Below, piece by piece: positions 1 through 42,914 of a stretch of 42,914 bases of DNA. The DNA comes from a virus. The stretch spans positions 1 to 42,914 of the IMG/VR virus record IMGVR_UViG_3300005253_000036. One strand, written 5' to 3'. How positions within the stretch are numbered: position 1 is the stretch's first letter; each line of letters opens with the position of its first letter. The translations under genes were made by a program, and so were the position numbers. The notes under the pieces are model-generated. The model was not told the DNA's origin, made no database searches, and saw only the letters and a list, made by a program, of their open reading frames with translations.

Positions 1-121
1 TCCTGCACCCTACGCGACCTTCCTCTCCTGCAATGCCAACTCCACAAGGTATTCAGGCTCCATGTCAGGTTCCTGTATAACTCGGACCAGCCGCAGGGAC
101 CTTAGCCACATATCCTTGTTC
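1..121. repeat. Terminal direct repeat, left copy (circular overlap)
   Basis: These 121 bases are identical to 42794..42914. An exact repeat of this length at the two ends is what a k-mer assembler leaves when it closes a circle, so the real unit is 42,793 bp. The 607-aa tail gene ends inside the repeat and the next late gene begins there, giving an uninterrupted late operon across the junction. Physical terminal repeats could look the same; permuted ends are equally compatible. Confidence 0.95.
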
Positions 122-1833
122 TCACCCCAAGGGCCGCTGGCCTTCAATGAGTCCGCGGATTCGTTCAGCACACGCAGGTCCTCGAGTTGCTCTGCCGCAG
201 AGCGAGCCTCCCGCCCCATGTCATACGCAGTGTCACGGGCGAGGTGTAGCTGTATGACGTTGACAGGTATCTTCTGGCTCTGAGGTACAGCAAACGGTTC
301 AAAGTAGCTCAATTCAGGAGGAGCCGCATTGGAGTCCCCCGTGAAGTCAAACCTGAATTGGACATCCTGGCCCACAACAGTCAGCGGCAGATAGAAGGTA
401 TGCAGGCCATCGGAGTTCACCCTCATGGTCTCACCATCGATGTCTAGGGCTGAGTAGGCTCCACCGTCCACACTGTAGAAGAGGTCCCAGTACCGTGTGG
501 CTGACAGTGTACCCCTGCCGACCAGGACAACCTTGGGGAAGTCCTTGTCCCGCCAGTCCCCGAACGTGTACTTGTGAGTGTAGCGGTTGCCTGACAGAGC
601 AAACCTATACGCTGAGTCATCCACATCAGGAGCACCGGCGGAGTTGGAAAGTTTGACATAGGCTATATCGTTGCCGTGGCCGAACCACAATCGAGGAGGG
701 TCGGTTAGAGCGGACGAATATAAGGCCTGGCTTGTAATTCCTGACAGCCACAGCCAGGTATCCCAAATGTAGGGGCCGAACCCAGGCTCTCCGCCGGCCC
801 TGTCCCTAGCCACCATTATGTCCGTCCCGGAATCCGTCCGCAGAAGCCCTCTGAGCCACTGGTTGTCGGTAGCGAAGGCCTTGAACCTGCCCCGAATAGG
901 GCTCTCGTTGAGGAGTTCCTTCTCGAGGCCCATGCTCTCGACAAGGCCTGGTAGGAACCTGTATACTCCTCGGCTGTGAGGTATAATGGCGTAGGGCTCG
1001 TGCATGGCCATACCTAGACAGTTATCATCGTCCCGCATCATGCGCTTGATAAGGGGTACACCCTTGCCCTCCGGGCTGACACCGAATAGGCCCTCAGGCT
1101 TTCCTGCAAGGACCGTCTTTTCAAAGGCCAGTAGACCAGTCGGCTTGGTAGAGGTTTCTCCGCACTGAATCCTGTCAGCCCAACTAGTGACTGGCAAGGG
1201 GAGCTGACCTGAAACTACGTTGCGGAGGAGTCCATCGGCCTGGATACCGAACATCCTATCAATTCCTGCTGCCAGTCTATAGGGCTTAACGCCAGGCGCT
1301 GCCTGTGTCCAAGTATCAGGACCGCCAATGACACTGACCAACCATAAGGACCGGTCAGCCTCATCAGTGGTCACCCAACCTTCGTCCGTCTCCCATCTGA
1401 GGCCATCAACGCCTACCACAGTAGCTCCAAAGTCCTTGGACTGCACTATGCTGTCGTCGGACGGGTCTACGCGGTACACGTACCTACCGCATACAGCCCA
1501 TATGTAGCCCAGCGCCTCAAAGATACGAGTAGGGTTGGCAATGCTACCTGTAAGGGTAACGATAGTCACCTCCGGCCCAGGCAACAATCGGAAGGGAAAC
1601 CTAGTATCCGTATTCTGACCGTACTCTGAGGTCCCTGGAATCCCCTCTTTAGACTTTAGCCCTCCAAGGTGCCACGTATCAGTCGGCGCCGACAGCATTG
1701 ATGGTAGGCCATCGGCCCAGGGTGGCTCATGGCGGTACTGCTCCGACCAGCCCTGTTGGTCCTTCGTGTCGGCTAGCACGTAGGACTCGGCGCCTATCTT
1801 GACCGTGCCGATGTGTTGTAGTTTCTCTACCAT
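10..1833 (-). CDS. Tail nozzle-like / beta-propeller-like virion protein
   Basis: 607 aa, ATG at 1833 overlapping the stop of the upstream adaptor-like gene (TAATG), which implies translational coupling. The protein is made of short aromatic- and Gly-rich repeats such as YIWAVCGRYVYRVDP and LRWETDEGWVTTDEADRSLW, suggesting successive beta blades, then an Ig/jelly-roll-like stretch around residues 400-510. The C-terminus (about 515-607) is helical. T7-type podoviruses carry a beta-propeller nozzle directly after the tail adaptor, and both position and size fit here; that assignment is inference from order and composition. A tail spike or other baseplate-like protein is the alternative. Its stop, in circular coordinates 42803-42805, is one base before the GTG of the next tail gene. 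Confidence 0.6.
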   Translation of the reverse strand: MVEKLQHIGTVKIGAESYVLADTKDQQGWSEQYRHEPPWADGLPSMLSAPTDTWHLGGLKSKEGIPGTSEYGQNTDTRFPFRLLPGPEVTIVTLTGSIANPTRIFEALGYIWAVCGRYVYRVDPSDDSIVQSKDFGATVVGVDGLRWETDEGWVTTDEADRSLWLVSVIGGPDTWTQAAPGVKPYRLAAGIDRMFGIQADGLLRNVVSGQLPLPVTSWADRIQCGETSTKPTGLLAFEKTVLAGKPEGLFGVSPEGKGVPLIKRMMRDDDNCLGMAMHEPYAIIPHSRGVYRFLPGLVESMGLEKELLNESPIRGRFKAFATDNQWLRGLLRTDSGTDIMVARDRAGGEPGFGPYIWDTWLWLSGITSQALYSSALTDPPRLWFGHGNDIAYVKLSNSAGAPDVDDSAYRFALSGNRYTHKYTFGDWRDKDFPKVVLVGRGTLSATRYWDLFYSVDGGAYSALDIDGETMRVNSDGLHTFYLPLTVVGQDVQFRFDFTGDSNAAPPELSYFEPFAVPQSQKIPVNVIQLHLARDTAYDMGREARSAAEQLEDLRVLNESADSLKASGPWGENKDMWLRSLRLVRVIQEPDMEPEYLVELALQERKVA

Positions 1834-2951
1834 TACCTTGCTCTGAACGGTTGCGGAACCACGGGCGGAGACGCGAGCCTCGGGCGACCATACCGAGCCT
1901 TAGGCCGATGCTTCCAAAGTAGGCGACGTAGTTCAGGGGCGTGGGCTAAACGCTGCCGTGCCCATGCTCGACGGTCTTCGGCAGTACCTCGGACTGGGCG
2001 GCTTAGGTAGGCTAGTACCTCATCGTAAGTCAGAGCCGCCACAAGCTCCTCAGCACAGACAGGCGGAGCAGCCGAGACATCCGTGTGCAGAGGCGGCATA
2101 GGCCGAGTCGTGTACAGGTAGAGCGTAACCGTAGACGCAACTGGAGGCCAAATAGCCAGTACAACCTTCTCACGGTCTATCCTTGGCTTCCACCATTTAC
2201 CGCTCGCTGCGTAGGACTGTTCAACGTCCTTGCCAGTGGTCGGATACCATGTCAGGTCCGTAATCTGGTCCTTGTCGATAATCCAGGGAATAGAGGAGAG
2301 GTCGTATTCCTCCTGGTTGGCTACACCTTTTATCGGCACGCGGTCTACATAGTGGTACCTTGCCATGCCTCTGTTCAGTGCATCGTTCCACACGGTTGGG
2401 TCGGCTAGCCAGTGCCACTCGACCTCATCACCATCCACAAAGGCATCCGCCCAGGCCGGCAACACGGTCATAGTGCCAAGTGTCGGGTCAGTGGCCGAGA
2501 TTATCCGCGCCACCTCCGCGTTGTCGCCTGAAGTGGGCAGTAGCCAGGCTCCCTTGCCTCGGTCGGTCCTGAACAATGATGACTTGACGCGGTAGTCAAC
2601 CGTAGTTATCTTATCCGCGTCGGTGCCCGAGTTGAGTATCACGATGCCGCCACCATACTCGGCCAGTGCAGCCTGCCGGCCACGGAGCCTAGTGACACCA
2701 TCAACCCTGAATGGGTCTGAGAAGGCTGAGTTAACGGGGCCGGTGTCGTGGTGGAACCGGTACTTGTACCACTTGTTGAGGTCGCCCTCGGCATCCGCGA
2801 TGGTGTAGTGGAATTGGCCCGCTACTAGGGACTCGGTCTCGTCCAGAGTGTAGGTTCCACCGAGGGTGTCCGACCGATGCAACTCTATGCTCTCGTAGGT
2901 AAGCATCTGTGCGACTATGTCCTCGACCGTGACGCGAATGGTTACCGGCAT
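1833..2951 (-). CDS. Putative head-tail adaptor with N-terminal FN3-like domain
   Basis: 372 aa. Residues 1-90 read like a fibronectin-III/Ig fold (YESIELHRSDTLGGTY, then KWYKYRFHHD). The rest resembles podovirus tail adaptor (T7 gp11-type) proteins: an all-beta middle with Y-D-L-S-S-I-P and W-Y-P-T-T, then a C-terminal helical segment (CAEELVAALTYDEVLAYLSR) and a basic Pro/Arg tail. It lies directly upstream of the nozzle-like gene, the usual adaptor-nozzle order. An FN3-like decoration fused to an adaptor is unusual. The family call is inference; virion protein is secure from context. Confidence 0.5.
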   Translation of the reverse strand: MPVTIRVTVEDIVAQMLTYESIELHRSDTLGGTYTLDETESLVAGQFHYTIADAEGDLNKWYKYRFHHDTGPVNSAFSDPFRVDGVTRLRGRQAALAEYGGGIVILNSGTDADKITTVDYRVKSSLFRTDRGKGAWLLPTSGDNAEVARIISATDPTLGTMTVLPAWADAFVDGDEVEWHWLADPTVWNDALNRGMARYHYVDRVPIKGVANQEEYDLSSIPWIIDKDQITDLTWYPTTGKDVEQSYAASGKWWKPRIDREKVVLAIWPPVASTVTLYLYTTRPMPPLHTDVSAAPPVCAEELVAALTYDEVLAYLSRPVRGTAEDRRAWARQRLAHAPELRRLLWKHRPKARYGRPRLASPPVVPQPFRAR

Positions 2952-2960
2952 ATCCGACCC

Positions 2961-3728
2961 CTAATCCTGTCTACCGCTTCCTGGTGGTGGCACAGCGGTC
3001 ACAACACCGACACCTCTTGTGGGCGCTCCTACAACGTCAGCATCGGCTCCAGGCAACCCAGGCACACAGGCCTGCCCAGGTGCAGGTGACGCCTCGCCAG
3101 CACCTACTCCAGCAAGGGCTCGGGCATCGCCCCTGGCATATGCGGTACCGCTCAGAGCCGGATTTCCGAAGACGGGCACCCGATAGTCAACAGTCATGAG
3201 TGGCCCTAAGCCATCCCTCTCAATGCTAGAGACGGTAATCCGTCGAACGGAATCGCCATCGTCGGCCATAAAGATGACGAATGCCTGTCCTGCTGCCCAC
3301 CCTGGGTCGTCCACCTTTTGCTGTAAGCCTGCCTTGAAGTCCGGCGTATCGACGAGCGCCTGGTTCGTCCAGTCAGCGAAGTCCGTAACCCAATTTGTCA
3401 GGACGGCGCCGGCGGCCTTCGCGTCCAAATGGCGCTGCCACATCGTACAGGGCGCCCCAAAGTCATCCGGGTCGTCCTCTTGCTCCAGGAAAATATCGAC
3501 CTCGACCGCCCCAACGAAGGCCTGCGGGAATGTAGAGGTACAGGTGATGATAGCACTGTCAATGATTGCACCGTTAGGTATTGGCACATTGTCGTACCGC
3601 ATAGCGCCAACCGTACTGCCGAATGGGTCAAATATCCCAAGGTAAATATCGGAGACGGTCACGCAGCCACCCAACACGGCGTAGCCGTCGTCAGCCCCCG
3701 CAAGGATACGGCTAGACCATGTAGGCAT
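2961..3728 (-). CDS. Putative fibre / carbohydrate-binding-like virion protein
   Basis: 255 aa, ATG at 3728 just after the stop of the 150-aa gene. Residues 1-185 follow a DNRLRE/CBM-like pattern: A-I-I-D-S-A-I-I-T-C at the start of a beta sandwich, EVDIFLEQEDDPDDF, a W-T-N-Q region and a conserved-looking VDDPGWAAGQAFVIFM strand. The last 65 residues are Gly/Ala/Pro-rich (repeated GAG, PGSG, PAPG) and probably form a flexible or collagen-like stalk. Such domains occur in phage tail fibres and host-surface-binding proteins. A receptor-binding role is inferred from domain type and position among tail genes. Confidence 0.5.
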   Translation of the reverse strand: MPTWSSRILAGADDGYAVLGGCVTVSDIYLGIFDPFGSTVGAMRYDNVPIPNGAIIDSAIITCTSTFPQAFVGAVEVDIFLEQEDDPDDFGAPCTMWQRHLDAKAAGAVLTNWVTDFADWTNQALVDTPDFKAGLQQKVDDPGWAAGQAFVIFMADDGDSVRRITVSSIERDGLGPLMTVDYRVPVFGNPALSGTAYARGDARALAGVGAGEASPAPGQACVPGLPGADADVVGAPTRGVGVVTAVPPPGSGRQD

Positions 3729-3732
3729 AGGA

Positions 3733-4185
3733 CTAGCGGCCCTGTACGAGCCGTCCCTCTCCCACTAGTGAGGCAGTTTCGAGCAGGACACCATTAGGGT
3801 CGGCCTTAGACCGACGTATGCCGGGTTCCTTGCTGTAGTCACGAGGGTAATCATTGGCCTCGGCCCGCCAGTAGTAGGCTTCAACGACCTCACGTATCAT
3901 CGACCCTCTATCGAGCACCATAGGCCGGACCTTCCAGACCTCGATGCCAGTTACGTTACGGGGGTCGGTCACATCTACCCACTTACCGCCCCGTGTCTGC
4001 GCCCAACCCCGCGCATCGAATATCATCACCTCAACCACCTTGGATGCGAGCCCCATCGGGAAGCCATTAATCCGTGATGGTGGCTCGCCTCGTTGGAACG
4101 CGGCCCGCGACCGCCAGTAGTGAGCCAACACGTAGGTATTACCGTGCGGCTCCGTTGTCGCAATCCTGACGATGCGGTAGAACAC
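3733..4185 (-). CDS. Hypothetical late protein
   Basis: 150 aa, GTG start at 4185. No family recognised. The sequence is beta-rich and aromatic in its first two thirds (FYRIVRIATTEPHGNTYVLAHYWRS, then ASKVVEVMIFDARGW), with a charged C-terminal tail. Placed between the small basic proteins and the fibre-like gene in the late operon, so probably a virion or tail-assembly component. The ribosome binding site is weak and the stop of the preceding gene is 11 bases upstream. Confidence 0.75.
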   Translation of the reverse strand: MFYRIVRIATTEPHGNTYVLAHYWRSRAAFQRGEPPSRINGFPMGLASKVVEVMIFDARGWAQTRGGKWVDVTDPRNVTGIEVWKVRPMVLDRGSMIREVVEAYYWRAEANDYPRDYSKEPGIRRSKADPNGVLLETASLVGEGRLVQGR

Positions 4186-4196
4186 CTGATTCGCCG

Positions 4197-4385
4197 CTAG
4201 CGACTGCGAGGCTTCTTGGCCTTGGGCTTCTTGGTCGGCCTGGCCTTAGGCTTCGCCTTGTGCTGGTGCTTCTGGACGTGCTCGGCCAGAAGGTCAATCT
4301 GCCTCTGTAGGCGCGTGTTCACGTTGGGCTCGGCATCGTAGTCCTCGGCGATGCGGGCCAACCTCGCCTTCAATGAGTCGGCCAT
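4197..4385 (-). CDS. Small basic protein with coiled-coil N-terminus
   Basis: 62 aa. Residues 1-40 are helical and charged (LKARLARIAEDYD, then TRLQRQIDLLAEHVQKH); residues 41-62 are a Lys/Arg/Pro tail (KPKARPTKKPKAKKPRSR) resembling a nucleic-acid-binding tail. It starts two bases after the stop of another small protein with a similar basic end, so the pair may act together on DNA or in the virion. Function unknown. Confidence 0.75.
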   Translation of the reverse strand: MADSLKARLARIAEDYDAEPNVNTRLQRQIDLLAEHVQKHQHKAKPKARPTKKPKAKKPRSR

Positions 4386-4387
4386 GT

Positions 4388-4666
4388 CTAGCTCCTTCCC
4401 TTGCTTCTCGACCTCTTACTCTTCGGCTTCTTACGGCTAGATTGAGGGTTTGCACCTCGCATGGCCTTGTGCTCCCTGTCGAGGTGGGCGGCCGCGCGAG
4501 TGGTCTGAGGTGTAGGTGGCTTGCGGGCGAAGTCCTCTAGCTGGGACCGTGTCATGCTCAGCATACCACGGGCAGCCCCCTTGAGACTGGATGCGGGTCG
4601 TTCACCCTTCTTGACGGCAAGAGCCGCCCCTGCTGCACGTCGCTGCGGCTCACTTTCGGCTGGCAT
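4388..4666 (-). CDS. DUF3008-like small basic protein
   Basis: 92 aa. The N-terminal pattern MPAESEPQRRAAGAAL, then VKKGE, then KGAARGMLSMTRSQLEDFA matches the shape of DUF3008 phage proteins, which begin MPAxSxxQ and end the domain with an S-x-x-x-L-x-D-F-A type motif. Residues 68-92 add a strongly basic Ser/Lys/Arg tail. ATG at 4666 shares its A with the stop codon of the membrane protein upstream. The role of this family is not established; it is common in phage late operons. Confidence 0.65.
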   Translation of the reverse strand: MPAESEPQRRAAGAALAVKKGERPASSLKGAARGMLSMTRSQLEDFARKPPTPQTTRAAAHLDREHKAMRGANPQSSRKKPKSKRSRSKGRS

Positions 4667-4872
4667 TATTCATCCTCCTCATGGTCGTGTCCGTTGTGCT
4701 CACGCTCGCCAGGGTTGGATGACCTAGGGTGAAGCTCGTCATGGCTTTTCCACAGGCGACTTAGGCTATCAGCCATGTGTCCGATTTGCGTCTGCATCCG
4801 TGCCCAGGCCGCAATGAGCACAACAGTCTGGAGAGCAAGCCACAGGACGATGGGTACATAGGTTTCGGGCAT
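4666..4872 (-). CDS. Small single-pass membrane protein
   Basis: 68 aa. One hydrophobic helix at about residues 5-25 (YVPIVLWLALQTVVLIAAW), an amphipathic segment, then an acidic His-rich tail ending DHEEDE. The start overlaps the stop of the decoration-like gene (TGATG). It lies far from the holin/endolysin pair at 40.8-42.0 kb, so it is not an obvious lysis partner, but an antiholin or accessory holin role is possible. No family recognised. Confidence 0.7.
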   Translation of the reverse strand: MPETYVPIVLWLALQTVVLIAAWARMQTQIGHMADSLSRLWKSHDELHPRSSNPGEREHNGHDHEEDE

Positions 4873-5240
4873 CAGGCCACCAATGCTGCACCGACCGAAT
4901 AGGTGATGCTATCCGCATCGGCGTGCTCCATACGGACTCTCCAGACAGGAGGCACCACGTCACTCGCGGCCACATTTGCCGCAACCGCAATCCCTGGGTA
5001 GACCTTGAGCACGGTCGTACCAACGGCGGTGATTGCAACGCCTACGAGCAAGTCGTACCATGTCCCTGAGAGAGGGTCAAAGCCCTGAATCTTAGGCACA
5101 ACCGATGCTAAGGCAGGGTCAACCGTCACGTCAATGATGACGTGGACACCACGGCCCTGACAGTCTAGGTCAGCACTATTCAGGGTAGCTATACGAGCCG
5201 CTGACGGAAGGACCTCAATGTTAGTGTTTGGAGGCGGCAT
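4872..5240 (-). CDS. Putative head decoration-like protein
   Basis: 122 aa, ATG at 5240 with GGGAG upstream. Small beta-rich protein: GRGVHVIIDVTVDPALASVV, GTWYDLLVGVAITAVGT and a strand-rich end. The length, position soon after the major capsid protein and Ig-like pattern suggest a capsid decoration or head-fibre protein. It resembles the upstream 144-aa gene in layout (both open with a strand that asks for local variation, DVTVDP/VEVGDP-type), so the two may share a fold. A strong hairpin lies just before its ribosome binding site. Confidence 0.5.
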   Translation of the reverse strand: MPPPNTNIEVLPSAARIATLNSADLDCQGRGVHVIIDVTVDPALASVVPKIQGFDPLSGTWYDLLVGVAITAVGTTVLKVYPGIAVAANVAASDVVPPVWRVRMEHADADSITYSVGAALVA

Positions 5241-5260
5241 TTAACTCCCTTCCCCGGTAA

Positions 5261-5303
5261 CTTTGTGGGGCCTGTCTGACCACCGAGAACAGGCCCCACA
5301 AAG
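5261..5303 (-). other. Strong intercistronic hairpin in the late operon
   Basis: A perfect 15-bp inverted repeat, CTTTGTGGGGCCTGT at 5261-5275 and its complement at 5289-5303, with a 13-base loop. It sits between the two decoration-like genes, about 20 bases before the start of the 122-aa gene. Reading leftward there is no U run after it, so it is probably not an intrinsic terminator. mRNA stabilisation, RNase III processing or partial attenuation of the downstream late genes are possible roles. Confidence 0.8.
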
Positions 5304-5320
5304 GAGCGCGGGTGAATCGT

Positions 5321-5755
5321 CTAAGACAGTTCGGCTAGACCGTTGTTGAGGCCTTCATCGATGGCAGGCACACCCAGGCTGACCATAGGCTCCAGCCAGC
5401 AGTTCAGAAGCAGGCTAGGTGTGGTACCGGCGACTACGTACTCGAGGCGTACCTTGGTGACCGTCTGCGTGGCAGGCGGGAACCGAGGCACGTAAACGGG
5501 AATCGACTTGATGAGGTCCTCGTCGCCGTCAACGATTTGACGGATGGCGCCTATCTGGAAGTAGTTGCTGCCACCGTCGATAGATGCCATAACGAGGAAG
5601 TCGAAGGTCTCGTTGGCGTCCGTGATAGGGTCACCGACCTCGAACCTGACGACGGCATAGAAGCCGCCCTCGGTATCGACTTCCGTGGCCTGACCGGTGG
5701 CTGTGATAGGCGTGGCCGCGTCGGCCAGTTGAAGATTTACATCTCTAGGGCTCAC
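5321..5755 (-). CDS. Putative decoration / structural protein
   Basis: 144 aa, GTG start at 5755 preceded by AAAGGAGGACTCA, one of the best ribosome binding sites in the late arm. All-beta composition: GGFYAVVRFEVGDPITD, FDFLVMASIDGG, VTKVRLEYVVAGTTPS. Placed two genes after the major capsid protein. Good RBS and codons suggest high expression, as for a stoichiometric capsid component. Decoration protein is inferred; head-completion protein is the alternative. Confidence 0.55.
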   Translation of the reverse strand: MSPRDVNLQLADAATPITATGQATEVDTEGGFYAVVRFEVGDPITDANETFDFLVMASIDGGSNYFQIGAIRQIVDGDEDLIKSIPVYVPRFPPATQTVTKVRLEYVVAGTTPSLLLNCWLEPMVSLGVPAIDEGLNNGLAELS

Positions 5756-5766
5756 TGAGTCCTCCT

Positions 5767-6099
5767 TTACTCGTTATCGAGGGCTATGGCTACCTCGCCC
5801 CCAGGCACCGCGGGAGGAGCGGCCGTCCTCATGGCGTCAGGCTCAGGGGGCTCAGCCGGAATTGATTGGGACGTATCGGCCATCCTGTCCTCAGGCGTCC
5901 TGTCCCTCTCCAGCTTGTAGCCCTCCAGAATCCAGCCAAGTTGAGGATGGTAGTAGTCAAACCGGCGTTCGCGGGCCTCCTTGATGGTCAGAGACACAGG
6001 GCGCTTTGACTCCCAGGGCTCACCACCAGCCGAGACCTTAGGAACCATCCGGTAAAACTTGCCGTTCTCCTCGACGACACCTGGGGGTAGGTTTTCCAT
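5767..6099 (-). CDS. Hypothetical protein following the capsid gene
   Basis: 110 aa, ATG at 6099 preceded by TAGGAGGCAGCT, which overlaps the stop of the capsid gene. Residues 1-65 form a compact unit (GKFYRMVPKVSAGGE, then RFDYYHPQLGWILEGYKLERDRTPEDR); residues 66-110 are Pro/Ala/Glu-rich and probably disordered. Immediately downstream of the major capsid protein, so a virion-associated or head-assembly role is likely. No family recognised. Confidence 0.75.
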   Translation of the reverse strand: MENLPPGVVEENGKFYRMVPKVSAGGEPWESKRPVSLTIKEARERRFDYYHPQLGWILEGYKLERDRTPEDRMADTSQSIPAEPPEPDAMRTAAPPAVPGGEVAIALDNE

Positions 6100-6108
6100 A
6101 GCTGCCTC

Positions 6109-7029
6109 CTACGTGTTGGTGATGCCTTGCATCCGGGCCGCGGCGCGAGGGTGCTTAACCACCAGGCCAGGGAACCACTCGATGCGGCCCTTGTGCTGAG
6201 GCGCGGCTTCGGTCTCACCGAAGTCCTTGACTCCAGGGAGACTCTTGTTGGATATGCCGTGGACGTAGTCGGTGCCAGCCCGCACACAGTAGATACTAGC
6301 GGTGTCCAAGCCGCCGTCGCCCGGGTCCTCGTCGTAGCCGAAGAAGGACGAACCGTCGTCCTCACGGACTATGACGCGAATCGGGCATGTGGCATAGGCT
6401 ATCTGCTGGCGGCCGAAGGCGTCCTGGGTGAAGTTGATGAGGCCGGAGCCGGTCACGGCTCGGACCAGTGCTGTTACCTTGCGCCGCATGGTTGGGCTCA
6501 TGAACAGGGTCTTCTGCGAGTTTTCGCCGATGACCATGTCCAGGAGTTCGTCCAGTTGGGCAAGGCTCAGGGTGGCACCGACGGCCGAGCCCATAAGCTG
6601 ACCGCCGACCAGGCGCTTGCGAAGGCCATCGAAGCCGAACTCGGTAACGATGGTGTCCCCCTCGAAGAACTGCTCCGAGAAGGTGATGCCGGCTTGGCGA
6701 GCCTTCATGCGGTATCGGGAACCCTTGAGGTCCACGAGGTTGCCCATCACCTCGACCTCAAAGTTGTCGATGACGACCTCACCACCCATGATGACCAGAG
6801 CCTCGAACTCAGGGTTGATGACTCCGGAGTCAGGGGTGTAGGTCCCGCCCACACCACGGAACGAGATGGTGCCAAGGGATGCCTCGCGGTGATAGCGGTA
6901 TGCAGGGCCGTTGATTATCTTGAACGGCAGGTACTCCAGGATGGGGGAGGCCTCGACGATGGTCTTGGCTACCACCCTCTCGACCACATCCGTAGAGGCC
7001 TTAGCCGCCTCGAGCAATGTCAAGTCCAA
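6109..7029 (-). CDS. Major capsid protein, HK97-like fold
   Basis: 306 aa. Begins with a helix (LTLLEAAKASTDVVERVVAKTIVEAS), then S-P-I-L-E-Y-L-P-F and YRYHREASLGTISFRGVGGTY, the pattern of HK97-fold capsids of small dsDNA phages lacking a long delta domain. The middle carries FFEGDTIVTEFGFDGLRKRL and GQLMGSAVGATLSLAQLDELLD, and the end has the usual WFPGLVVKHPRAAARM run. It follows a scaffold gene, the expected order. The start is TTG at 7029, preceded by GAGGAGTGA, an unusual choice for the most abundant virion protein. Codons are more GC-rich than in neighbouring minor genes, consistent with high expression. Confidence 0.85.
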   Translation of the reverse strand: MDLTLLEAAKASTDVVERVVAKTIVEASPILEYLPFKIINGPAYRYHREASLGTISFRGVGGTYTPDSGVINPEFEALVIMGGEVVIDNFEVEVMGNLVDLKGSRYRMKARQAGITFSEQFFEGDTIVTEFGFDGLRKRLVGGQLMGSAVGATLSLAQLDELLDMVIGENSQKTLFMSPTMRRKVTALVRAVTGSGLINFTQDAFGRQQIAYATCPIRVIVREDDGSSFFGYDEDPGDGGLDTASIYCVRAGTDYVHGISNKSLPGVKDFGETEAAPQHKGRIEWFPGLVVKHPRAAARMQGITNT

Positions 7030-7045
7030 GGTTGCTCACTCCTCT

Positions 7046-8059
7046 CTATGATTTGTCAGGTTTCTTTTGAGTGAAGGCATGTTCAAACAGCTTGCCCGTA
7101 TCCGTCTTGAGGAGGTCAGGGAGATTGTCGGCCGTTCGTCCCCGACCCATTGGCGGGCGTTCGCCGTCGGTCTCCGCGAGGCGCTCCTGTTGGAAGGTTT
7201 CCCACTTTTCCTCCAGGAGTTCGTTGGCCCTGACTTCGGCAGCTTGCTCGATAAGGGCGCCGTAGATGGCGCCGCCCCAGGCAATGATGCCGTCAGGTCC
7301 CTGGTTCGTGAAGTTCTCGGCCTTCAGATTAGCCTTCACTTCATCTGAAAGCTCCGACTCCTTCACCATCTTGTCGTAGGTCGCCAACTGAATCGCGTAG
7401 CCGTACAGCTTGGAAGTCTCCGCGATACGTTCAGGGTCAAGCTCAGGTGGGGCTTCCTGGCGTTGCTGGTAGCGAGAGTAGGCTATCGCGGCCTTGGAGT
7501 CCTTGGCAAGCTCCTCGCCAATCTCCTCTTCGGACATACTGCCGAAGTGCTCGTCCCAATGTTTGTTCTCGGCCTGACTCTTCGCCTCCTCAGCAATACC
7601 GCCTCGCTCCTGCTCAACAGCGGTTGCGCTCTGTGCATCGCCGGCCCGGTCGGACCAGCCTTGCAGTATAGGCCCAACGGTTCCATCCTCGAGAAGTTTG
7701 TGGATGACCTCGTGAGGCTTAAGGCCTTTGAAGGCCTCAGCCAGCGGGTCTTCATCACCCTCCTCGGGTGGCTCACCGTCAGGCTTCTCATCGCCTTTCC
7801 CCTCCTTTGAAGCCGGAGGCTCGACCTTATTGGCTTGGGGCTTGCCGTCCTTCTTCTCGGGTGGCTCAGCACCGTCACCCTTGGCCTTAGCATCCTTCTC
7901 CGCCGAAGTATCAGGCGGTGAGGCAGGAGTTACACTTCCACCAGGTTGGTCCGCATACTCAACTGGGAGCCCACTGTCAATAGCATCCGCCAGCTCCTGG
8001 TTTGGGTCGGGCGGTGCGGGCTCTTTGGGCTGCTTGGGTGGTACTTTAGGCTCTGCCAT
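7046..8059 (-). CDS. Capsid scaffold protein
   Basis: 337 aa. Residues 1-105 are Pro/Glu/Lys-rich and disordered (many PPEKKDG, PPASKEG, EEGDEDP blocks); residues 105-337 are helical and charged, including WETFQQERLAE and a Lys-rich end. This composition, acidic and disordered then helical, directly before the capsid gene is typical of phage scaffolds that guide procapsid assembly. ATG at 8059 lies 14 bases inside the preceding HTH gene. No protease motif is evident, so removal is presumably by exit or by another protein. Confidence 0.75.
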   Translation of the reverse strand: MAEPKVPPKQPKEPAPPDPNQELADAIDSGLPVEYADQPGGSVTPASPPDTSAEKDAKAKGDGAEPPEKKDGKPQANKVEPPASKEGKGDEKPDGEPPEEGDEDPLAEAFKGLKPHEVIHKLLEDGTVGPILQGWSDRAGDAQSATAVEQERGGIAEEAKSQAENKHWDEHFGSMSEEEIGEELAKDSKAAIAYSRYQQRQEAPPELDPERIAETSKLYGYAIQLATYDKMVKESELSDEVKANLKAENFTNQGPDGIIAWGGAIYGALIEQAAEVRANELLEEKWETFQQERLAETDGERPPMGRGRTADNLPDLLKTDTGKLFEHAFTQKKPDKS

Positions 8060-8408
8060 TACTACACTCTCCCATCAGGACTACTATACCACGATTCGTT
8101 TCCACCTCAGATAGTCCAATGTCACCATTTCGCTGCCTAGCGGTCGCCCACAAGCGGTACACCTGCCGCTTGGACAGTTCCATTGCGACGGCTGTACCAT
8201 TGGCCGAATAGCCCTTGCTACGAAACTCGGCGGCAAGGTCCATACGGGCCTCGGAACGCAAACTTCGCAGCCCCGCCGGACGGTCATAACGGCACACAAG
8301 CAGAGGACAGGACAAGCAACTAGGCGCCACTTCGCAGCCGTCGTCTATGTAGGTACTGTCTTCGGGAAGGGCATCACGGCGTACCAGGGGAAACATCTCG
8401 GTGACCAT
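8046..8408 (-). CDS. Cys-cluster / HTH protein inside the late operon
   Basis: 120 aa. Residues about 23-40 form a compact four-Cys cluster, DDGCEVAPSCLSCPLLVCRYD, spacing C-x5-C-x2-C-x4-C, suitable for zinc or an iron-sulfur cluster. Residues about 55-90 look like a helix-turn-helix (DLAAEFRSKGYSANGTAVAMELSKRQVYRLWATA). It could be a DNA- or RNA-binding regulator. Its position between the giant virion protein and the scaffold, overlapping the latter, is odd for a regulator and suggests late-gene feedback or a role during packaging. Function unknown. Confidence 0.65.
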   Translation of the reverse strand: MVTEMFPLVRRDALPEDSTYIDDGCEVAPSCLSCPLLVCRYDRPAGLRSLRSEARMDLAAEFRSKGYSANGTAVAMELSKRQVYRLWATARQRNGDIGLSEVETNRGIVVLMGECSNGRA

Positions 8409-11400
8409 TAGAACCGACTCCCTCCAAACCTACCTCCGGACTTCGCACGGTCCTGTTGCGCGGCAGGTGCAGTTGCATAGCCCCACTTGATGAGGAGGGC
8501 ATCTACGTCAGGGTGCTGCAGGCGGTACTGGAACCTCGCATCGGAGACGAGGTTGAGGACGCCCGTAATTGCGGGCACTTGGCCTAGCCGCTGAGCAAGC
8601 TGGTTCTGAGGCACACCTAGTGCCAGTAGCTCCTGAGCCTGGGCTTGCATGAAGTCATCCAGGGCGGCATACGGCTCATAGATAGGATAGGACTGTCTCA
8701 GGTCGTCCCACATCTCGTCCATGATTTCCCAATAGGGGCGGAGTACCTTCTGGTCGCGCTTGTACTCTTGAACACGAGGTGTGTCCTTGATACCCGTCTC
8801 ACGCTCGACGTATTGCCTTTGCTTAGTAGTCCAGGAGTCCTCCATGCGTGACAGTATACCTGATAGCTTATCGATGTCTAGACCACCAAAAGCCGTTCTG
8901 GCATCCTGGAAGGCCTGACGGTAGTCATGAAGTGCCTGCTCATTGGGGTCATCAGGCTCAAGCGTCTCTAGCCAGGACACCACCTCGGCGTTACTGGCCT
9001 CCCACTCCTCATACGAGCCGCCCTGCTGGTCACGCAGTGCACCGTACGCCTCTCGCCATTCAGGACCGATTGGAAGCTCGGCATCAAGCGTTGTTTGCCG
9101 CTCAACGTAGCGGGCACCTATCTCGCGGTGCTCCTTGAGCGCCAAGCCACGCTCGGTCCGCGGCTCGGGCCTGACCAGTTCCTCAGGATACTTCTTCTCA
9201 AGAGCCGCCCGTTGACTTGCAGGGAACTCCAGGTCGTCCCAGTCATGGCCGTACTCCCGCTGAGCCAGTTCATCCCGCTTCATAAGTAGGCGGTCCCACT
9301 CGGTCGCTTCGCGGTAGCTAGTGCCGGCCAACTGGGAGATGGCTTCAATAGGTGTACCTATCGGGTCAAGCTCGCCAGTGCGTACCTTCTCGGATACCGC
9401 ACCAGCACTCAGCGGCGAGAACGTCTCCGACACGTACCAAAGGGTTTGGAGGACATTGACTGGATAGTCCTCAGTTAAAATCTTGCGCCCAATGTAGTCC
9501 TTGTTCCTGATGAGGTCAATAGCTGCCGAGAAGGGCGGGTTGGCCTTACCGCGAACAAGCCGTACTAGGTTTGGCAGGATAGGAAGGGGGACGACCTGAC
9601 CGTCCTGGAGTCGAGGCGTAAGGCCTCGTATGAATGAGCGATACGGACCCCCCATTGAAATGCTGCCTACCTTACCAAGCACCAACGACATGAATAGGCC
9701 AGAGTTCGGGTCAATGACAGCCTGTACGGCCTCACCAGGAGTCCAACCTCGCTCCTTAGCAGACAGCAAAGCAGTAGAGATTGATAGGCTCATTGTAGTT
9801 CCGGCGAAGTTGAGAACCCGGAACAGGGCAAGCTGCTCACGGCCGGACAACTTACCCCAGGCAACCATTGGGCTCGCGGTGCGACTGACGCCGAGCTTGA
9901 TGAGGCCACTTGTGGCGTCCTTCATTAGCAGCCCAGGACTCAGGAGGAAGGACGGCGACACAACCGGCGCTCGCTCAACACGGGCCCTGGCTGGCGAGAT
10001 ACCGCGCTCCGAGACGTTCAGCGCCGGCACCATCTTAGAGTTGGCGTTTGCGGCCTCTGCCTCGGCGATGTTCACAGGATGCCCCCACTGCATCAGCAGT
10101 TGCCTGTCGTTCTTCCACATATTGTACCGAGCAATCTCTACGGCACCACCCAGGCGCTCGTTGACGAACTTAATCGGGCGGAAGAAGAACTCGGCACCGG
10201 CGAAGCCGAAGGCACGACCCTGGGCACGGGCGAAGGCCTGCACCATTTCGGGCTCGGCTTCGGCAATCTTCATAAGAGCGTTGCCCTTGAACACCTGAGC
10301 CGCAATCTGGTCGGCGTGCCGCAGTGTCACCAACGGGGCGAAGAACATTGCCAGGCTGCCTTGGATAGTGATAAGGCTCGCATCGATGAAGAAGGCAGTA
10401 GCTCTCACGGTATCCAATATGTCGGATATAGCCGTACCTACTCTGCCCAGGTCAGGGCTGAGGAAGGTATCTATGGCCTCCGATTCGGTCGGAGTATGAT
10501 AGCGCCTTGTTGAGTTATTGAGACGGTAACGACCCGTACCGGCGTTCTCGTATCGGCGGCGTAGCTCGTTCAGGCGATTCTTAGCAGCCTTCACGCCGGC
10601 CTTGAGACCAGGTACATCGATACCGGCCTTCTTGGTGGCGATGCCCTTAGTGACCCGTCCCAAAGTATTAATTGACCATTCGAGGGAATGAGCCTCACCG
10701 CTCAGATGGGACAACTCAGGTCCGTACTCCTCGCCCAGTTTCTCGATTTGCTCGTAGACAGGGTCTATCTTCTTCTCGGCCTTGCCCTTGACACTTGTTA
10801 GCTTCCGCTCGGCAACACCTAGGCTCCGAGCCTTGTTAATCGCGGTATTAAGCCTCCCACGCAGACTGGTGAGGACATCATCTACTCCGGCCTTCTCAGC
10901 GACTAGCTTCGGGTAGAGGCGCTCAGCCACCTGCAAACGAGTCAGTCCCTCGGTGCCAAGCCTAAACGTGTTCCAGCCGGCGAGCCTCGCCATAGTAGAG
11001 TCGTGGACCTCGAACAAGGTAGCCAGGTCCGTCTCCGCGGTGAAGGTCGAGTCGGCAAGACCGCGTTCATATGCACCCTCATACGTGCGAGTCCGAGTAC
11101 GACCAGAAGCAAGGCGACGAGCCGTACCAGGCGCCGTCTCGATGTAAGGCCCCTCTACTAAGCCGCGCTCCATAGCCTCCACGCCCTTCTCAAAGCTCAG
11201 CTTGGATTCGACGGTAGGACTATAGAAGCCTTTCGGGTTCTTTGGCGCGTAGGCTCCCAGGTCCACACCGTACTGGCCCCGCAATAGACTGATACGGAAG
11301 TGATCAATTCGGTTGAGTTCGGCAGCGGCAGCCTCTATGCTAGGGTGCACCTCGGCATAGTGCTCCGGGTGGTCACCATAATCTTTAAGAGTGTCCTTGT

Positions 11401-13075
11401 GACGGTTGGCCTTAGGGCCAATGTACCTAGGCCGATGGTTGCGCCAAGCCCTAGTGATAGCATCAATGGCCGGCGTCATGCGCGACCTTAATTGAGTCTC
11501 GACAACGGCACTCGTGGCCCTCTGCGCGTTGCCAGATACAAAAACCGTTCGGCCCATAGCGGTGCCTGGACTTAGGAGTGCAATGCCCTGGCGTATGACA
11601 GGTAACTGAGTAAGCGGTCCAGGCTTGAGGAGTGTCTCCTCCTTGAAGGCAAGCATTTCACGGGCGGCAGGGTCAGATACGGGGATGCGTCCAGGAGGGC
11701 CGACACCAGGCGGCTCAATCGAAGGAGGCTTGGGTGGCCCTATTGGAGGAGCACCAGCATCGGAGAGAGGCTTAGCCTGACCCGCTAACTCGCTTTCGCG
11801 GACCCCAGGAGCCACCAGGCCACCTTTCTTAAGATTGCCAGGTAGAGGAAGTAGAATCTCCTCCCTCAAACCTGTTTCAGGATGTATGCGGACAGCCTTT
11901 CCTGCCGAAATGGTCATCTGGTTACTTTCCGCAATGCCTCTGGGCACGTCAACAAAGGAAATCTGTCCTTTTGGACCTGCATAAGCCCGAGCTAGATTCT
12001 CGTTAGGAGTGAACCACTGATTTCCCAGGACACTATCGGGAGCATGGGGGCTAGCGCCTGTCCCACGGTAAAGCCGAATAGTAACTTCCTCAGGTATAGC
12101 CCTCGCTCCACCAGGTACGAAGCCTCCAGCTTCCTCAGCTGCCCTGGGTGCAAACCTTCTTGTGGCGCCCGCAGCACTAGCACGTACGGCGAACCTCGAC
12201 AGATTAGGCAGCGATACGCCTCCGGCCAGGCCCCCCACTAAGGCAGCTATCTCTTCGCCCTGCTCGCCACCTATCTCCCGCCCAATTGGCCTCGCAGCGG
12301 CCTCACCGACCAACATGGCGGCGGTGAACTCGGGAAATAGAGCAGCCCAGATTAGGGTAGACTCGTCTATGGTTACACCTAGCACCTTAAGACCAGACTG
12401 GGACCTAACGGCGCGCTTGATATTACCTGCCATAGACTCCTTCTCGTCAGCGGACAGACCCTCCGTATCTAGCTGCATGAGGGTTTGTATGTAGGCTGTG
12501 ACCTCGCTCGGCCGAAGCTCTGGACCTATCCATTGCCTCCATGCACGGGCACGCTCAGACTGAGTCGCGCTCTCATCAACGCCTGCCCAGTCACGCCAGA
12601 ACGTCGAAACGGCCTGACCGACATTTGTACCCTTAGACCATTGACGGTTCTCCTTAATCAGCTTCATAAAGGCCTGGTCAGCCGCTTCTTGCTCAAACTT
12701 GCCTATGGCCGGAAGCTCGGCTCTAGCCTGTGCTATGGCGACTTCGTAGTCCTTGCCCTCGCGATAAATCTGGCCTGCCCGCCAATACAGCATGTGTTGG
12801 GCCTTAACTGTCGGCTCACCCCGGTCGAGACCTTTAGGCCTCCCACCCATGAAGGATACCTCGGCATCGGTCATTGGCGCCGTTGGCGTACCAACCAAAG
12901 GCTCATCAGGCCTATAGCCACCCAAAGATGGTATAAGGTTAGGGTCGATGCCTCGGTCGGCAAGCGCCTGGTTAGCTAGCCGCTGGAACGACTGCTGGCT
13001 AGTCCAGGTCTCGAACCGGCTAGTCTCCTGCCGGTCGAACCTAGTCCGAGACTGGTACTGCCAAAAGCGGGTCAC
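8408..13075 (-). CDS. Giant polyvalent-type virion protein with ADP-ribosyltransferase-like segment
   Basis: 1555 aa, GTG start at 13075, the largest gene of the phage. Residues 1-235 are helical and charged. Residues 240-300 are hydrophobic (IWAALFPEFTAAMLVGEAA). Residues 331-415 resemble an ADP-ribosyltransferase: LYRG with R337, then the G-N-Q-W-F-T-P-N-E-N-L-A-R-A-Y-A block, as in polyvalent phage proteins; the third catalytic acid is not certain. A Pro-rich linker follows (about 440-465). Later regions are long helical stretches with two more hydrophobic clusters around LITIQGSLAMFFAPL and TMSLSISTALLSA. Large multi-domain proteins of this kind between portal and capsid genes are often packaged and ejected into the host. 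Injected internal protein is inference; no transglycosylase motif was identified. Confidence 0.6.
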   Translation of the reverse strand: MTRFWQYQSRTRFDRQETSRFETWTSQQSFQRLANQALADRGIDPNLIPSLGGYRPDEPLVGTPTAPMTDAEVSFMGGRPKGLDRGEPTVKAQHMLYWRAGQIYREGKDYEVAIAQARAELPAIGKFEQEAADQAFMKLIKENRQWSKGTNVGQAVSTFWRDWAGVDESATQSERARAWRQWIGPELRPSEVTAYIQTLMQLDTEGLSADEKESMAGNIKRAVRSQSGLKVLGVTIDESTLIWAALFPEFTAAMLVGEAAARPIGREIGGEQGEEIAALVGGLAGGVSLPNLSRFAVRASAAGATRRFAPRAAEEAGGFVPGGARAIPEEVTIRLYRGTGASPHAPDSVLGNQWFTPNENLARAYAGPKGQISFVDVPRGIAESNQMTISAGKAVRIHPETGLREEILLPLPGNLKKGGLVAPGVRESELAGQAKPLSDAGAPPIGPPKPPSIEPPGVGPPGRIPVSDPAAREMLAFKEETLLKPGPLTQLPVIRQGIALLSPGTAMGRTVFVSGNAQRATSAVVETQLRSRMTPAIDAITRAWRNHRPRYIGPKANRHKDTLKDYGDHPEHYAEVHPSIEAAAAELNRIDHFRISLLRGQYGVDLGAYAPKNPKGFYSPTVESKLSFEKGVEAMERGLVEGPYIETAPGTARRLASGRTRTRTYEGAYERGLADSTFTAETDLATLFEVHDSTMARLAGWNTFRLGTEGLTRLQVAERLYPKLVAEKAGVDDVLTSLRGRLNTAINKARSLGVAERKLTSVKGKAEKKIDPVYEQIEKLGEEYGPELSHLSGEAHSLEWSINTLGRVTKGIATKKAGIDVPGLKAGVKAAKNRLNELRRRYENAGTGRYRLNNSTRRYHTPTESEAIDTFLSPDLGRVGTAISDILDTVRATAFFIDASLITIQGSLAMFFAPLVTLRHADQIAAQVFKGNALMKIAEAEPEMVQAFARAQGRAFGFAGAEFFFRPIKFVNERLGGAVEIARYNMWKNDRQLLMQWGHPVNIAEAEAANANSKMVPALNVSERGISPARARVERAPVVSPSFLLSPGLLMKDATSGLIKLGVSRTASPMVAWGKLSGREQLALFRVLNFAGTTMSLSISTALLSAKERGWTPGEAVQAVIDPNSGLFMSLVLGKVGSISMGGPYRSFIRGLTPRLQDGQVVPLPILPNLVRLVRGKANPPFSAAIDLIRNKDYIGRKILTEDYPVNVLQTLWYVSETFSPLSAGAVSEKVRTGELDPIGTPIEAISQLAGTSYREATEWDRLLMKRDELAQREYGHDWDDLEFPASQRAALEKKYPEELVRPEPRTERGLALKEHREIGARYVERQTTLDAELPIGPEWREAYGALRDQQGGSYEEWEASNAEVVSWLETLEPDDPNEQALHDYRQAFQDARTAFGGLDIDKLSGILSRMEDSWTTKQRQYVERETGIKDTPRVQEYKRDQKVLRPYWEIMDEMWDDLRQSYPIYEPYAALDDFMQAQAQELLALGVPQNQLAQRLGQVPAITGVLNLVSDARFQYRLQHPDVDALLIKWGYATAPAAQQDRAKSGGRFGGSRF

Positions 13076-13078
13076 AGG

Positions 13079-13456
13079 TTACCTCGGAGCCTGCCTCGAC
13101 CTGAGAAGCTTGGCCAATAGCGCACTGCGGACATTATCCGGTACACCAGCGCCAGGGAATACACCTCCACCTATCGAAGCTGCTGGCCGCACTGGTTGGC
13201 CATAGGGTCTTCGTATAGGGAACATGAACTGTCTTGTGAGGTTCAGAAACGGTGACAGCGGGTCAGGGGGCTCAACAGGCGCAGTCGCCCCGAAGATTCC
13301 AGGCGGACGCGCCCTGGATGAGGCAGCGCTCGGCAGAGCCGTAGGCTTTCCAGGCGGACGCACCCTAGATGGACTAAGTGCGCCTCCTGCCTCGACGAGT
13401 CGAGCCCTCCTTTTCCTCTCATTCAGAGCATCCTCTATTGGGTCATGAAGGGCCAT
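13079..13456 (-). CDS. Hypothetical late protein, basic and disordered
   Basis: 125 aa, ATG at 13456 preceded by GAAAGGAGAGACCA. Basic N-terminus (ALNERKRRARLVEAGG), a Pro/Ala/Arg-rich middle with two near-repeats of RVRPPGKP and RARPPGIF, then LNLTRQFMFPIRRPYGQP and a basic end. Its stop lies three bases before the GTG of the giant protein, so it may be a partner or assembly factor for it. No family recognised. Confidence 0.7.
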   Translation of the reverse strand: MALHDPIEDALNERKRRARLVEAGGALSPSRVRPPGKPTALPSAASSRARPPGIFGATAPVEPPDPLSPFLNLTRQFMFPIRRPYGQPVRPAASIGGGVFPGAGVPDNVRSALLAKLLRSRQAPR

Positions 13457-13470
13457 TGGTCTCTCCTTTC

Positions 13471-14202
13471 CTAGAACCGATATTGCGTGGTAGGCTTCTG
13501 TAGTGTCGGTACGAAGCCCTCTGCGAGTCTACGGTAGTAATCACCTGGGTCAATTGATACCTCGCCCCCACCGGTCTCGACTCCGGCACGTAGGAAGCTA
13601 CTCAGGACATCCTGCTCCGACTGAGCCAGGCCGCGAAACTGGCTTCGGCTCCACTGCTCGGTCCCAGGGATGTCCACCCCGAACTCGCCGAGTAGGCGCC
13701 CAGTCTCACCTTCTCCACCTACAAGCTGCTCCATCATGGCCTGTATGTCCACATCGGACCGGGAAGCGGCCATTGGGTCGAAGCCTTGCCCCTCAAGCTC
13801 GCGCTTGTAGAGTTCATAGGCTACGAAGTCAATCGGACTGGTTGCATACTGGAGTTCGGTAGTCCGCCGCAACTGCGCCTGCTGCTCCTCCTGCACGCGG
13901 ATTTGCTCGGCCGCAATCTCCCGCTCCAGCTTCATCAACTCCTCTTGGATACGCAGCCACATGCCAGGCTCTATTTGCAGGGCCGCCGGCGTCGCGGCCG
14001 GACGAGCAGCAGCCGCTTGACGCCTCGGGGCCGGCTTTGGTGCCGGCTTCGCCTTTGGCGCATAAGGGTTCCAACCGCCTAGCAGTCGCTTCTGCAAGGC
14101 GATATTTTCGTCGTAGGTGCCCGTGGTAAAGCCACCCGCATGGGCATCGGACCACGGCCTGCCTGTTATTCGTTCCCAGGTTTGATAGACGAGCTCGGCC
14201 AT
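13471..14202 (-). CDS. Hypothetical virion-type protein
   Basis: 243 aa from ATG at 14202 (MAELVYQTWERITG). An upstream in-frame ATG at 14271 is less likely because TAGGAGG lies six bases before 14202 and the preceding gene stops at 14213. The protein has a WSDAHAGGFTTGTYDENIALQKRLLGGWNP start, a Lys/Pro/Ala-rich linker (KPAPKPAPRRQ), a long Glu/Gln-rich coiled coil (MKLEREIAAEQIRVQEEQQAQLRR) and a C-terminal MMEQLVGGEGETGRLLGEFG region. Composition suggests a minor virion or ejection protein near the portal. No family recognised. Confidence 0.75.
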   Translation of the reverse strand: MAELVYQTWERITGRPWSDAHAGGFTTGTYDENIALQKRLLGGWNPYAPKAKPAPKPAPRRQAAAARPAATPAALQIEPGMWLRIQEELMKLEREIAAEQIRVQEEQQAQLRRTTELQYATSPIDFVAYELYKRELEGQGFDPMAASRSDVDIQAMMEQLVGGEGETGRLLGEFGVDIPGTEQWSRSQFRGLAQSEQDVLSSFLRAGVETGGGEVSIDPGDYYRRLAEGFVPTLQKPTTQYRF

Positions 14203-14212
14203 GATGTCCCTC

Positions 14213-14971
14213 CTATAAGAACTCAGCCGCGAGTTCAAGCGCCCTCTGGACAGCGTCCGTCTCCGGTACACCTATACTTGTTATCTCCGGTGTGCTCCGT
14301 ATAAGCTCAAGGGCCATGCCAAACGGGTCGTACTCGATGGGGTCAGGTATCCAGGGCTCCATCCCGAGGTCCCTGCGGATGTCAGGGTGAATCTCCGTGG
14401 CGCCTTGTGGTATCGTGTACTGCTGAGCACCGAGGAAGCCAGTCCTCGCCTCAGTCATAGCGTCGAGTTGGCGGTTGAATTCCCCTATAGCCTGCTCAGT
14501 CGTGAGACGCTTGGCGTCAATCTCCTGGGCAAGTCCTCTAGCCGCAGCGTCTATGTAGTTGGCCATGTTGGAGGTAGCCACCCTACTCCGCTCTATAGCA
14601 AGCTCCTCAGGAGTAGAGCCTCGAGCACCGCCAGGGCCACCACCAGGCTCGGTACCAGTAAGCTGCTGATACCTGGCCACGGCATCATCATAGGCCGCCT
14701 GCTCGAACCAGGCACCGGCCTCGCCCGGGCTTGCCTTCACAGGCTCCGCACCTGAGAACGCTCCGGGCTTAGACCAGTAATTGTTCGGGTCAGGCGCCAC
14801 TACCTCTCCAGCCACAGTAGGATAGGTAGGACCAGTGGCCCCGCCGTCACCTCCAGCTCCACCGCCACCACCTAAGCCAAGACCTACCTGAGGCGTTGGC
14901 ACCCACCCGTTCTCTATCGTGAAGATATGCTCAACGCCGCCTATGACCCTAATCTGACCTGGGAATGGCAT
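14213..14971 (-). CDS. Hypothetical virion-type protein with Gly-rich linker
   Basis: 252 aa. Residues 1-30 (MPFPGQIRVIGGVEHIFTIENGWVP) are a short strand pair; residues 31-50 are almost pure Gly. The remainder is helical with a possible coiled coil around TTEQAIGEFNRQLDAMTEARTG. The Gly run recalls linkers of minor capsid or ejected proteins. It overlaps the 100-aa gene by one base (TAATG). Probably a portal-proximal virion component; no family recognised. Confidence 0.75.
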   Translation of the reverse strand: MPFPGQIRVIGGVEHIFTIENGWVPTPQVGLGLGGGGGAGGDGGATGPTYPTVAGEVVAPDPNNYWSKPGAFSGAEPVKASPGEAGAWFEQAAYDDAVARYQQLTGTEPGGGPGGARGSTPEELAIERSRVATSNMANYIDAAARGLAQEIDAKRLTTEQAIGEFNRQLDAMTEARTGFLGAQQYTIPQGATEIHPDIRRDLGMEPWIPDPIEYDPFGMALELIRSTPEITSIGVPETDAVQRALELAAEFL

Positions 14972-15273
14972 TACGGTCTGCCTCCATACGCTAGCCTAGA
15001 CATGCGGGTTACGTACTCCTGTATATCGGCCCGAACTAGCTCCGGCACGTTGTCCTCGCCACGGTACCTAAGCTGTAACCTGGACGCAAGTTCCTGCCAG
15101 CCTTCGGGCGTCATCGAAAAGAACGCCTCAAGCTGCTGTTGAGGAGATTGAGGACTGCTGCCGTACGGATAACCCTCCTCAAGCGCCGCCATTAGGGCGG
15201 CCGAGGTCGACAAGTACCACTTGCGGAGCTGCTCAACTGCCTCATCTATCTTAGGGCCGGTTATGAAGACCAT
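14971..15273 (-). CDS. Small protein following the portal gene
   Basis: 100 aa, mostly helical, with SMTPEGWQELASRLQLRYRGEDNVPELVRADIQEYVTRM at the end. Start and stop both overlap neighbours by one base, so it is tightly coupled to the portal gene. Length and position fit a head-tail connector or an accessory to packaging, but no sequence motif decides this. Confidence 0.7.
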   Translation of the reverse strand: MVFITGPKIDEAVEQLRKWYLSTSAALMAALEEGYPYGSSPQSPQQQLEAFFSMTPEGWQELASRLQLRYRGEDNVPELVRADIQEYVTRMSRLAYGGRP

Positions 15274-17201
15274 TAGGACTCCTCCTCAGTCTGTCCTGGA
15301 GGAAAGGCACCGGCCTCTTCCGGAGGTTGCCTAGACTGACCAGCACGGGTCTGGCCTCCCATTGACTGCATTATCTCCGTGATAGCGTCCGCCTGAGCAC
15401 CATTACCACCAGGCGGGCCTCGCTCTCCAGTCTTACCGGCAATCGGAGTCTTCCCATCAGGCCCGACTAGACCTGTGGGTGCTGGAGGCATGATGCCCAC
15501 CCGTGTTAGAACGTCCTGCACCATAATAGGCTTGAGCATCTCTTGGACATCCTCTAGGAACCTGCCCCATAGCTCTCGCTCGGGCTGCTCAATGTGGAGC
15601 CCCTTCTCGAGGTGCGTCCGCCGTGTGATGTGGCCTCGGGCGTGCATCCGGTCGTAGAACTGGCCTTCGGCGATGATGTTCTGAGGTAGGAGTGCCTCGA
15701 CACTGATTTCAATGAGAGCAGGGTAATCCTTCACATCGCGGGGCTTCAGGCTCAGATTGCCAACGAACACCTCTTGCTTGGCCTTAGTCACCAGGATATG
15801 CTCTAGCCAGGTAATCATGTTGCCGATGCAATTCGCGTAGGAGTCGAGCAGGTACTGGAACTGGCTCTTGGCCATGAGGTAGAGCGAGTTCTCGCGGTAA
15901 CCGCTCCCGCCGGCGCCAGGGGGCACGCCCTTGAAGATAGGACTCACACCATGCTGGCCCATGAGTTGTAGGACGAGGTTGATGAACGGCATGCCGGCGT
16001 AGATGTTCTCGGCGCCCTCGAATGGGTCAACGATTTTGGAGCCAGCAGGCAGCGCCTCCGCTTTATCCGCTTTGAACGTCCAGGTCTTTGGCCCCGGCTC
16101 ATTGGACTCACCGACCATCTCGACTTCGGGGCGGTAGTCCTCAGGCACCTCCAGAGTCAGCCGCTTTCTGACTAGGAGCTCAGCGGCTTCAGCCATGTAG
16201 GTGAGCGAGCGGTTCAGCGTCGGCTCGTTGTGCCTCAGAATCTCAGCGATGGACAGGGCGAACTTATCGGGGTCCTTACTACTTGTCGTCCGGCCTGGGC
16301 AGGCAAAGTAGGCCACGCTAGGGTCGCCTATCTCCTCATACGCCAGGTGGCCATCAATGTAGCACTGGTAGATGCCAGGCGCTCCAGGCATGTCAGGCGT
16401 CCAGTATTCCGTCACCAGGGCCAAGGTACTGGTAGTGACACCCTGGGGTAGGGTCTGGACCTCCTCAGTCGGGAAGCCTGCCACGGCCGCTATCTGCGGG
16501 CCCTTGTCTTTCGGTATCGTATCAGGCTGCATGACGGTCAACTGGGCGTCACCCTTGATACCAAACGCCGAATAAATCTCTCGCCTTGACTTCCAGCTAT
16601 GCTCGATGACCTCAGCTAGCTCACCGCCTGGCCCTAGCCTAAAGTAGAACGTCAGAGGATGAATCGTGATGACCTTGAACGGTGGCCCCCAACGGCGCTT
16701 GAGGGCCCTTTGGCGGTCATTGTAGGCCGCATCGCCGGCTGTGGTCTTCGGCTCGTCCTTGGTCCTCTTGCGCTCCGTCTTCGGCCAGGGGTAGTAGGCT
16801 GCCTTGAGCACTCCCAGGCTCACCGTCTGGGCATCCGAAAGCTCATTAAGGAATGGCACCGTGCTGCTCGCCCATTGTAGGAACGCGCCCCAAAACTTCT
16901 CCCGCTTGCTGCCGTTCTCATCGGCACCTGGGCCAGTGCGGAGCGGCTCAACGAGTACACCTGGTGGGTTAGACGTTAGGGCGGCCTTCACGTTCTCGAT
17001 GAGCTCGGCTGTGGCACCTATCCTAATCTCCAACCCTGAGGGCTTCTCCTCGGGCGGCAGCTTCATGTCGTCCTCGAGGTATCGCAGTGCCTCGACCTCC
17101 GTAATCCTCTTATGGAAGCCGCGGAGTTCCTCGGTTAGCTCTCCCAGGAGCCTGTTCACGTACTCCCAACCAACCGTCACGGGTGCCTCTGTATCGGCCA
17201 T
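15273..17201 (-). CDS. Portal protein
   Basis: 642 aa, ATG at 17201 overlapping the stop of the large terminase (TAATG). The N-terminal half has the portal-typical IRIGATAELIENVKAALTSNPPGV and repeated Trp/Tyr-rich segments (YYPWPKTERKR, then VITIHPLTFYFRLGP). The middle has the W-T-F-K-A-D-K and PFINLVLQLMGQHGVSPIFKG regions, and the C-terminus is a Gly/Pro/Gln-rich tail (GQTRAGQSRQPPEEAGAFPPG). Long length and order directly after the large terminase fit a dodecameric portal of a podovirus-like phage. No fused MuF domain is seen. Confidence 0.8.
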   Translation of the reverse strand: MADTEAPVTVGWEYVNRLLGELTEELRGFHKRITEVEALRYLEDDMKLPPEEKPSGLEIRIGATAELIENVKAALTSNPPGVLVEPLRTGPGADENGSKREKFWGAFLQWASSTVPFLNELSDAQTVSLGVLKAAYYPWPKTERKRTKDEPKTTAGDAAYNDRQRALKRRWGPPFKVITIHPLTFYFRLGPGGELAEVIEHSWKSRREIYSAFGIKGDAQLTVMQPDTIPKDKGPQIAAVAGFPTEEVQTLPQGVTTSTLALVTEYWTPDMPGAPGIYQCYIDGHLAYEEIGDPSVAYFACPGRTTSSKDPDKFALSIAEILRHNEPTLNRSLTYMAEAAELLVRKRLTLEVPEDYRPEVEMVGESNEPGPKTWTFKADKAEALPAGSKIVDPFEGAENIYAGMPFINLVLQLMGQHGVSPIFKGVPPGAGGSGYRENSLYLMAKSQFQYLLDSYANCIGNMITWLEHILVTKAKQEVFVGNLSLKPRDVKDYPALIEISVEALLPQNIIAEGQFYDRMHARGHITRRTHLEKGLHIEQPERELWGRFLEDVQEMLKPIMVQDVLTRVGIMPPAPTGLVGPDGKTPIAGKTGERGPPGGNGAQADAITEIMQSMGGQTRAGQSRQPPEEAGAFPPGQTEEES

Positions 17202-18619
17202 TAGAACCCCCTCAGGCGTACACTGAGGCTTGCAGGCACAGAAGCCTCGGCAAGGATACTAGCAATTGCCAGGGCATCCATACGGTCGTCCATCTTACCA
17301 TGAGGTACAGTACATAGCTCGGATTCGAGGGACACGCCATCAACCAGTGGAAGGTTTTTAGGAATCAGTAGCAGACCGCTAGAGAACTGAGCATCAAGGT
17401 ATATGGCCCGCCCGACCTTGTTGTTGTCTATGGCCTTGATGCGGCGCATCTCGGTGCGTCGAGTGCGATAAGGCACCTCAACGAATGGTAGGTCATAGCG
17501 CCGGCGCATACCTTGGAGTAGGCTCAGTTGGAAGCCCTTGGTCTCTAGGCCGACCCCTCGCAGTCCGGCCTGTCTTTTGGCCCGCTTGACTATCTCCTCC
17601 TCAAGGTCGGGCGTTTCAAGCCGCCCACACCACATATCGACAAGGTACTTAATCCTAGTCTTGAGGTCCAGCCCAACCGTAGCTATGGCAGAATGGTCGG
17701 CATAGGTCTTAAGCGAGGCTGCCGGGTCTATTCCCAGGTAGAGGTTCAAGGCAGTGGTGGGAAGGGAATCCTTGTCCCAGTACCTAATGTGCTCACGCCG
17801 AACCAGGTTGCCAGCGGCCGCCTCCGCACTGAGCATGAAGGTAAGCGCGAACAGTATGTCGCCCTTCTTCTTGCGCTTCCTCTCGACCCATTCCTCAGTG
17901 AACCTCACAGGGTCGAGGGTTGGACCCCAAGGATAGTCGCCCACAATAGGCATCTCGATAATCGTGAAGCCCATCTCGGCGAAGGTCGGCACCAGGTCGT
18001 TATCGCCCCAACGAGTCAGGATGACGACGATGCGGCCGCCCTCGACCAACCGGTCATCGATAACCCCTCTGACCTTGTTCCTCTGCATCTCCATTGTGGT
18101 CGGACTAGACGGGTCCTCCTGCTCGGTCGGGTCATCGATGATAATGATGTCAAAGTGGAGGCCCTGATACGGGCCATTCATCCCTGTGCCCATCAACGTC
18201 GGGTCGGCGCCTTCCCTTGTCCTGATGACGTACAGGACCTCCTTCGTCCATTGAGCCCTAGGGTCCTCACAGACGTTGTAGGCCGCCTTGTATACGTTGT
18301 TGAACTCAAGGGTTTGCTGGATGGCCTGGACCTGCTTAGTGGATTGGGCGCCGGCGTTCATCAGCCAGAGTATACGGATATTAGGATTCCTGCCTATCTC
18401 GCGCTCTACGAAATCACGGACGGTAGTGGACTTGTATGTATCTGGCGGGCAGACAATAACGGTCTCACTGTAGGACTCCAGTGCCACGGCCCATACGTCC
18501 TGGTACTGGTAGTAGATGCGCCCGTGAACGGCCTCAGCATAGGTGCCGAGGTCGCCGTCCTGGGCGGCTACCACCTTGGCTTGGAACTCGCTAACGGGGG
18601 TTTCGGTTGCCGTTACCAT
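17201..18619 (-). CDS. terL: Terminase large subunit
   Basis: 472 aa, ATPase plus nuclease of the packaging motor. The Walker A is degenerate: CPPDTYKST at residues 57-65, with Tyr62 where Gly normally precedes Lys63. Walker B is IIIIDDP with D162/D163 (DD rather than DE). A coupling-type motif ILTRWGDNDL follows at 200-209. The RNase H-like nuclease has D298 (LGIDPA), E359 (GLETKG) and D448 (DDRMDALA). Length and order are canonical. It sits between a GTG-started 80-aa gene and the portal. The odd P-loop is the only unusual point; deviant P-loops are known among terminases. Confidence 0.9.
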   Translation of the reverse strand: MVTATETPVSEFQAKVVAAQDGDLGTYAEAVHGRIYYQYQDVWAVALESYSETVIVCPPDTYKSTTVRDFVEREIGRNPNIRILWLMNAGAQSTKQVQAIQQTLEFNNVYKAAYNVCEDPRAQWTKEVLYVIRTREGADPTLMGTGMNGPYQGLHFDIIIIDDPTEQEDPSSPTTMEMQRNKVRGVIDDRLVEGGRIVVILTRWGDNDLVPTFAEMGFTIIEMPIVGDYPWGPTLDPVRFTEEWVERKRKKKGDILFALTFMLSAEAAAGNLVRREHIRYWDKDSLPTTALNLYLGIDPAASLKTYADHSAIATVGLDLKTRIKYLVDMWCGRLETPDLEEEIVKRAKRQAGLRGVGLETKGFQLSLLQGMRRRYDLPFVEVPYRTRRTEMRRIKAIDNNKVGRAIYLDAQFSSGLLLIPKNLPLVDGVSLESELCTVPHGKMDDRMDALAIASILAEASVPASLSVRLRGF

Positions 18620-18631
18620 CTAGCTTTCGCC

Positions 18632-18874
18632 TCATATGGGCAGCCACACTATTTCCGTGGCCCCATCGTGTCCGTGTATCTTCTCAACCGCCTCCATACC
18701 TCTATCATGGAACACTACGCTTGTCGGCCAATCGCTATACCAGCGCAGGGCCACAACGCCATCCGGAAAGAGGACGCCACCAGCTACGATGCCCGTGCCA
18801 GAAACACCTGTCTTATCCTCTTTCCGCACCAGGCAGAATGCACGAGGGAACGCGTCCAGCGTGTCTATTGTCAC
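18632..18874 (-). CDS. Small protein between the terminase subunits
   Basis: 80 aa, GTG start at 18874 overlapping the stop of the small terminase by four bases (GTGA). Rich in Val/Gly and beta-prone (GVSGTGIVAGGVLFPDGVVALRWYSDWPTSVVFH), ending IVWLPI. Unrelated small proteins are often inserted in terminase operons. Function unknown; tight coupling suggests a packaging-related or late role. Confidence 0.75.
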   Translation of the reverse strand: MTIDTLDAFPRAFCLVRKEDKTGVSGTGIVAGGVLFPDGVVALRWYSDWPTSVVFHDRGMEAVEKIHGHDGATEIVWLPI

Positions 18875-19512
18875 GTCGCCTCGGCTTCCTCAGCGGCTCG
18901 GGCCTCAACATACTTACCACTAGCGTTGAAGCGGTCGAGTACGGCCCTAGCCACGGCACGCCTCTTGTCCTCGCCCACCACCTCTTTGCCGTCTATGAGG
19001 AACACGGCCTTGTCAACCGCAATCCGCGCCCTCTCTCCGTGCTCTGGCTCTAGTGCCTTCTCAAGCGCCAGTAGGTCTTGCGGCGTGTAGTGCTTCCGGA
19101 TTAGATGCAGGTAGCTGCGCTCGTTATCCGTTAGCCCCTCGAAATTGAAGGCCGACTTGTAGAGTATCCGCTGGTCGCGCCTCAATACCAGGAAAAAGTT
19201 GCGGAGCCATTTCATCCGCATGATGTCCGATGAAATCGTCCGCTGTAGGAACGCCAGGCGCTCCCCTTCAAACTCACGGAACTCGGGGTCCTCGCGACGC
19301 CACTTCCTCAGCGTGGCCTGTGAGACATTGGCAAGGGCGCACGACTCACGGATACCGAAGCCCACCGCCCGGTTGCTAAGGTACTCCGCCTTCCGCGGGT
19401 TCTGGCTTAGAGGTATGCGAGCGTCGGCTATCTCCGCTATGTCCTCAGCGGTAATGTCAACGTCGTCGGCCTTAAGTGGCTCGACTACGACGACGCCGGT
19501 GCCGTCAACCAT
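18871..19512 (-). CDS. terS: Terminase small subunit-like DNA-binding protein
   Basis: 213 aa. A helix-turn-helix lies at about residues 50-80 (GFGIRESCALANVSQATLRKWRRE), as in small terminases that recognise packaging DNA. Residues 80-150 are helical (RLAFLQRTISSDIMRMKWLRN, then RDQRILYKSAFNFEGLTDNERSYLHLIRK). It opens the late arm, is followed by the large subunit and lies downstream of the strong leftward promoter at 19679-19707. TerS identity rests on HTH plus position; a late activator is the less likely alternative. Confidence 0.7.
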   Translation of the reverse strand: MVDGTGVVVVEPLKADDVDITAEDIAEIADARIPLSQNPRKAEYLSNRAVGFGIRESCALANVSQATLRKWRREDPEFREFEGERLAFLQRTISSDIMRMKWLRNFFLVLRRDQRILYKSAFNFEGLTDNERSYLHLIRKHYTPQDLLALEKALEPEHGERARIAVDKAVFLIDGKEVVGEDKRRAVARAVLDRFNASGKYVEARAAEEAEAT

Positions 19513-19619
19513 GATGGCATCTCCCTATAAGGCACAGGCCCATAACGCCTCTTCTGTAGTTTCCTGATTCCTCTCTCGTGGTCGTGGTAGCCACCAGGCA
19601 TCCACAGATAGGGTATCAC
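19485..19619 (-). CDS. Possible small leader-region ORF
   Basis: An open frame on the minus strand ahead of the small terminase. From GTG at 19619 it reads VIPYLWMPGGYHDHERGIRK and ends at 19485, overlapping the small terminase start by 28 bases. The frame stays open back to about 19676 and the upstream residues (IDKYLEWGILQAW) look equally protein-like, but there is no ATG there. An AGGAGAAGAG sequence sits just before an ATC codon at 19658. It could be a genuine 44- to 57-aa protein with a non-standard start. Amino acid content argues for coding; the start is unresolved. Confidence 0.35.
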   Translation of the reverse strand: MIPYLWMPGGYHDHERGIRKLQKRRYGPVPYREMPSWLTAPASS

Positions 19620-19678
19620 CCACGCCTGTAGAATGCCCCATTCGAGGTACTTATCGATTTCTCTTCTCCTCCACTGTC

Positions 19679-19707
19679 ATTATAGCATAGTTACGGTACT
19701 GTGTCAA
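19679..19707 (-). promoter_or_regulatory. Late promoter, sigma70-type
   Basis: Reading leftward, TTGACA (19707-19702) and TATAAT (19684-19679) are separated by exactly 17 bases, a full consensus. It faces the small terminase and is the only strong promoter seen ahead of the late arm, so it probably drives packaging and structural genes through the window junction to the endolysin. The -35 lies close to the inverted repeat at 19719-19764, a likely site of control. Confidence 0.85.
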
Positions 19708-19718
19708 GCCCAAAATCG

Positions 19719-19764
19719 TTGCATACGTAGGTACGCGTACATAGTTGTACTCATGCGTATGCAA
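19719..19764. promoter_or_regulatory. Nested inverted repeats between divergent promoters
   Basis: TTGCATACG at 19719-19727 pairs with CGTATGCAA at 19756-19764. Inside lies a perfect 10-base palindrome, GTACGCGTAC, at 19731-19740. The block starts 12 bases upstream of the late -35 and lies between the two divergent promoters. It looks like a binding site for a regulator or activator of late transcription. No protein can be matched to it from sequence alone. Confidence 0.6.
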
Positions 19765-19784
19765 TTTCAGCACTACCTATGACT

Positions 19785-19824
19785 AAGTGACCCCCAAACC
19801 CTATGTACACTTACTGTAGTAAGT
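19785..19824 (+). promoter_or_regulatory. Upstream operator copy O1 with AAGTGACCCCC box
   Basis: AAGTGACCCCC (19785-19795) is followed by the palindrome ACTTACtgtaGTAAGT (19809-19824). The same two parts recur exactly 100 bases and 95 bases further right at the early promoter. A weak promoter may exist here too (TATGTA at 19802-19807 in the -10 position), suggesting a duplicated promoter-operator unit. Confidence 0.6.
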
Positions 19825-19877
19825 AACTGTGGGGAGGTCTCGAAGATATGCTAATCCGTATATACAGGTTAGCCATA

Positions 19878-19919
19878 TTGACAAAAGTGACCCCCTCGTA
19901 TATACTTACTACTGTAAGT
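19878..19919 (+). promoter_or_regulatory. Early promoter with overlapping operator O2
   Basis: TTGACA (19878-19883) and TATACT (19901-19906) have a 17-base spacer, which contains AAGTGACCCCC (19885-19895). The palindrome ACTTACtactGTAAGT (19904-19919) overlaps the -10 and start site, where a bound protein would block transcription. It drives the rightward early arm beginning at 19945. The HTH protein at 23810-24064 is a candidate repressor, but nothing in the sequence links them directly. Confidence 0.75.
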
Positions 19920-19944
19920 GTACACGTAGTTTGGAGGTCAGTCT

Positions 19945-20442
19945 ATGCCACCGTCAGTACGAGCCAGGGTAACAGCAAAGGCCAAGCAAGGTCCCTGCGA
20001 ATCATGCCCGGAGGATATACTCAAGGGTGAACGCTATGTGACCGTTACTCAGACATTTGGCAAGTCCCAGGCCGGCAAGACCAAGTACAAGGCCACGAAG
20101 GTACACTTTGTATGCCTTGCCAAATGGCTGATTTGTGATGACCTGAGGTACAGGACCCGTAAAAAGGAGAAGGGTGGCCGGCCAGAAGGTACGGGACTCC
20201 AGCTTAGCGAGGCCAGTAAGAAGGAGCGCCGCCACCTGGTACGCACACGGGCGCGGCTGATGCGGCTAGTCTTGGCGACCGAAGATGAGGGACGCATCAC
20301 GGTCCTGGGCGAGCGTATAGGATTCGTACAGGAGCAAATCACTGCTCTAGGCGGTCCTCTCAATGAGAACCTAATGCACCGCGACATCAATCTCCGAAAT
20401 GCCCTCGCCGTCAAGCTGCGAAAGGTCGGTCGGCATGGATAA
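19945..20442 (+). CDS. First early protein, zinc-finger type
   Basis: 165 aa, ATG at 19945 preceded by TTGGAGGTCAGTCT. Residues 17-58 contain C-x2-C (PCESCPEDILKGERY) and H-x2-C (KVHFVCLAKWL), the spacing of treble-clef fingers resembling the PARP type. The rest is basic and helical (KKEKGGRPEGTGLQLSEASK, then HLVRTRARLMRLVLATEDE). First gene after the early promoter, so possibly a host take-over or DNA-binding protein. The family resemblance is to the zinc-ligand pattern only. Confidence 0.7.
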   Translation: MPPSVRARVTAKAKQGPCESCPEDILKGERYVTVTQTFGKSQAGKTKYKATKVHFVCLAKWLICDDLRYRTRKKEKGGRPEGTGLQLSEASKKERRHLVRTRARLMRLVLATEDEGRITVLGERIGFVQEQITALGGPLNENLMHRDINLRNALAVKLRKVGRHG

Positions 20443-20620
20443 CCCCTATTGCCACAACTCGCCGACTAAGCGGCATCACTGGCTGCTAGCCTCAACCACG
20501 CGCGACGGCACATACCCGGCTATATGCAAATACTGTCCGCAGGTCAGGCAGTTCGGTAAGTGTCACACGTACACCTGCGAAAGGGTTCCCGTGGATTTGA
20601 CCATAAGGTTTAGGAGGTAA
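20435..20620 (+). CDS. Small zinc-ribbon-like protein
   Basis: 61 aa from ATG at 20435, overlapping the previous gene by eight bases; the in-frame ATG at 20399 lies deep in that gene and is less likely. Contains C-H-N-S-P-T-K-R-H-H-W and C-K-Y-C, then C-H-T-Y-T-C, matching a common small phage ribbon pattern (HHW near a first Cys, then CxxC). Probably binds zinc. Function unknown. Confidence 0.7.
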   Translation: MDNPYCHNSPTKRHHWLLASTTRDGTYPAICKYCPQVRQFGKCHTYTCERVPVDLTIRFRR

Positions 20621-20622
20621 CG

Positions 20623-20787
20623 ATGAATATGCTGAACCTAGTCTGGATGGTCCCCGTAGCACTGTGGCTGCTTGCGGTAGTAGCTGGCACCCTCTACACA
20701 TATGGCTGGCTACTGCGGCGCCACTGGGGCCCGATACTCCTATACGTGGCATTGGTGGCTGCGGGGGTACTTCTGTTCCGCCCGTGA
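20623..20787 (+). CDS. Small two-helix membrane protein
   Basis: 54 aa, ATG at 20623 after TAGGAGGTAACG. Two hydrophobic helices: LVWMVPVALWLLAVVAGTLY and, after the basic loop WLLRRHWG, PILLYVALVAAGVLLF. Very likely an inner-membrane protein made early. Candidate roles are superinfection exclusion or host-membrane modulation; the sequence does not decide. Confidence 0.7.
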   Translation: MNMLNLVWMVPVALWLLAVVAGTLYTYGWLLRRHWGPILLYVALVAAGVLLFRP

Positions 20788-20999
20788 CCGCCCCTTGCCT
20801 CGATAGCAACAGTCTCCGCGTGGTCCGCGAGGCACTACCTGCTGGCCGTTGGGTGACTACTCGCGTAATGGTTGCCCGCACTGGCTTGACCGCTCCGGGC
20901 ACACGTGAGGGTCTCTGGGCTATGGTTAGCCTTCACGAGGCTGTAGTCCGCAGCATCGGCAAACAGCACCGCTACTACTGGCACAGGGCCCCGACCTAG
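20784..20999 (+). CDS. Hypothetical small early protein
   Basis: 71 aa from GTG at 20784, which shares GTGA with the stop of the membrane-protein gene. The in-frame ATG at 20664 would overlap that gene by over 120 bases, so the coupled GTG is preferred. Content: SNSLRVVREALPAGRWVTTRVMVARTGLTAPGTRE, then LHEAVVRSIGKQHRYYWH, which resembles a small winged-helix-like or restriction-type HTH. No clear family. Last gene before the early leader block stops. Confidence 0.6.
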   Translation: MTAPCLDSNSLRVVREALPAGRWVTTRVMVARTGLTAPGTREGLWAMVSLHEAVVRSIGKQHRYYWHRAPT

Positions 21000-21202
21000 C
21001 AGCTTACGGTAGTCCCATCCTGTCAGAGTGAAAAATATAGTAGCGAGGGCACCATAAGATAATGACCTCAACCGAATCGGGGGTAAGCTCCGCGGGTCGG
21101 TGCTAATGTGGGGTGTTAGGGCGTCCTCATGCTGGCGCGTGGGCGCGGGGGTCCGTGGGTGTTAGCGCCAAAAACGTTATGTCAAGCGGGCATGGGCGCA
21201 AC
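21000..21202. other. Non-coding block with GTGYTAR repeats
   Basis: No gene is seen here. The block holds GTGCTAAT (21100), GTGTTAGG (21113) and GTGTTAGC (21159), and two more copies lie beyond the terminator (GTGCTAAT at 21256, GTGCTAGG at 21271). A reversed TTGACA is at 21184-21179 without a good -10. The repeats may be protein-binding sites associated with the oppositely oriented gene that follows, or a replication-related region. Confidence 0.5.
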
Positions 21203-21244
21203 AAAACCCCGGGCGGCAGTCGTACATTCGTACTACCCGGGGTT
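21203..21244 (-). terminator. Intrinsic terminator of the inverted gene
   Basis: AACCCCGGG (21205-21213) and CCCGGGGTT (21236-21244) form a 9-bp GC-rich stem. Read leftward, as for the gene ending at 21284, the hairpin is followed by TTTTGTTG, a U-rich tail. It lies 40 bases after that gene's stop codon. It could also slow rightward transcription, where the tail is not U-rich. Confidence 0.8.
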
Positions 21245-21283
21245 GTGCTGTCTAAGTGCTAATTGGTAGGGTGCTAGGACAAC

Positions 21284-21949
21284 CTAGCTGAACTGGTGGC
21301 CAAGCTTCTTGGCGATGCGCTCGGCCTCATGGGTGATGTTCACCTTGTGGCTAGTGTCGCCGCCCAGATACGCCCGGATTATGTCCGTGCTATCCTCAGC
21401 GTGAGCCGCGACGTACTCGCGCGGGGTCATCACGTTTCCGTTTTCGCTCACCTGGTGACTGGCGCGCTTGCCACCACCTCCACCACCACGTTTGACGCCG
21501 GCTGGGGGTTTGGGGATGTCCGGGCCAGTGGGCTTGACGCTGGTTTCCATGTCGGGTTGGCCGATGTTGGTGATGGTGATGACCAACCCGGTCACGTTGA
21601 ACGACTGGAACGTGTCCAGGACGTTCTGAACCATCGCGCGGGCCTCGCTGCCAATGGGCGTCAGCACCTCGCGCAGAGCCTGCGTCTTCGACTCCCATTG
21701 GATTCGCGCCAGCCCACGCTTGGCGACTTCGATAGCCGCGTCGCACTTGCCAACTGCGCTCAGTGTGTCGATCACCGCAGCGGCCAGCACGCCAAGCTCC
21801 TCGATATTGGCTTTCGCGGACTGCTTGGCCATTGACTCCAGAGCGTCGGTGTGACTCGTCTTGGCGATGTCGAGGTCTCCAGTCAAGCGCTCAACGTCGG
21901 TCATGATACTCTCGACTGTGGGAGCATCCGCCGCTGTTTCGTCTACCAT
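21284..21949 (-). CDS. Inverted, self-contained gene of unknown function
   Basis: 221 aa on the minus strand within the plus-strand early arm. It has a promoter-like sequence (22068-22096) and an intrinsic terminator (21203-21244) of its own, and noticeably more GC-rich codons than neighbouring small genes. Residues 1-110 are an Ala-rich coiled coil (RLTGDLDIAKTSHTDALESM, then EELGVLAAAVIDTLSAVGK). Residues about 118-160 end in a Gly run (KRGGGGGGKRAS). The last 60 residues form a compact helical domain (TPREYVAAHAEDSTDIIRAYLGGDTS, ending HEAERIAKKLGHQFS). No family recognised. Moron-type gene or highly expressed regulator are the main possibilities. Confidence 0.8.
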   Translation of the reverse strand: MVDETAADAPTVESIMTDVERLTGDLDIAKTSHTDALESMAKQSAKANIEELGVLAAAVIDTLSAVGKCDAAIEVAKRGLARIQWESKTQALREVLTPIGSEARAMVQNVLDTFQSFNVTGLVITITNIGQPDMETSVKPTGPDIPKPPAGVKRGGGGGGKRASHQVSENGNVMTPREYVAAHAEDSTDIIRAYLGGDTSHKVNITHEAERIAKKLGHQFS

Positions 21950-22067
21950 TTCAGACTCACTTTCCGAACCAAACTACCCCACTGGGGCATGTCCGGTTCT
22001 ATTGTGCGCTCGCGACTTGGCTCGGCACCGCATCGCGACTCGCTGTTAATGTACGACTGCCATACTC

Positions 22068-22096
22068 AACTTAGCACACCCCGGTTAGTTTGTCAA
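22068..22096 (-). promoter_or_regulatory. Promoter-like sequence for the inverted gene
   Basis: Read leftward, TTGACA (22096-22091) is followed after 17 bases by TAAGTT (22073-22068), a weak -10. It faces the gene starting at 21949, leaving a leader of roughly 110 bases. GCTTGACA, the same 8-mer, also occurs twice in the rightward promoter region at 22266 and 22281. Confidence 0.5.
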
Positions 22097-22265
22097 GCAG
22101 TTGGAGGTAGTTTATCGAGGCTAACTTTACCCCCAAAACTAAACCAGCACAAGTGTTTCGGCTGTCGTAATTGTTCATCCGTGTTAGCCAATGCACGGTT
22201 GCAGGGTATGGCACAAGTGCTTATACAGATGCACGGGTGGGCAGTAGCACATTAGTTCGTGCTCA
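22097..22265. other. Divergent intergenic segment without a gene
   Basis: Between the leftward promoter-like sequence and the rightward promoter. It contains GGAGGTAG at 22103, one GTGTTAGC at 22181 and A/T-rich tracts (ACCCCCAAAACTAAACC). No open frame with a convincing start was found. It probably holds control sites for the two flanking promoters. Confidence 0.5.
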
Positions 22266-22282
22266 GCTTGACATAATAACGC

Positions 22283-22312
22283 TTGACAACGTCACGCTAC
22301 CTCGTGTATAAT
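22283..22312 (+). promoter_or_regulatory. Second early promoter, sigma70-type
   Basis: TTGACA (22283-22288), 18-base spacer, TATAAT (22307-22312). A second TTGACA lies 15 bases upstream (22268-22273), both within GCTTGACA, which may be a tandem binding site. It restarts rightward transcription after the inverted gene and serves the long run of small genes from 22382. Confidence 0.8.
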
Positions 22313-22381
22313 GGTAGCATAGGACGATGGCTGTGAGTCCCATAGGGTGGACCACCGCACGTCAGAAAGGACGGTGACCAG

Positions 22382-22525
22382 ATGGCGATGGAACCCGTTG
22401 CGGAAGACGTATTCGGTCCGCTGTACGAGTGTTCGTGCTGCGGTCGCCACGTGCGCTATCCCAATAGGTGCTCGTGGTGTATCAACCAGTGTAAGGGTGG
22501 CAAGCACACCCGGAGAGGACGGTGA
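22382..22525 (+). CDS. Tiny Cys-rich zinc-ribbon protein
   Basis: 47 aa, ATG at 22382 after AAAGGACGGTGACCAG. Six Cys in two knuckles: YECSCCGRH at residues 15-23 and RCSWCINQC at 29-37, followed by a basic tail KGGKHTRRGR. First gene after the promoter at 22283. Probably a zinc-binding nucleic-acid or protein adaptor. Not assigned to a family. Confidence 0.7.
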   Translation: MAMEPVAEDVFGPLYECSCCGRHVRYPNRCSWCINQCKGGKHTRRGR

Positions 22526-22528
22526 CGC

Positions 22529-22738
22529 ATGGCGTATGTAGACCCGGACTACAAGACCAAGAAGGCCTTTAAGGAGGCCGTGGCTAGCGGTGTGGAGCAC
22601 AGACCGTACAACCCCAATGGCATGTTCCCCGAGAAGGGGAACGGCCACACTACAGTCGAGGGCCCGCACTACCCCAAGCCGCATACCTGGTACGCGAGTT
22701 GCCAGGTTGAGGATGGGGTAGTTGTGAAGGTGAGCTAA
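22529..22738 (+). CDS. Hypothetical small protein
   Basis: 69 aa, ATG at 22529 preceded by GAGAGGACGGTGACGC. Lys/Pro/Gly/His-rich with YKTKKAFKEAVASG near the start and YPKPHTWYASCQVEDGVVVKVS at the end, the latter a likely strand pair. Coupled to the next gene by a TAATG overlap. No family recognised. Confidence 0.75.
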   Translation: MAYVDPDYKTKKAFKEAVASGVEHRPYNPNGMFPEKGNGHTTVEGPHYPKPHTWYASCQVEDGVVVKVS

Positions 22739-22941
22739 TGTTCACACTTAGGCAGCTACTCAAGGTGGTCAAGCGAGACTGCCGCACTCCTATCGGCCAC
22801 GTCAGGGATATGCGGACCTTCGCCCATGACCACACCGAATGGGCCGGCGACTGCCGCGACATCGTCTGCGACGGTTGCGACATTCTCGCTCAGGCTAAGC
22901 GTTGGCTAGGAGCCCAAGGGATAGAGTATCAGCCGTACTAG
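22738..22941 (+). CDS. Hypothetical small Cys-containing protein
   Basis: 67 aa, ATG at 22738 overlapping the preceding stop. Helical start (FTLRQLLKVVKRDCRTPIGHVRDM), then WAGDCRDIVCDGCDILAQAKRWL with three clustered Cys that could bind metal. Its stop lies immediately before RNA element A. No family recognised. Confidence 0.7.
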   Translation: MFTLRQLLKVVKRDCRTPIGHVRDMRTFAHDHTEWAGDCRDIVCDGCDILAQAKRWLGAQGIEYQPY

Positions 22942-22946
22942 TCTCA

Positions 22947-23033
22947 CCAGGGCTGCTGTCGAGGCCCCTCATAGGACCAGATGTGGTCCTCACAGGGTAA
23001 GTCCTCGTTAGCAGCCCCGGTTGGGTTAGTAGC
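22947..23033 (+). other. Structured intercistronic RNA element A
   Basis: GGGCTGCT (22950-22957) pairs with AGCAGCCC (23010-23017), and CCAG/CCGG flanks extend it. Inside, CGAGG (22960-22964) pairs with CCTCG (23003-23007), CCC with GGG (22995-22997), and a 7-bp hairpin AGGACCA/TGGTCCT (22973-22979, 22984-22990) has a GATG loop. A GGTTGGGTTAGTAGC sequence at 23019-23033 follows, close to the shared motif of elements F, B and C. No U run, so not a simple terminator. Confidence 0.75.
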
Positions 23034-23046
23034 AAAGGACGGTAAG

Positions 23047-23742
23047 ATGGACGTAGACGACAAGGTACTGGAGAGACTCCAGGCCCTGCTACGTCTGGCT
23101 AAGGATGGTGGCGCCACCGAGGCCGAGGCAAGCCTCGCTATGGAGCGGGCACATGACCTGCTCCTTAAGCACGGTCTGGAAATGGCCGATGTCGAGGGCG
23201 ATACCGGCAACGTGGTTGGTGACGTTGAGGAGTTCCTATACGATGGGCTGACGAGGCAACAATGGATACCCTCGTTGGTCTCGATGGTGGCCGACAACAA
23301 CTACTGCCGTGTGATTATACTTCACACGGGTCAGTTGTCCATCATCGGGCGGTCCTACAACGTCAAGGTCGTACACCAGATGTCCTTATGGCTGATAGGA
23401 CAGCTCTCGGGTCTTGCGTCTACGGACTGGGACGCCAGAGAGTTCCTTGGTCGGACCGAAGGAGTCAGCCGCACAGAGTGGCGGGAGTCCTTCATTGTAG
23501 GGGTCATGAACAGGCTTGGCGAGAGATTGAGGATGCAGCGGGCCGAGGATGAGGGCAGAGCGGAGAACGTCCGTACTATGGTGGTGACGTTCGACCGAGA
23601 GAACGCCGACTTCCTCAACGAGCGGTACCCTAACCTACGGGACGGGCGGCGCTACTTCGTGCATACTGATGCGTACAGGGCTGGTGTGTCCGCTGGTAGT
23701 TCGGTGTCCATCATGCCCGAGCAAAGGCAGGTGAGGTCATGA
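23047..23742 (+). CDS. DUF2786 domain protein
   Basis: 231 aa from ATG at 23047, preceded by AAAGGACGGTAAG. The in-frame ATG at 22981 lies inside the RNA hairpin and is rejected. Residues 5-50 match the DUF2786 pattern: LERLQALLRLAKDGGATEAEASLAMERAHDLLLKHGLEM, that is short helices with A-x-x-A and a K-H-G-L end. The remainder (about 70-231) resembles the accompanying domain of such proteins with WIPSLVSMVADNNYCRVIIL. Function is not known for the family; it is frequent in phage early regions. Confidence 0.75.
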   Translation: MDVDDKVLERLQALLRLAKDGGATEAEASLAMERAHDLLLKHGLEMADVEGDTGNVVGDVEEFLYDGLTRQQWIPSLVSMVADNNYCRVIILHTGQLSIIGRSYNVKVVHQMSLWLIGQLSGLASTDWDAREFLGRTEGVSRTEWRESFIVGVMNRLGERLRMQRAEDEGRAENVRTMVVTFDRENADFLNERYPNLRDGRRYFVHTDAYRAGVSAGSSVSIMPEQRQVRS

Positions 23743-23813
23743 CCAATGCAATAGGTTACATACTGTTCGTAGCGGCGGTGTTAGTAGTCATGGTGACGGT
23801 ACTACCATCGTGA
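23739..23813 (+). CDS. Membrane micropeptide
   Basis: 24 aa, ATG at 23739 overlapping the preceding stop (ATGA). One hydrophobic helix, IGYILFVAAVLVVMVTVL, with almost no soluble part. Start overlap with the upstream gene and stop overlap with the GTG of the next gene (GTGA) favour it being translated. Function unknown; small phage membrane peptides often modulate host membrane enzymes. Confidence 0.5.
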   Translation: MTNAIGYILFVAAVLVVMVTVLPS

Positions 23814-24064
23814 GAGTCCACAGGAGCGGGCGCAATCGCGGGTCATTCAACCGCAGAGGGCTCAACCAGCTAGGCGGCATCGGGGCCTTAGAGGAGGTCC
23901 TACTTGCCCTCGCCAGCGCCCAGGCTGTACTAGGTATGACTGACGGCCAGCTTGAACGCGCCTCCGGTGTCCCGTCTGGTGTCATTGGTAGGTTGCGAAA
24001 GGGGCGAGGGTTCCCAACCTGTCTATGGAAGATAACTGGCTACCTGGAGTCTCAGTTGAGCTAG
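23810..24064 (+). CDS. Small helix-turn-helix regulator (XRE-like)
   Basis: 84 aa, GTG at 23810 coupled by GTGA. Basic N-terminus (RVHRSGRNRGSFNRRGLNQ), then residues 25-84 in five-helix XRE style with LGMTDGQLERASGVPSGVIGR as helices 2-3 and KGRGFPTCLWKITGYLES as the end. A plausible repressor or activator of phage promoters; the palindromes at 19809 and 19904 are candidate targets by inference only. Its stop codon lies within the basal stem of RNA element F. Confidence 0.65.
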   Translation: MRVHRSGRNRGSFNRRGLNQLGGIGALEEVLLALASAQAVLGMTDGQLERASGVPSGVIGRLRKGRGFPTCLWKITGYLESQLS

Positions 24065-24153
24065 ACCTTCTCGCGCTGCTGCCGAACCCAAGGAGCGGGT
24101 TGAGGAGACTTGCGGGAGTTGGGGTCGGTGGCAGCACCGGACGGTCTAGTAGT
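24061..24153 (+). other. Structured intercistronic RNA element F
   Basis: CTAGACC (24061-24067) pairs with GGTCTAG (24143-24149); the left arm contains the stop codon of the HTH gene. TGCTGCC (24077-24083) pairs with GGCAGCA (24130-24136). Inside lies a hairpin AACCC/GGGTT. GGACGGTCTAGTAGT at 24139-24153 overlaps the closing stem and precedes the next RBS. Confidence 0.75.
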
Positions 24154-24166
24154 ATGGAGGTGACCA

Positions 24167-24379
24167 GTGAAACGGTTAGACACAGGTGTACACCTCATGG
24201 TGGCGACTGAGGAGCAGGCTGATGCCGTCGAGTCGGCGCTCAAGCAGGGGCCGGTGGCACTGATTGCACCGGACGACCCACAAAGCCTGACGCATGGCCT
24301 TGAGGGCTTCCTGGTGGTCATGGTGCATGAGGACGAGCCCGAGTCACACATGAACAAGGCCGTGAGGATACTAGGCTAG
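24167..24379 (+). CDS. Hypothetical small acidic protein
   Basis: 70 aa, GTG at 24167 with GGAGGTGA upstream. ATEEQADAVESALKQGPVALIAPDDPQS followed by GFLVVMVHEDEPESH, a beta-alpha pattern like a small ferredoxin-like or single-domain fold. No family recognised. First gene after RNA element F, so its translation may respond to that structure. Confidence 0.75.
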   Translation: MKRLDTGVHLMVATEEQADAVESALKQGPVALIAPDDPQSLTHGLEGFLVVMVHEDEPESHMNKAVRILG

Positions 24380-24389
24380 GAGGTGAGCG

Positions 24390-24680
24390 ATGCGGTTACA
24401 GTACGACCACTACGGCAACTTCACCATTGCCAGTGACGCGGAGCATGTCTCGGAGCCGGCACTGTACAACGGCATTGCGGCCCTAGAGGTTGATGGCAAG
24501 GTGTTCATAGCCATCAGTCCGCACCACGGGAACAACAACCTCAACCCTGAGAAGGTCTACGAGGTGGTGCCCGTGGAGACGGACGTTGGGCTAAGTGTCC
24601 AATCGGCACCGTGCAGCCTGTTCAGACCAGACGAGGCCTGCCCGCATGGTAGTATACCTGGGGTAGGCCGGGAAGGCTAG
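24390..24680 (+). CDS. Hypothetical protein
   Basis: 96 aa, ATG at 24390 after CTAGGAGGTGAGCG. Beta-rich: QYDHYGNFTIASDAEHVSEPALYNGIAALEVDGKVFIAISPHHG, then KVYEVVPVET. C-terminal part (VGREG) carries the stop codon inside a hairpin. Function unknown. Confidence 0.75.
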   Translation: MRLQYDHYGNFTIASDAEHVSEPALYNGIAALEVDGKVFIAISPHHGNNNLNPEKVYEVVPVETDVGLSVQSAPCSLFRPDEACPHGSIPGVGREG

Positions 24681-24772
24681 TCCTTCCCATGCTGCCGACG
24701 TATGGTAGGGTGCGCTTCATACCCATGCCCTCAAGTTGAAGATGCGCCGGCAGCATAGGACGGATTAGTAGT
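24670..24772 (+). other. Structured intercistronic RNA element B
   Basis: First a hairpin GGGAAGG-CTAGT-CCTTCCC (24670-24688) whose loop contains the TAG stop of the preceding gene. Then ATGCTGCCG (24689-24697) pairs with CGGCAGCAT (24748-24756), a 9-bp basal stem, with GCG/CGC and CTTCA/TGAAG pairs inside (24712-24747). GGACGGATTAGTAGT at 24758-24772 follows, then AAAGGAGGCAGAG and ATG. Confidence 0.8.
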
Positions 24773-24788
24773 CAGAAAGGAGGCAGAG

Positions 24789-24959
24789 ATGCCTAAGCGA
24801 GAGGTCCGAATGGAGCTAGCCAGGACGACCAAGAACACCTACCGCTTCGAAGAGGCGGATGAGAACGGTCCGATTCGGGTGCTCTACATCCAGCAGGCGG
24901 CGTTCCCAGGCGGTGCGCCGGCGGCTATCGTCGTCACCTTCGAGGCGGACAATGCCTAG
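24789..24959 (+). CDS. Hypothetical small protein
   Basis: 56 aa, ATG at 24789 preceded by AAAGGAGGCAGAG. Two strand groups: REVRMELARTTKNTYRFEEAD and RVLYIQQAAFPG, then AAIVVTFEAD. A compact beta protein of a type that recurs in phage early operons. It follows RNA element B and overlaps the next gene by eight bases. Function unknown. Confidence 0.7.
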   Translation: MPKREVRMELARTTKNTYRFEEADENGPIRVLYIQQAAFPGGAPAAIVVTFEADNA

Positions 24960-25119
24960 CCCATTGAACCGCTACCAGTTTGCTCGACTCATAGAGCAGA
25001 TGTTCGGCGCAATCAGCAACGCCGCATCTAGCTGTCCGAACGGCGGTGTCCACCACTTCCAGGGCTATCCTCGGGAGCGGAGTGCGTGTAGGCGGTGCGG
25101 CACCAAGAGGTTCCAATAG
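24952..25119 (+). CDS. Small zinc-finger-like protein
   Basis: 55 aa from ATG at 24952, in the eight-base overlap with the previous gene. Helix RYQFARLIEQMFGAISNAASS, then C-P-N-G-G-V-H-H and C-R-R-C-G, a C...H/CxxC zinc knuckle. Probably nucleic-acid- or protein-binding. No family recognised. Confidence 0.7.
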   Translation: MPSPLNRYQFARLIEQMFGAISNAASSCPNGGVHHFQGYPRERSACRRCGTKRFQ

Positions 25120-25129
25120 GAGGCGACAC

Positions 25130-25342
25130 ATGGCAACCGAAACAGGGCGCATCCATAGTTACCCAGGTGCTCGGGCCAAGGAGATGGTTGACGATGCGGT
25201 TCGCAAGTTCCGCCATGCCCACGACCTGACGCGCTGTACCGAGCACGCAAACGCTGTCCTCAACGATGCGGTTGTCGCTCTACCGCCAGGTACGATGACC
25301 GCATACATCGAACGAACGGAGGAAATCATAAAGGCAGGCTAG
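25130..25342 (+). CDS. Hypothetical small helical protein
   Basis: 70 aa from ATG at 25130, preceded by AGGAGGCGACAC. Helical throughout (RAKEMVDDAVRKFRHAHDLTRCTEHANAVLNDAVVAL, then MTAYIERTEEII). The stop TAG lies in the loop of the first hairpin of RNA element C. Function unknown. Confidence 0.75.
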   Translation: MATETGRIHSYPGARAKEMVDDAVRKFRHAHDLTRCTEHANAVLNDAVVALPPGTMTAYIERTEEIIKAG

Positions 25343-25460
25343 ACCTGCCAACTCCGCCACCGAGGCCCATAGTGAGTGTGATGCCTCACATCTGGCTAAG
25401 GCGACTCGATATGTTGCGGTGCTGACATTCCTCGGTGGTGGTGTTGGACGGTTTAGTGAA
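25333..25460 (+). other. Structured intercistronic RNA element C
   Basis: Hairpin GGCAGG-CTAGA-CCTGCC (25333-25349) carries the TAG stop of the preceding gene in its loop. A 12-bp basal stem joins 25354-25365 (CCGCCACCGAGG) to 25430-25441, with one G-U pair. Inside, GTGAG/CTCAC and other short pairs make a branched interior. GGACGGTTTAGTGAA at 25446-25460 follows, then AAAGGAG. Confidence 0.8.
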
Positions 25461-25471
25461 AGGAGAGACGA

Positions 25472-25681
25472 ATGGCGAAGAAGACCTACAGCCAGCTTCT
25501 TGTCCTACAGTTAGTGGGCCAAGTTGAGGCTCTTGCCCTGTGCAACGAGAGCCTGCAAAACCAGCTTGACAAGGTGGATGCGGTTTTCGTGGGCACGAGG
25601 TTCAACTGGCAGGGCACAGGTAGAGGCAGGATAGAAACCCTTGAGCAGTTAATCAAGGAGGCGGCTAATGTTCTGCCCTGA
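25472..25681 (+). CDS. Hypothetical small protein
   Basis: 69 aa, ATG at 25472 after GAAAGGAGAGACGA. Helical first half (TYSQLLVLQLVGQVEALALCNESLQNQLDKV, a coiled-coil candidate), then ETLEQLIKEAANVL. Overlaps the next gene by 14 bases. Function unknown. Confidence 0.75.
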   Translation: MAKKTYSQLLVLQLVGQVEALALCNESLQNQLDKVDAVFVGTRFNWQGTGRGRIETLEQLIKEAANVLP

Positions 25682-25982
25682 GGACGGAACCAGAATAGAG
25701 CCTTACGCGCCCAGTGCATTAGGCTCGGTGCAGCCATACCCTCCATGCGGCACATGCGGTACACGCTATGTGTACCTCAGTGAGCTTGGACGGTATGAGG
25801 TCGTCGAGGGCTTGGCGTTCAAGGACCTGTACGCGCCGTACTGCACATGCGAACCAGGTAACCATGATGAGGCATGTCCAGTCAACGGGTACGAGGTCTT
25901 CAAGCGCCACCGCGAATACTTCTCCGAAGGGCGCAGAGATGAGGTACCCGCCTCACCTGGCCACCAAGGAGGGTGCCACTGA
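25668..25982 (+). CDS. Zinc-ribbon protein
   Basis: 104 aa, ATG at 25668. C-P-E-D-G near the start with PPCGTCGTRY at about residues 26-35 makes a zinc ribbon; a second Cys set lies at YCTCEPGNHDEACP (57-70). Possibly binds nucleic acid. Coupled on both sides by overlaps. No family recognised. Confidence 0.7.
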   Translation: MFCPEDGTRIEPYAPSALGSVQPYPPCGTCGTRYVYLSELGRYEVVEGLAFKDLYAPYCTCEPGNHDEACPVNGYEVFKRHREYFSEGRRDEVPASPGHQGGCH

Positions 25983-26128
25983 TGCGGCGCTTACTACTGT
26001 GGCTTCACAACAAGCTAGGCGACATCCTAGACTGTTACCCTGGTGAGTGTCGCTGCCAGGAGACCGGCTACGAAGAGGCCAAGGACACCGTAGCCGAGTG
26101 GTTCACACCGCCAGAGAGACTAGCTTAA
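25982..26128 (+). CDS. Hypothetical small Cys-containing protein
   Basis: 48 aa, ATG at 25982 overlapping the preceding stop by one base (TGATG). LLLWLHNKLGDILDCYPGECRCQETG has a C-x5-C-x-C cluster; the rest is acidic (YEEAKDTVAEWFTPPERLA). Function unknown. Confidence 0.65.
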   Translation: MRRLLLWLHNKLGDILDCYPGECRCQETGYEEAKDTVAEWFTPPERLA

Positions 26129-26138
26129 GGAGGACCGC

Positions 26139-26318
26139 ATGAGCGCACAGGACGAGATTTCCGCGGTTATAGATACCTTAGACGATATGATGACCATAAT
26201 CAAAGGCATCATGTCGAAACTTGACAGTGCTCAAGGGGATGCTGAGCAGGAGTTGGAGGACGCGAAGCAGGTGGGCCATGACGAGGGCTACGACGAAGGC
26301 GTTAACGCCCAGAACTAG
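26139..26318 (+). CDS. Small acidic coiled-coil protein
   Basis: 59 aa, ATG at 26139 after AAGGAGGACCGC. Acidic helix-rich: EISAVIDTLDDMMTIIKGIMSKLDSAQGDAEQELEDAK, a likely coiled coil. Acidic DNA-mimic-like composition is compatible with inhibition of host enzymes, but that is speculative. Function unknown. Confidence 0.7.
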   Translation: MSAQDEISAVIDTLDDMMTIIKGIMSKLDSAQGDAEQELEDAKQVGHDEGYDEGVNAQN

Positions 26319-26327
26319 GAGGTAATC

Positions 26328-26747
26328 ATGCAAGACCGAGCACCAGAGGACATACTACGCGAGGAGCAGGAGCGCGAGATGCGCGGTGAGATGCCAGGCA
26401 CCCTGGGCGAGCAGGCGCAACAAGAGGCAGACCACTTGCGGGACGTGCAGAACGACCGTGAGATGGTGACCGATGAGCCTACTCGCCCAACCCTAGGCCT
26501 GCCATACGTGCGGGGAGTGGAGGAGCACCGCGTACTCAACTACTCCTACTGGAACGCCAACGGGGTAGGCATTGCCATCGTTGCCGTTGAAGGTGGCGCC
26601 GCTGACTGGGCCGCATACATAGGCGGGGACGATGGCCAGCGTACCGAAGACTGCGTAGCCTGGACAATACGGCGCGGTTGCAAACTGTCTAGGCAGCAGG
26701 CTCACCGCTGGTTCCCCGACATACCAATCGAGGCGTACCGTGAGTAG
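26328..26747 (+). CDS. Hypothetical early protein
   Basis: 139 aa, ATG at 26328 after CTAGGAGGTAATC. Glu-rich helical N-terminus (PEDILREEQEREMRGEMPG, then GEQAQQEADHLRDVQNDREM), then a beta/alpha domain with LNYSYWNANGVGIAIVAVEGGAADWAAYIGGDDGQRTEDCVAWTIRRGCKLS. Function unknown; the C-terminal block looks conserved in style (Tyr/Gly-rich with two Cys). Confidence 0.7.
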   Translation: MQDRAPEDILREEQEREMRGEMPGTLGEQAQQEADHLRDVQNDREMVTDEPTRPTLGLPYVRGVEEHRVLNYSYWNANGVGIAIVAVEGGAADWAAYIGGDDGQRTEDCVAWTIRRGCKLSRQQAHRWFPDIPIEAYRE

Positions 26748-26883
26748 GTCGAGGCTAGACCCAAAGAACGTGTGGCCCTGCCCACGGTGCTTCCACCTCA
26801 ACATAGCACATGGGCCTAAGTACGGGTGCTGTGTTCGTATCCTTGGTGGGATATGTGACTGCAAGGAGGTAGTCCGACCGTGA
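26740..26883 (+). CDS. Tiny Cys-rich zinc-finger-like protein
   Basis: 47 aa, GTG at 26740 overlapping the previous gene by eight bases. Cys clusters: WPCPRCFHL, then YGCCVRILGGICDCKE, seven Cys in total. Probable zinc ribbon. The GTG-plus-GAGTAGGT start is repeated at the next gene (26880), so the two starts share local sequence. Confidence 0.6.
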   Translation: MSRSRLDPKNVWPCPRCFHLNIAHGPKYGCCVRILGGICDCKEVVRP

Positions 26884-27170
26884 GTAGGTACACCAAGGAG
26901 CACTACGAGGACGTGGCCCGACTTCTAAGGGCTCACCATCTGGAAGGCAACGATTGCGACGTTCAGGATGTAGTCCGTGCCTTCGCGGACCTCTTCGCCA
27001 CCGACAACCCCATCCTCTGCATTTACTGTGGCTACATAAAAGGCACAACTGAGATTTGTGATTCTGCTGACGGACGGCTCCGTAACGAGCACCTGTTTGA
27101 GGGTGGCTTCGACCGTGAGCAATTCCTAGCAGCCTGTGGGCTGGAGCCCGAGGAGTCCTCTGATGGGTGA
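26880..27170 (+). CDS. Hypothetical protein with CxxC
   Basis: 96 aa, GTG at 26880 coupled by GTGA. YTKEHYEDVARLLRAHHLEG is a helix; ILCIYCGYIKGTTEIC at about 47-62 has C-x2-C plus a third Cys, and a fourth Cys lies at AACGLEPEE. Possibly a zinc-ribbon protein. Overlaps the following gene by eight bases. Confidence 0.65.
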   Translation: MSRYTKEHYEDVARLLRAHHLEGNDCDVQDVVRAFADLFATDNPILCIYCGYIKGTTEICDSADGRLRNEHLFEGGFDREQFLAACGLEPEESSDG

Positions 27171-27654
27171 AGTACGCGGCGACATACTCATGGAGTGCGG
27201 GCATACGAACAACGGTGCCTACACCATGAACCCTTGGCCGGCGACTCGAGGCAATGGGGAGGACGAAGGCGGCGCAACTCTAGGCGACCCCGTATGCGGC
27301 ATCTGCGTAGGCATTAACCCAGGCGCAACCAGAGTAGCCGCAACCAAGCCGGACCTCAATGGTCGGGTTGCCATCTGTTCCTCATGTGGTAAGGGCGAGC
27401 AGCCCTCCGACTGGAAGCTGCCGTTCTTTGAGCATAGGGGTCCTGGCTCCATCTGGGCGGCGACCCATTGCCGCTACTGTGGAGGTACTGACACCGAATG
27501 GCACAGCAGAGGGCATTACGCGCCTCACCCAGGGACTGGAGTTGAAGGTGAGGCAGTGCCCTGGGACTCCAGCCGATGTGTGACTGCCGAGTTCACCCCG
27601 AAGGAAGGCCTCGACCACGACTACTACTACTGCGGTTGTCGAGGCTGGGACTAA
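27163..27654 (+). CDS. Multi-knuckle zinc-binding protein
   Basis: 163 aa from ATG at 27163; the in-frame ATG at 27136 lies deeper in the previous gene. Four Cys/His groups: MECGHTNNGA, PVCGICVGI, ICSSCGKGE and THCRYCGGT, plus YYYCGCRGW at the end. That is enough for two or three metal sites. No family recognised; probably a nucleic-acid or protein adaptor. Followed by RNA element D. Confidence 0.7.
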   Translation: MGEVRGDILMECGHTNNGAYTMNPWPATRGNGEDEGGATLGDPVCGICVGINPGATRVAATKPDLNGRVAICSSCGKGEQPSDWKLPFFEHRGPGSIWAATHCRYCGGTDTEWHSRGHYAPHPGTGVEGEAVPWDSSRCVTAEFTPKEGLDHDYYYCGCRGWD

Positions 27655-27668
27655 TGAGTCAATTCCAG

Positions 27669-27753
27669 GCCCGCACCGTACCCGCCATCGCGGTGTATGG
27701 GCAACCGTCCTGCCCTGGGTCGTCGTCTTCCGTGAGGTCACGGCGGCCCAGGG
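27669..27753 (+). other. Structured intercistronic RNA element D (two hairpins)
   Basis: First hairpin: GCCC-g-CACCG (27669-27678) with CGGTG-tat-GGGC (27691-27702). Second: CCCTGGGTCGTCGT (27713-27726) with ACGGCGGCCCAGGG (27740-27753), 14 bp including two G-U pairs. It is followed by TTATATT and then GAAAGGAG, so partial termination or attenuation is possible. It lacks the GGACGG motif seen after F, B and C. Confidence 0.7.
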
Positions 27754-27774
27754 TTATATTGAAAGGAGCCGCGA

Positions 27775-27972
27775 ATGGCTGACCGAATAGTGGCAAGTAC
27801 GGCAGGATTAGGTCACAAGTCTACGGCTATGCGCGACTGGCTGATGACATACTGGCGGCTATGGGAGAAGGGCTATCGAGGACCCATGCCTTACATCATA
27901 GGGCCTATATGGGAGCCTTTGACCATTGAGCCGTACCCTAAGGAGTCGACTCCAGGCACATGGATGCCGTAA
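27775..27972 (+). CDS. Hypothetical small protein
   Basis: 65 aa, ATG at 27775 after GAAAGGAGCCGCGA. Trp/Tyr/Pro-rich: MRDWLMTYWRLWEKGYRGPMPYIIGPIWEPLTIEPYP. Mixed hydrophobic but not a clear membrane helix. It lies between RNA elements D and E. Function unknown. Confidence 0.7.
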   Translation: MADRIVASTAGLGHKSTAMRDWLMTYWRLWEKGYRGPMPYIIGPIWEPLTIEPYPKESTPGTWMP

Positions 27973-27976
27973 GCAT

Positions 27977-28050
27977 GGGGGTTACCGCCGCACCCTCCCT
28001 AAGGTTGATAGCTGAAAGGCACCCCCAATCAGTGAACAGCGGTAACCCCC
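27977..28050 (+). other. Structured intercistronic RNA element E
   Basis: GGGGGTTACCGC (27977-27988) and GCGGTAACCCCC (28039-28050) form a perfect 12-bp stem closing a 50-base interior, in which TGAT and ATCA can pair. It begins right after the stop codon of the 65-aa gene and ends 19 bases before the next ATG. The right arm approaches but does not cover the AACGAGG ribosome binding site. Confidence 0.75.
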
Positions 28051-28069
28051 TCCAAGAACGAGGAAAATT

Positions 28070-28219
28070 ATGCAAACCGTTAAGATGCTAGAGTTAGGTA
28101 CCTGCCAGGAGATAGCCTGCACCGAGCGCCAGCACTACATAGGCAAGGTAGTGTTCCGGTTCTGTGCATCGCATACCCAGGACATCGAGAACGGCAAGGA
28201 GTTGATTCTGAAAGGATGA
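28070..28219 (+). CDS. Hypothetical small protein
   Basis: 49 aa, ATG at 28070 with ACGAGGAAAATT upstream. MQTVKMLELGTCQEIACTERQHYIGKVVFRFCASHT contains three Cys and beta-prone segments, suggesting a small metal-binding or beta protein. Overlaps the next gene by four bases (ATGA). Confidence 0.65.
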   Translation: MQTVKMLELGTCQEIACTERQHYIGKVVFRFCASHTQDIENGKELILKG

Positions 28220-28512
28220 CCACTATGCCGGAAGACGAGCTAACGGCCAAAGATAAGGTAAGGGTCCTCGTCGATGAGGTAATCCGCCAAGGCCTGGGAA
28301 CGATGGAGAGAAGCGGCGTCCCCTTCGACGCGGAGCTAGTAGGCACCTACTTCCTATTAGTTGGCCTGAAGATAGCCCTATTGGACCCTGACCTTGGCAC
28401 CGTACTGGAGACCTCGCTGATGCTCGATAAGAGCGGAGAGAAGCAGGCCCAGGAATCGGTAGCCAGGCTCAAAGACCTGATAGCAATGGTAACACAGGTG
28501 AAGGAGAACTAG
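28216..28512 (+). CDS. Hypothetical helical protein
   Basis: 98 aa, ATG at 28216. Helical and amphipathic: KDKVRVLVDEVIRQGLGTMERSG, then YFLLVGLKIALLDPDLGTVLE and QAQESVARLKDLIAMVTQVKE. Not clearly membrane-spanning. Function unknown. Confidence 0.75.
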   Translation: MTTMPEDELTAKDKVRVLVDEVIRQGLGTMERSGVPFDAELVGTYFLLVGLKIALLDPDLGTVLETSLMLDKSGEKQAQESVARLKDLIAMVTQVKEN

Positions 28513-28513
28513 G

Positions 28514-29032
28514 ATGCCAAGCGACCTTGATGAAAGGAAAGTCCAGGTTATACGTGAAGCGCACGGCGAGACAGGCGCAGTCATCATCGCCGTATATGAG
28601 GCACTGCCTCCTGTGATGGCGCACCGTTGGCTAGAGTACGATTACTGGACGCAGGTGGGCCACATAGAGCGCCTCCGTACGGCACTAAAAGACGGAGGGC
28701 CGTCTCTGCGCCGACCAGTCGGACACGTCACGGACCTCATCAGACGGCTATCCACCTGGCGAGACCGACGGCAGAGTATCACTGATAGGCCCAAGCGCAG
28801 CGGCAAGCCACTGCCCAACACGGAGCTTGATGAGGCCATCGAGCACCTCGAGGAGTACCGCGAACTGCTCGCCTCGTGGATAACGTTGGAGGCAACGAGT
28901 CGGCTTCATCCTGACGACGAGAAGCCTGAGCATGACCTAGGCTGGCCTGACGGGCAGTGTCCCACATGCGGGCACACCGATGACCACACCGTTGACCAGT
29001 GCAACCGCAACCTAGCAGAACGCAAGGAGTAA
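28514..29032 (+). CDS. Hypothetical protein with zinc-knuckle end
   Basis: 172 aa. Helical main part (VQVIREAHGETGAVIIAVYEALPPVMAHRWLEYDYW, then HVTDLIRRLSTWRDRR, LDEAIEHLEEYRELLASW). The C-terminus carries CPTCGHTDDHTVDQC, a possible CxxC...H...C zinc site. No family recognised. One base after the preceding stop, with AAGGAGAACTAGG upstream. Confidence 0.7.
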   Translation: MPSDLDERKVQVIREAHGETGAVIIAVYEALPPVMAHRWLEYDYWTQVGHIERLRTALKDGGPSLRRPVGHVTDLIRRLSTWRDRRQSITDRPKRSGKPLPNTELDEAIEHLEEYRELLASWITLEATSRLHPDDEKPEHDLGWPDGQCPTCGHTDDHTVDQCNRNLAERKE

Positions 29033-29089
29033 CATAGGAGGTGCAACCACAGGAACGCAAGACGGTACCTAGTCATACCATGCCTGATA

Positions 29090-29590
29090 GTGGGACTAGC
29101 CGTGGGGCTGGTACTAGGAGCGACCGATGAGAGTGACCCTATCGCAGACGGAGTGGCAGTTGGTAGTCCGTCTATATCCATTAACGAAGAGGAGTTAGTA
29201 GGTGTTCCACCTCATACACTGGCTGACCTGCAAGCACAAGGACGTGCATCGGCTACCACGGCCAAGACTGGAGTGGACGAGGCAGACATCACCGCAGATG
29301 TCATGGGACGACCTGAAAGCAGGATGGCCAAGGATACGGAGGCCCTTATCTGTGCCTACTCCTGGCCCCAGGGGTGCGCGTATTGGACAGGCATAGCGCG
29401 GTGCGAGAGTACCCTTGGCCAGGACCCCAGTGCCTATGCCGACTCGAACCCGTACGTGGGCCTGCTCCAGATATGGGTCGGGCACGGCTACGGAAGGGAG
29501 TGGCTGAAGGTAGACACAAACAATGTCCTAGCAGCCTGGGAGTTAAGCCATGAAGGAACAAGGACAAGTCCCTGGCCGTACTGCCAATGA
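29090..29590 (+). CDS. Lytic transglycosylase-like protein with membrane anchor
   Basis: 166 aa from GTG at 29090, but the true start is probably further upstream. Residues 85-166 read as a lysozyme-like SLT domain: WTGIARCESTLGQDPSAYA with E106 as likely catalytic acid, PYVGLLQIWVGHGYG and NVLAAWELS, ending WPYC; four Cys (88, 96, 105, 165) may pair. The frame upstream encodes RRYLVIPCLIVGLAVGLVLGA, a signal anchor preceded by basic residues, and TAGGAGG lies at 29035-29041, yet no ATG, GTG or TTG follows it in frame. A mutation, non-standard start or sequence error may explain this. Cell-wall lysis from an early position is notable. Confidence 0.6.
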   Translation: MGLAVGLVLGATDESDPIADGVAVGSPSISINEEELVGVPPHTLADLQAQGRASATTAKTGVDEADITADVMGRPESRMAKDTEALICAYSWPQGCAYWTGIARCESTLGQDPSAYADSNPYVGLLQIWVGHGYGREWLKVDTNNVLAAWELSHEGTRTSPWPYCQ

Positions 29591-30011
29591 GATAGACCTT
29601 GAGCGCCAGTTGGCGGAGGTGCAACGGTGCGACGACTGTGCCGACTCCCCTGAAGACATAAGGCTACCAGCGGGGTATCGGTGCTACTTCTGCGACAAAC
29701 GGTTCTGTGGCCCTCATGCGAAGATGCACTTCAAGGACGGGGCAACGACGGCTACGGCTTTGGCCGAGGCACAGGCCCGACTACGGAAGGCCAACTGTGC
29801 ATACGGTGACGGCTGGATTAGTGACGACCTGGAGTGCGGGGTTGACGTGGAGCCCTGGTGTGGGAAACACGCCGTCCTGTACCACATCAAGGCGAACAAG
29901 GAGGCGCAGGGGAAGCTGGACGCGGTAGAGACATGGCGCAAGCAACCTAGAGGTAAGGGTGGCATGGCTGAACTTGACCGTATCCTGTGCGGCACCAAGG
30001 AGGACGAATGA
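29550..30011 (+). CDS. Zinc-finger-like protein
   Basis: 153 aa, ATG at 29550, overlapping the transglycosylase-like gene by 41 bases. VQRCDDCADSP and YRCYFCDKRFCGPHAKMH give a C-x2-C / C-x2-C / C-x2-H pattern near residues 27-60. A second Cys set (ECGVDVEPWCGKHAVLYH) lies at about 95-112. Possibly two zinc sites. Function unknown. Confidence 0.7.
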   Translation: MKEQGQVPGRTANEIDLERQLAEVQRCDDCADSPEDIRLPAGYRCYFCDKRFCGPHAKMHFKDGATTATALAEAQARLRKANCAYGDGWISDDLECGVDVEPWCGKHAVLYHIKANKEAQGKLDAVETWRKQPRGKGGMAELDRILCGTKEDE

Positions 30012-30388
30012 GTAAGCATATCCATGATGGACGCTCCCACTGTCCGGCTTGCGCTCTGGAAAAGATAGGCCAACAAAAGCAAGAGATTGCCGACCTTGAG
30101 GCCGAGAACGCCCGCCTACAGGAGCGCGAGGATAAGGTTCTGGCGGCTTTGGCTCAGGCGCTTGGTGCGGCAGCCACGACGCCAGCCCACACGGACAGTC
30201 CCGCAAAGTATGTGACGATATTGGCTGAGGAGCGCAACGGCTACAAGGCGCGGGACAAGCTGCGCGGGGAGGCGCTGCAAGCTGATGGGCATGACGCTGG
30301 GCCGTTCCCTAAACACCCACGCCATGATTGTCAAGGCTGTGCCGCCATCGCCGCCACGCCCGAAGAGAGGGAGAAGGAGAAACGATGA
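30008..30388 (+). CDS. Coiled-coil protein with Cys knuckles
   Basis: 126 aa from ATG at 30008, sharing ATGA with the previous stop. HCPACALEKIG gives one CxxC, then a coiled coil IADLEAENARLQEREDKVLAAL, and a C-terminal HDCQGCAAI. Plausible metal-linked dimer. Function unknown. Confidence 0.65.
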   Translation: MSKHIHDGRSHCPACALEKIGQQKQEIADLEAENARLQEREDKVLAALAQALGAAATTPAHTDSPAKYVTILAEERNGYKARDKLRGEALQADGHDAGPFPKHPRHDCQGCAAIAATPEEREKEKR

Positions 30389-30573
30389 GCGAGATAACTT
30401 GGCGACTGAGTCACCCTGGCGAGTTCTTCTGGGAGCCCATCATGAAGTGGTGGCACCGTAACCGCCAAGCACGGATTGAACGTGACTATTGGCATGCTGA
30501 ATTTGAGCGCTTAGACCGTTGGACAGCGGAGCACCTCGATAAATGCAGTCTCCCAAGCGAGAGGTACAAATGA
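30385..30573 (+). CDS. Hypothetical small Trp-rich protein
   Basis: 62 aa from ATG at 30385, sharing ATGA. ITWRLSHPGEFFWEPIMKWWHRNRQARIERDYWHAEFERLDRW is Trp/Arg-rich and helical; a peripheral membrane or protein-binding role is possible. Function unknown. Confidence 0.65.
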   Translation: MSEITWRLSHPGEFFWEPIMKWWHRNRQARIERDYWHAEFERLDRWTAEHLDKCSLPSERYK

Positions 30574-30806
30574 GCGACATGATAGAGCGGGCTGAGGTTC
30601 TCGGTGTAGACTACGTGATGTTGAAAGGTTCTGGTGGCAGAGACCGCTACAACGGAGCCACCGTCAAAGGCGACGACTTTATGCACTTTAGCACATTAGG
30701 ACAGGGAACTTCCTGCGGGAAGACTATACAGGACTTCCTGCTGACACACGCTGATGTCAAAATAACTTGTCCGAGTTGCATCAAGGCTCTGAAGGCCCGC
30801 CCATGA
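30570..30806 (+). CDS. Hypothetical small protein with CxxC
   Basis: 78 aa from ATG at 30570, sharing ATGA. MIERAEVLGVDYVMLKGSGGRDRYNGATVKGDDFMHFSTLGQ then SCGKTIQDFLL and TCPSCIKALKA. A zinc-ribbon-like C-terminal pair is likely. Function unknown. Confidence 0.65.
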   Translation: MSDMIERAEVLGVDYVMLKGSGGRDRYNGATVKGDDFMHFSTLGQGTSCGKTIQDFLLTHADVKITCPSCIKALKARP

Positions 30807-30827
30807 CGATATGCACTGAGGACGTGA

Positions 30828-31091
30828 ATGGCTAAGCCTCACTACGCACGCCGCGTACAGCAGCAGATACTCGACGCGCGGGGCTTAGACCGCACCGCGC
30901 ACGGCCACCTTGAACCTAAGACCAAGCCGTCCACGCCTGGCGCAACCTTCGCTATGCGTTTCCTTGAGGAGAAGTTTGATGCACCTATCAGAGAACTTAT
31001 CGGACACGGCAGTAATGTGGAGGTGGCCAACTTCCTAGGCTTAGACCCATCTACGGTGAGTAAATGGCGGCTTCGCCTAGGACTGCGGTAA
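30828..31091 (+). CDS. Helix-turn-helix DNA-binding protein
   Basis: 87 aa, ATG at 30828 after GAGGACGTGA. The last 35 residues form an HTH: IRELIGHGSNVEVANFLGLDPSTVSKWRLRLGLR, with the turn around GLDPSTV. N-terminal half is basic. Directly upstream of the replication ATPase, so it may recognise a replication origin or regulate this module. Its stop overlaps the ATG of the ATPase (TAATG). Confidence 0.7.
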   Translation: MAKPHYARRVQQQILDARGLDRTAHGHLEPKTKPSTPGATFAMRFLEEKFDAPIRELIGHGSNVEVANFLGLDPSTVSKWRLRLGLR

Positions 31092-31882
31092 TGGAACCGC
31101 AAAAACTAGGCGACTTCCTCAAGTGGGAACCTCACTACCCTGATGCAATCATCGGCAACGGTGTCCTCTATGAACAGAACAAACTGATTATGTACGGGCG
31201 CGAGGGAATCGGCAAATCCATGCTAGCGATGAACCTCGACATGTCGCTCATCGGTGGTGTGCCCTGGACGGGGTTCGACATCAAGGGCGACCACAAGGTC
31301 ATCTACCTCCAGATGGAGATACCTCACCCCCTGCTGCACAAGCGCCTCATGAAGATGTACGACGCATGGAAGGTACTGTACGGAGACCCGAATGATATGC
31401 TTGACAGGTTCTACGTCTGGACCGAGCCCTTCCTCAAGCTCGATGATGCCGTCGGGTACAAGCTGCTCCGGGCTCAGTTGGAGAAGGTACGGCCTACCAT
31501 CCTAATCATTGACCCACTTTACAAGGCACTATCAGGTAACATACTAGACCCTAACTCTGCCCGTGCATTTGTTGATTCAATAGATGCCCTCATGGCCGAG
31601 TTCAAGTTCTGTATTGTCCTGATTCACCATACAAGGAAGGGTACTATAGATGAGGAGTCCGACGCTAACCCCGACGACGACATGCTAGGTTCAGCCGTGT
31701 TCTCATGGTGGGCGGATACTATCATCAAGATAACCAAGAAGGGTGAGAAGGACCGCAAGGTACTCCTTCAACTCTCCTTCGACAAGGTCCGCCATGCTGA
31801 GGACATCATTGACCCAAAGGAGGTGATATTCGACCGAGAGGACCTACAGTTCTACCTATCGGAGAAGAAAATCATAGTATAG
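31091..31882 (+). CDS. RepA/DnaB-like AAA (RecA-fold) replication ATPase
   Basis: 263 aa from ATG at 31091 (an in-frame ATG at 31064 is possible). Walker A GREGIGKS at residues 36-43, Walker B ILIIDPLYK with D141, and the sensor-like LIHHTRKG at 177-183, matching AAA_25/RepA-type hexameric helicase-like ATPases. A phage of this type has no other candidate helicase. Origin unwinding or loading at the fork is inferred. It starts the replication module and is coupled to the HTH gene. Confidence 0.75.
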   Translation: MEPQKLGDFLKWEPHYPDAIIGNGVLYEQNKLIMYGREGIGKSMLAMNLDMSLIGGVPWTGFDIKGDHKVIYLQMEIPHPLLHKRLMKMYDAWKVLYGDPNDMLDRFYVWTEPFLKLDDAVGYKLLRAQLEKVRPTILIIDPLYKALSGNILDPNSARAFVDSIDALMAEFKFCIVLIHHTRKGTIDEESDANPDDDMLGSAVFSWWADTIIKITKKGEKDRKVLLQLSFDKVRHAEDIIDPKEVIFDREDLQFYLSEKKIIV

Positions 31883-31900
31883 TTCATAGGAGGAACCACC

Positions 31901-32599
31901 GTGACCCAAGAACCATTCAAGCCTAGCCTAGCCACACCGGTTGGGCAAAGTCCCCTGCAGGAGTTCATCGCCATCCTGGAGTCGTGGGAAGCGGAGACGC
32001 GTGAGTCCCCATCGGACACACCTGGCGAAGCGCCCCGCAAGTACCAGGTCATCACCTTCAACTTCAAAGACCTGGATGTCATCCTGTCCACCGAGCCGTA
32101 CGTGTTCCCAATAGCCGTGTTGAGCATCGGCTACGCACCGCCTGCCGCGTCGCGTGGCAACACCCGTTGGGAGGCCCTGGCCGGCTCCATACGGAAGCTG
32201 ACGCCCGACCCGGACCTGGATGTGCTGGTCGGGAAGCGGCAGACCTGGAAGATGCTGCCAGCCACCCTGCGGATGCCCGTACTGGAGGAGGACGGCACGC
32301 CCAAGCTGGACGGTAGGCTCAGGCCCCTATGGGCCGACGCCGACGTGGACTGCTGGCACATCACCGAGGTCGAGGGCCTAGGCTCGGCCGCCGAGTCAGA
32401 CGAGGAGCTTATGGACTTCCTGGTTGGCCAGGCTGACGGCAAGACCGCCAGTGCCTGGTACGAGGGACTGTTGCAGGACCGTAGGGTCACCGCACGCAAC
32501 GACATCGTGACCGCCATCACCGACCGCAAGCTGCTCGACACGATGAAGGTGGCCAACAAGCTGACCGAGGACGCCGAGGGCGTGCTGCACAAGGTCTAG
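31901..32599 (+). CDS. Putative ssDNA-binding protein
   Basis: 232 aa, GTG at 31901 after AGGAGGAACCACC. Residues 45-165 have OB-fold-like strands: YQVITFNFKDLDVILS, FPIAVLSIGYAPPAASRGN, VLVGKRQTWKMLPATLRMP, CWHITEVEGL. The C-terminal 60 residues are helical. Codons are more GC-rich than in nearby genes, suggesting strong expression as expected for SSB. It follows the replication ATPase. Family assignment is by pattern and position; an unrelated abundant protein is the alternative. Confidence 0.55.
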   Translation: MTQEPFKPSLATPVGQSPLQEFIAILESWEAETRESPSDTPGEAPRKYQVITFNFKDLDVILSTEPYVFPIAVLSIGYAPPAASRGNTRWEALAGSIRKLTPDPDLDVLVGKRQTWKMLPATLRMPVLEEDGTPKLDGRLRPLWADADVDCWHITEVEGLGSAAESDEELMDFLVGQADGKTASAWYEGLLQDRRVTARNDIVTAITDRKLLDTMKVANKLTEDAEGVLHKV

Positions 32600-32602
32600 T
32601 CC

Positions 32603-32803
32603 ATGTGCTGTAGGCCACCCGAACAAGAGGAGCAGGGTGCACGGTTATTCGAAGCCCTCGGCCGTGCTGGCCCTCCACCATCATTCGAGGGCAGCTTCAT
32701 AGAGCGGCGTAGACGGCTATATCAGGAGATGTCCCAAGCCGCACATCGTATGCTTGAACTCCAGAAGGACATCCTGGCTATCGAGCGCATCCTGGGAGGA
32801 TAG
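32603..32803 (+). CDS. Hypothetical small helical protein
   Basis: 66 aa, ATG at 32603 with a weak AAGG upstream. Starts MCCRPPEQEEQG; residues 30-66 form a helical, coiled-coil-like run (FIERRRRLYQEMSQAAHRMLELQKDILAIERIL). Possibly an accessory to its replication neighbours. Function unknown. Confidence 0.65.
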   Translation: MCCRPPEQEEQGARLFEALGRAGPPPSFEGSFIERRRRLYQEMSQAAHRMLELQKDILAIERILGG

Positions 32804-32804
32804 G

Positions 32805-33020
32805 TTGGCTATACCTTCGCCTAAGAGTCCTGAGATAGAACGGCTCCTCGAGGACCTGACGGGCCGCCGTACAGCCATTGAGGCTGACCGCTGCATAGAC
32901 CCACCTAATGGTTGTGGCGGTCCCGCCACCGAGTTCCACACTGAGCTAGACCGACGGGAGTACACTGTCTCAGGGCTCTGCCAGGACTGTCAGGATACGG
33001 CCTGGTATACGCCGGAGTAG
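32805..33020 (+). CDS. Small zinc protein with four conserved-style Cys
   Basis: 71 aa from TTG at 32805, preceded by GGGAGGATAGG; the in-frame ATG at 32754 lies inside the preceding gene. ERLLEDLTGRRTAIEADRC, then CIDPPNGCGG and SGLCQDCQD: four Cys in a C-x6-C and C-x2-C arrangement around EFHTELDRREYTVSG. This block matches a small family common in actinobacterial-type phages and presumably binds zinc. Function unknown. Confidence 0.65.
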   Translation: MAIPSPKSPEIERLLEDLTGRRTAIEADRCIDPPNGCGGPATEFHTELDRREYTVSGLCQDCQDTAWYTPE

Positions 33021-33035
33021 TAGAAGGATAGCCCG

Positions 33036-33695
33036 ATGGAGTGGACGGAAGACAGCAGCCTAGCGACTCAGATGCTACGGGACCTGGGTGAGGAAATCTG
33101 GATAGACAAGCACCTACCCCATGTCACCGAGCTAATCTACTGCCTTACGCGGTCCTGGTATCAGCGTAAGAAGCCGCTTCCGTTCACTCCTCGGGAGGTC
33201 CTCCTGTTCTCAACGGGGATAGGCCTGGAGCAGGTGCTCCTCAAGCGCCACAAGCAACAGATAGAAGGCGTATTGGACGGCATCGGATATGCCACGGATT
33301 TCCTGACTTACGAGGACTACCCCGGAGAGTTGAAGCTCACGCGGTACTCTGCCAAGAAGGGCCCTGATGAACTGCCGAACACTTGGAAGCGGCAGATATT
33401 GTCATACCTCAGATGCAACAAGGATGACCGTATGCTCCTTGCCATCATGCACCTTATGGGCGACTACGCTCCTCCGTTCCCGATGCTCAAGGCATGGCAG
33501 GGCAAGGCTACCCAATGGGAAATCGGTATGAACTGGGCCTGGATGCTGATGCGTAGGGACATGTACATGGCCTCACTGGAGACGGACACACCACCTGAAC
33601 AGTTCACCACTAACGAGGATTGGGAGTGCGAGGGCTGCGGCTACAAACTAATCTGCGACGCGAACCAGGCAATCAAGGAAATGAAAGGAGAATGA
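33036..33695 (+). CDS. Cas4/RecB-like PD-(D/E)XK nuclease with Fe-S cysteines
   Basis: 219 aa, ATG at 33036. N-terminal C36 (LIYCLTRSWYQRKK), D88 (GYATDFL), then E98-L-K100 (GELKLTR), a D...E-x-K nuclease core, with Q120-x3-Y124 (QILSYLRC) as the RecB-type QxxxY motif. C-terminal C198, C201 and C207 (WECEGCGYKLIC) with C36 can form a 4Fe-4S cluster as in Cas4 and AddB. It sits with an ATPase, a Sak4-like ATPase and an ERCC4-type nuclease. Likely 5' exonuclease/end-resection for recombination. No CRISPR system is present here. Confidence 0.75.
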   Translation: MEWTEDSSLATQMLRDLGEEIWIDKHLPHVTELIYCLTRSWYQRKKPLPFTPREVLLFSTGIGLEQVLLKRHKQQIEGVLDGIGYATDFLTYEDYPGELKLTRYSAKKGPDELPNTWKRQILSYLRCNKDDRMLLAIMHLMGDYAPPFPMLKAWQGKATQWEIGMNWAWMLMRRDMYMASLETDTPPEQFTTNEDWECEGCGYKLICDANQAIKEMKGE

Positions 33696-33949
33696 CCACC
33701 GTGCCAACTGAGAACGAAGTACTCAGGCAAACAAGTCTATATTGGGTGCAGGCCCACGTCGGAGGCATCGACCCAGGGTCGGCAACCCTGGGCCTACGGT
33801 ATGGTATCATCATTGCGCTCAGGCAACCCAACTATGCCCGAGCGTATGCGGCGGCGACGCGCCGCTCGGAGGCAGACCCGTTCGAGGAGAAGGCGGTCAA
33901 GGAGTTTATGGCCACTGTGCCTCTGATGGTGGGAGGGAATGGTGCATAA
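33692..33949 (+). CDS. Hypothetical small protein
   Basis: 85 aa from ATG at 33692, coupled by ATGA to the nuclease; GTG at 33701 is another possible start. TSLYWVQAHVGGIDPGSATLGLRYGIIIALRQPNYARAYAAATRRSE, then KEFMATVPLMVGG. Helical and coupled by TAATG to the Sak4-like gene, so it may be a recombination accessory. Function unknown. Confidence 0.65.
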   Translation: MTTVPTENEVLRQTSLYWVQAHVGGIDPGSATLGLRYGIIIALRQPNYARAYAAATRRSEADPFEEKAVKEFMATVPLMVGGNGA

Positions 33950-34824
33950 TGCTACTCAGCATTGAGGGCGACGAGGCCGTAGGCAAGACCACCTTGGCAT
34001 ACTCGGGGCCGTTACCCCTAGTTGGCTTTGCCTTCGACATGGGAGCGGAGCGGGCCATGATGGGCGGTCGATTCAACGAGCTATTTAACGGCGTGGACAT
34101 ACACTACGTCCCGTATGATACACAGCCGGTTTTGCAGGGACGTATGGAGGGCGAGACGGGGCTATGGATAGGGCACGACATTACCGTATTCGAGTTGCCT
34201 CCACCAGTACAGTTGGACTCGATTAGGGTCAAGGGCTATGTCACCCTCTGGACCTACTTCATTGCTATGGCGGCTAAGGCGTTCATGGCCAATGAGGTCA
34301 AGACCCTGGTATTCGACACAATGACCGTAGCTAGACGCGTCAAGGCGGATGCCTACCTTGAGAGCCTACAGAACGCGGCGTTCGATGCCGCCGGCAAGCG
34401 CATCATGGTGCAGGGCGTAGAGATGAAGATGCGCGAGCGCCTGCTCCAGAAGGAGTACGGCAATACCAACGATGCCATCCGCGACATCTACACCACGGGC
34501 GCCGGCGTTGGGAAGAACCTCATTGCTGTGCATCACCTCACCGACGAGTACGCCAGTCGGCCTAACGCTAAGGGCGAGATTGAAGACGTGGCAACCGGCA
34601 GGCGTATCCTTGAAGGCCTCAAGAACACCCACAGGTTCGTGGACATTGCCATCCTCATGACGAAGGACAGAGGTACGGTCAAGTGCGAGTTCAAGAAGTT
34701 CGGCTACAGCTTGCCTATTGAGGGCACGTTCCAGGACAATCCTACCTGGGACGGCATCGCGGACCGAGTCGCTCTGGCTACGGGTGACCGCATCCAGCTA
34801 GACCTGAGGAAGGCCAATGGTTAA
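33949..34824 (+). CDS. Sak4-like RecA-fold ATPase (recombinase)
   Basis: 291 aa from ATG at 33949, coupled by TAATG; the in-frame ATG at 33742 lies inside the 85-aa gene and is rejected. Walker A GDEAVGKT at residues 7-14, Walker B TLVFDTM with D123, and LIAVHHLTDEY further on, as in AAA_24/Sak4 proteins. Sak4 supports single-strand annealing together with SSB, and an SSB candidate lies 1.3 kb upstream. Function inferred from family pattern and neighbours. Confidence 0.75.
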   Translation: MLLSIEGDEAVGKTTLAYSGPLPLVGFAFDMGAERAMMGGRFNELFNGVDIHYVPYDTQPVLQGRMEGETGLWIGHDITVFELPPPVQLDSIRVKGYVTLWTYFIAMAAKAFMANEVKTLVFDTMTVARRVKADAYLESLQNAAFDAAGKRIMVQGVEMKMRERLLQKEYGNTNDAIRDIYTTGAGVGKNLIAVHHLTDEYASRPNAKGEIEDVATGRRILEGLKNTHRFVDIAILMTKDRGTVKCEFKKFGYSLPIEGTFQDNPTWDGIADRVALATGDRIQLDLRKANG

Positions 34825-35089
34825 GCCAATACCCAGTAGGAGAGAGCGGGGACTGAGGAAGCTCGACCGCGATGAGTACGGTGAGCACTACCAGGAGACC
34901 AATACGGACTACCTCAATAAGCACGCCGTCGAGGAGTACCCGCCTCCATTGGGAGATGTTCACCTGCACCTCATCTATGCCCGCAGCGTTCATTGGCGCG
35001 TAGTGGAACGAGGCTCCAGCGTATGCAAGGTGCCTGGTCGTTGTCACCTTGTGACTTTGGTTAGGAGGCAGACCGATGTGCAGTCATAG
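34817..35089 (+). CDS. Hypothetical small protein
   Basis: 90 aa, ATG at 34817 overlapping the preceding gene by eight bases, with GAGGAAGG upstream. Basic N-terminus (MVKPIPSRRERGLRKLDRDEYGEHYQE), then LGDVHLHLIYARSVHWRVVERGSS. Three possible strands. Function unknown; position among recombination genes suggests an accessory. Confidence 0.7.
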   Translation: MVKPIPSRRERGLRKLDRDEYGEHYQETNTDYLNKHAVEEYPPPLGDVHLHLIYARSVHWRVVERGSSVCKVPGRCHLVTLVRRQTDVQS

Positions 35090-35270
35090 CCGCGACCTGG
35101 CCTGTGTGTGGTTGACCGTGCCAGAGGCGGCAGACTTCCTGAAGGTTGACAAGTCAACGATGTACCGGTACATCCAACTCGGCAAGCTCGAGGTGAACCG
35201 TCCAGGCGGGTACGTCATCCGTATCTGCCTTGAGGAACTAAACATGTTCGGTGCGGTAAAGAAGGAGTAG
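35076..35270 (+). CDS. Excisionase-type helix-turn-helix protein
   Basis: 64 aa, ATG at 35076 after TTAGGAGGCAGACC. LTVPEAADFLKVDKSTMYRYIQLGKLEVNRPGGYVIR is the HTH_17/excisionase (MerR-like) pattern. With no integrase in the window it more likely acts as a small regulator or DNA-bending factor in replication than in excision. The family call is firm; the role is open. Confidence 0.8.
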   Translation: MCSHSRDLACVWLTVPEAADFLKVDKSTMYRYIQLGKLEVNRPGGYVIRICLEELNMFGAVKKE

Positions 35271-35275
35271 GCTCC

Positions 35276-36040
35276 ATGGGCAGGGACATCGACCTCAAGA
35301 ACCTAACCACCTTGATGGAGGACAACCACGAGCCGTCCGCTATGTACTCCATGCTGAACCAGTCCGTGCCTACAGGCATGGCCAACCTCAATGACCAGGG
35401 ATACGCGGACTACCTCTGGCAGGGCCACGAAGGCCCCTCACAGGCAGAGCGCAAGACCGTCACTGACATCCTAGGCGGCGCGGTCAACGTAGAGGACCAG
35501 CTACGGCGCCAGAAGGATGCACACCCCGATGTGCGGCTGATGCTGATAGTCGAGGGCGTGGCGACCCCGACGCCGACTGGCACAGCCACCTGGTACGAGT
35601 CCCGTACCAACAAGCGCATCATGCACGCCGGCCGTGAGTTCAAGATGCCCCTGAACGTCGTCTATGCCTGGACGTACCGGGTGTCACGGTTCATGGAGGT
35701 GTACTTCGCGCCTAACATGGTCTGTACGGCGAGGATGCTGGTGGCCTTCTATAAGTCTGACCAGAAGGCCGAAGCCGACCATGACACCTTCCGGCGCTAC
35801 ATGAAGCCTATGGACTGGCACCCGAACCCACAGGTCCAAGGCTTAGTTAGTCTTGGCAGTGGCATTGGAACGGTGCGCGCAGAGGCCCTGATTGCCAGGT
35901 TCGGCACGGTGTGGCATGTGCTCAGTGCCTCACCAAAGGACATAGGAGAAGTGACCACACGCACCGAAAAGAGGCAACAGAGCATCGGCCTCTCAGCGGC
36001 ACGGACGCTCTTAAGGAGGATAGGTAGGACTGATGCCTGA
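35276..36040 (+). CDS. ERCC4-type structure-specific nuclease with HhH
   Basis: 254 aa. N-terminal nuclease core: IDLKNLTTLMED at 5-16, then QAERKTVTDILGG with E58-R59-K60 and D64, the ERK-x3-D signature of XPF/Mus81/Hef nucleases, and LIVEG with E93. The C-terminal part has a helix-hairpin-helix (VQGLVSLGSGIGTVRAEALIARFG, about 190-225), which binds branched DNA. Together this points to cutting of forks or recombination intermediates. Uncommon in phages of this size; neighbours Cas4-like and Sak4-like fit. Confidence 0.75.
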   Translation: MGRDIDLKNLTTLMEDNHEPSAMYSMLNQSVPTGMANLNDQGYADYLWQGHEGPSQAERKTVTDILGGAVNVEDQLRRQKDAHPDVRLMLIVEGVATPTPTGTATWYESRTNKRIMHAGREFKMPLNVVYAWTYRVSRFMEVYFAPNMVCTARMLVAFYKSDQKAEADHDTFRRYMKPMDWHPNPQVQGLVSLGSGIGTVRAEALIARFGTVWHVLSASPKDIGEVTTRTEKRQQSIGLSAARTLLRRIGRTDA

Positions 36041-36866
36041 TAACGGTTTCGCGGCACAGTATCCACGAGAGCAGGTAGACCAAAAGGACCTCATACTGTT
36101 CCCTCGAGACATCCAGTGGAGGCGGCAACTGTTCCCGCCTGAGGTATTCGACCATCCAGCCAAGGCTAATATGCACCTCATCGTGGAGCTTGTGAGGTAC
36201 CTGACGGAGCCCGGCGATACCATCATAGACCCGTTCGCCGGCACGGGCACCCTCATGTTGGCCCTACTGGAAGGTCGAAGCGTTGTCCTCATTGACATCG
36301 AACCGCCGTTCGTGGCGTTGCTTGAGAAGGCCAAGGCTATGTGGTTCGACCAGGACCCACCTATGGACATCCAGGGTAAGCTAACTCTTATTCAGGGTGA
36401 CTGTAGGCAGAAGATACAGGACCTAGACTTCCTATGTGATGCCGCAATATTCAGCCCACCGTACTCCAATATACTGAGTAGTGGCGGCGAGACCCGCACC
36501 GGGCCAAGTGACCGTATCACGCCAGAGGTTATTGCTGCCTATGGTGGCAAGCAGGCAAGCCCGCAGAACCTTGGTCGGCTCAACCCGTTCTTCTTTGAGC
36601 ACGGTATGACCCGTGTTTACCAACGCCTACACAAACGCCTAGTGCCCAACGCACCTATGGCTATCATTAGCAAGGATGCCATGCAAGCCGGAAGGAGGTT
36701 GATACTATCCGAGAAGATTATCCGCCAGGCCCAACGTAACGGCTTCAAGCTGGAGTCCTGGCACAAATGGAAGATGCCGTTCTCAAGCTACCGAGCACCG
36801 GCCGCTGCCAAGGGCATCAAGACCGTCGATGACGAGGATATACTCATATTCAGGAGGGAACCGTGA
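36033..36866 (+). CDS. DNA methyltransferase, SPPY type
   Basis: 277 aa, ATG at 36033 after AGGAGGATAGG. Motif I DPFAGTG at residues 66-72 (SAM binding), acidic LIDIEPP after it, and catalytic SPPY at 141-144, which points to N4-cytosine or N6-adenine methylation. No variable target-recognition domain is obvious. No partner restriction enzyme is seen, so it is probably a solitary phage enzyme protecting the DNA from host restriction. Given the rarity of GATC in this genome, its own target is worth determining. Confidence 0.8.
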   Translation: MPDNGFAAQYPREQVDQKDLILFPRDIQWRRQLFPPEVFDHPAKANMHLIVELVRYLTEPGDTIIDPFAGTGTLMLALLEGRSVVLIDIEPPFVALLEKAKAMWFDQDPPMDIQGKLTLIQGDCRQKIQDLDFLCDAAIFSPPYSNILSSGGETRTGPSDRITPEVIAAYGGKQASPQNLGRLNPFFFEHGMTRVYQRLHKRLVPNAPMAIISKDAMQAGRRLILSEKIIRQAQRNGFKLESWHKWKMPFSSYRAPAAAKGIKTVDDEDILIFRREP

Positions 36867-37030
36867 TAGGTGCCGCAGTCGTACTGGCCACTACGTTCCT
36901 ATTTGCCCTTGTAACAGGGGCTCTGGCGGGCCCTAACTGGTATGGAGCGCGGCTGGTACTCCTCATGTCAGTAGCAGGTTTCATAGGGGGCACAATAGCA
37001 CTGCTCCCGATTATAGCTTGGAGGTTATGA
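36863..37030 (+). CDS. Small two-helix membrane protein
   Basis: 55 aa from GTG at 36863, sharing GTGA with the methyltransferase stop. Two hydrophobic segments: IGAAVVLATTFLFALVTGAL and LVLLMSVAGFIGGTIALLP, with GPNWYGAR between. Likely an inner-membrane protein. Function unknown; unrelated in sequence to the membrane protein at 20623. Confidence 0.6.
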   Translation: MIGAAVVLATTFLFALVTGALAGPNWYGARLVLLMSVAGFIGGTIALLPIIAWRL

Positions 37031-37365
37031 TGGAGAAGATAGGTGACATCAGGAACAGGGCTCTCAAGGTCCTAGGCAACATGGTCACTGCGGAGCGTAT
37101 CGCGCTTTGCCTGGGCTACCAGGTCGGTGACCTGCAGAAGGCCGTGTACCGCATAAGCCACTGCGACGCGGTTGCAGCCCTCAAGGGCGGTACCTCTAGC
37201 TCGAAGGCCTACTACGGCGAGGCCCGAGCGGCGACCGCAGACGCGTCCATTCAACTACGTCTCCTGGTGAACGAGCTAGGCTTCGACTGGGACGAGACGA
37301 TTGCCCTAGGCGAGGAGCGCCACAAGGAGACGATGATACAGGTCGCTAGCGGGCTGCGTGACTAA
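37030..37365 (+). CDS. MazG-like pyrophosphohydrolase family protein
   Basis: 111 aa from ATG at 37030, with TTGGAGG five bases upstream; ATG at 37027 is too close to it. ALCLGYQVGDLQKAVYR then YYGEARAATADASIQLRLLVNELGFDWDETIALGEERHKETM match the two-part MazG-like pattern (E-x2-E/D-L and ADxxIQLxxLxxELGFD). Such enzymes cleave NTPs or modulate the stringent response. The canonical acidic quartet is only partly recognisable, so function is tentative. Confidence 0.5.
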   Translation: MEKIGDIRNRALKVLGNMVTAERIALCLGYQVGDLQKAVYRISHCDAVAALKGGTSSSKAYYGEARAATADASIQLRLLVNELGFDWDETIALGEERHKETMIQVASGLRD

Positions 37366-37826
37366 TGGAGAACCGCGTAATCCGAAAGCGACTCCCGGAC
37401 GAGCGTGCGTCCGTCACGCACCGCGTCGTCATCGATTGGAGCACCGACCTGTACATCATCGTAGGGCTGTATCCTGACGGCCAGCCTGGGGAGCTATTCC
37501 TTAAGGTCGGCAAAGTCGGCAGCACCCTACGTGGGCTGCTAGATATTCTAGGCATTTGGACCTCCATACTGTTGCAGGTCGGGGTTCCCCTTGATGACCT
37601 GTGCGAGAAGATGATAGGTGTGTCGTTTGAGCCAAAGGGCCGGACGAACAACAAGGACATACCCGAGTGTGCCTCCATCGCGGACTACACGTTTAGGTGG
37701 TTGAGGTGGAGGTTCCTAGACGGCAAGATACCCACGGGCCCTTGCTGGTTCCCCGACATGAAGAACGCGCGAGGCACCATAATGGCTGAGAGGCACGCAG
37801 AGACGGACACCGAGGGCCGTGGCTAA
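37365..37826 (+). CDS. TSCPD domain protein (ribonucleotide reductase C-terminus-like)
   Basis: 153 aa, ATG at 37365 coupled by TAATG. The order RKRLPDERASVTHR, IIVGLYPDGQPGELFLKVGKVGS, SILLQVGVPLDDLCEKMIGVSFEPKG and DIPECASIADYTFRWL matches the TSCPD domain found at the C-terminus of class II ribonucleotide reductases and as a standalone phage protein. The catalytic RNR subunit is absent, so its activity alone is unclear; it may assist the host enzyme in dNTP supply. Confidence 0.7.
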   Translation: MENRVIRKRLPDERASVTHRVVIDWSTDLYIIVGLYPDGQPGELFLKVGKVGSTLRGLLDILGIWTSILLQVGVPLDDLCEKMIGVSFEPKGRTNNKDIPECASIADYTFRWLRWRFLDGKIPTGPCWFPDMKNARGTIMAERHAETDTEGRG

Positions 37827-38073
37827 GCCTAACTTGAACCGCCCTGGTGGCTCGGCGATTCCCCCTACCTACAAGCAAGAGCAGTACGCCGCGGACCTAA
37901 TCGAGCAGCTTCGTGAGGGCGAGCACTTCAAGGCGGAGATATTCGCACGGAGGGTTTACACCGCCGAGACTGTAGGCGCGATGTCCGCCCTCATCGATAA
38001 GATGAAGGCAGCACTCAAGGAGCTACAGGACGCCGACGAGTTTATAGACATATCACATAGGGAGGAACCCTAA
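37819..38073 (+). CDS. Hypothetical small protein
   Basis: 84 aa, GTG at 37819 overlapping the TSCPD gene by eight bases. NLNRPGGSAIPPTYKQEQYAADLIEQLREGEHFKAEIFARRVYTAETVGAMSALIDKMKAALKELQDADEF: mostly helical and acidic. Coupled by overlap to the DUF4031 gene. Function unknown. Confidence 0.7.
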   Translation: MAKPNLNRPGGSAIPPTYKQEQYAADLIEQLREGEHFKAEIFARRVYTAETVGAMSALIDKMKAALKELQDADEFIDISHREEP

Positions 38074-38300
38074 TGATACTCATGGATGCGAAGGGTCACC
38101 TAGTCAGCGACAGTAGCCTAGCCGAACTCCACGACTTCGCTGCTCGCATCGGTATGAGGCGGTCATGGTTCCAGCTAGGGCAGTCCGGTCAGCATCCGCA
38201 CTACGACATAACCGTACGTTGGCGTCGGCGTCGAGCCCATGCTGCCGGTGCGGTCCAAGTCAGAAGCAAGGAACTAGTCGGACGGATGGTAAGGAGATAA
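38073..38300 (+). CDS. DUF4031-like protein
   Basis: 75 aa, ATG at 38073 coupled by TAATG. LMDAKGHLVSDSSLAELHDFAARIGMRRSWFQLGQSGQHPHYDI followed by GAVQVRSKELVGRM fits the DUF4031 pattern (SLAELHxFA, W-F, PHYDI, then a basic helix). Function of the family is unknown. It follows a run of nucleotide-metabolism-like genes. Confidence 0.75.
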   Translation: MILMDAKGHLVSDSSLAELHDFAARIGMRRSWFQLGQSGQHPHYDITVRWRRRRAHAAGAVQVRSKELVGRMVRR

Positions 38301-38302
38301 TC

Positions 38303-38521
38303 GTGGACATATACGGTGCCGCATGGAAGAACCTGGAACGCAAGATAGCATCATCGAGGCGGCGGTCCCTAACAAGGGCCGACCTGATAGCGTGGCAACT
38401 GGAGGCACTGGAGAAGGCGGTGGACGAGATAGGGCCACTCACACGCGGCGTTACTCAGATACCCGACTCGGAGCGCCAGTCACAAGGGAGGAGGCCTGAT
38501 GCCGACTTCCGCGACAGCTAA
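38303..38521 (+). CDS. Hypothetical small protein
   Basis: 72 aa from GTG at 38303, preceded by AAGGAGATAATC; the in-frame ATG at 38165 would overlap the DUF4031 gene widely. DIYGAAWKNLERKIASSRRRSLTRADLIAWQLEALEKAVDEIG is helical and basic/acidic in turn; it ends in a charged region. Function unknown. Confidence 0.65.
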   Translation: MDIYGAAWKNLERKIASSRRRSLTRADLIAWQLEALEKAVDEIGPLTRGVTQIPDSERQSQGRRPDADFRDS

Positions 38522-38807
38522 CAAGTGGCAAGGCGAGGTCGAGATAGGCTTCATCATCCCCTGCATCGACGAGTCCGAATACCATCTAAGGCGATTCGTC
38601 TTCCAGGACATGGAAGGCAACAACCTGTTCGACATACTGCCCTATGCGGCCGACGGCACCCCAATGGACGGCGGCGAGGGTGTGTGCCGAGCAGCCGGCC
38701 AAGCGTTCGTACTCGATGAGCTAGGTTGGACCGAGTACGACGAGATACAGCGGCGCATGACGGGCACGACTATCCGCGTTGACTTGTCAGGGATAGACCT
38801 TGGATGA
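38499..38807 (+). CDS. Hypothetical protein
   Basis: 102 aa, ATG at 38499 with AGGGAGGAGGCC upstream, overlapping the previous gene. Beta-rich start (WQGEVEIGFIIPCIDESEYHLRRFVFQDMEGNNLFD) and LPYAADGTPMDGGEGVCRAAGQAFVLDELG, ending IRVDLSGIDLG. Function unknown. Confidence 0.7.
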   Translation: MPTSATANKWQGEVEIGFIIPCIDESEYHLRRFVFQDMEGNNLFDILPYAADGTPMDGGEGVCRAAGQAFVLDELGWTEYDEIQRRMTGTTIRVDLSGIDLG

Positions 38808-39051
38808 CGAGCACATCCTATATGACCCCCTGCCTAGTGGCCAACTTTGTTGGGCCATAGCCTGGGCAGACGGACATAGCTACGGCTGGTGGGTTCAACA
38901 CGGAGACAAGGCGGAGGCTCGGCGGTTCTTCACCCGTACAATTGTACTCGGCCCATTTCCTCCGGTTGTCCCGGCACGCATCGTGGACTGGATGAGGAAG
39001 GCTCATGCTTACCATCCATGCGAGCCTCGAAAGATTGTAACCGTTGGCTAA
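38800..39051 (+). CDS. Hypothetical protein
   Basis: 83 aa, TTG at 38800 within the overlap with the preceding gene; no better start lies downstream. ILYDPLPSGQLCWAIAWADGHSYGWWVQHGDKAEARRFFTRTIVLGPFPPVVPARIVDWMRKAHAYHPCEP. Trp-rich and compact. Directly ahead of the polymerase. Function unknown. Confidence 0.65.
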   Translation: MDDEHILYDPLPSGQLCWAIAWADGHSYGWWVQHGDKAEARRFFTRTIVLGPFPPVVPARIVDWMRKAHAYHPCEPRKIVTVG

Positions 39052-40852
39052 CCTAGCATACCTTGGTCATCACGACTATACGGAGGACCAACTCCTAGCC
39101 CGACTAGAGGAGACGCCTCCGGTCATTGCGGTTGACACCGAGACGGTCTCACTGAAGGACCGCCGGTGTATTGGCATCGGGTTTGCCCTTAGTGCAGACG
39201 AGGCGGTATACTTCCCGACCCGGCCAGTACCGTCCAAGCACCTACGTCTAGCGTGGCGGCTCCTAGCAAGCCCCGCGCTCAAGATATTCCATAATGCCCT
39301 CTATGACCTGACGGCCATACTGGAATACTACTTAGGGGGTACCGCTCCGACTATCGCTGGCCTCATCGAGTTTGTAGGCCCAATATTTGTAGGACCGAAG
39401 CGCCAACCACTAATCGCTGATACGGCCACGATGGGCCATGTACAGGGCCTACCATCGGTTGTGCTACAGGACATGGCAAGGGCGTATATCTCCTACGAGA
39501 TACAGTCTATCCCGGACATCCTACCAAAGGGCTGCACTATGCTGGATATACCGCAGTCCGTCACAGCCCTCAAGTGTATGAAGGACTGCCTGGCCACCTA
39601 TCGCCTATACTACCAAATGGGCGCGGATGCATGGTGGAGTGCGGATTCCCACACTTGGCGCTACACCCCAAATATCGTATCTGGATATGACCCAGGAGCG
39701 CCCACAGCGCACACAGTGACCCAGGCCATGAAAGAGTGCTACCAGGTGGACATTCGTATCATGCCTCTGCTTATGCGTATATCTCAGCGCGGCATCAAGC
39801 TCCGTCCCCAGTTGCTTAAGGACTGGTACAAAAAGCTGAGTGAACGGCAAGTGTTCTACGAGGGCGTCTGCGAGAAGGAAGGGTTCAACCCAGGCAGTCC
39901 TCAACAGGTAGGGTTCATCCTAGCCAGCAGAGGCAGCTTCCTACCGTTCACGAAATCTAAGCGGCAGCTAATGACAGGCGATGCCATCCTCAAGGCGTTG
40001 GATGACCCTATGGCGATTATCGTCCGACAGTACCGAGGTGTTACTAAGCTCAAGAGCAACTACGTAGTACCCTGGTTAGGTCTGGACGAGGATGGTATCG
40101 CTCACCCGCATGACCGCGCCTATACTCACCTATACCTGGACACATCAACAGGCCGGCTCAAGTCATCAGACCGCAACCTCCAGAACATACCGGCCCTCAT
40201 GCGGGAGATATTTGCACCGGACACAGGCACATGGTCTAGCCTTGACGATACACAGATTGAAATGCGGATGCTCGCCCACCTATCCGGAGACCCTGTAATG
40301 TTGAAGGCCTACGAAGATGGGGACGACATCCATGCGGCCACACAAATGCGGCTCTGGCCTAACACTTCACTCGATGACAAGGAAGCAAGACGGCGTGTTA
40401 AGGTGTTCAACTTCGAGATGACGTTCGGGGGTGGTGCACGGGCATTGGCAGCTAGTACGGGGTTGCCTCCGGCTGTGTGTAAGGCCTACGTTGCCGAGTG
40501 GCTTGCCCTGTACTCTGTGTTGGCCGAGTGGCTAGAGGCACAGTCACGTGAGGCGCCATACATCGGGTATGTAGAAACCGTATTTGGACGCAAGTGCAGA
40601 CTGCCAGGCATGGGTCAGGCAACCTTCGGACACATAGGACGCTGCGGCCGTAACTATGGTGCTCAGGGCAGCGCGGCAGACGCAGTTAAGCGGCAGATGC
40701 TCCTATGTGATGAGTACGGTATGGACGAAGCCCTACAGATTCACGACGAGATATTGGTGGACGGCAAGGTAGACTTTCCGCCCGAGCTAGCTCATGTCCA
40801 CCCGAGTATCGAGGTGCCCTTCAAGACCTATCAGAGCGCCACCTGGCTCTAG
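39044..40852 (+). CDS. Family A DNA polymerase with 3'-5' exonuclease
   Basis: 602 aa, TTG start at 39044. Exonuclease: D31-x-E33 in IAVDTETVSLKD, FHNALYDL and LIADTATMGH. Polymerase: motif A with DDTQIEMRMLAHLSGD, motif B RRVKVFNFEMTFGG with K453, F457 (E. coli Pol I 762 equivalent, Phe type) and F461 at the position normally Tyr766, motif C QIHDEILVD. There is no 5'-3' exonuclease domain, as usual for phage polymerases. The Phe at 461 is unusual. Last gene of the early arm; the stop CTAG is shared with the endolysin on the other strand. Confidence 0.9.
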   Translation: MANLAYLGHHDYTEDQLLARLEETPPVIAVDTETVSLKDRRCIGIGFALSADEAVYFPTRPVPSKHLRLAWRLLASPALKIFHNALYDLTAILEYYLGGTAPTIAGLIEFVGPIFVGPKRQPLIADTATMGHVQGLPSVVLQDMARAYISYEIQSIPDILPKGCTMLDIPQSVTALKCMKDCLATYRLYYQMGADAWWSADSHTWRYTPNIVSGYDPGAPTAHTVTQAMKECYQVDIRIMPLLMRISQRGIKLRPQLLKDWYKKLSERQVFYEGVCEKEGFNPGSPQQVGFILASRGSFLPFTKSKRQLMTGDAILKALDDPMAIIVRQYRGVTKLKSNYVVPWLGLDEDGIAHPHDRAYTHLYLDTSTGRLKSSDRNLQNIPALMREIFAPDTGTWSSLDDTQIEMRMLAHLSGDPVMLKAYEDGDDIHAATQMRLWPNTSLDDKEARRRVKVFNFEMTFGGGARALAASTGLPPAVCKAYVAEWLALYSVLAEWLEAQSREAPYIGYVETVFGRKCRLPGMGQATFGHIGRCGRNYGAQGSAADAVKRQMLLCDEYGMDEALQIHDEILVDGKVDFPPELAHVHPSIEVPFKTYQSATWL

Positions 40853-41802
40853 CTTGTGAACAGGCGCTCGTCAGGTATAATGAAGTTCCAGTCGCGGGAC
40901 GGCGTGAAGCGCCGTATGACGTGGTTATCCTTGTCGTGGGCTACACTCGGGAACTCCGGGTTCAGGCGCAGCAAGGCACCCTCTGTCTTGAACCACTTGC
41001 CGGCAGTGTCACCGCCCTTAACGATGACAGACTGACGGCTAGGCGTAGGTGCGGGTGCTGGTCGTGGCTTCGGTGCTGACATAAGGCCCGCTACGTCCGC
41101 CTCAAGCCCACTTACTCGGCCGGTCAGGGTCTGTATCAGCCCTGACAACTCCTTGTACTGTTCCACGGTTAGTTCCTCCTCATCGACTGGTGGAGCGACC
41201 CGTGTTGGCCAAGCCCCATTGAACACGTTAAGGTCGAACTGGTCATCCTGTAGGGTAGTCGTACCCATCCACTGCCAGCCGACCACCAACTCCTCCGGCC
41301 AGCTATTCGGTAGGTACGGTACGTCTCCCTCGCGCAGTGTAGTCGGCCAGAGGCCAGCGCGGTAGTGTGCTACCCATAGGGCAACATCTCGGAACCGGGT
41401 ATCCGCACCCATGATGCGCGACCAGGAGTTTCGGCTGGCATAGATACCGGGCTCGACGCCGATAGCCCTAAGGTCCTCAATCTGGTCGGGGTGGACACCG
41501 GCTCCGGCCTCAACATCAAGCCAGATACCTAGTAGTGGTACGGACAGTTCCTTACGCCAGTAGTCGAGGCACTCCGGCCAGCGCCATGAGGGCCAGGTGT
41601 ACCCTGAGTGAACGGTGATGCCTGCCGCCAGGGCCCCCTCGCATTGCTGCTTGAGGTACGGGTTGAGGCCTGTACCACCAGGACCTGAGCCGTGTATCTG
41701 CGGAATGAACTGCTCGATGCCCGAGGACCGTATACCAGACCACGCTGACTCGGCTATATCCTTGGTCCAGGCTGATGCGTCTAGGACGCGTATGAGGCTC
41801 AT
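40849..41802 (-). CDS. Endolysin, GH25-like muramidase
   Basis: 317 aa. Residues 1-205 are a GH25 lysozyme: D8 (LDASAW), LGIWLDVEAGAG with D96-x-E98, GIYASRNSWSRIMG, ALWVAHY and VGWQWMGT, ending DQFDLNVFNG. A Glu-rich helix (EELTVEQYKELSGLIQTLTGRVSG) and a Pro/Ala linker (APKPRPAPAPTPS) then lead to a C-terminal 50-residue domain, probably wall-binding (GKWFKTEGALLRLNPEFPS). ATG at 41802 shares ATGA with the holin stop. Cleaves peptidoglycan for lysis. Confidence 0.85.
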   Translation of the reverse strand: MSLIRVLDASAWTKDIAESAWSGIRSSGIEQFIPQIHGSGPGGTGLNPYLKQQCEGALAAGITVHSGYTWPSWRWPECLDYWRKELSVPLLGIWLDVEAGAGVHPDQIEDLRAIGVEPGIYASRNSWSRIMGADTRFRDVALWVAHYRAGLWPTTLREGDVPYLPNSWPEELVVGWQWMGTTTLQDDQFDLNVFNGAWPTRVAPPVDEEELTVEQYKELSGLIQTLTGRVSGLEADVAGLMSAPKPRPAPAPTPSRQSVIVKGGDTAGKWFKTEGALLRLNPEFPSVAHDKDNHVIRRFTPSRDWNFIIPDERLFTS

Positions 41803-42020
41803 TTCGTCTTACCTCCCAGTGCGCCTTGCGCCGCCCGTGTGATGAAGTAGAACGCCACCACTAGGAGGGTTATCTCCTTGACATCCTCCACAGGGACTAC
41901 CCCTGATGAACCCACGGTCACCGTGTAGACGTACACGCCGATCACGGTGAGGGCTATGACGGAGCGGACACGTAAGAACCCACCCTCCTGAGTCAGACCC
42001 TCGATGAATGCCTTTAGCAT
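41799..42020 (-). CDS. Holin-like membrane protein
   Basis: 73 aa. Two hydrophobic segments: VRSVIALTVIGVYVYTVTVG and ITLLVVAFYFITRAAQGAL, with VPVEDVKE between and a basic end GGKTK. Size, two-helix layout and location directly before the endolysin, with overlapping ATGA, make a holin very likely. No spanin genes were recognised. Confidence 0.8.
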   Translation of the reverse strand: MLKAFIEGLTQEGGFLRVRSVIALTVIGVYVYTVTVGSSGVVPVEDVKEITLLVVAFYFITRAAQGALGGKTK

Positions 42021-42036
42021 GGCTTACCTCCTTCTA

Positions 42037-42801
42037 CTAAGACCAACCACCTGGCTTGAAACTAAGATACACAATCGGTAGGGAACCCTGCCTCGTACCA
42101 CCAGCAGGATAGATTTCAGGCAGTGCGGCATAACCAAATGACACCTGGTAACCTATCGCGTTGAAGTTCAAGTTACCGGGGCCTGCTCCAAGCATGGCCC
42201 AACTACCAGCACTTTGGAGTACGGCAGTTGTCCTGAGCTCCGCGGCTACGTCAAACACCACGACAAGCCATTTAAGCCCTCTTGGCGCCGACTCATTCAC
42301 GGTCAGTTTGTGGGGGCCTAGCAGACCGGTAATTGTAGTACCAGCGTCCTTAAGTAGTCGCCCTGGATAGATGCTACCATCATCCTCATAGATACCAAGG
42401 CGAGCATTTCCAGCGCCTCCCACATTTATAGTACTAACCTCAATCGCAATCTCGTCCATAAAGTTAGGTGATGAGGCCATATGAAACGGGAGGGCATATA
42501 GCACATCCGGCTGTACACTAAAGGTGCCATCCGCAGGTTGCACACCTATGGTACCTCCTAGGTAGAAAGGCCCATCGTCTCGTCTCATCATTTGAGGAGG
42601 TAGCGTACTCGGGAAAGGGCCCATGAGGACGTTGCCCAAGGTAGCATCTCCTATCAACCTCCCAAGCAGAACAGTATGCTGACGGAGCGTCGCCTCAACA
42701 CCACCATCACCTGCCAAGCCGAGAGTTAACAGCCTCTCAAGGTCCCTGATGCGCCGTTCTAGGGCAGCTACTTTACTAGCGAGGGCCTGGTCTTCCTGCA
42801 C
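42037..42801 (-). CDS. Last tail / virion protein with coiled-coil start
   Basis: 254 aa from GTG at 42801, one base after the stop of the 607-aa tail gene and preceded by AGGAGAGGAAGG; a TTG at 42840 inside the tail gene is less likely. Residues 1-40 are a coiled coil (QALASKVAALERRIRDLERLL), then a beta-rich body: GGTIGVQPADGTFSVQPDVLYALPFHMASSP, IAIEVSTINVGGAGNARLGIYEDDGSI, LKWLVVVFDVAAELRTT. A trimeric fibre or needle tip is plausible. It lies between tail and lysis genes. Confidence 0.7.
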   Translation of the reverse strand: MQEDQALASKVAALERRIRDLERLLTLGLAGDGGVEATLRQHTVLLGRLIGDATLGNVLMGPFPSTLPPQMMRRDDGPFYLGGTIGVQPADGTFSVQPDVLYALPFHMASSPNFMDEIAIEVSTINVGGAGNARLGIYEDDGSIYPGRLLKDAGTTITGLLGPHKLTVNESAPRGLKWLVVVFDVAAELRTTAVLQSAGSWAMLGAGPGNLNFNAIGYQVSFGYAALPEIYPAGGTRQGSLPIVYLSFKPGGWS

Positions 42802-42914
42802 CCTACGCGACCTTCCTCTCCTGCAATGCCAACTCCACAAGGTATTCAGGCTCCATGTCAGGTTCCTGTATAACTCGGACCAGCCGCAGGGACCTTAGCC
42901 ACATATCCTTGTTC
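42794..42914. repeat. Terminal direct repeat, right copy (circular overlap)
   Basis: Identical to positions 1..121; see that entry. The unit genome is therefore 1..42793, with the late operon continuing from position 1 leftward through 42793. Confidence 0.95.

Follow-up and report, generated by a model that had tools for sequence, protein, structure and literature searches.

What are the six long spacers of a phage early operon in which genes otherwise abut or overlap? The question is raised by a 42,914-base tailed-phage record, the whole of which was analysed and is called the window here. Terminase, major head protein and endolysin are encoded on its - strand; the + strand carries an early/replication operon that includes genes for a DUF2786 protein, helicase/primase-like and Sak4-like proteins, a methyltransferase and a DNA polymerase. 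According to the ORF list and the sequence, the early + strand genes, from 22382 to 40852, abut or overlap except at these six gaps. The only strong promoter ahead of the operon is of the sigma-70 type (22283..22312, + strand, TTGACA-18-TATAAT, 12/12 consensus) and is kept in the leaders of relatives. The early mRNA is thus single-promoter, and from this one promoter and the abutting genes we infer a polycistronic early transcript. Scans of the six gaps returned neither promoter-like sites (sigma-70 type) nor terminator-like sites on the + strand. No tRNA genes were found, no tyrosine/serine recombinase, integrase or resolvase domain was found within the window, and no RNase III domain was detectable among its proteins. 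In order to find a host, the terminase profile was run against species genomes and gave no match.

The six gaps and their folds

A sequence-only reading had proposed that six gaps of the early operon hold inverted repeats, which we confirm. The gaps longer than 80 nt between early genes are exactly six, named A to F (22942-23046, 24065-24166, 24681-24788, 25343-25471, 27655-27774 and 27973-28069, bounded by ORFs on the + strand), and each contains an inverted repeat. Some extra gaps given by automatic gap calling are gene-caller artefacts that ORFs cover. Comparison with shuffled sequence had been named beforehand as a check, and all six fold far better than dinucleotide shuffles, with at most 1 of 200 shuffles folding equally well: -52.2 kcal/mol for A (z -5.9), -53.8 for B (z -6.1), -46.9 for C (z -5.4), -61.2 for D (z -6.1), -50.8 for E (z -5.1) and -30.8 for F (z -3.4). 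In a 100-nt sliding fold scan of 22300-40850 (1237 windows), those covering E, A, C and B come within the best ten. High scores are reached by some coding windows too, so folding energy alone is not diagnostic.

The elements in gaps A to D, all on the + strand, form class I and each starts on the TAG stop codon of the gene upstream. Element A (22938..23029) starts on the stop of gene 22738-22941, is followed by the Shine-Dalgarno site AAAGGA at 23034, and has the type-A outer helix CTAGTCTCACC/GGTTGGGTTAG; A-type elements differ from the others in this outer helix and carry single bulges. Element B (24061..24149) starts on the stop of gene 23810-24064, element C (24677..24768) on that of gene 24390-24680, and element D (25339..25456) on that of the gene ending at 25342. 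The repeats had been put at 7 to 14 bp, which is too short, as the class I helix spans about 24-27 positions with 1x1 mismatches. They had also been described as closing a branched interior; D has a larger branched interior, and E consists of two side-by-side hairpins rather than a single closed domain. The first hairpin of E, assigned to class II, lies at 27669..27702 (+ strand), and the second at 27713..27753 (+ strand) with 12-bp arms CCCTGGGTCGTC/GGCGGCCCAGGG. Element F, class III, lies at 27977..28050 and is assigned to the + strand with arms GGGGGTTACCGC/GCGGTAACCCCC, for which on energy alone the - strand folds better than the +.

Pairing and arm families in relatives

Comparison was made with close relatives, all of them uncultured contigs: 656 (L003/L005/L011), 1731 (L004/L015), 1487 (L006/L016), 1504 (L007/L013) and 1156 (L002/L008), the last nearly identical to the window over much of its length. 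L027 and L029 are more distant, L029 sharing about 64% protein identity in the terminase region. The sample thus comprises few genomes, most of them from two metagenome sets. A covariance model, R1, was made with B, C and D elements as its sole input. R1 recovered window A (50.1 bits, E 1.8e-12, R1 E-values being rough) together with 656A0, 656A, 656X, 1731Y and 1731Z, none of which had been used in building it. All these matches lie in the early operon in the same + orientation, matches on the - strand being shadows of palindromes. One further element was matched in the distant contig L029.

Class I elements are built on a helix of about 24 positions in a single fixed register. In B, C, D, 656X, 1731Y and 1731Z, column i of alignment A8 pairs with column 55-i, with 1x1 mismatches only. 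Across 11 elements, compensatory double changes occur at 12 of 24 pairs (29 cells) and 87.5% of cells are paired, in an alignment that leans towards structure since the arms were cut out and joined by an N loop. When partners are slid by 1-3 columns, only 1-4 pairs show double changes and 22-56% of cells are paired, and none of 500 shuffles reached the observed covariation score. An earlier set of seven sequences, assembled before X, Y and Z were known, gave the same picture (7 pairs, 91.6%). The outer helix reads CUAGWCC/GGWYUAG in B, C and D, CUAGUCC/GGAGUAG in Z, and CUGGUCGG/CCGAACAG in X and Y; in 656X and 1731Y, P1 has been swapped wholesale (CTGGTCGG../..CCGAACAG) and the register is unchanged. 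In the helix, G-U pairs outnumber A-C mismatches by 30 to 9, which identifies the + strand as the folded strand, and the + strand fold is stabler than the - in all class I elements examined. Altogether, these data provide good evidence that RNA pairing is under selection on the + strand. They bear out the earlier proposal of a conserved RNA structure through covariation, strand-specific G-U pairing and the recovery of unseen members by a covariance model.

The elements had been taken as one family of six, which they are not: A to D form a single covariance-model family, and E and F are two others that share the layout. All three arm families recur in relatives. Element E has an ortholog at L005:9489-9588 with 81% DNA identity, one compensatory change from A-U to G-C, invariant second-hairpin arms and a divergent loop; that E might be coding sequence was rejected on a protein identity of 58% against 81% for DNA. 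Arms homologous to those of F occur at L005:7218-7342 (in 656) and in L029, as GGGGGTTACCGC/GCGGTARCCCCCTCC, but their positions along the gene order differ from that in the window. L027 carries one more element laid out in this way.

Searches with the elements in phage records, in plasmids (with D only) and in species genomes gave no match. Pattern matches in viral contigs L019-L022 proved to be chance, as they fall within a gene of unrelated phages that codes for 142 aa, and so did L030, a match near a coding start that R1 did not recover. Against Rfam there were chance-level matches only, none at or above the gathering threshold; to that extent the statement that no described family corresponds to these elements holds.

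Gene exchange at the element ends

Window DNA aligns with that of relatives at 71-87% over B (24060-24161), C (24666-24794), D (25331-25474) and E (27660-27758), and most genes around these elements do not align to relatives' DNA. Orthologs of B are present in L005, L004 and L006 (arms 92-100% identical, flanks unrelated), of C in L006, and of D in L005 and L004. Over all orthologs, arms are 88-100% identical and interiors mostly 46-59%, reaching 76-100% in the closest pairs. The 40-nt flanks mostly agree at 42-60%, against 45 +/- 5% for unrelated DNA; exceptions are the right-hand flanks for C and for one D pair, at 67% and 93%. The elements 656B and 1731B are near identical, and their 40-nt flanks are unrelated on both sides. 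Among four genomes, the neighbours of B have no protein match between genomes except for ORFs that overlap the element itself; X and C retain the downstream gene in some pairs, and the elements do not travel with the upstream gene. Conserved arms and near-background flanks indicate that gene exchange has taken place on either side, at the ends of the elements.

Exchange has also affected the elements themselves. In L029, the element has arms that match 656X and 1731Y in 26-32 nt runs at 96-100%, and an interior that matches that of window A (TCATAGGACC...GGTCCTCACAGGGTAAGTCC), which thus recurs inside different arms in a distant phage. The combination of X/Y-type arms with an A-type interior shows that arms and interiors recombine.

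The position of the helix between genes is constant. In 10 of 15 class I elements, the TAG in the 5' arm doubles as the stop codon of an upstream ORF; in most of the remainder, the stop occurs from a few to 16 nt further upstream. Beyond the 3' arm come TAGTAG or a similar tail and then, no more than a few bases away, the Shine-Dalgarno site. The helix therefore fills the spacer from stop to Shine-Dalgarno. In 656, the element 656A0 separates two genes for which the window has a TAATG overlap.

Candidate functions of the helices

Since pairing has been kept despite swapped neighbour genes, the elements look like a signal for processing or insulating the mRNA, one that is compatible with the exchange of genes. 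We tentatively favour, at somewhat below even confidence, the view that they are cis-acting intercistronic helices that process or insulate the single-promoter early mRNA; selected pairing, a single promoter, presence in every long spacer, constrained arms and likeness to T7 all point this way. Upon transcription from the one strong promoter, each spacer would fold into a long, nearly bulge-free helix reaching from the upstream stop codon to just before the next Shine-Dalgarno site. This helix could be the substrate of a double-strand-specific RNase, host RNase III or similar, a nuclease step that we infer. Cuts between cistrons would give every message a 3' end protected in a helix and a leader free of upstream sequence, and genes might then be swapped in without upsetting their neighbours. 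The little-constrained interior loop is consistent with the arms being the working part. Of the functions suggested by the sequence-only reading, namely RNase III sites, translation switches and processed small RNAs, the first would fit best.

In function, such helices would resemble the early RNase III sites of phage T7 (R0.3, R0.5, R1, R1.1 and R1.3). These are likewise several long imperfect hairpins on one strand between early cistrons, each with a stop codon before it and a Shine-Dalgarno site after it; folded in the same way, these intercistronic sites have conserved arms and variable interiors. The elements described here share with them the intercistronic position on a (putative) polycistronic early transcript and a stem at least as long as the RNase III minimum, which for the E. 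coli enzyme on R1.1 derivatives is 12 bp (PMC8708148). In our folds, a T7 site combines an upper stem of 9-13 bp with an internal loop and a lower stem that is short, whereas the elements are longer and more regular, with 24-27 positions, 1x1 mismatches only (B, C, D, X, Y and Z) and larger interiors, and R1 found no match in T7. Cleavage is known for the T7 sites, whereas the elements are known from sequence and predicted folds. Counted against processing are arms conserved in primary sequence far beyond what a generic double-strand RNase needs, a phage that itself carries no detectable RNase III domain, and the better fold of F, by energy alone, on the - strand.

The main rivals to the processing helix are a translational bridge and recombination linkers. 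As a bridge, the helix would take up the spacer; a ribosome that terminates at the UAG at the base of the helix would then adjoin the next Shine-Dalgarno site and reinitiate, in place of a stop-start overlap. The stop codon within the 5' arm, the Shine-Dalgarno site starting a few nt past the closing pair and the TAATG overlap in the window where 656 has an inserted element all suit this explanation, which we nevertheless consider rather unlikely, because each downstream gene has a good Shine-Dalgarno site of its own outside the helix, and the helix is far longer than a bridge requires. As linkers, the arms would be short homologies for gene exchange between phages, with hairpin formation secondary. 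Homology that ends at the element ends, the 656B/1731B pair, the hybrid L029 element and islands of DNA amid otherwise unalignable regions speak for this; complementarity, compensatory changes, the G-U strand bias and constant orientation are left unexplained by linkers alone, and as the sole explanation they also seem unlikely. The data do show exchange at the arms, so a linker role may hold in addition to processing. A combined picture, to which we give still less credence, takes the elements as exchangeable RNA modules: arm families would act as docking addresses, usually one copy per genome, that preserve operon order and mRNA processing, outside genes and RNA interiors being traded between phages; interiors may have functions of their own.

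Signals acting on transcription appear improbable. Nascent helices could modify RNA polymerase (antitermination or pausing, as in HK022 put) or block Rho loading in untranslated spacers, and strand-specific RNA structure that recurs, downstream of a single promoter, throughout a long operon made up of tiny genes would agree with this; put sites, however, are few and promoter-proximal, and here interiors and P1 sequences vary widely. In integrons, attC sites lie between small promoterless genes as hairpins whose outer boxes are conserved and whose interiors vary. Folded single-strand recombination sites of this kind would be similar in anatomy, given the conserved outer stem, the recurring mismatch, the variable terminal structure, the stop codon in the 5' box and the promoterless genes. 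They are very improbable here, as the window has no integrase or other tyrosine/serine recombinase domain, the elements have no link to the upstream gene, and the + strand folds better. Intrinsic terminators or attenuators are hardly credible at all: the gaps hold GC-rich hairpins and E ends in CCCAGGGTTATATT, but no GC hairpin with a U tract was called on the + strand in the gaps, terminator-like sites are overall fewer than in shuffles, and the downstream genes lack promoters. On this point the earlier view that these are not ordinary terminators is upheld.

The nearest described phage intergenic repeats are ESAS and PeSL, and the elements lack one defining feature of each (the SAS motif and the promoter in the unit, respectively). 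In cluster K mycobacteriophages, ESAS are imperfect inverted repeats that enclose a variable spacer and directly precede start sites within the non-structural genome half (PMC3203893); the repeats are 17 bp, the spacer is mostly 4-13 bp, and they are tied to the 13-bp SAS motif and to particular gene families. Inverted repeats with a variable spacer upstream of starts are common to both. The SAS motif GGGATAGGAGCCC is not enriched in our case (13 matches with at most 3 mismatches against 19 expected), and it is the element that is conserved rather than the gene, with no linkage to specific families of downstream genes. PeSL cassettes of T4-like phages (Arbiol 2010 and Comeau 2014, as cited in PMC4503421) are described there as intergenic stem-loop units in shuffled early regions. 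They combine an early promoter with a terminator stem-loop, and have been proposed as homologies for gene exchange. Our elements also lie at junctions of shuffled genes; unlike PeSL, they contain no sigma-70 promoter and no terminator.

Phage early regions turn over their genes fast, yet expression is kept. Here the spacers rather than the genes are conserved, and the evidence that their RNA pairing is under selection is good. Should these spacers prove to be helices for processing or insulation, they would show how an operon accepts foreign genes without disturbing its neighbours, and would constitute a family of intercistronic RNA parts absent from Rfam.

Two minor observations concern arms and interiors. 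For 6 of 6 elements in the window and 6 of 7 in 656, the best partner of a 5' arm is the 3' arm of the same element, an idea of private arms that we do not press as cross-pairing is strong. The interior of 656X holds a hairpin resembling a tRNA T-arm.

Leader and inverted repeat near the early operon

Downstream of the single sigma-70 promoter that precedes the early operon, the early leader forms a hairpin (window 22313-22380; L005:4221-4302 in the related contig 656). The leader is 94-99% identical across the related uncultured contigs 656, 1731 and 1487, and past the promoter that of the window has diverged from this common sequence. Outside the early operon, a strong GC-rich inverted repeat (AACCCCGGGCGGCAG...CTACCCGGGGTT) occupies non-coding positions 21207-21246 of the window, before the minus-strand gene 21284-21949, and looks like a terminator separating transcription units.

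Elements in relatives and folding of coding sequence

The interior of 656X, a class I element of contig 656 (L003:4723-4839), includes a hairpin resembling a tRNA T-arm (GAGGGTTCGACTCCCTC), although no tRNA was called by ARAGORN. In the more distant relative L027, an additional intergenic element (4659-4748) with 14-bp arms GGGGTGTCCTCAGG/CCTGGGGACACCCC is unrelated in sequence to classes I, II and III. Within the early operon, unusually good folding also occurs in part of the coding sequence, with z <= -4.5 for the 100-nt windows starting at 24506, 25256, 25811 and 26396.

Record ends

Contig L010 joins the end of the window to its start (42912 to 18); the record is thus probably near complete, and either circular or circularly permuted.
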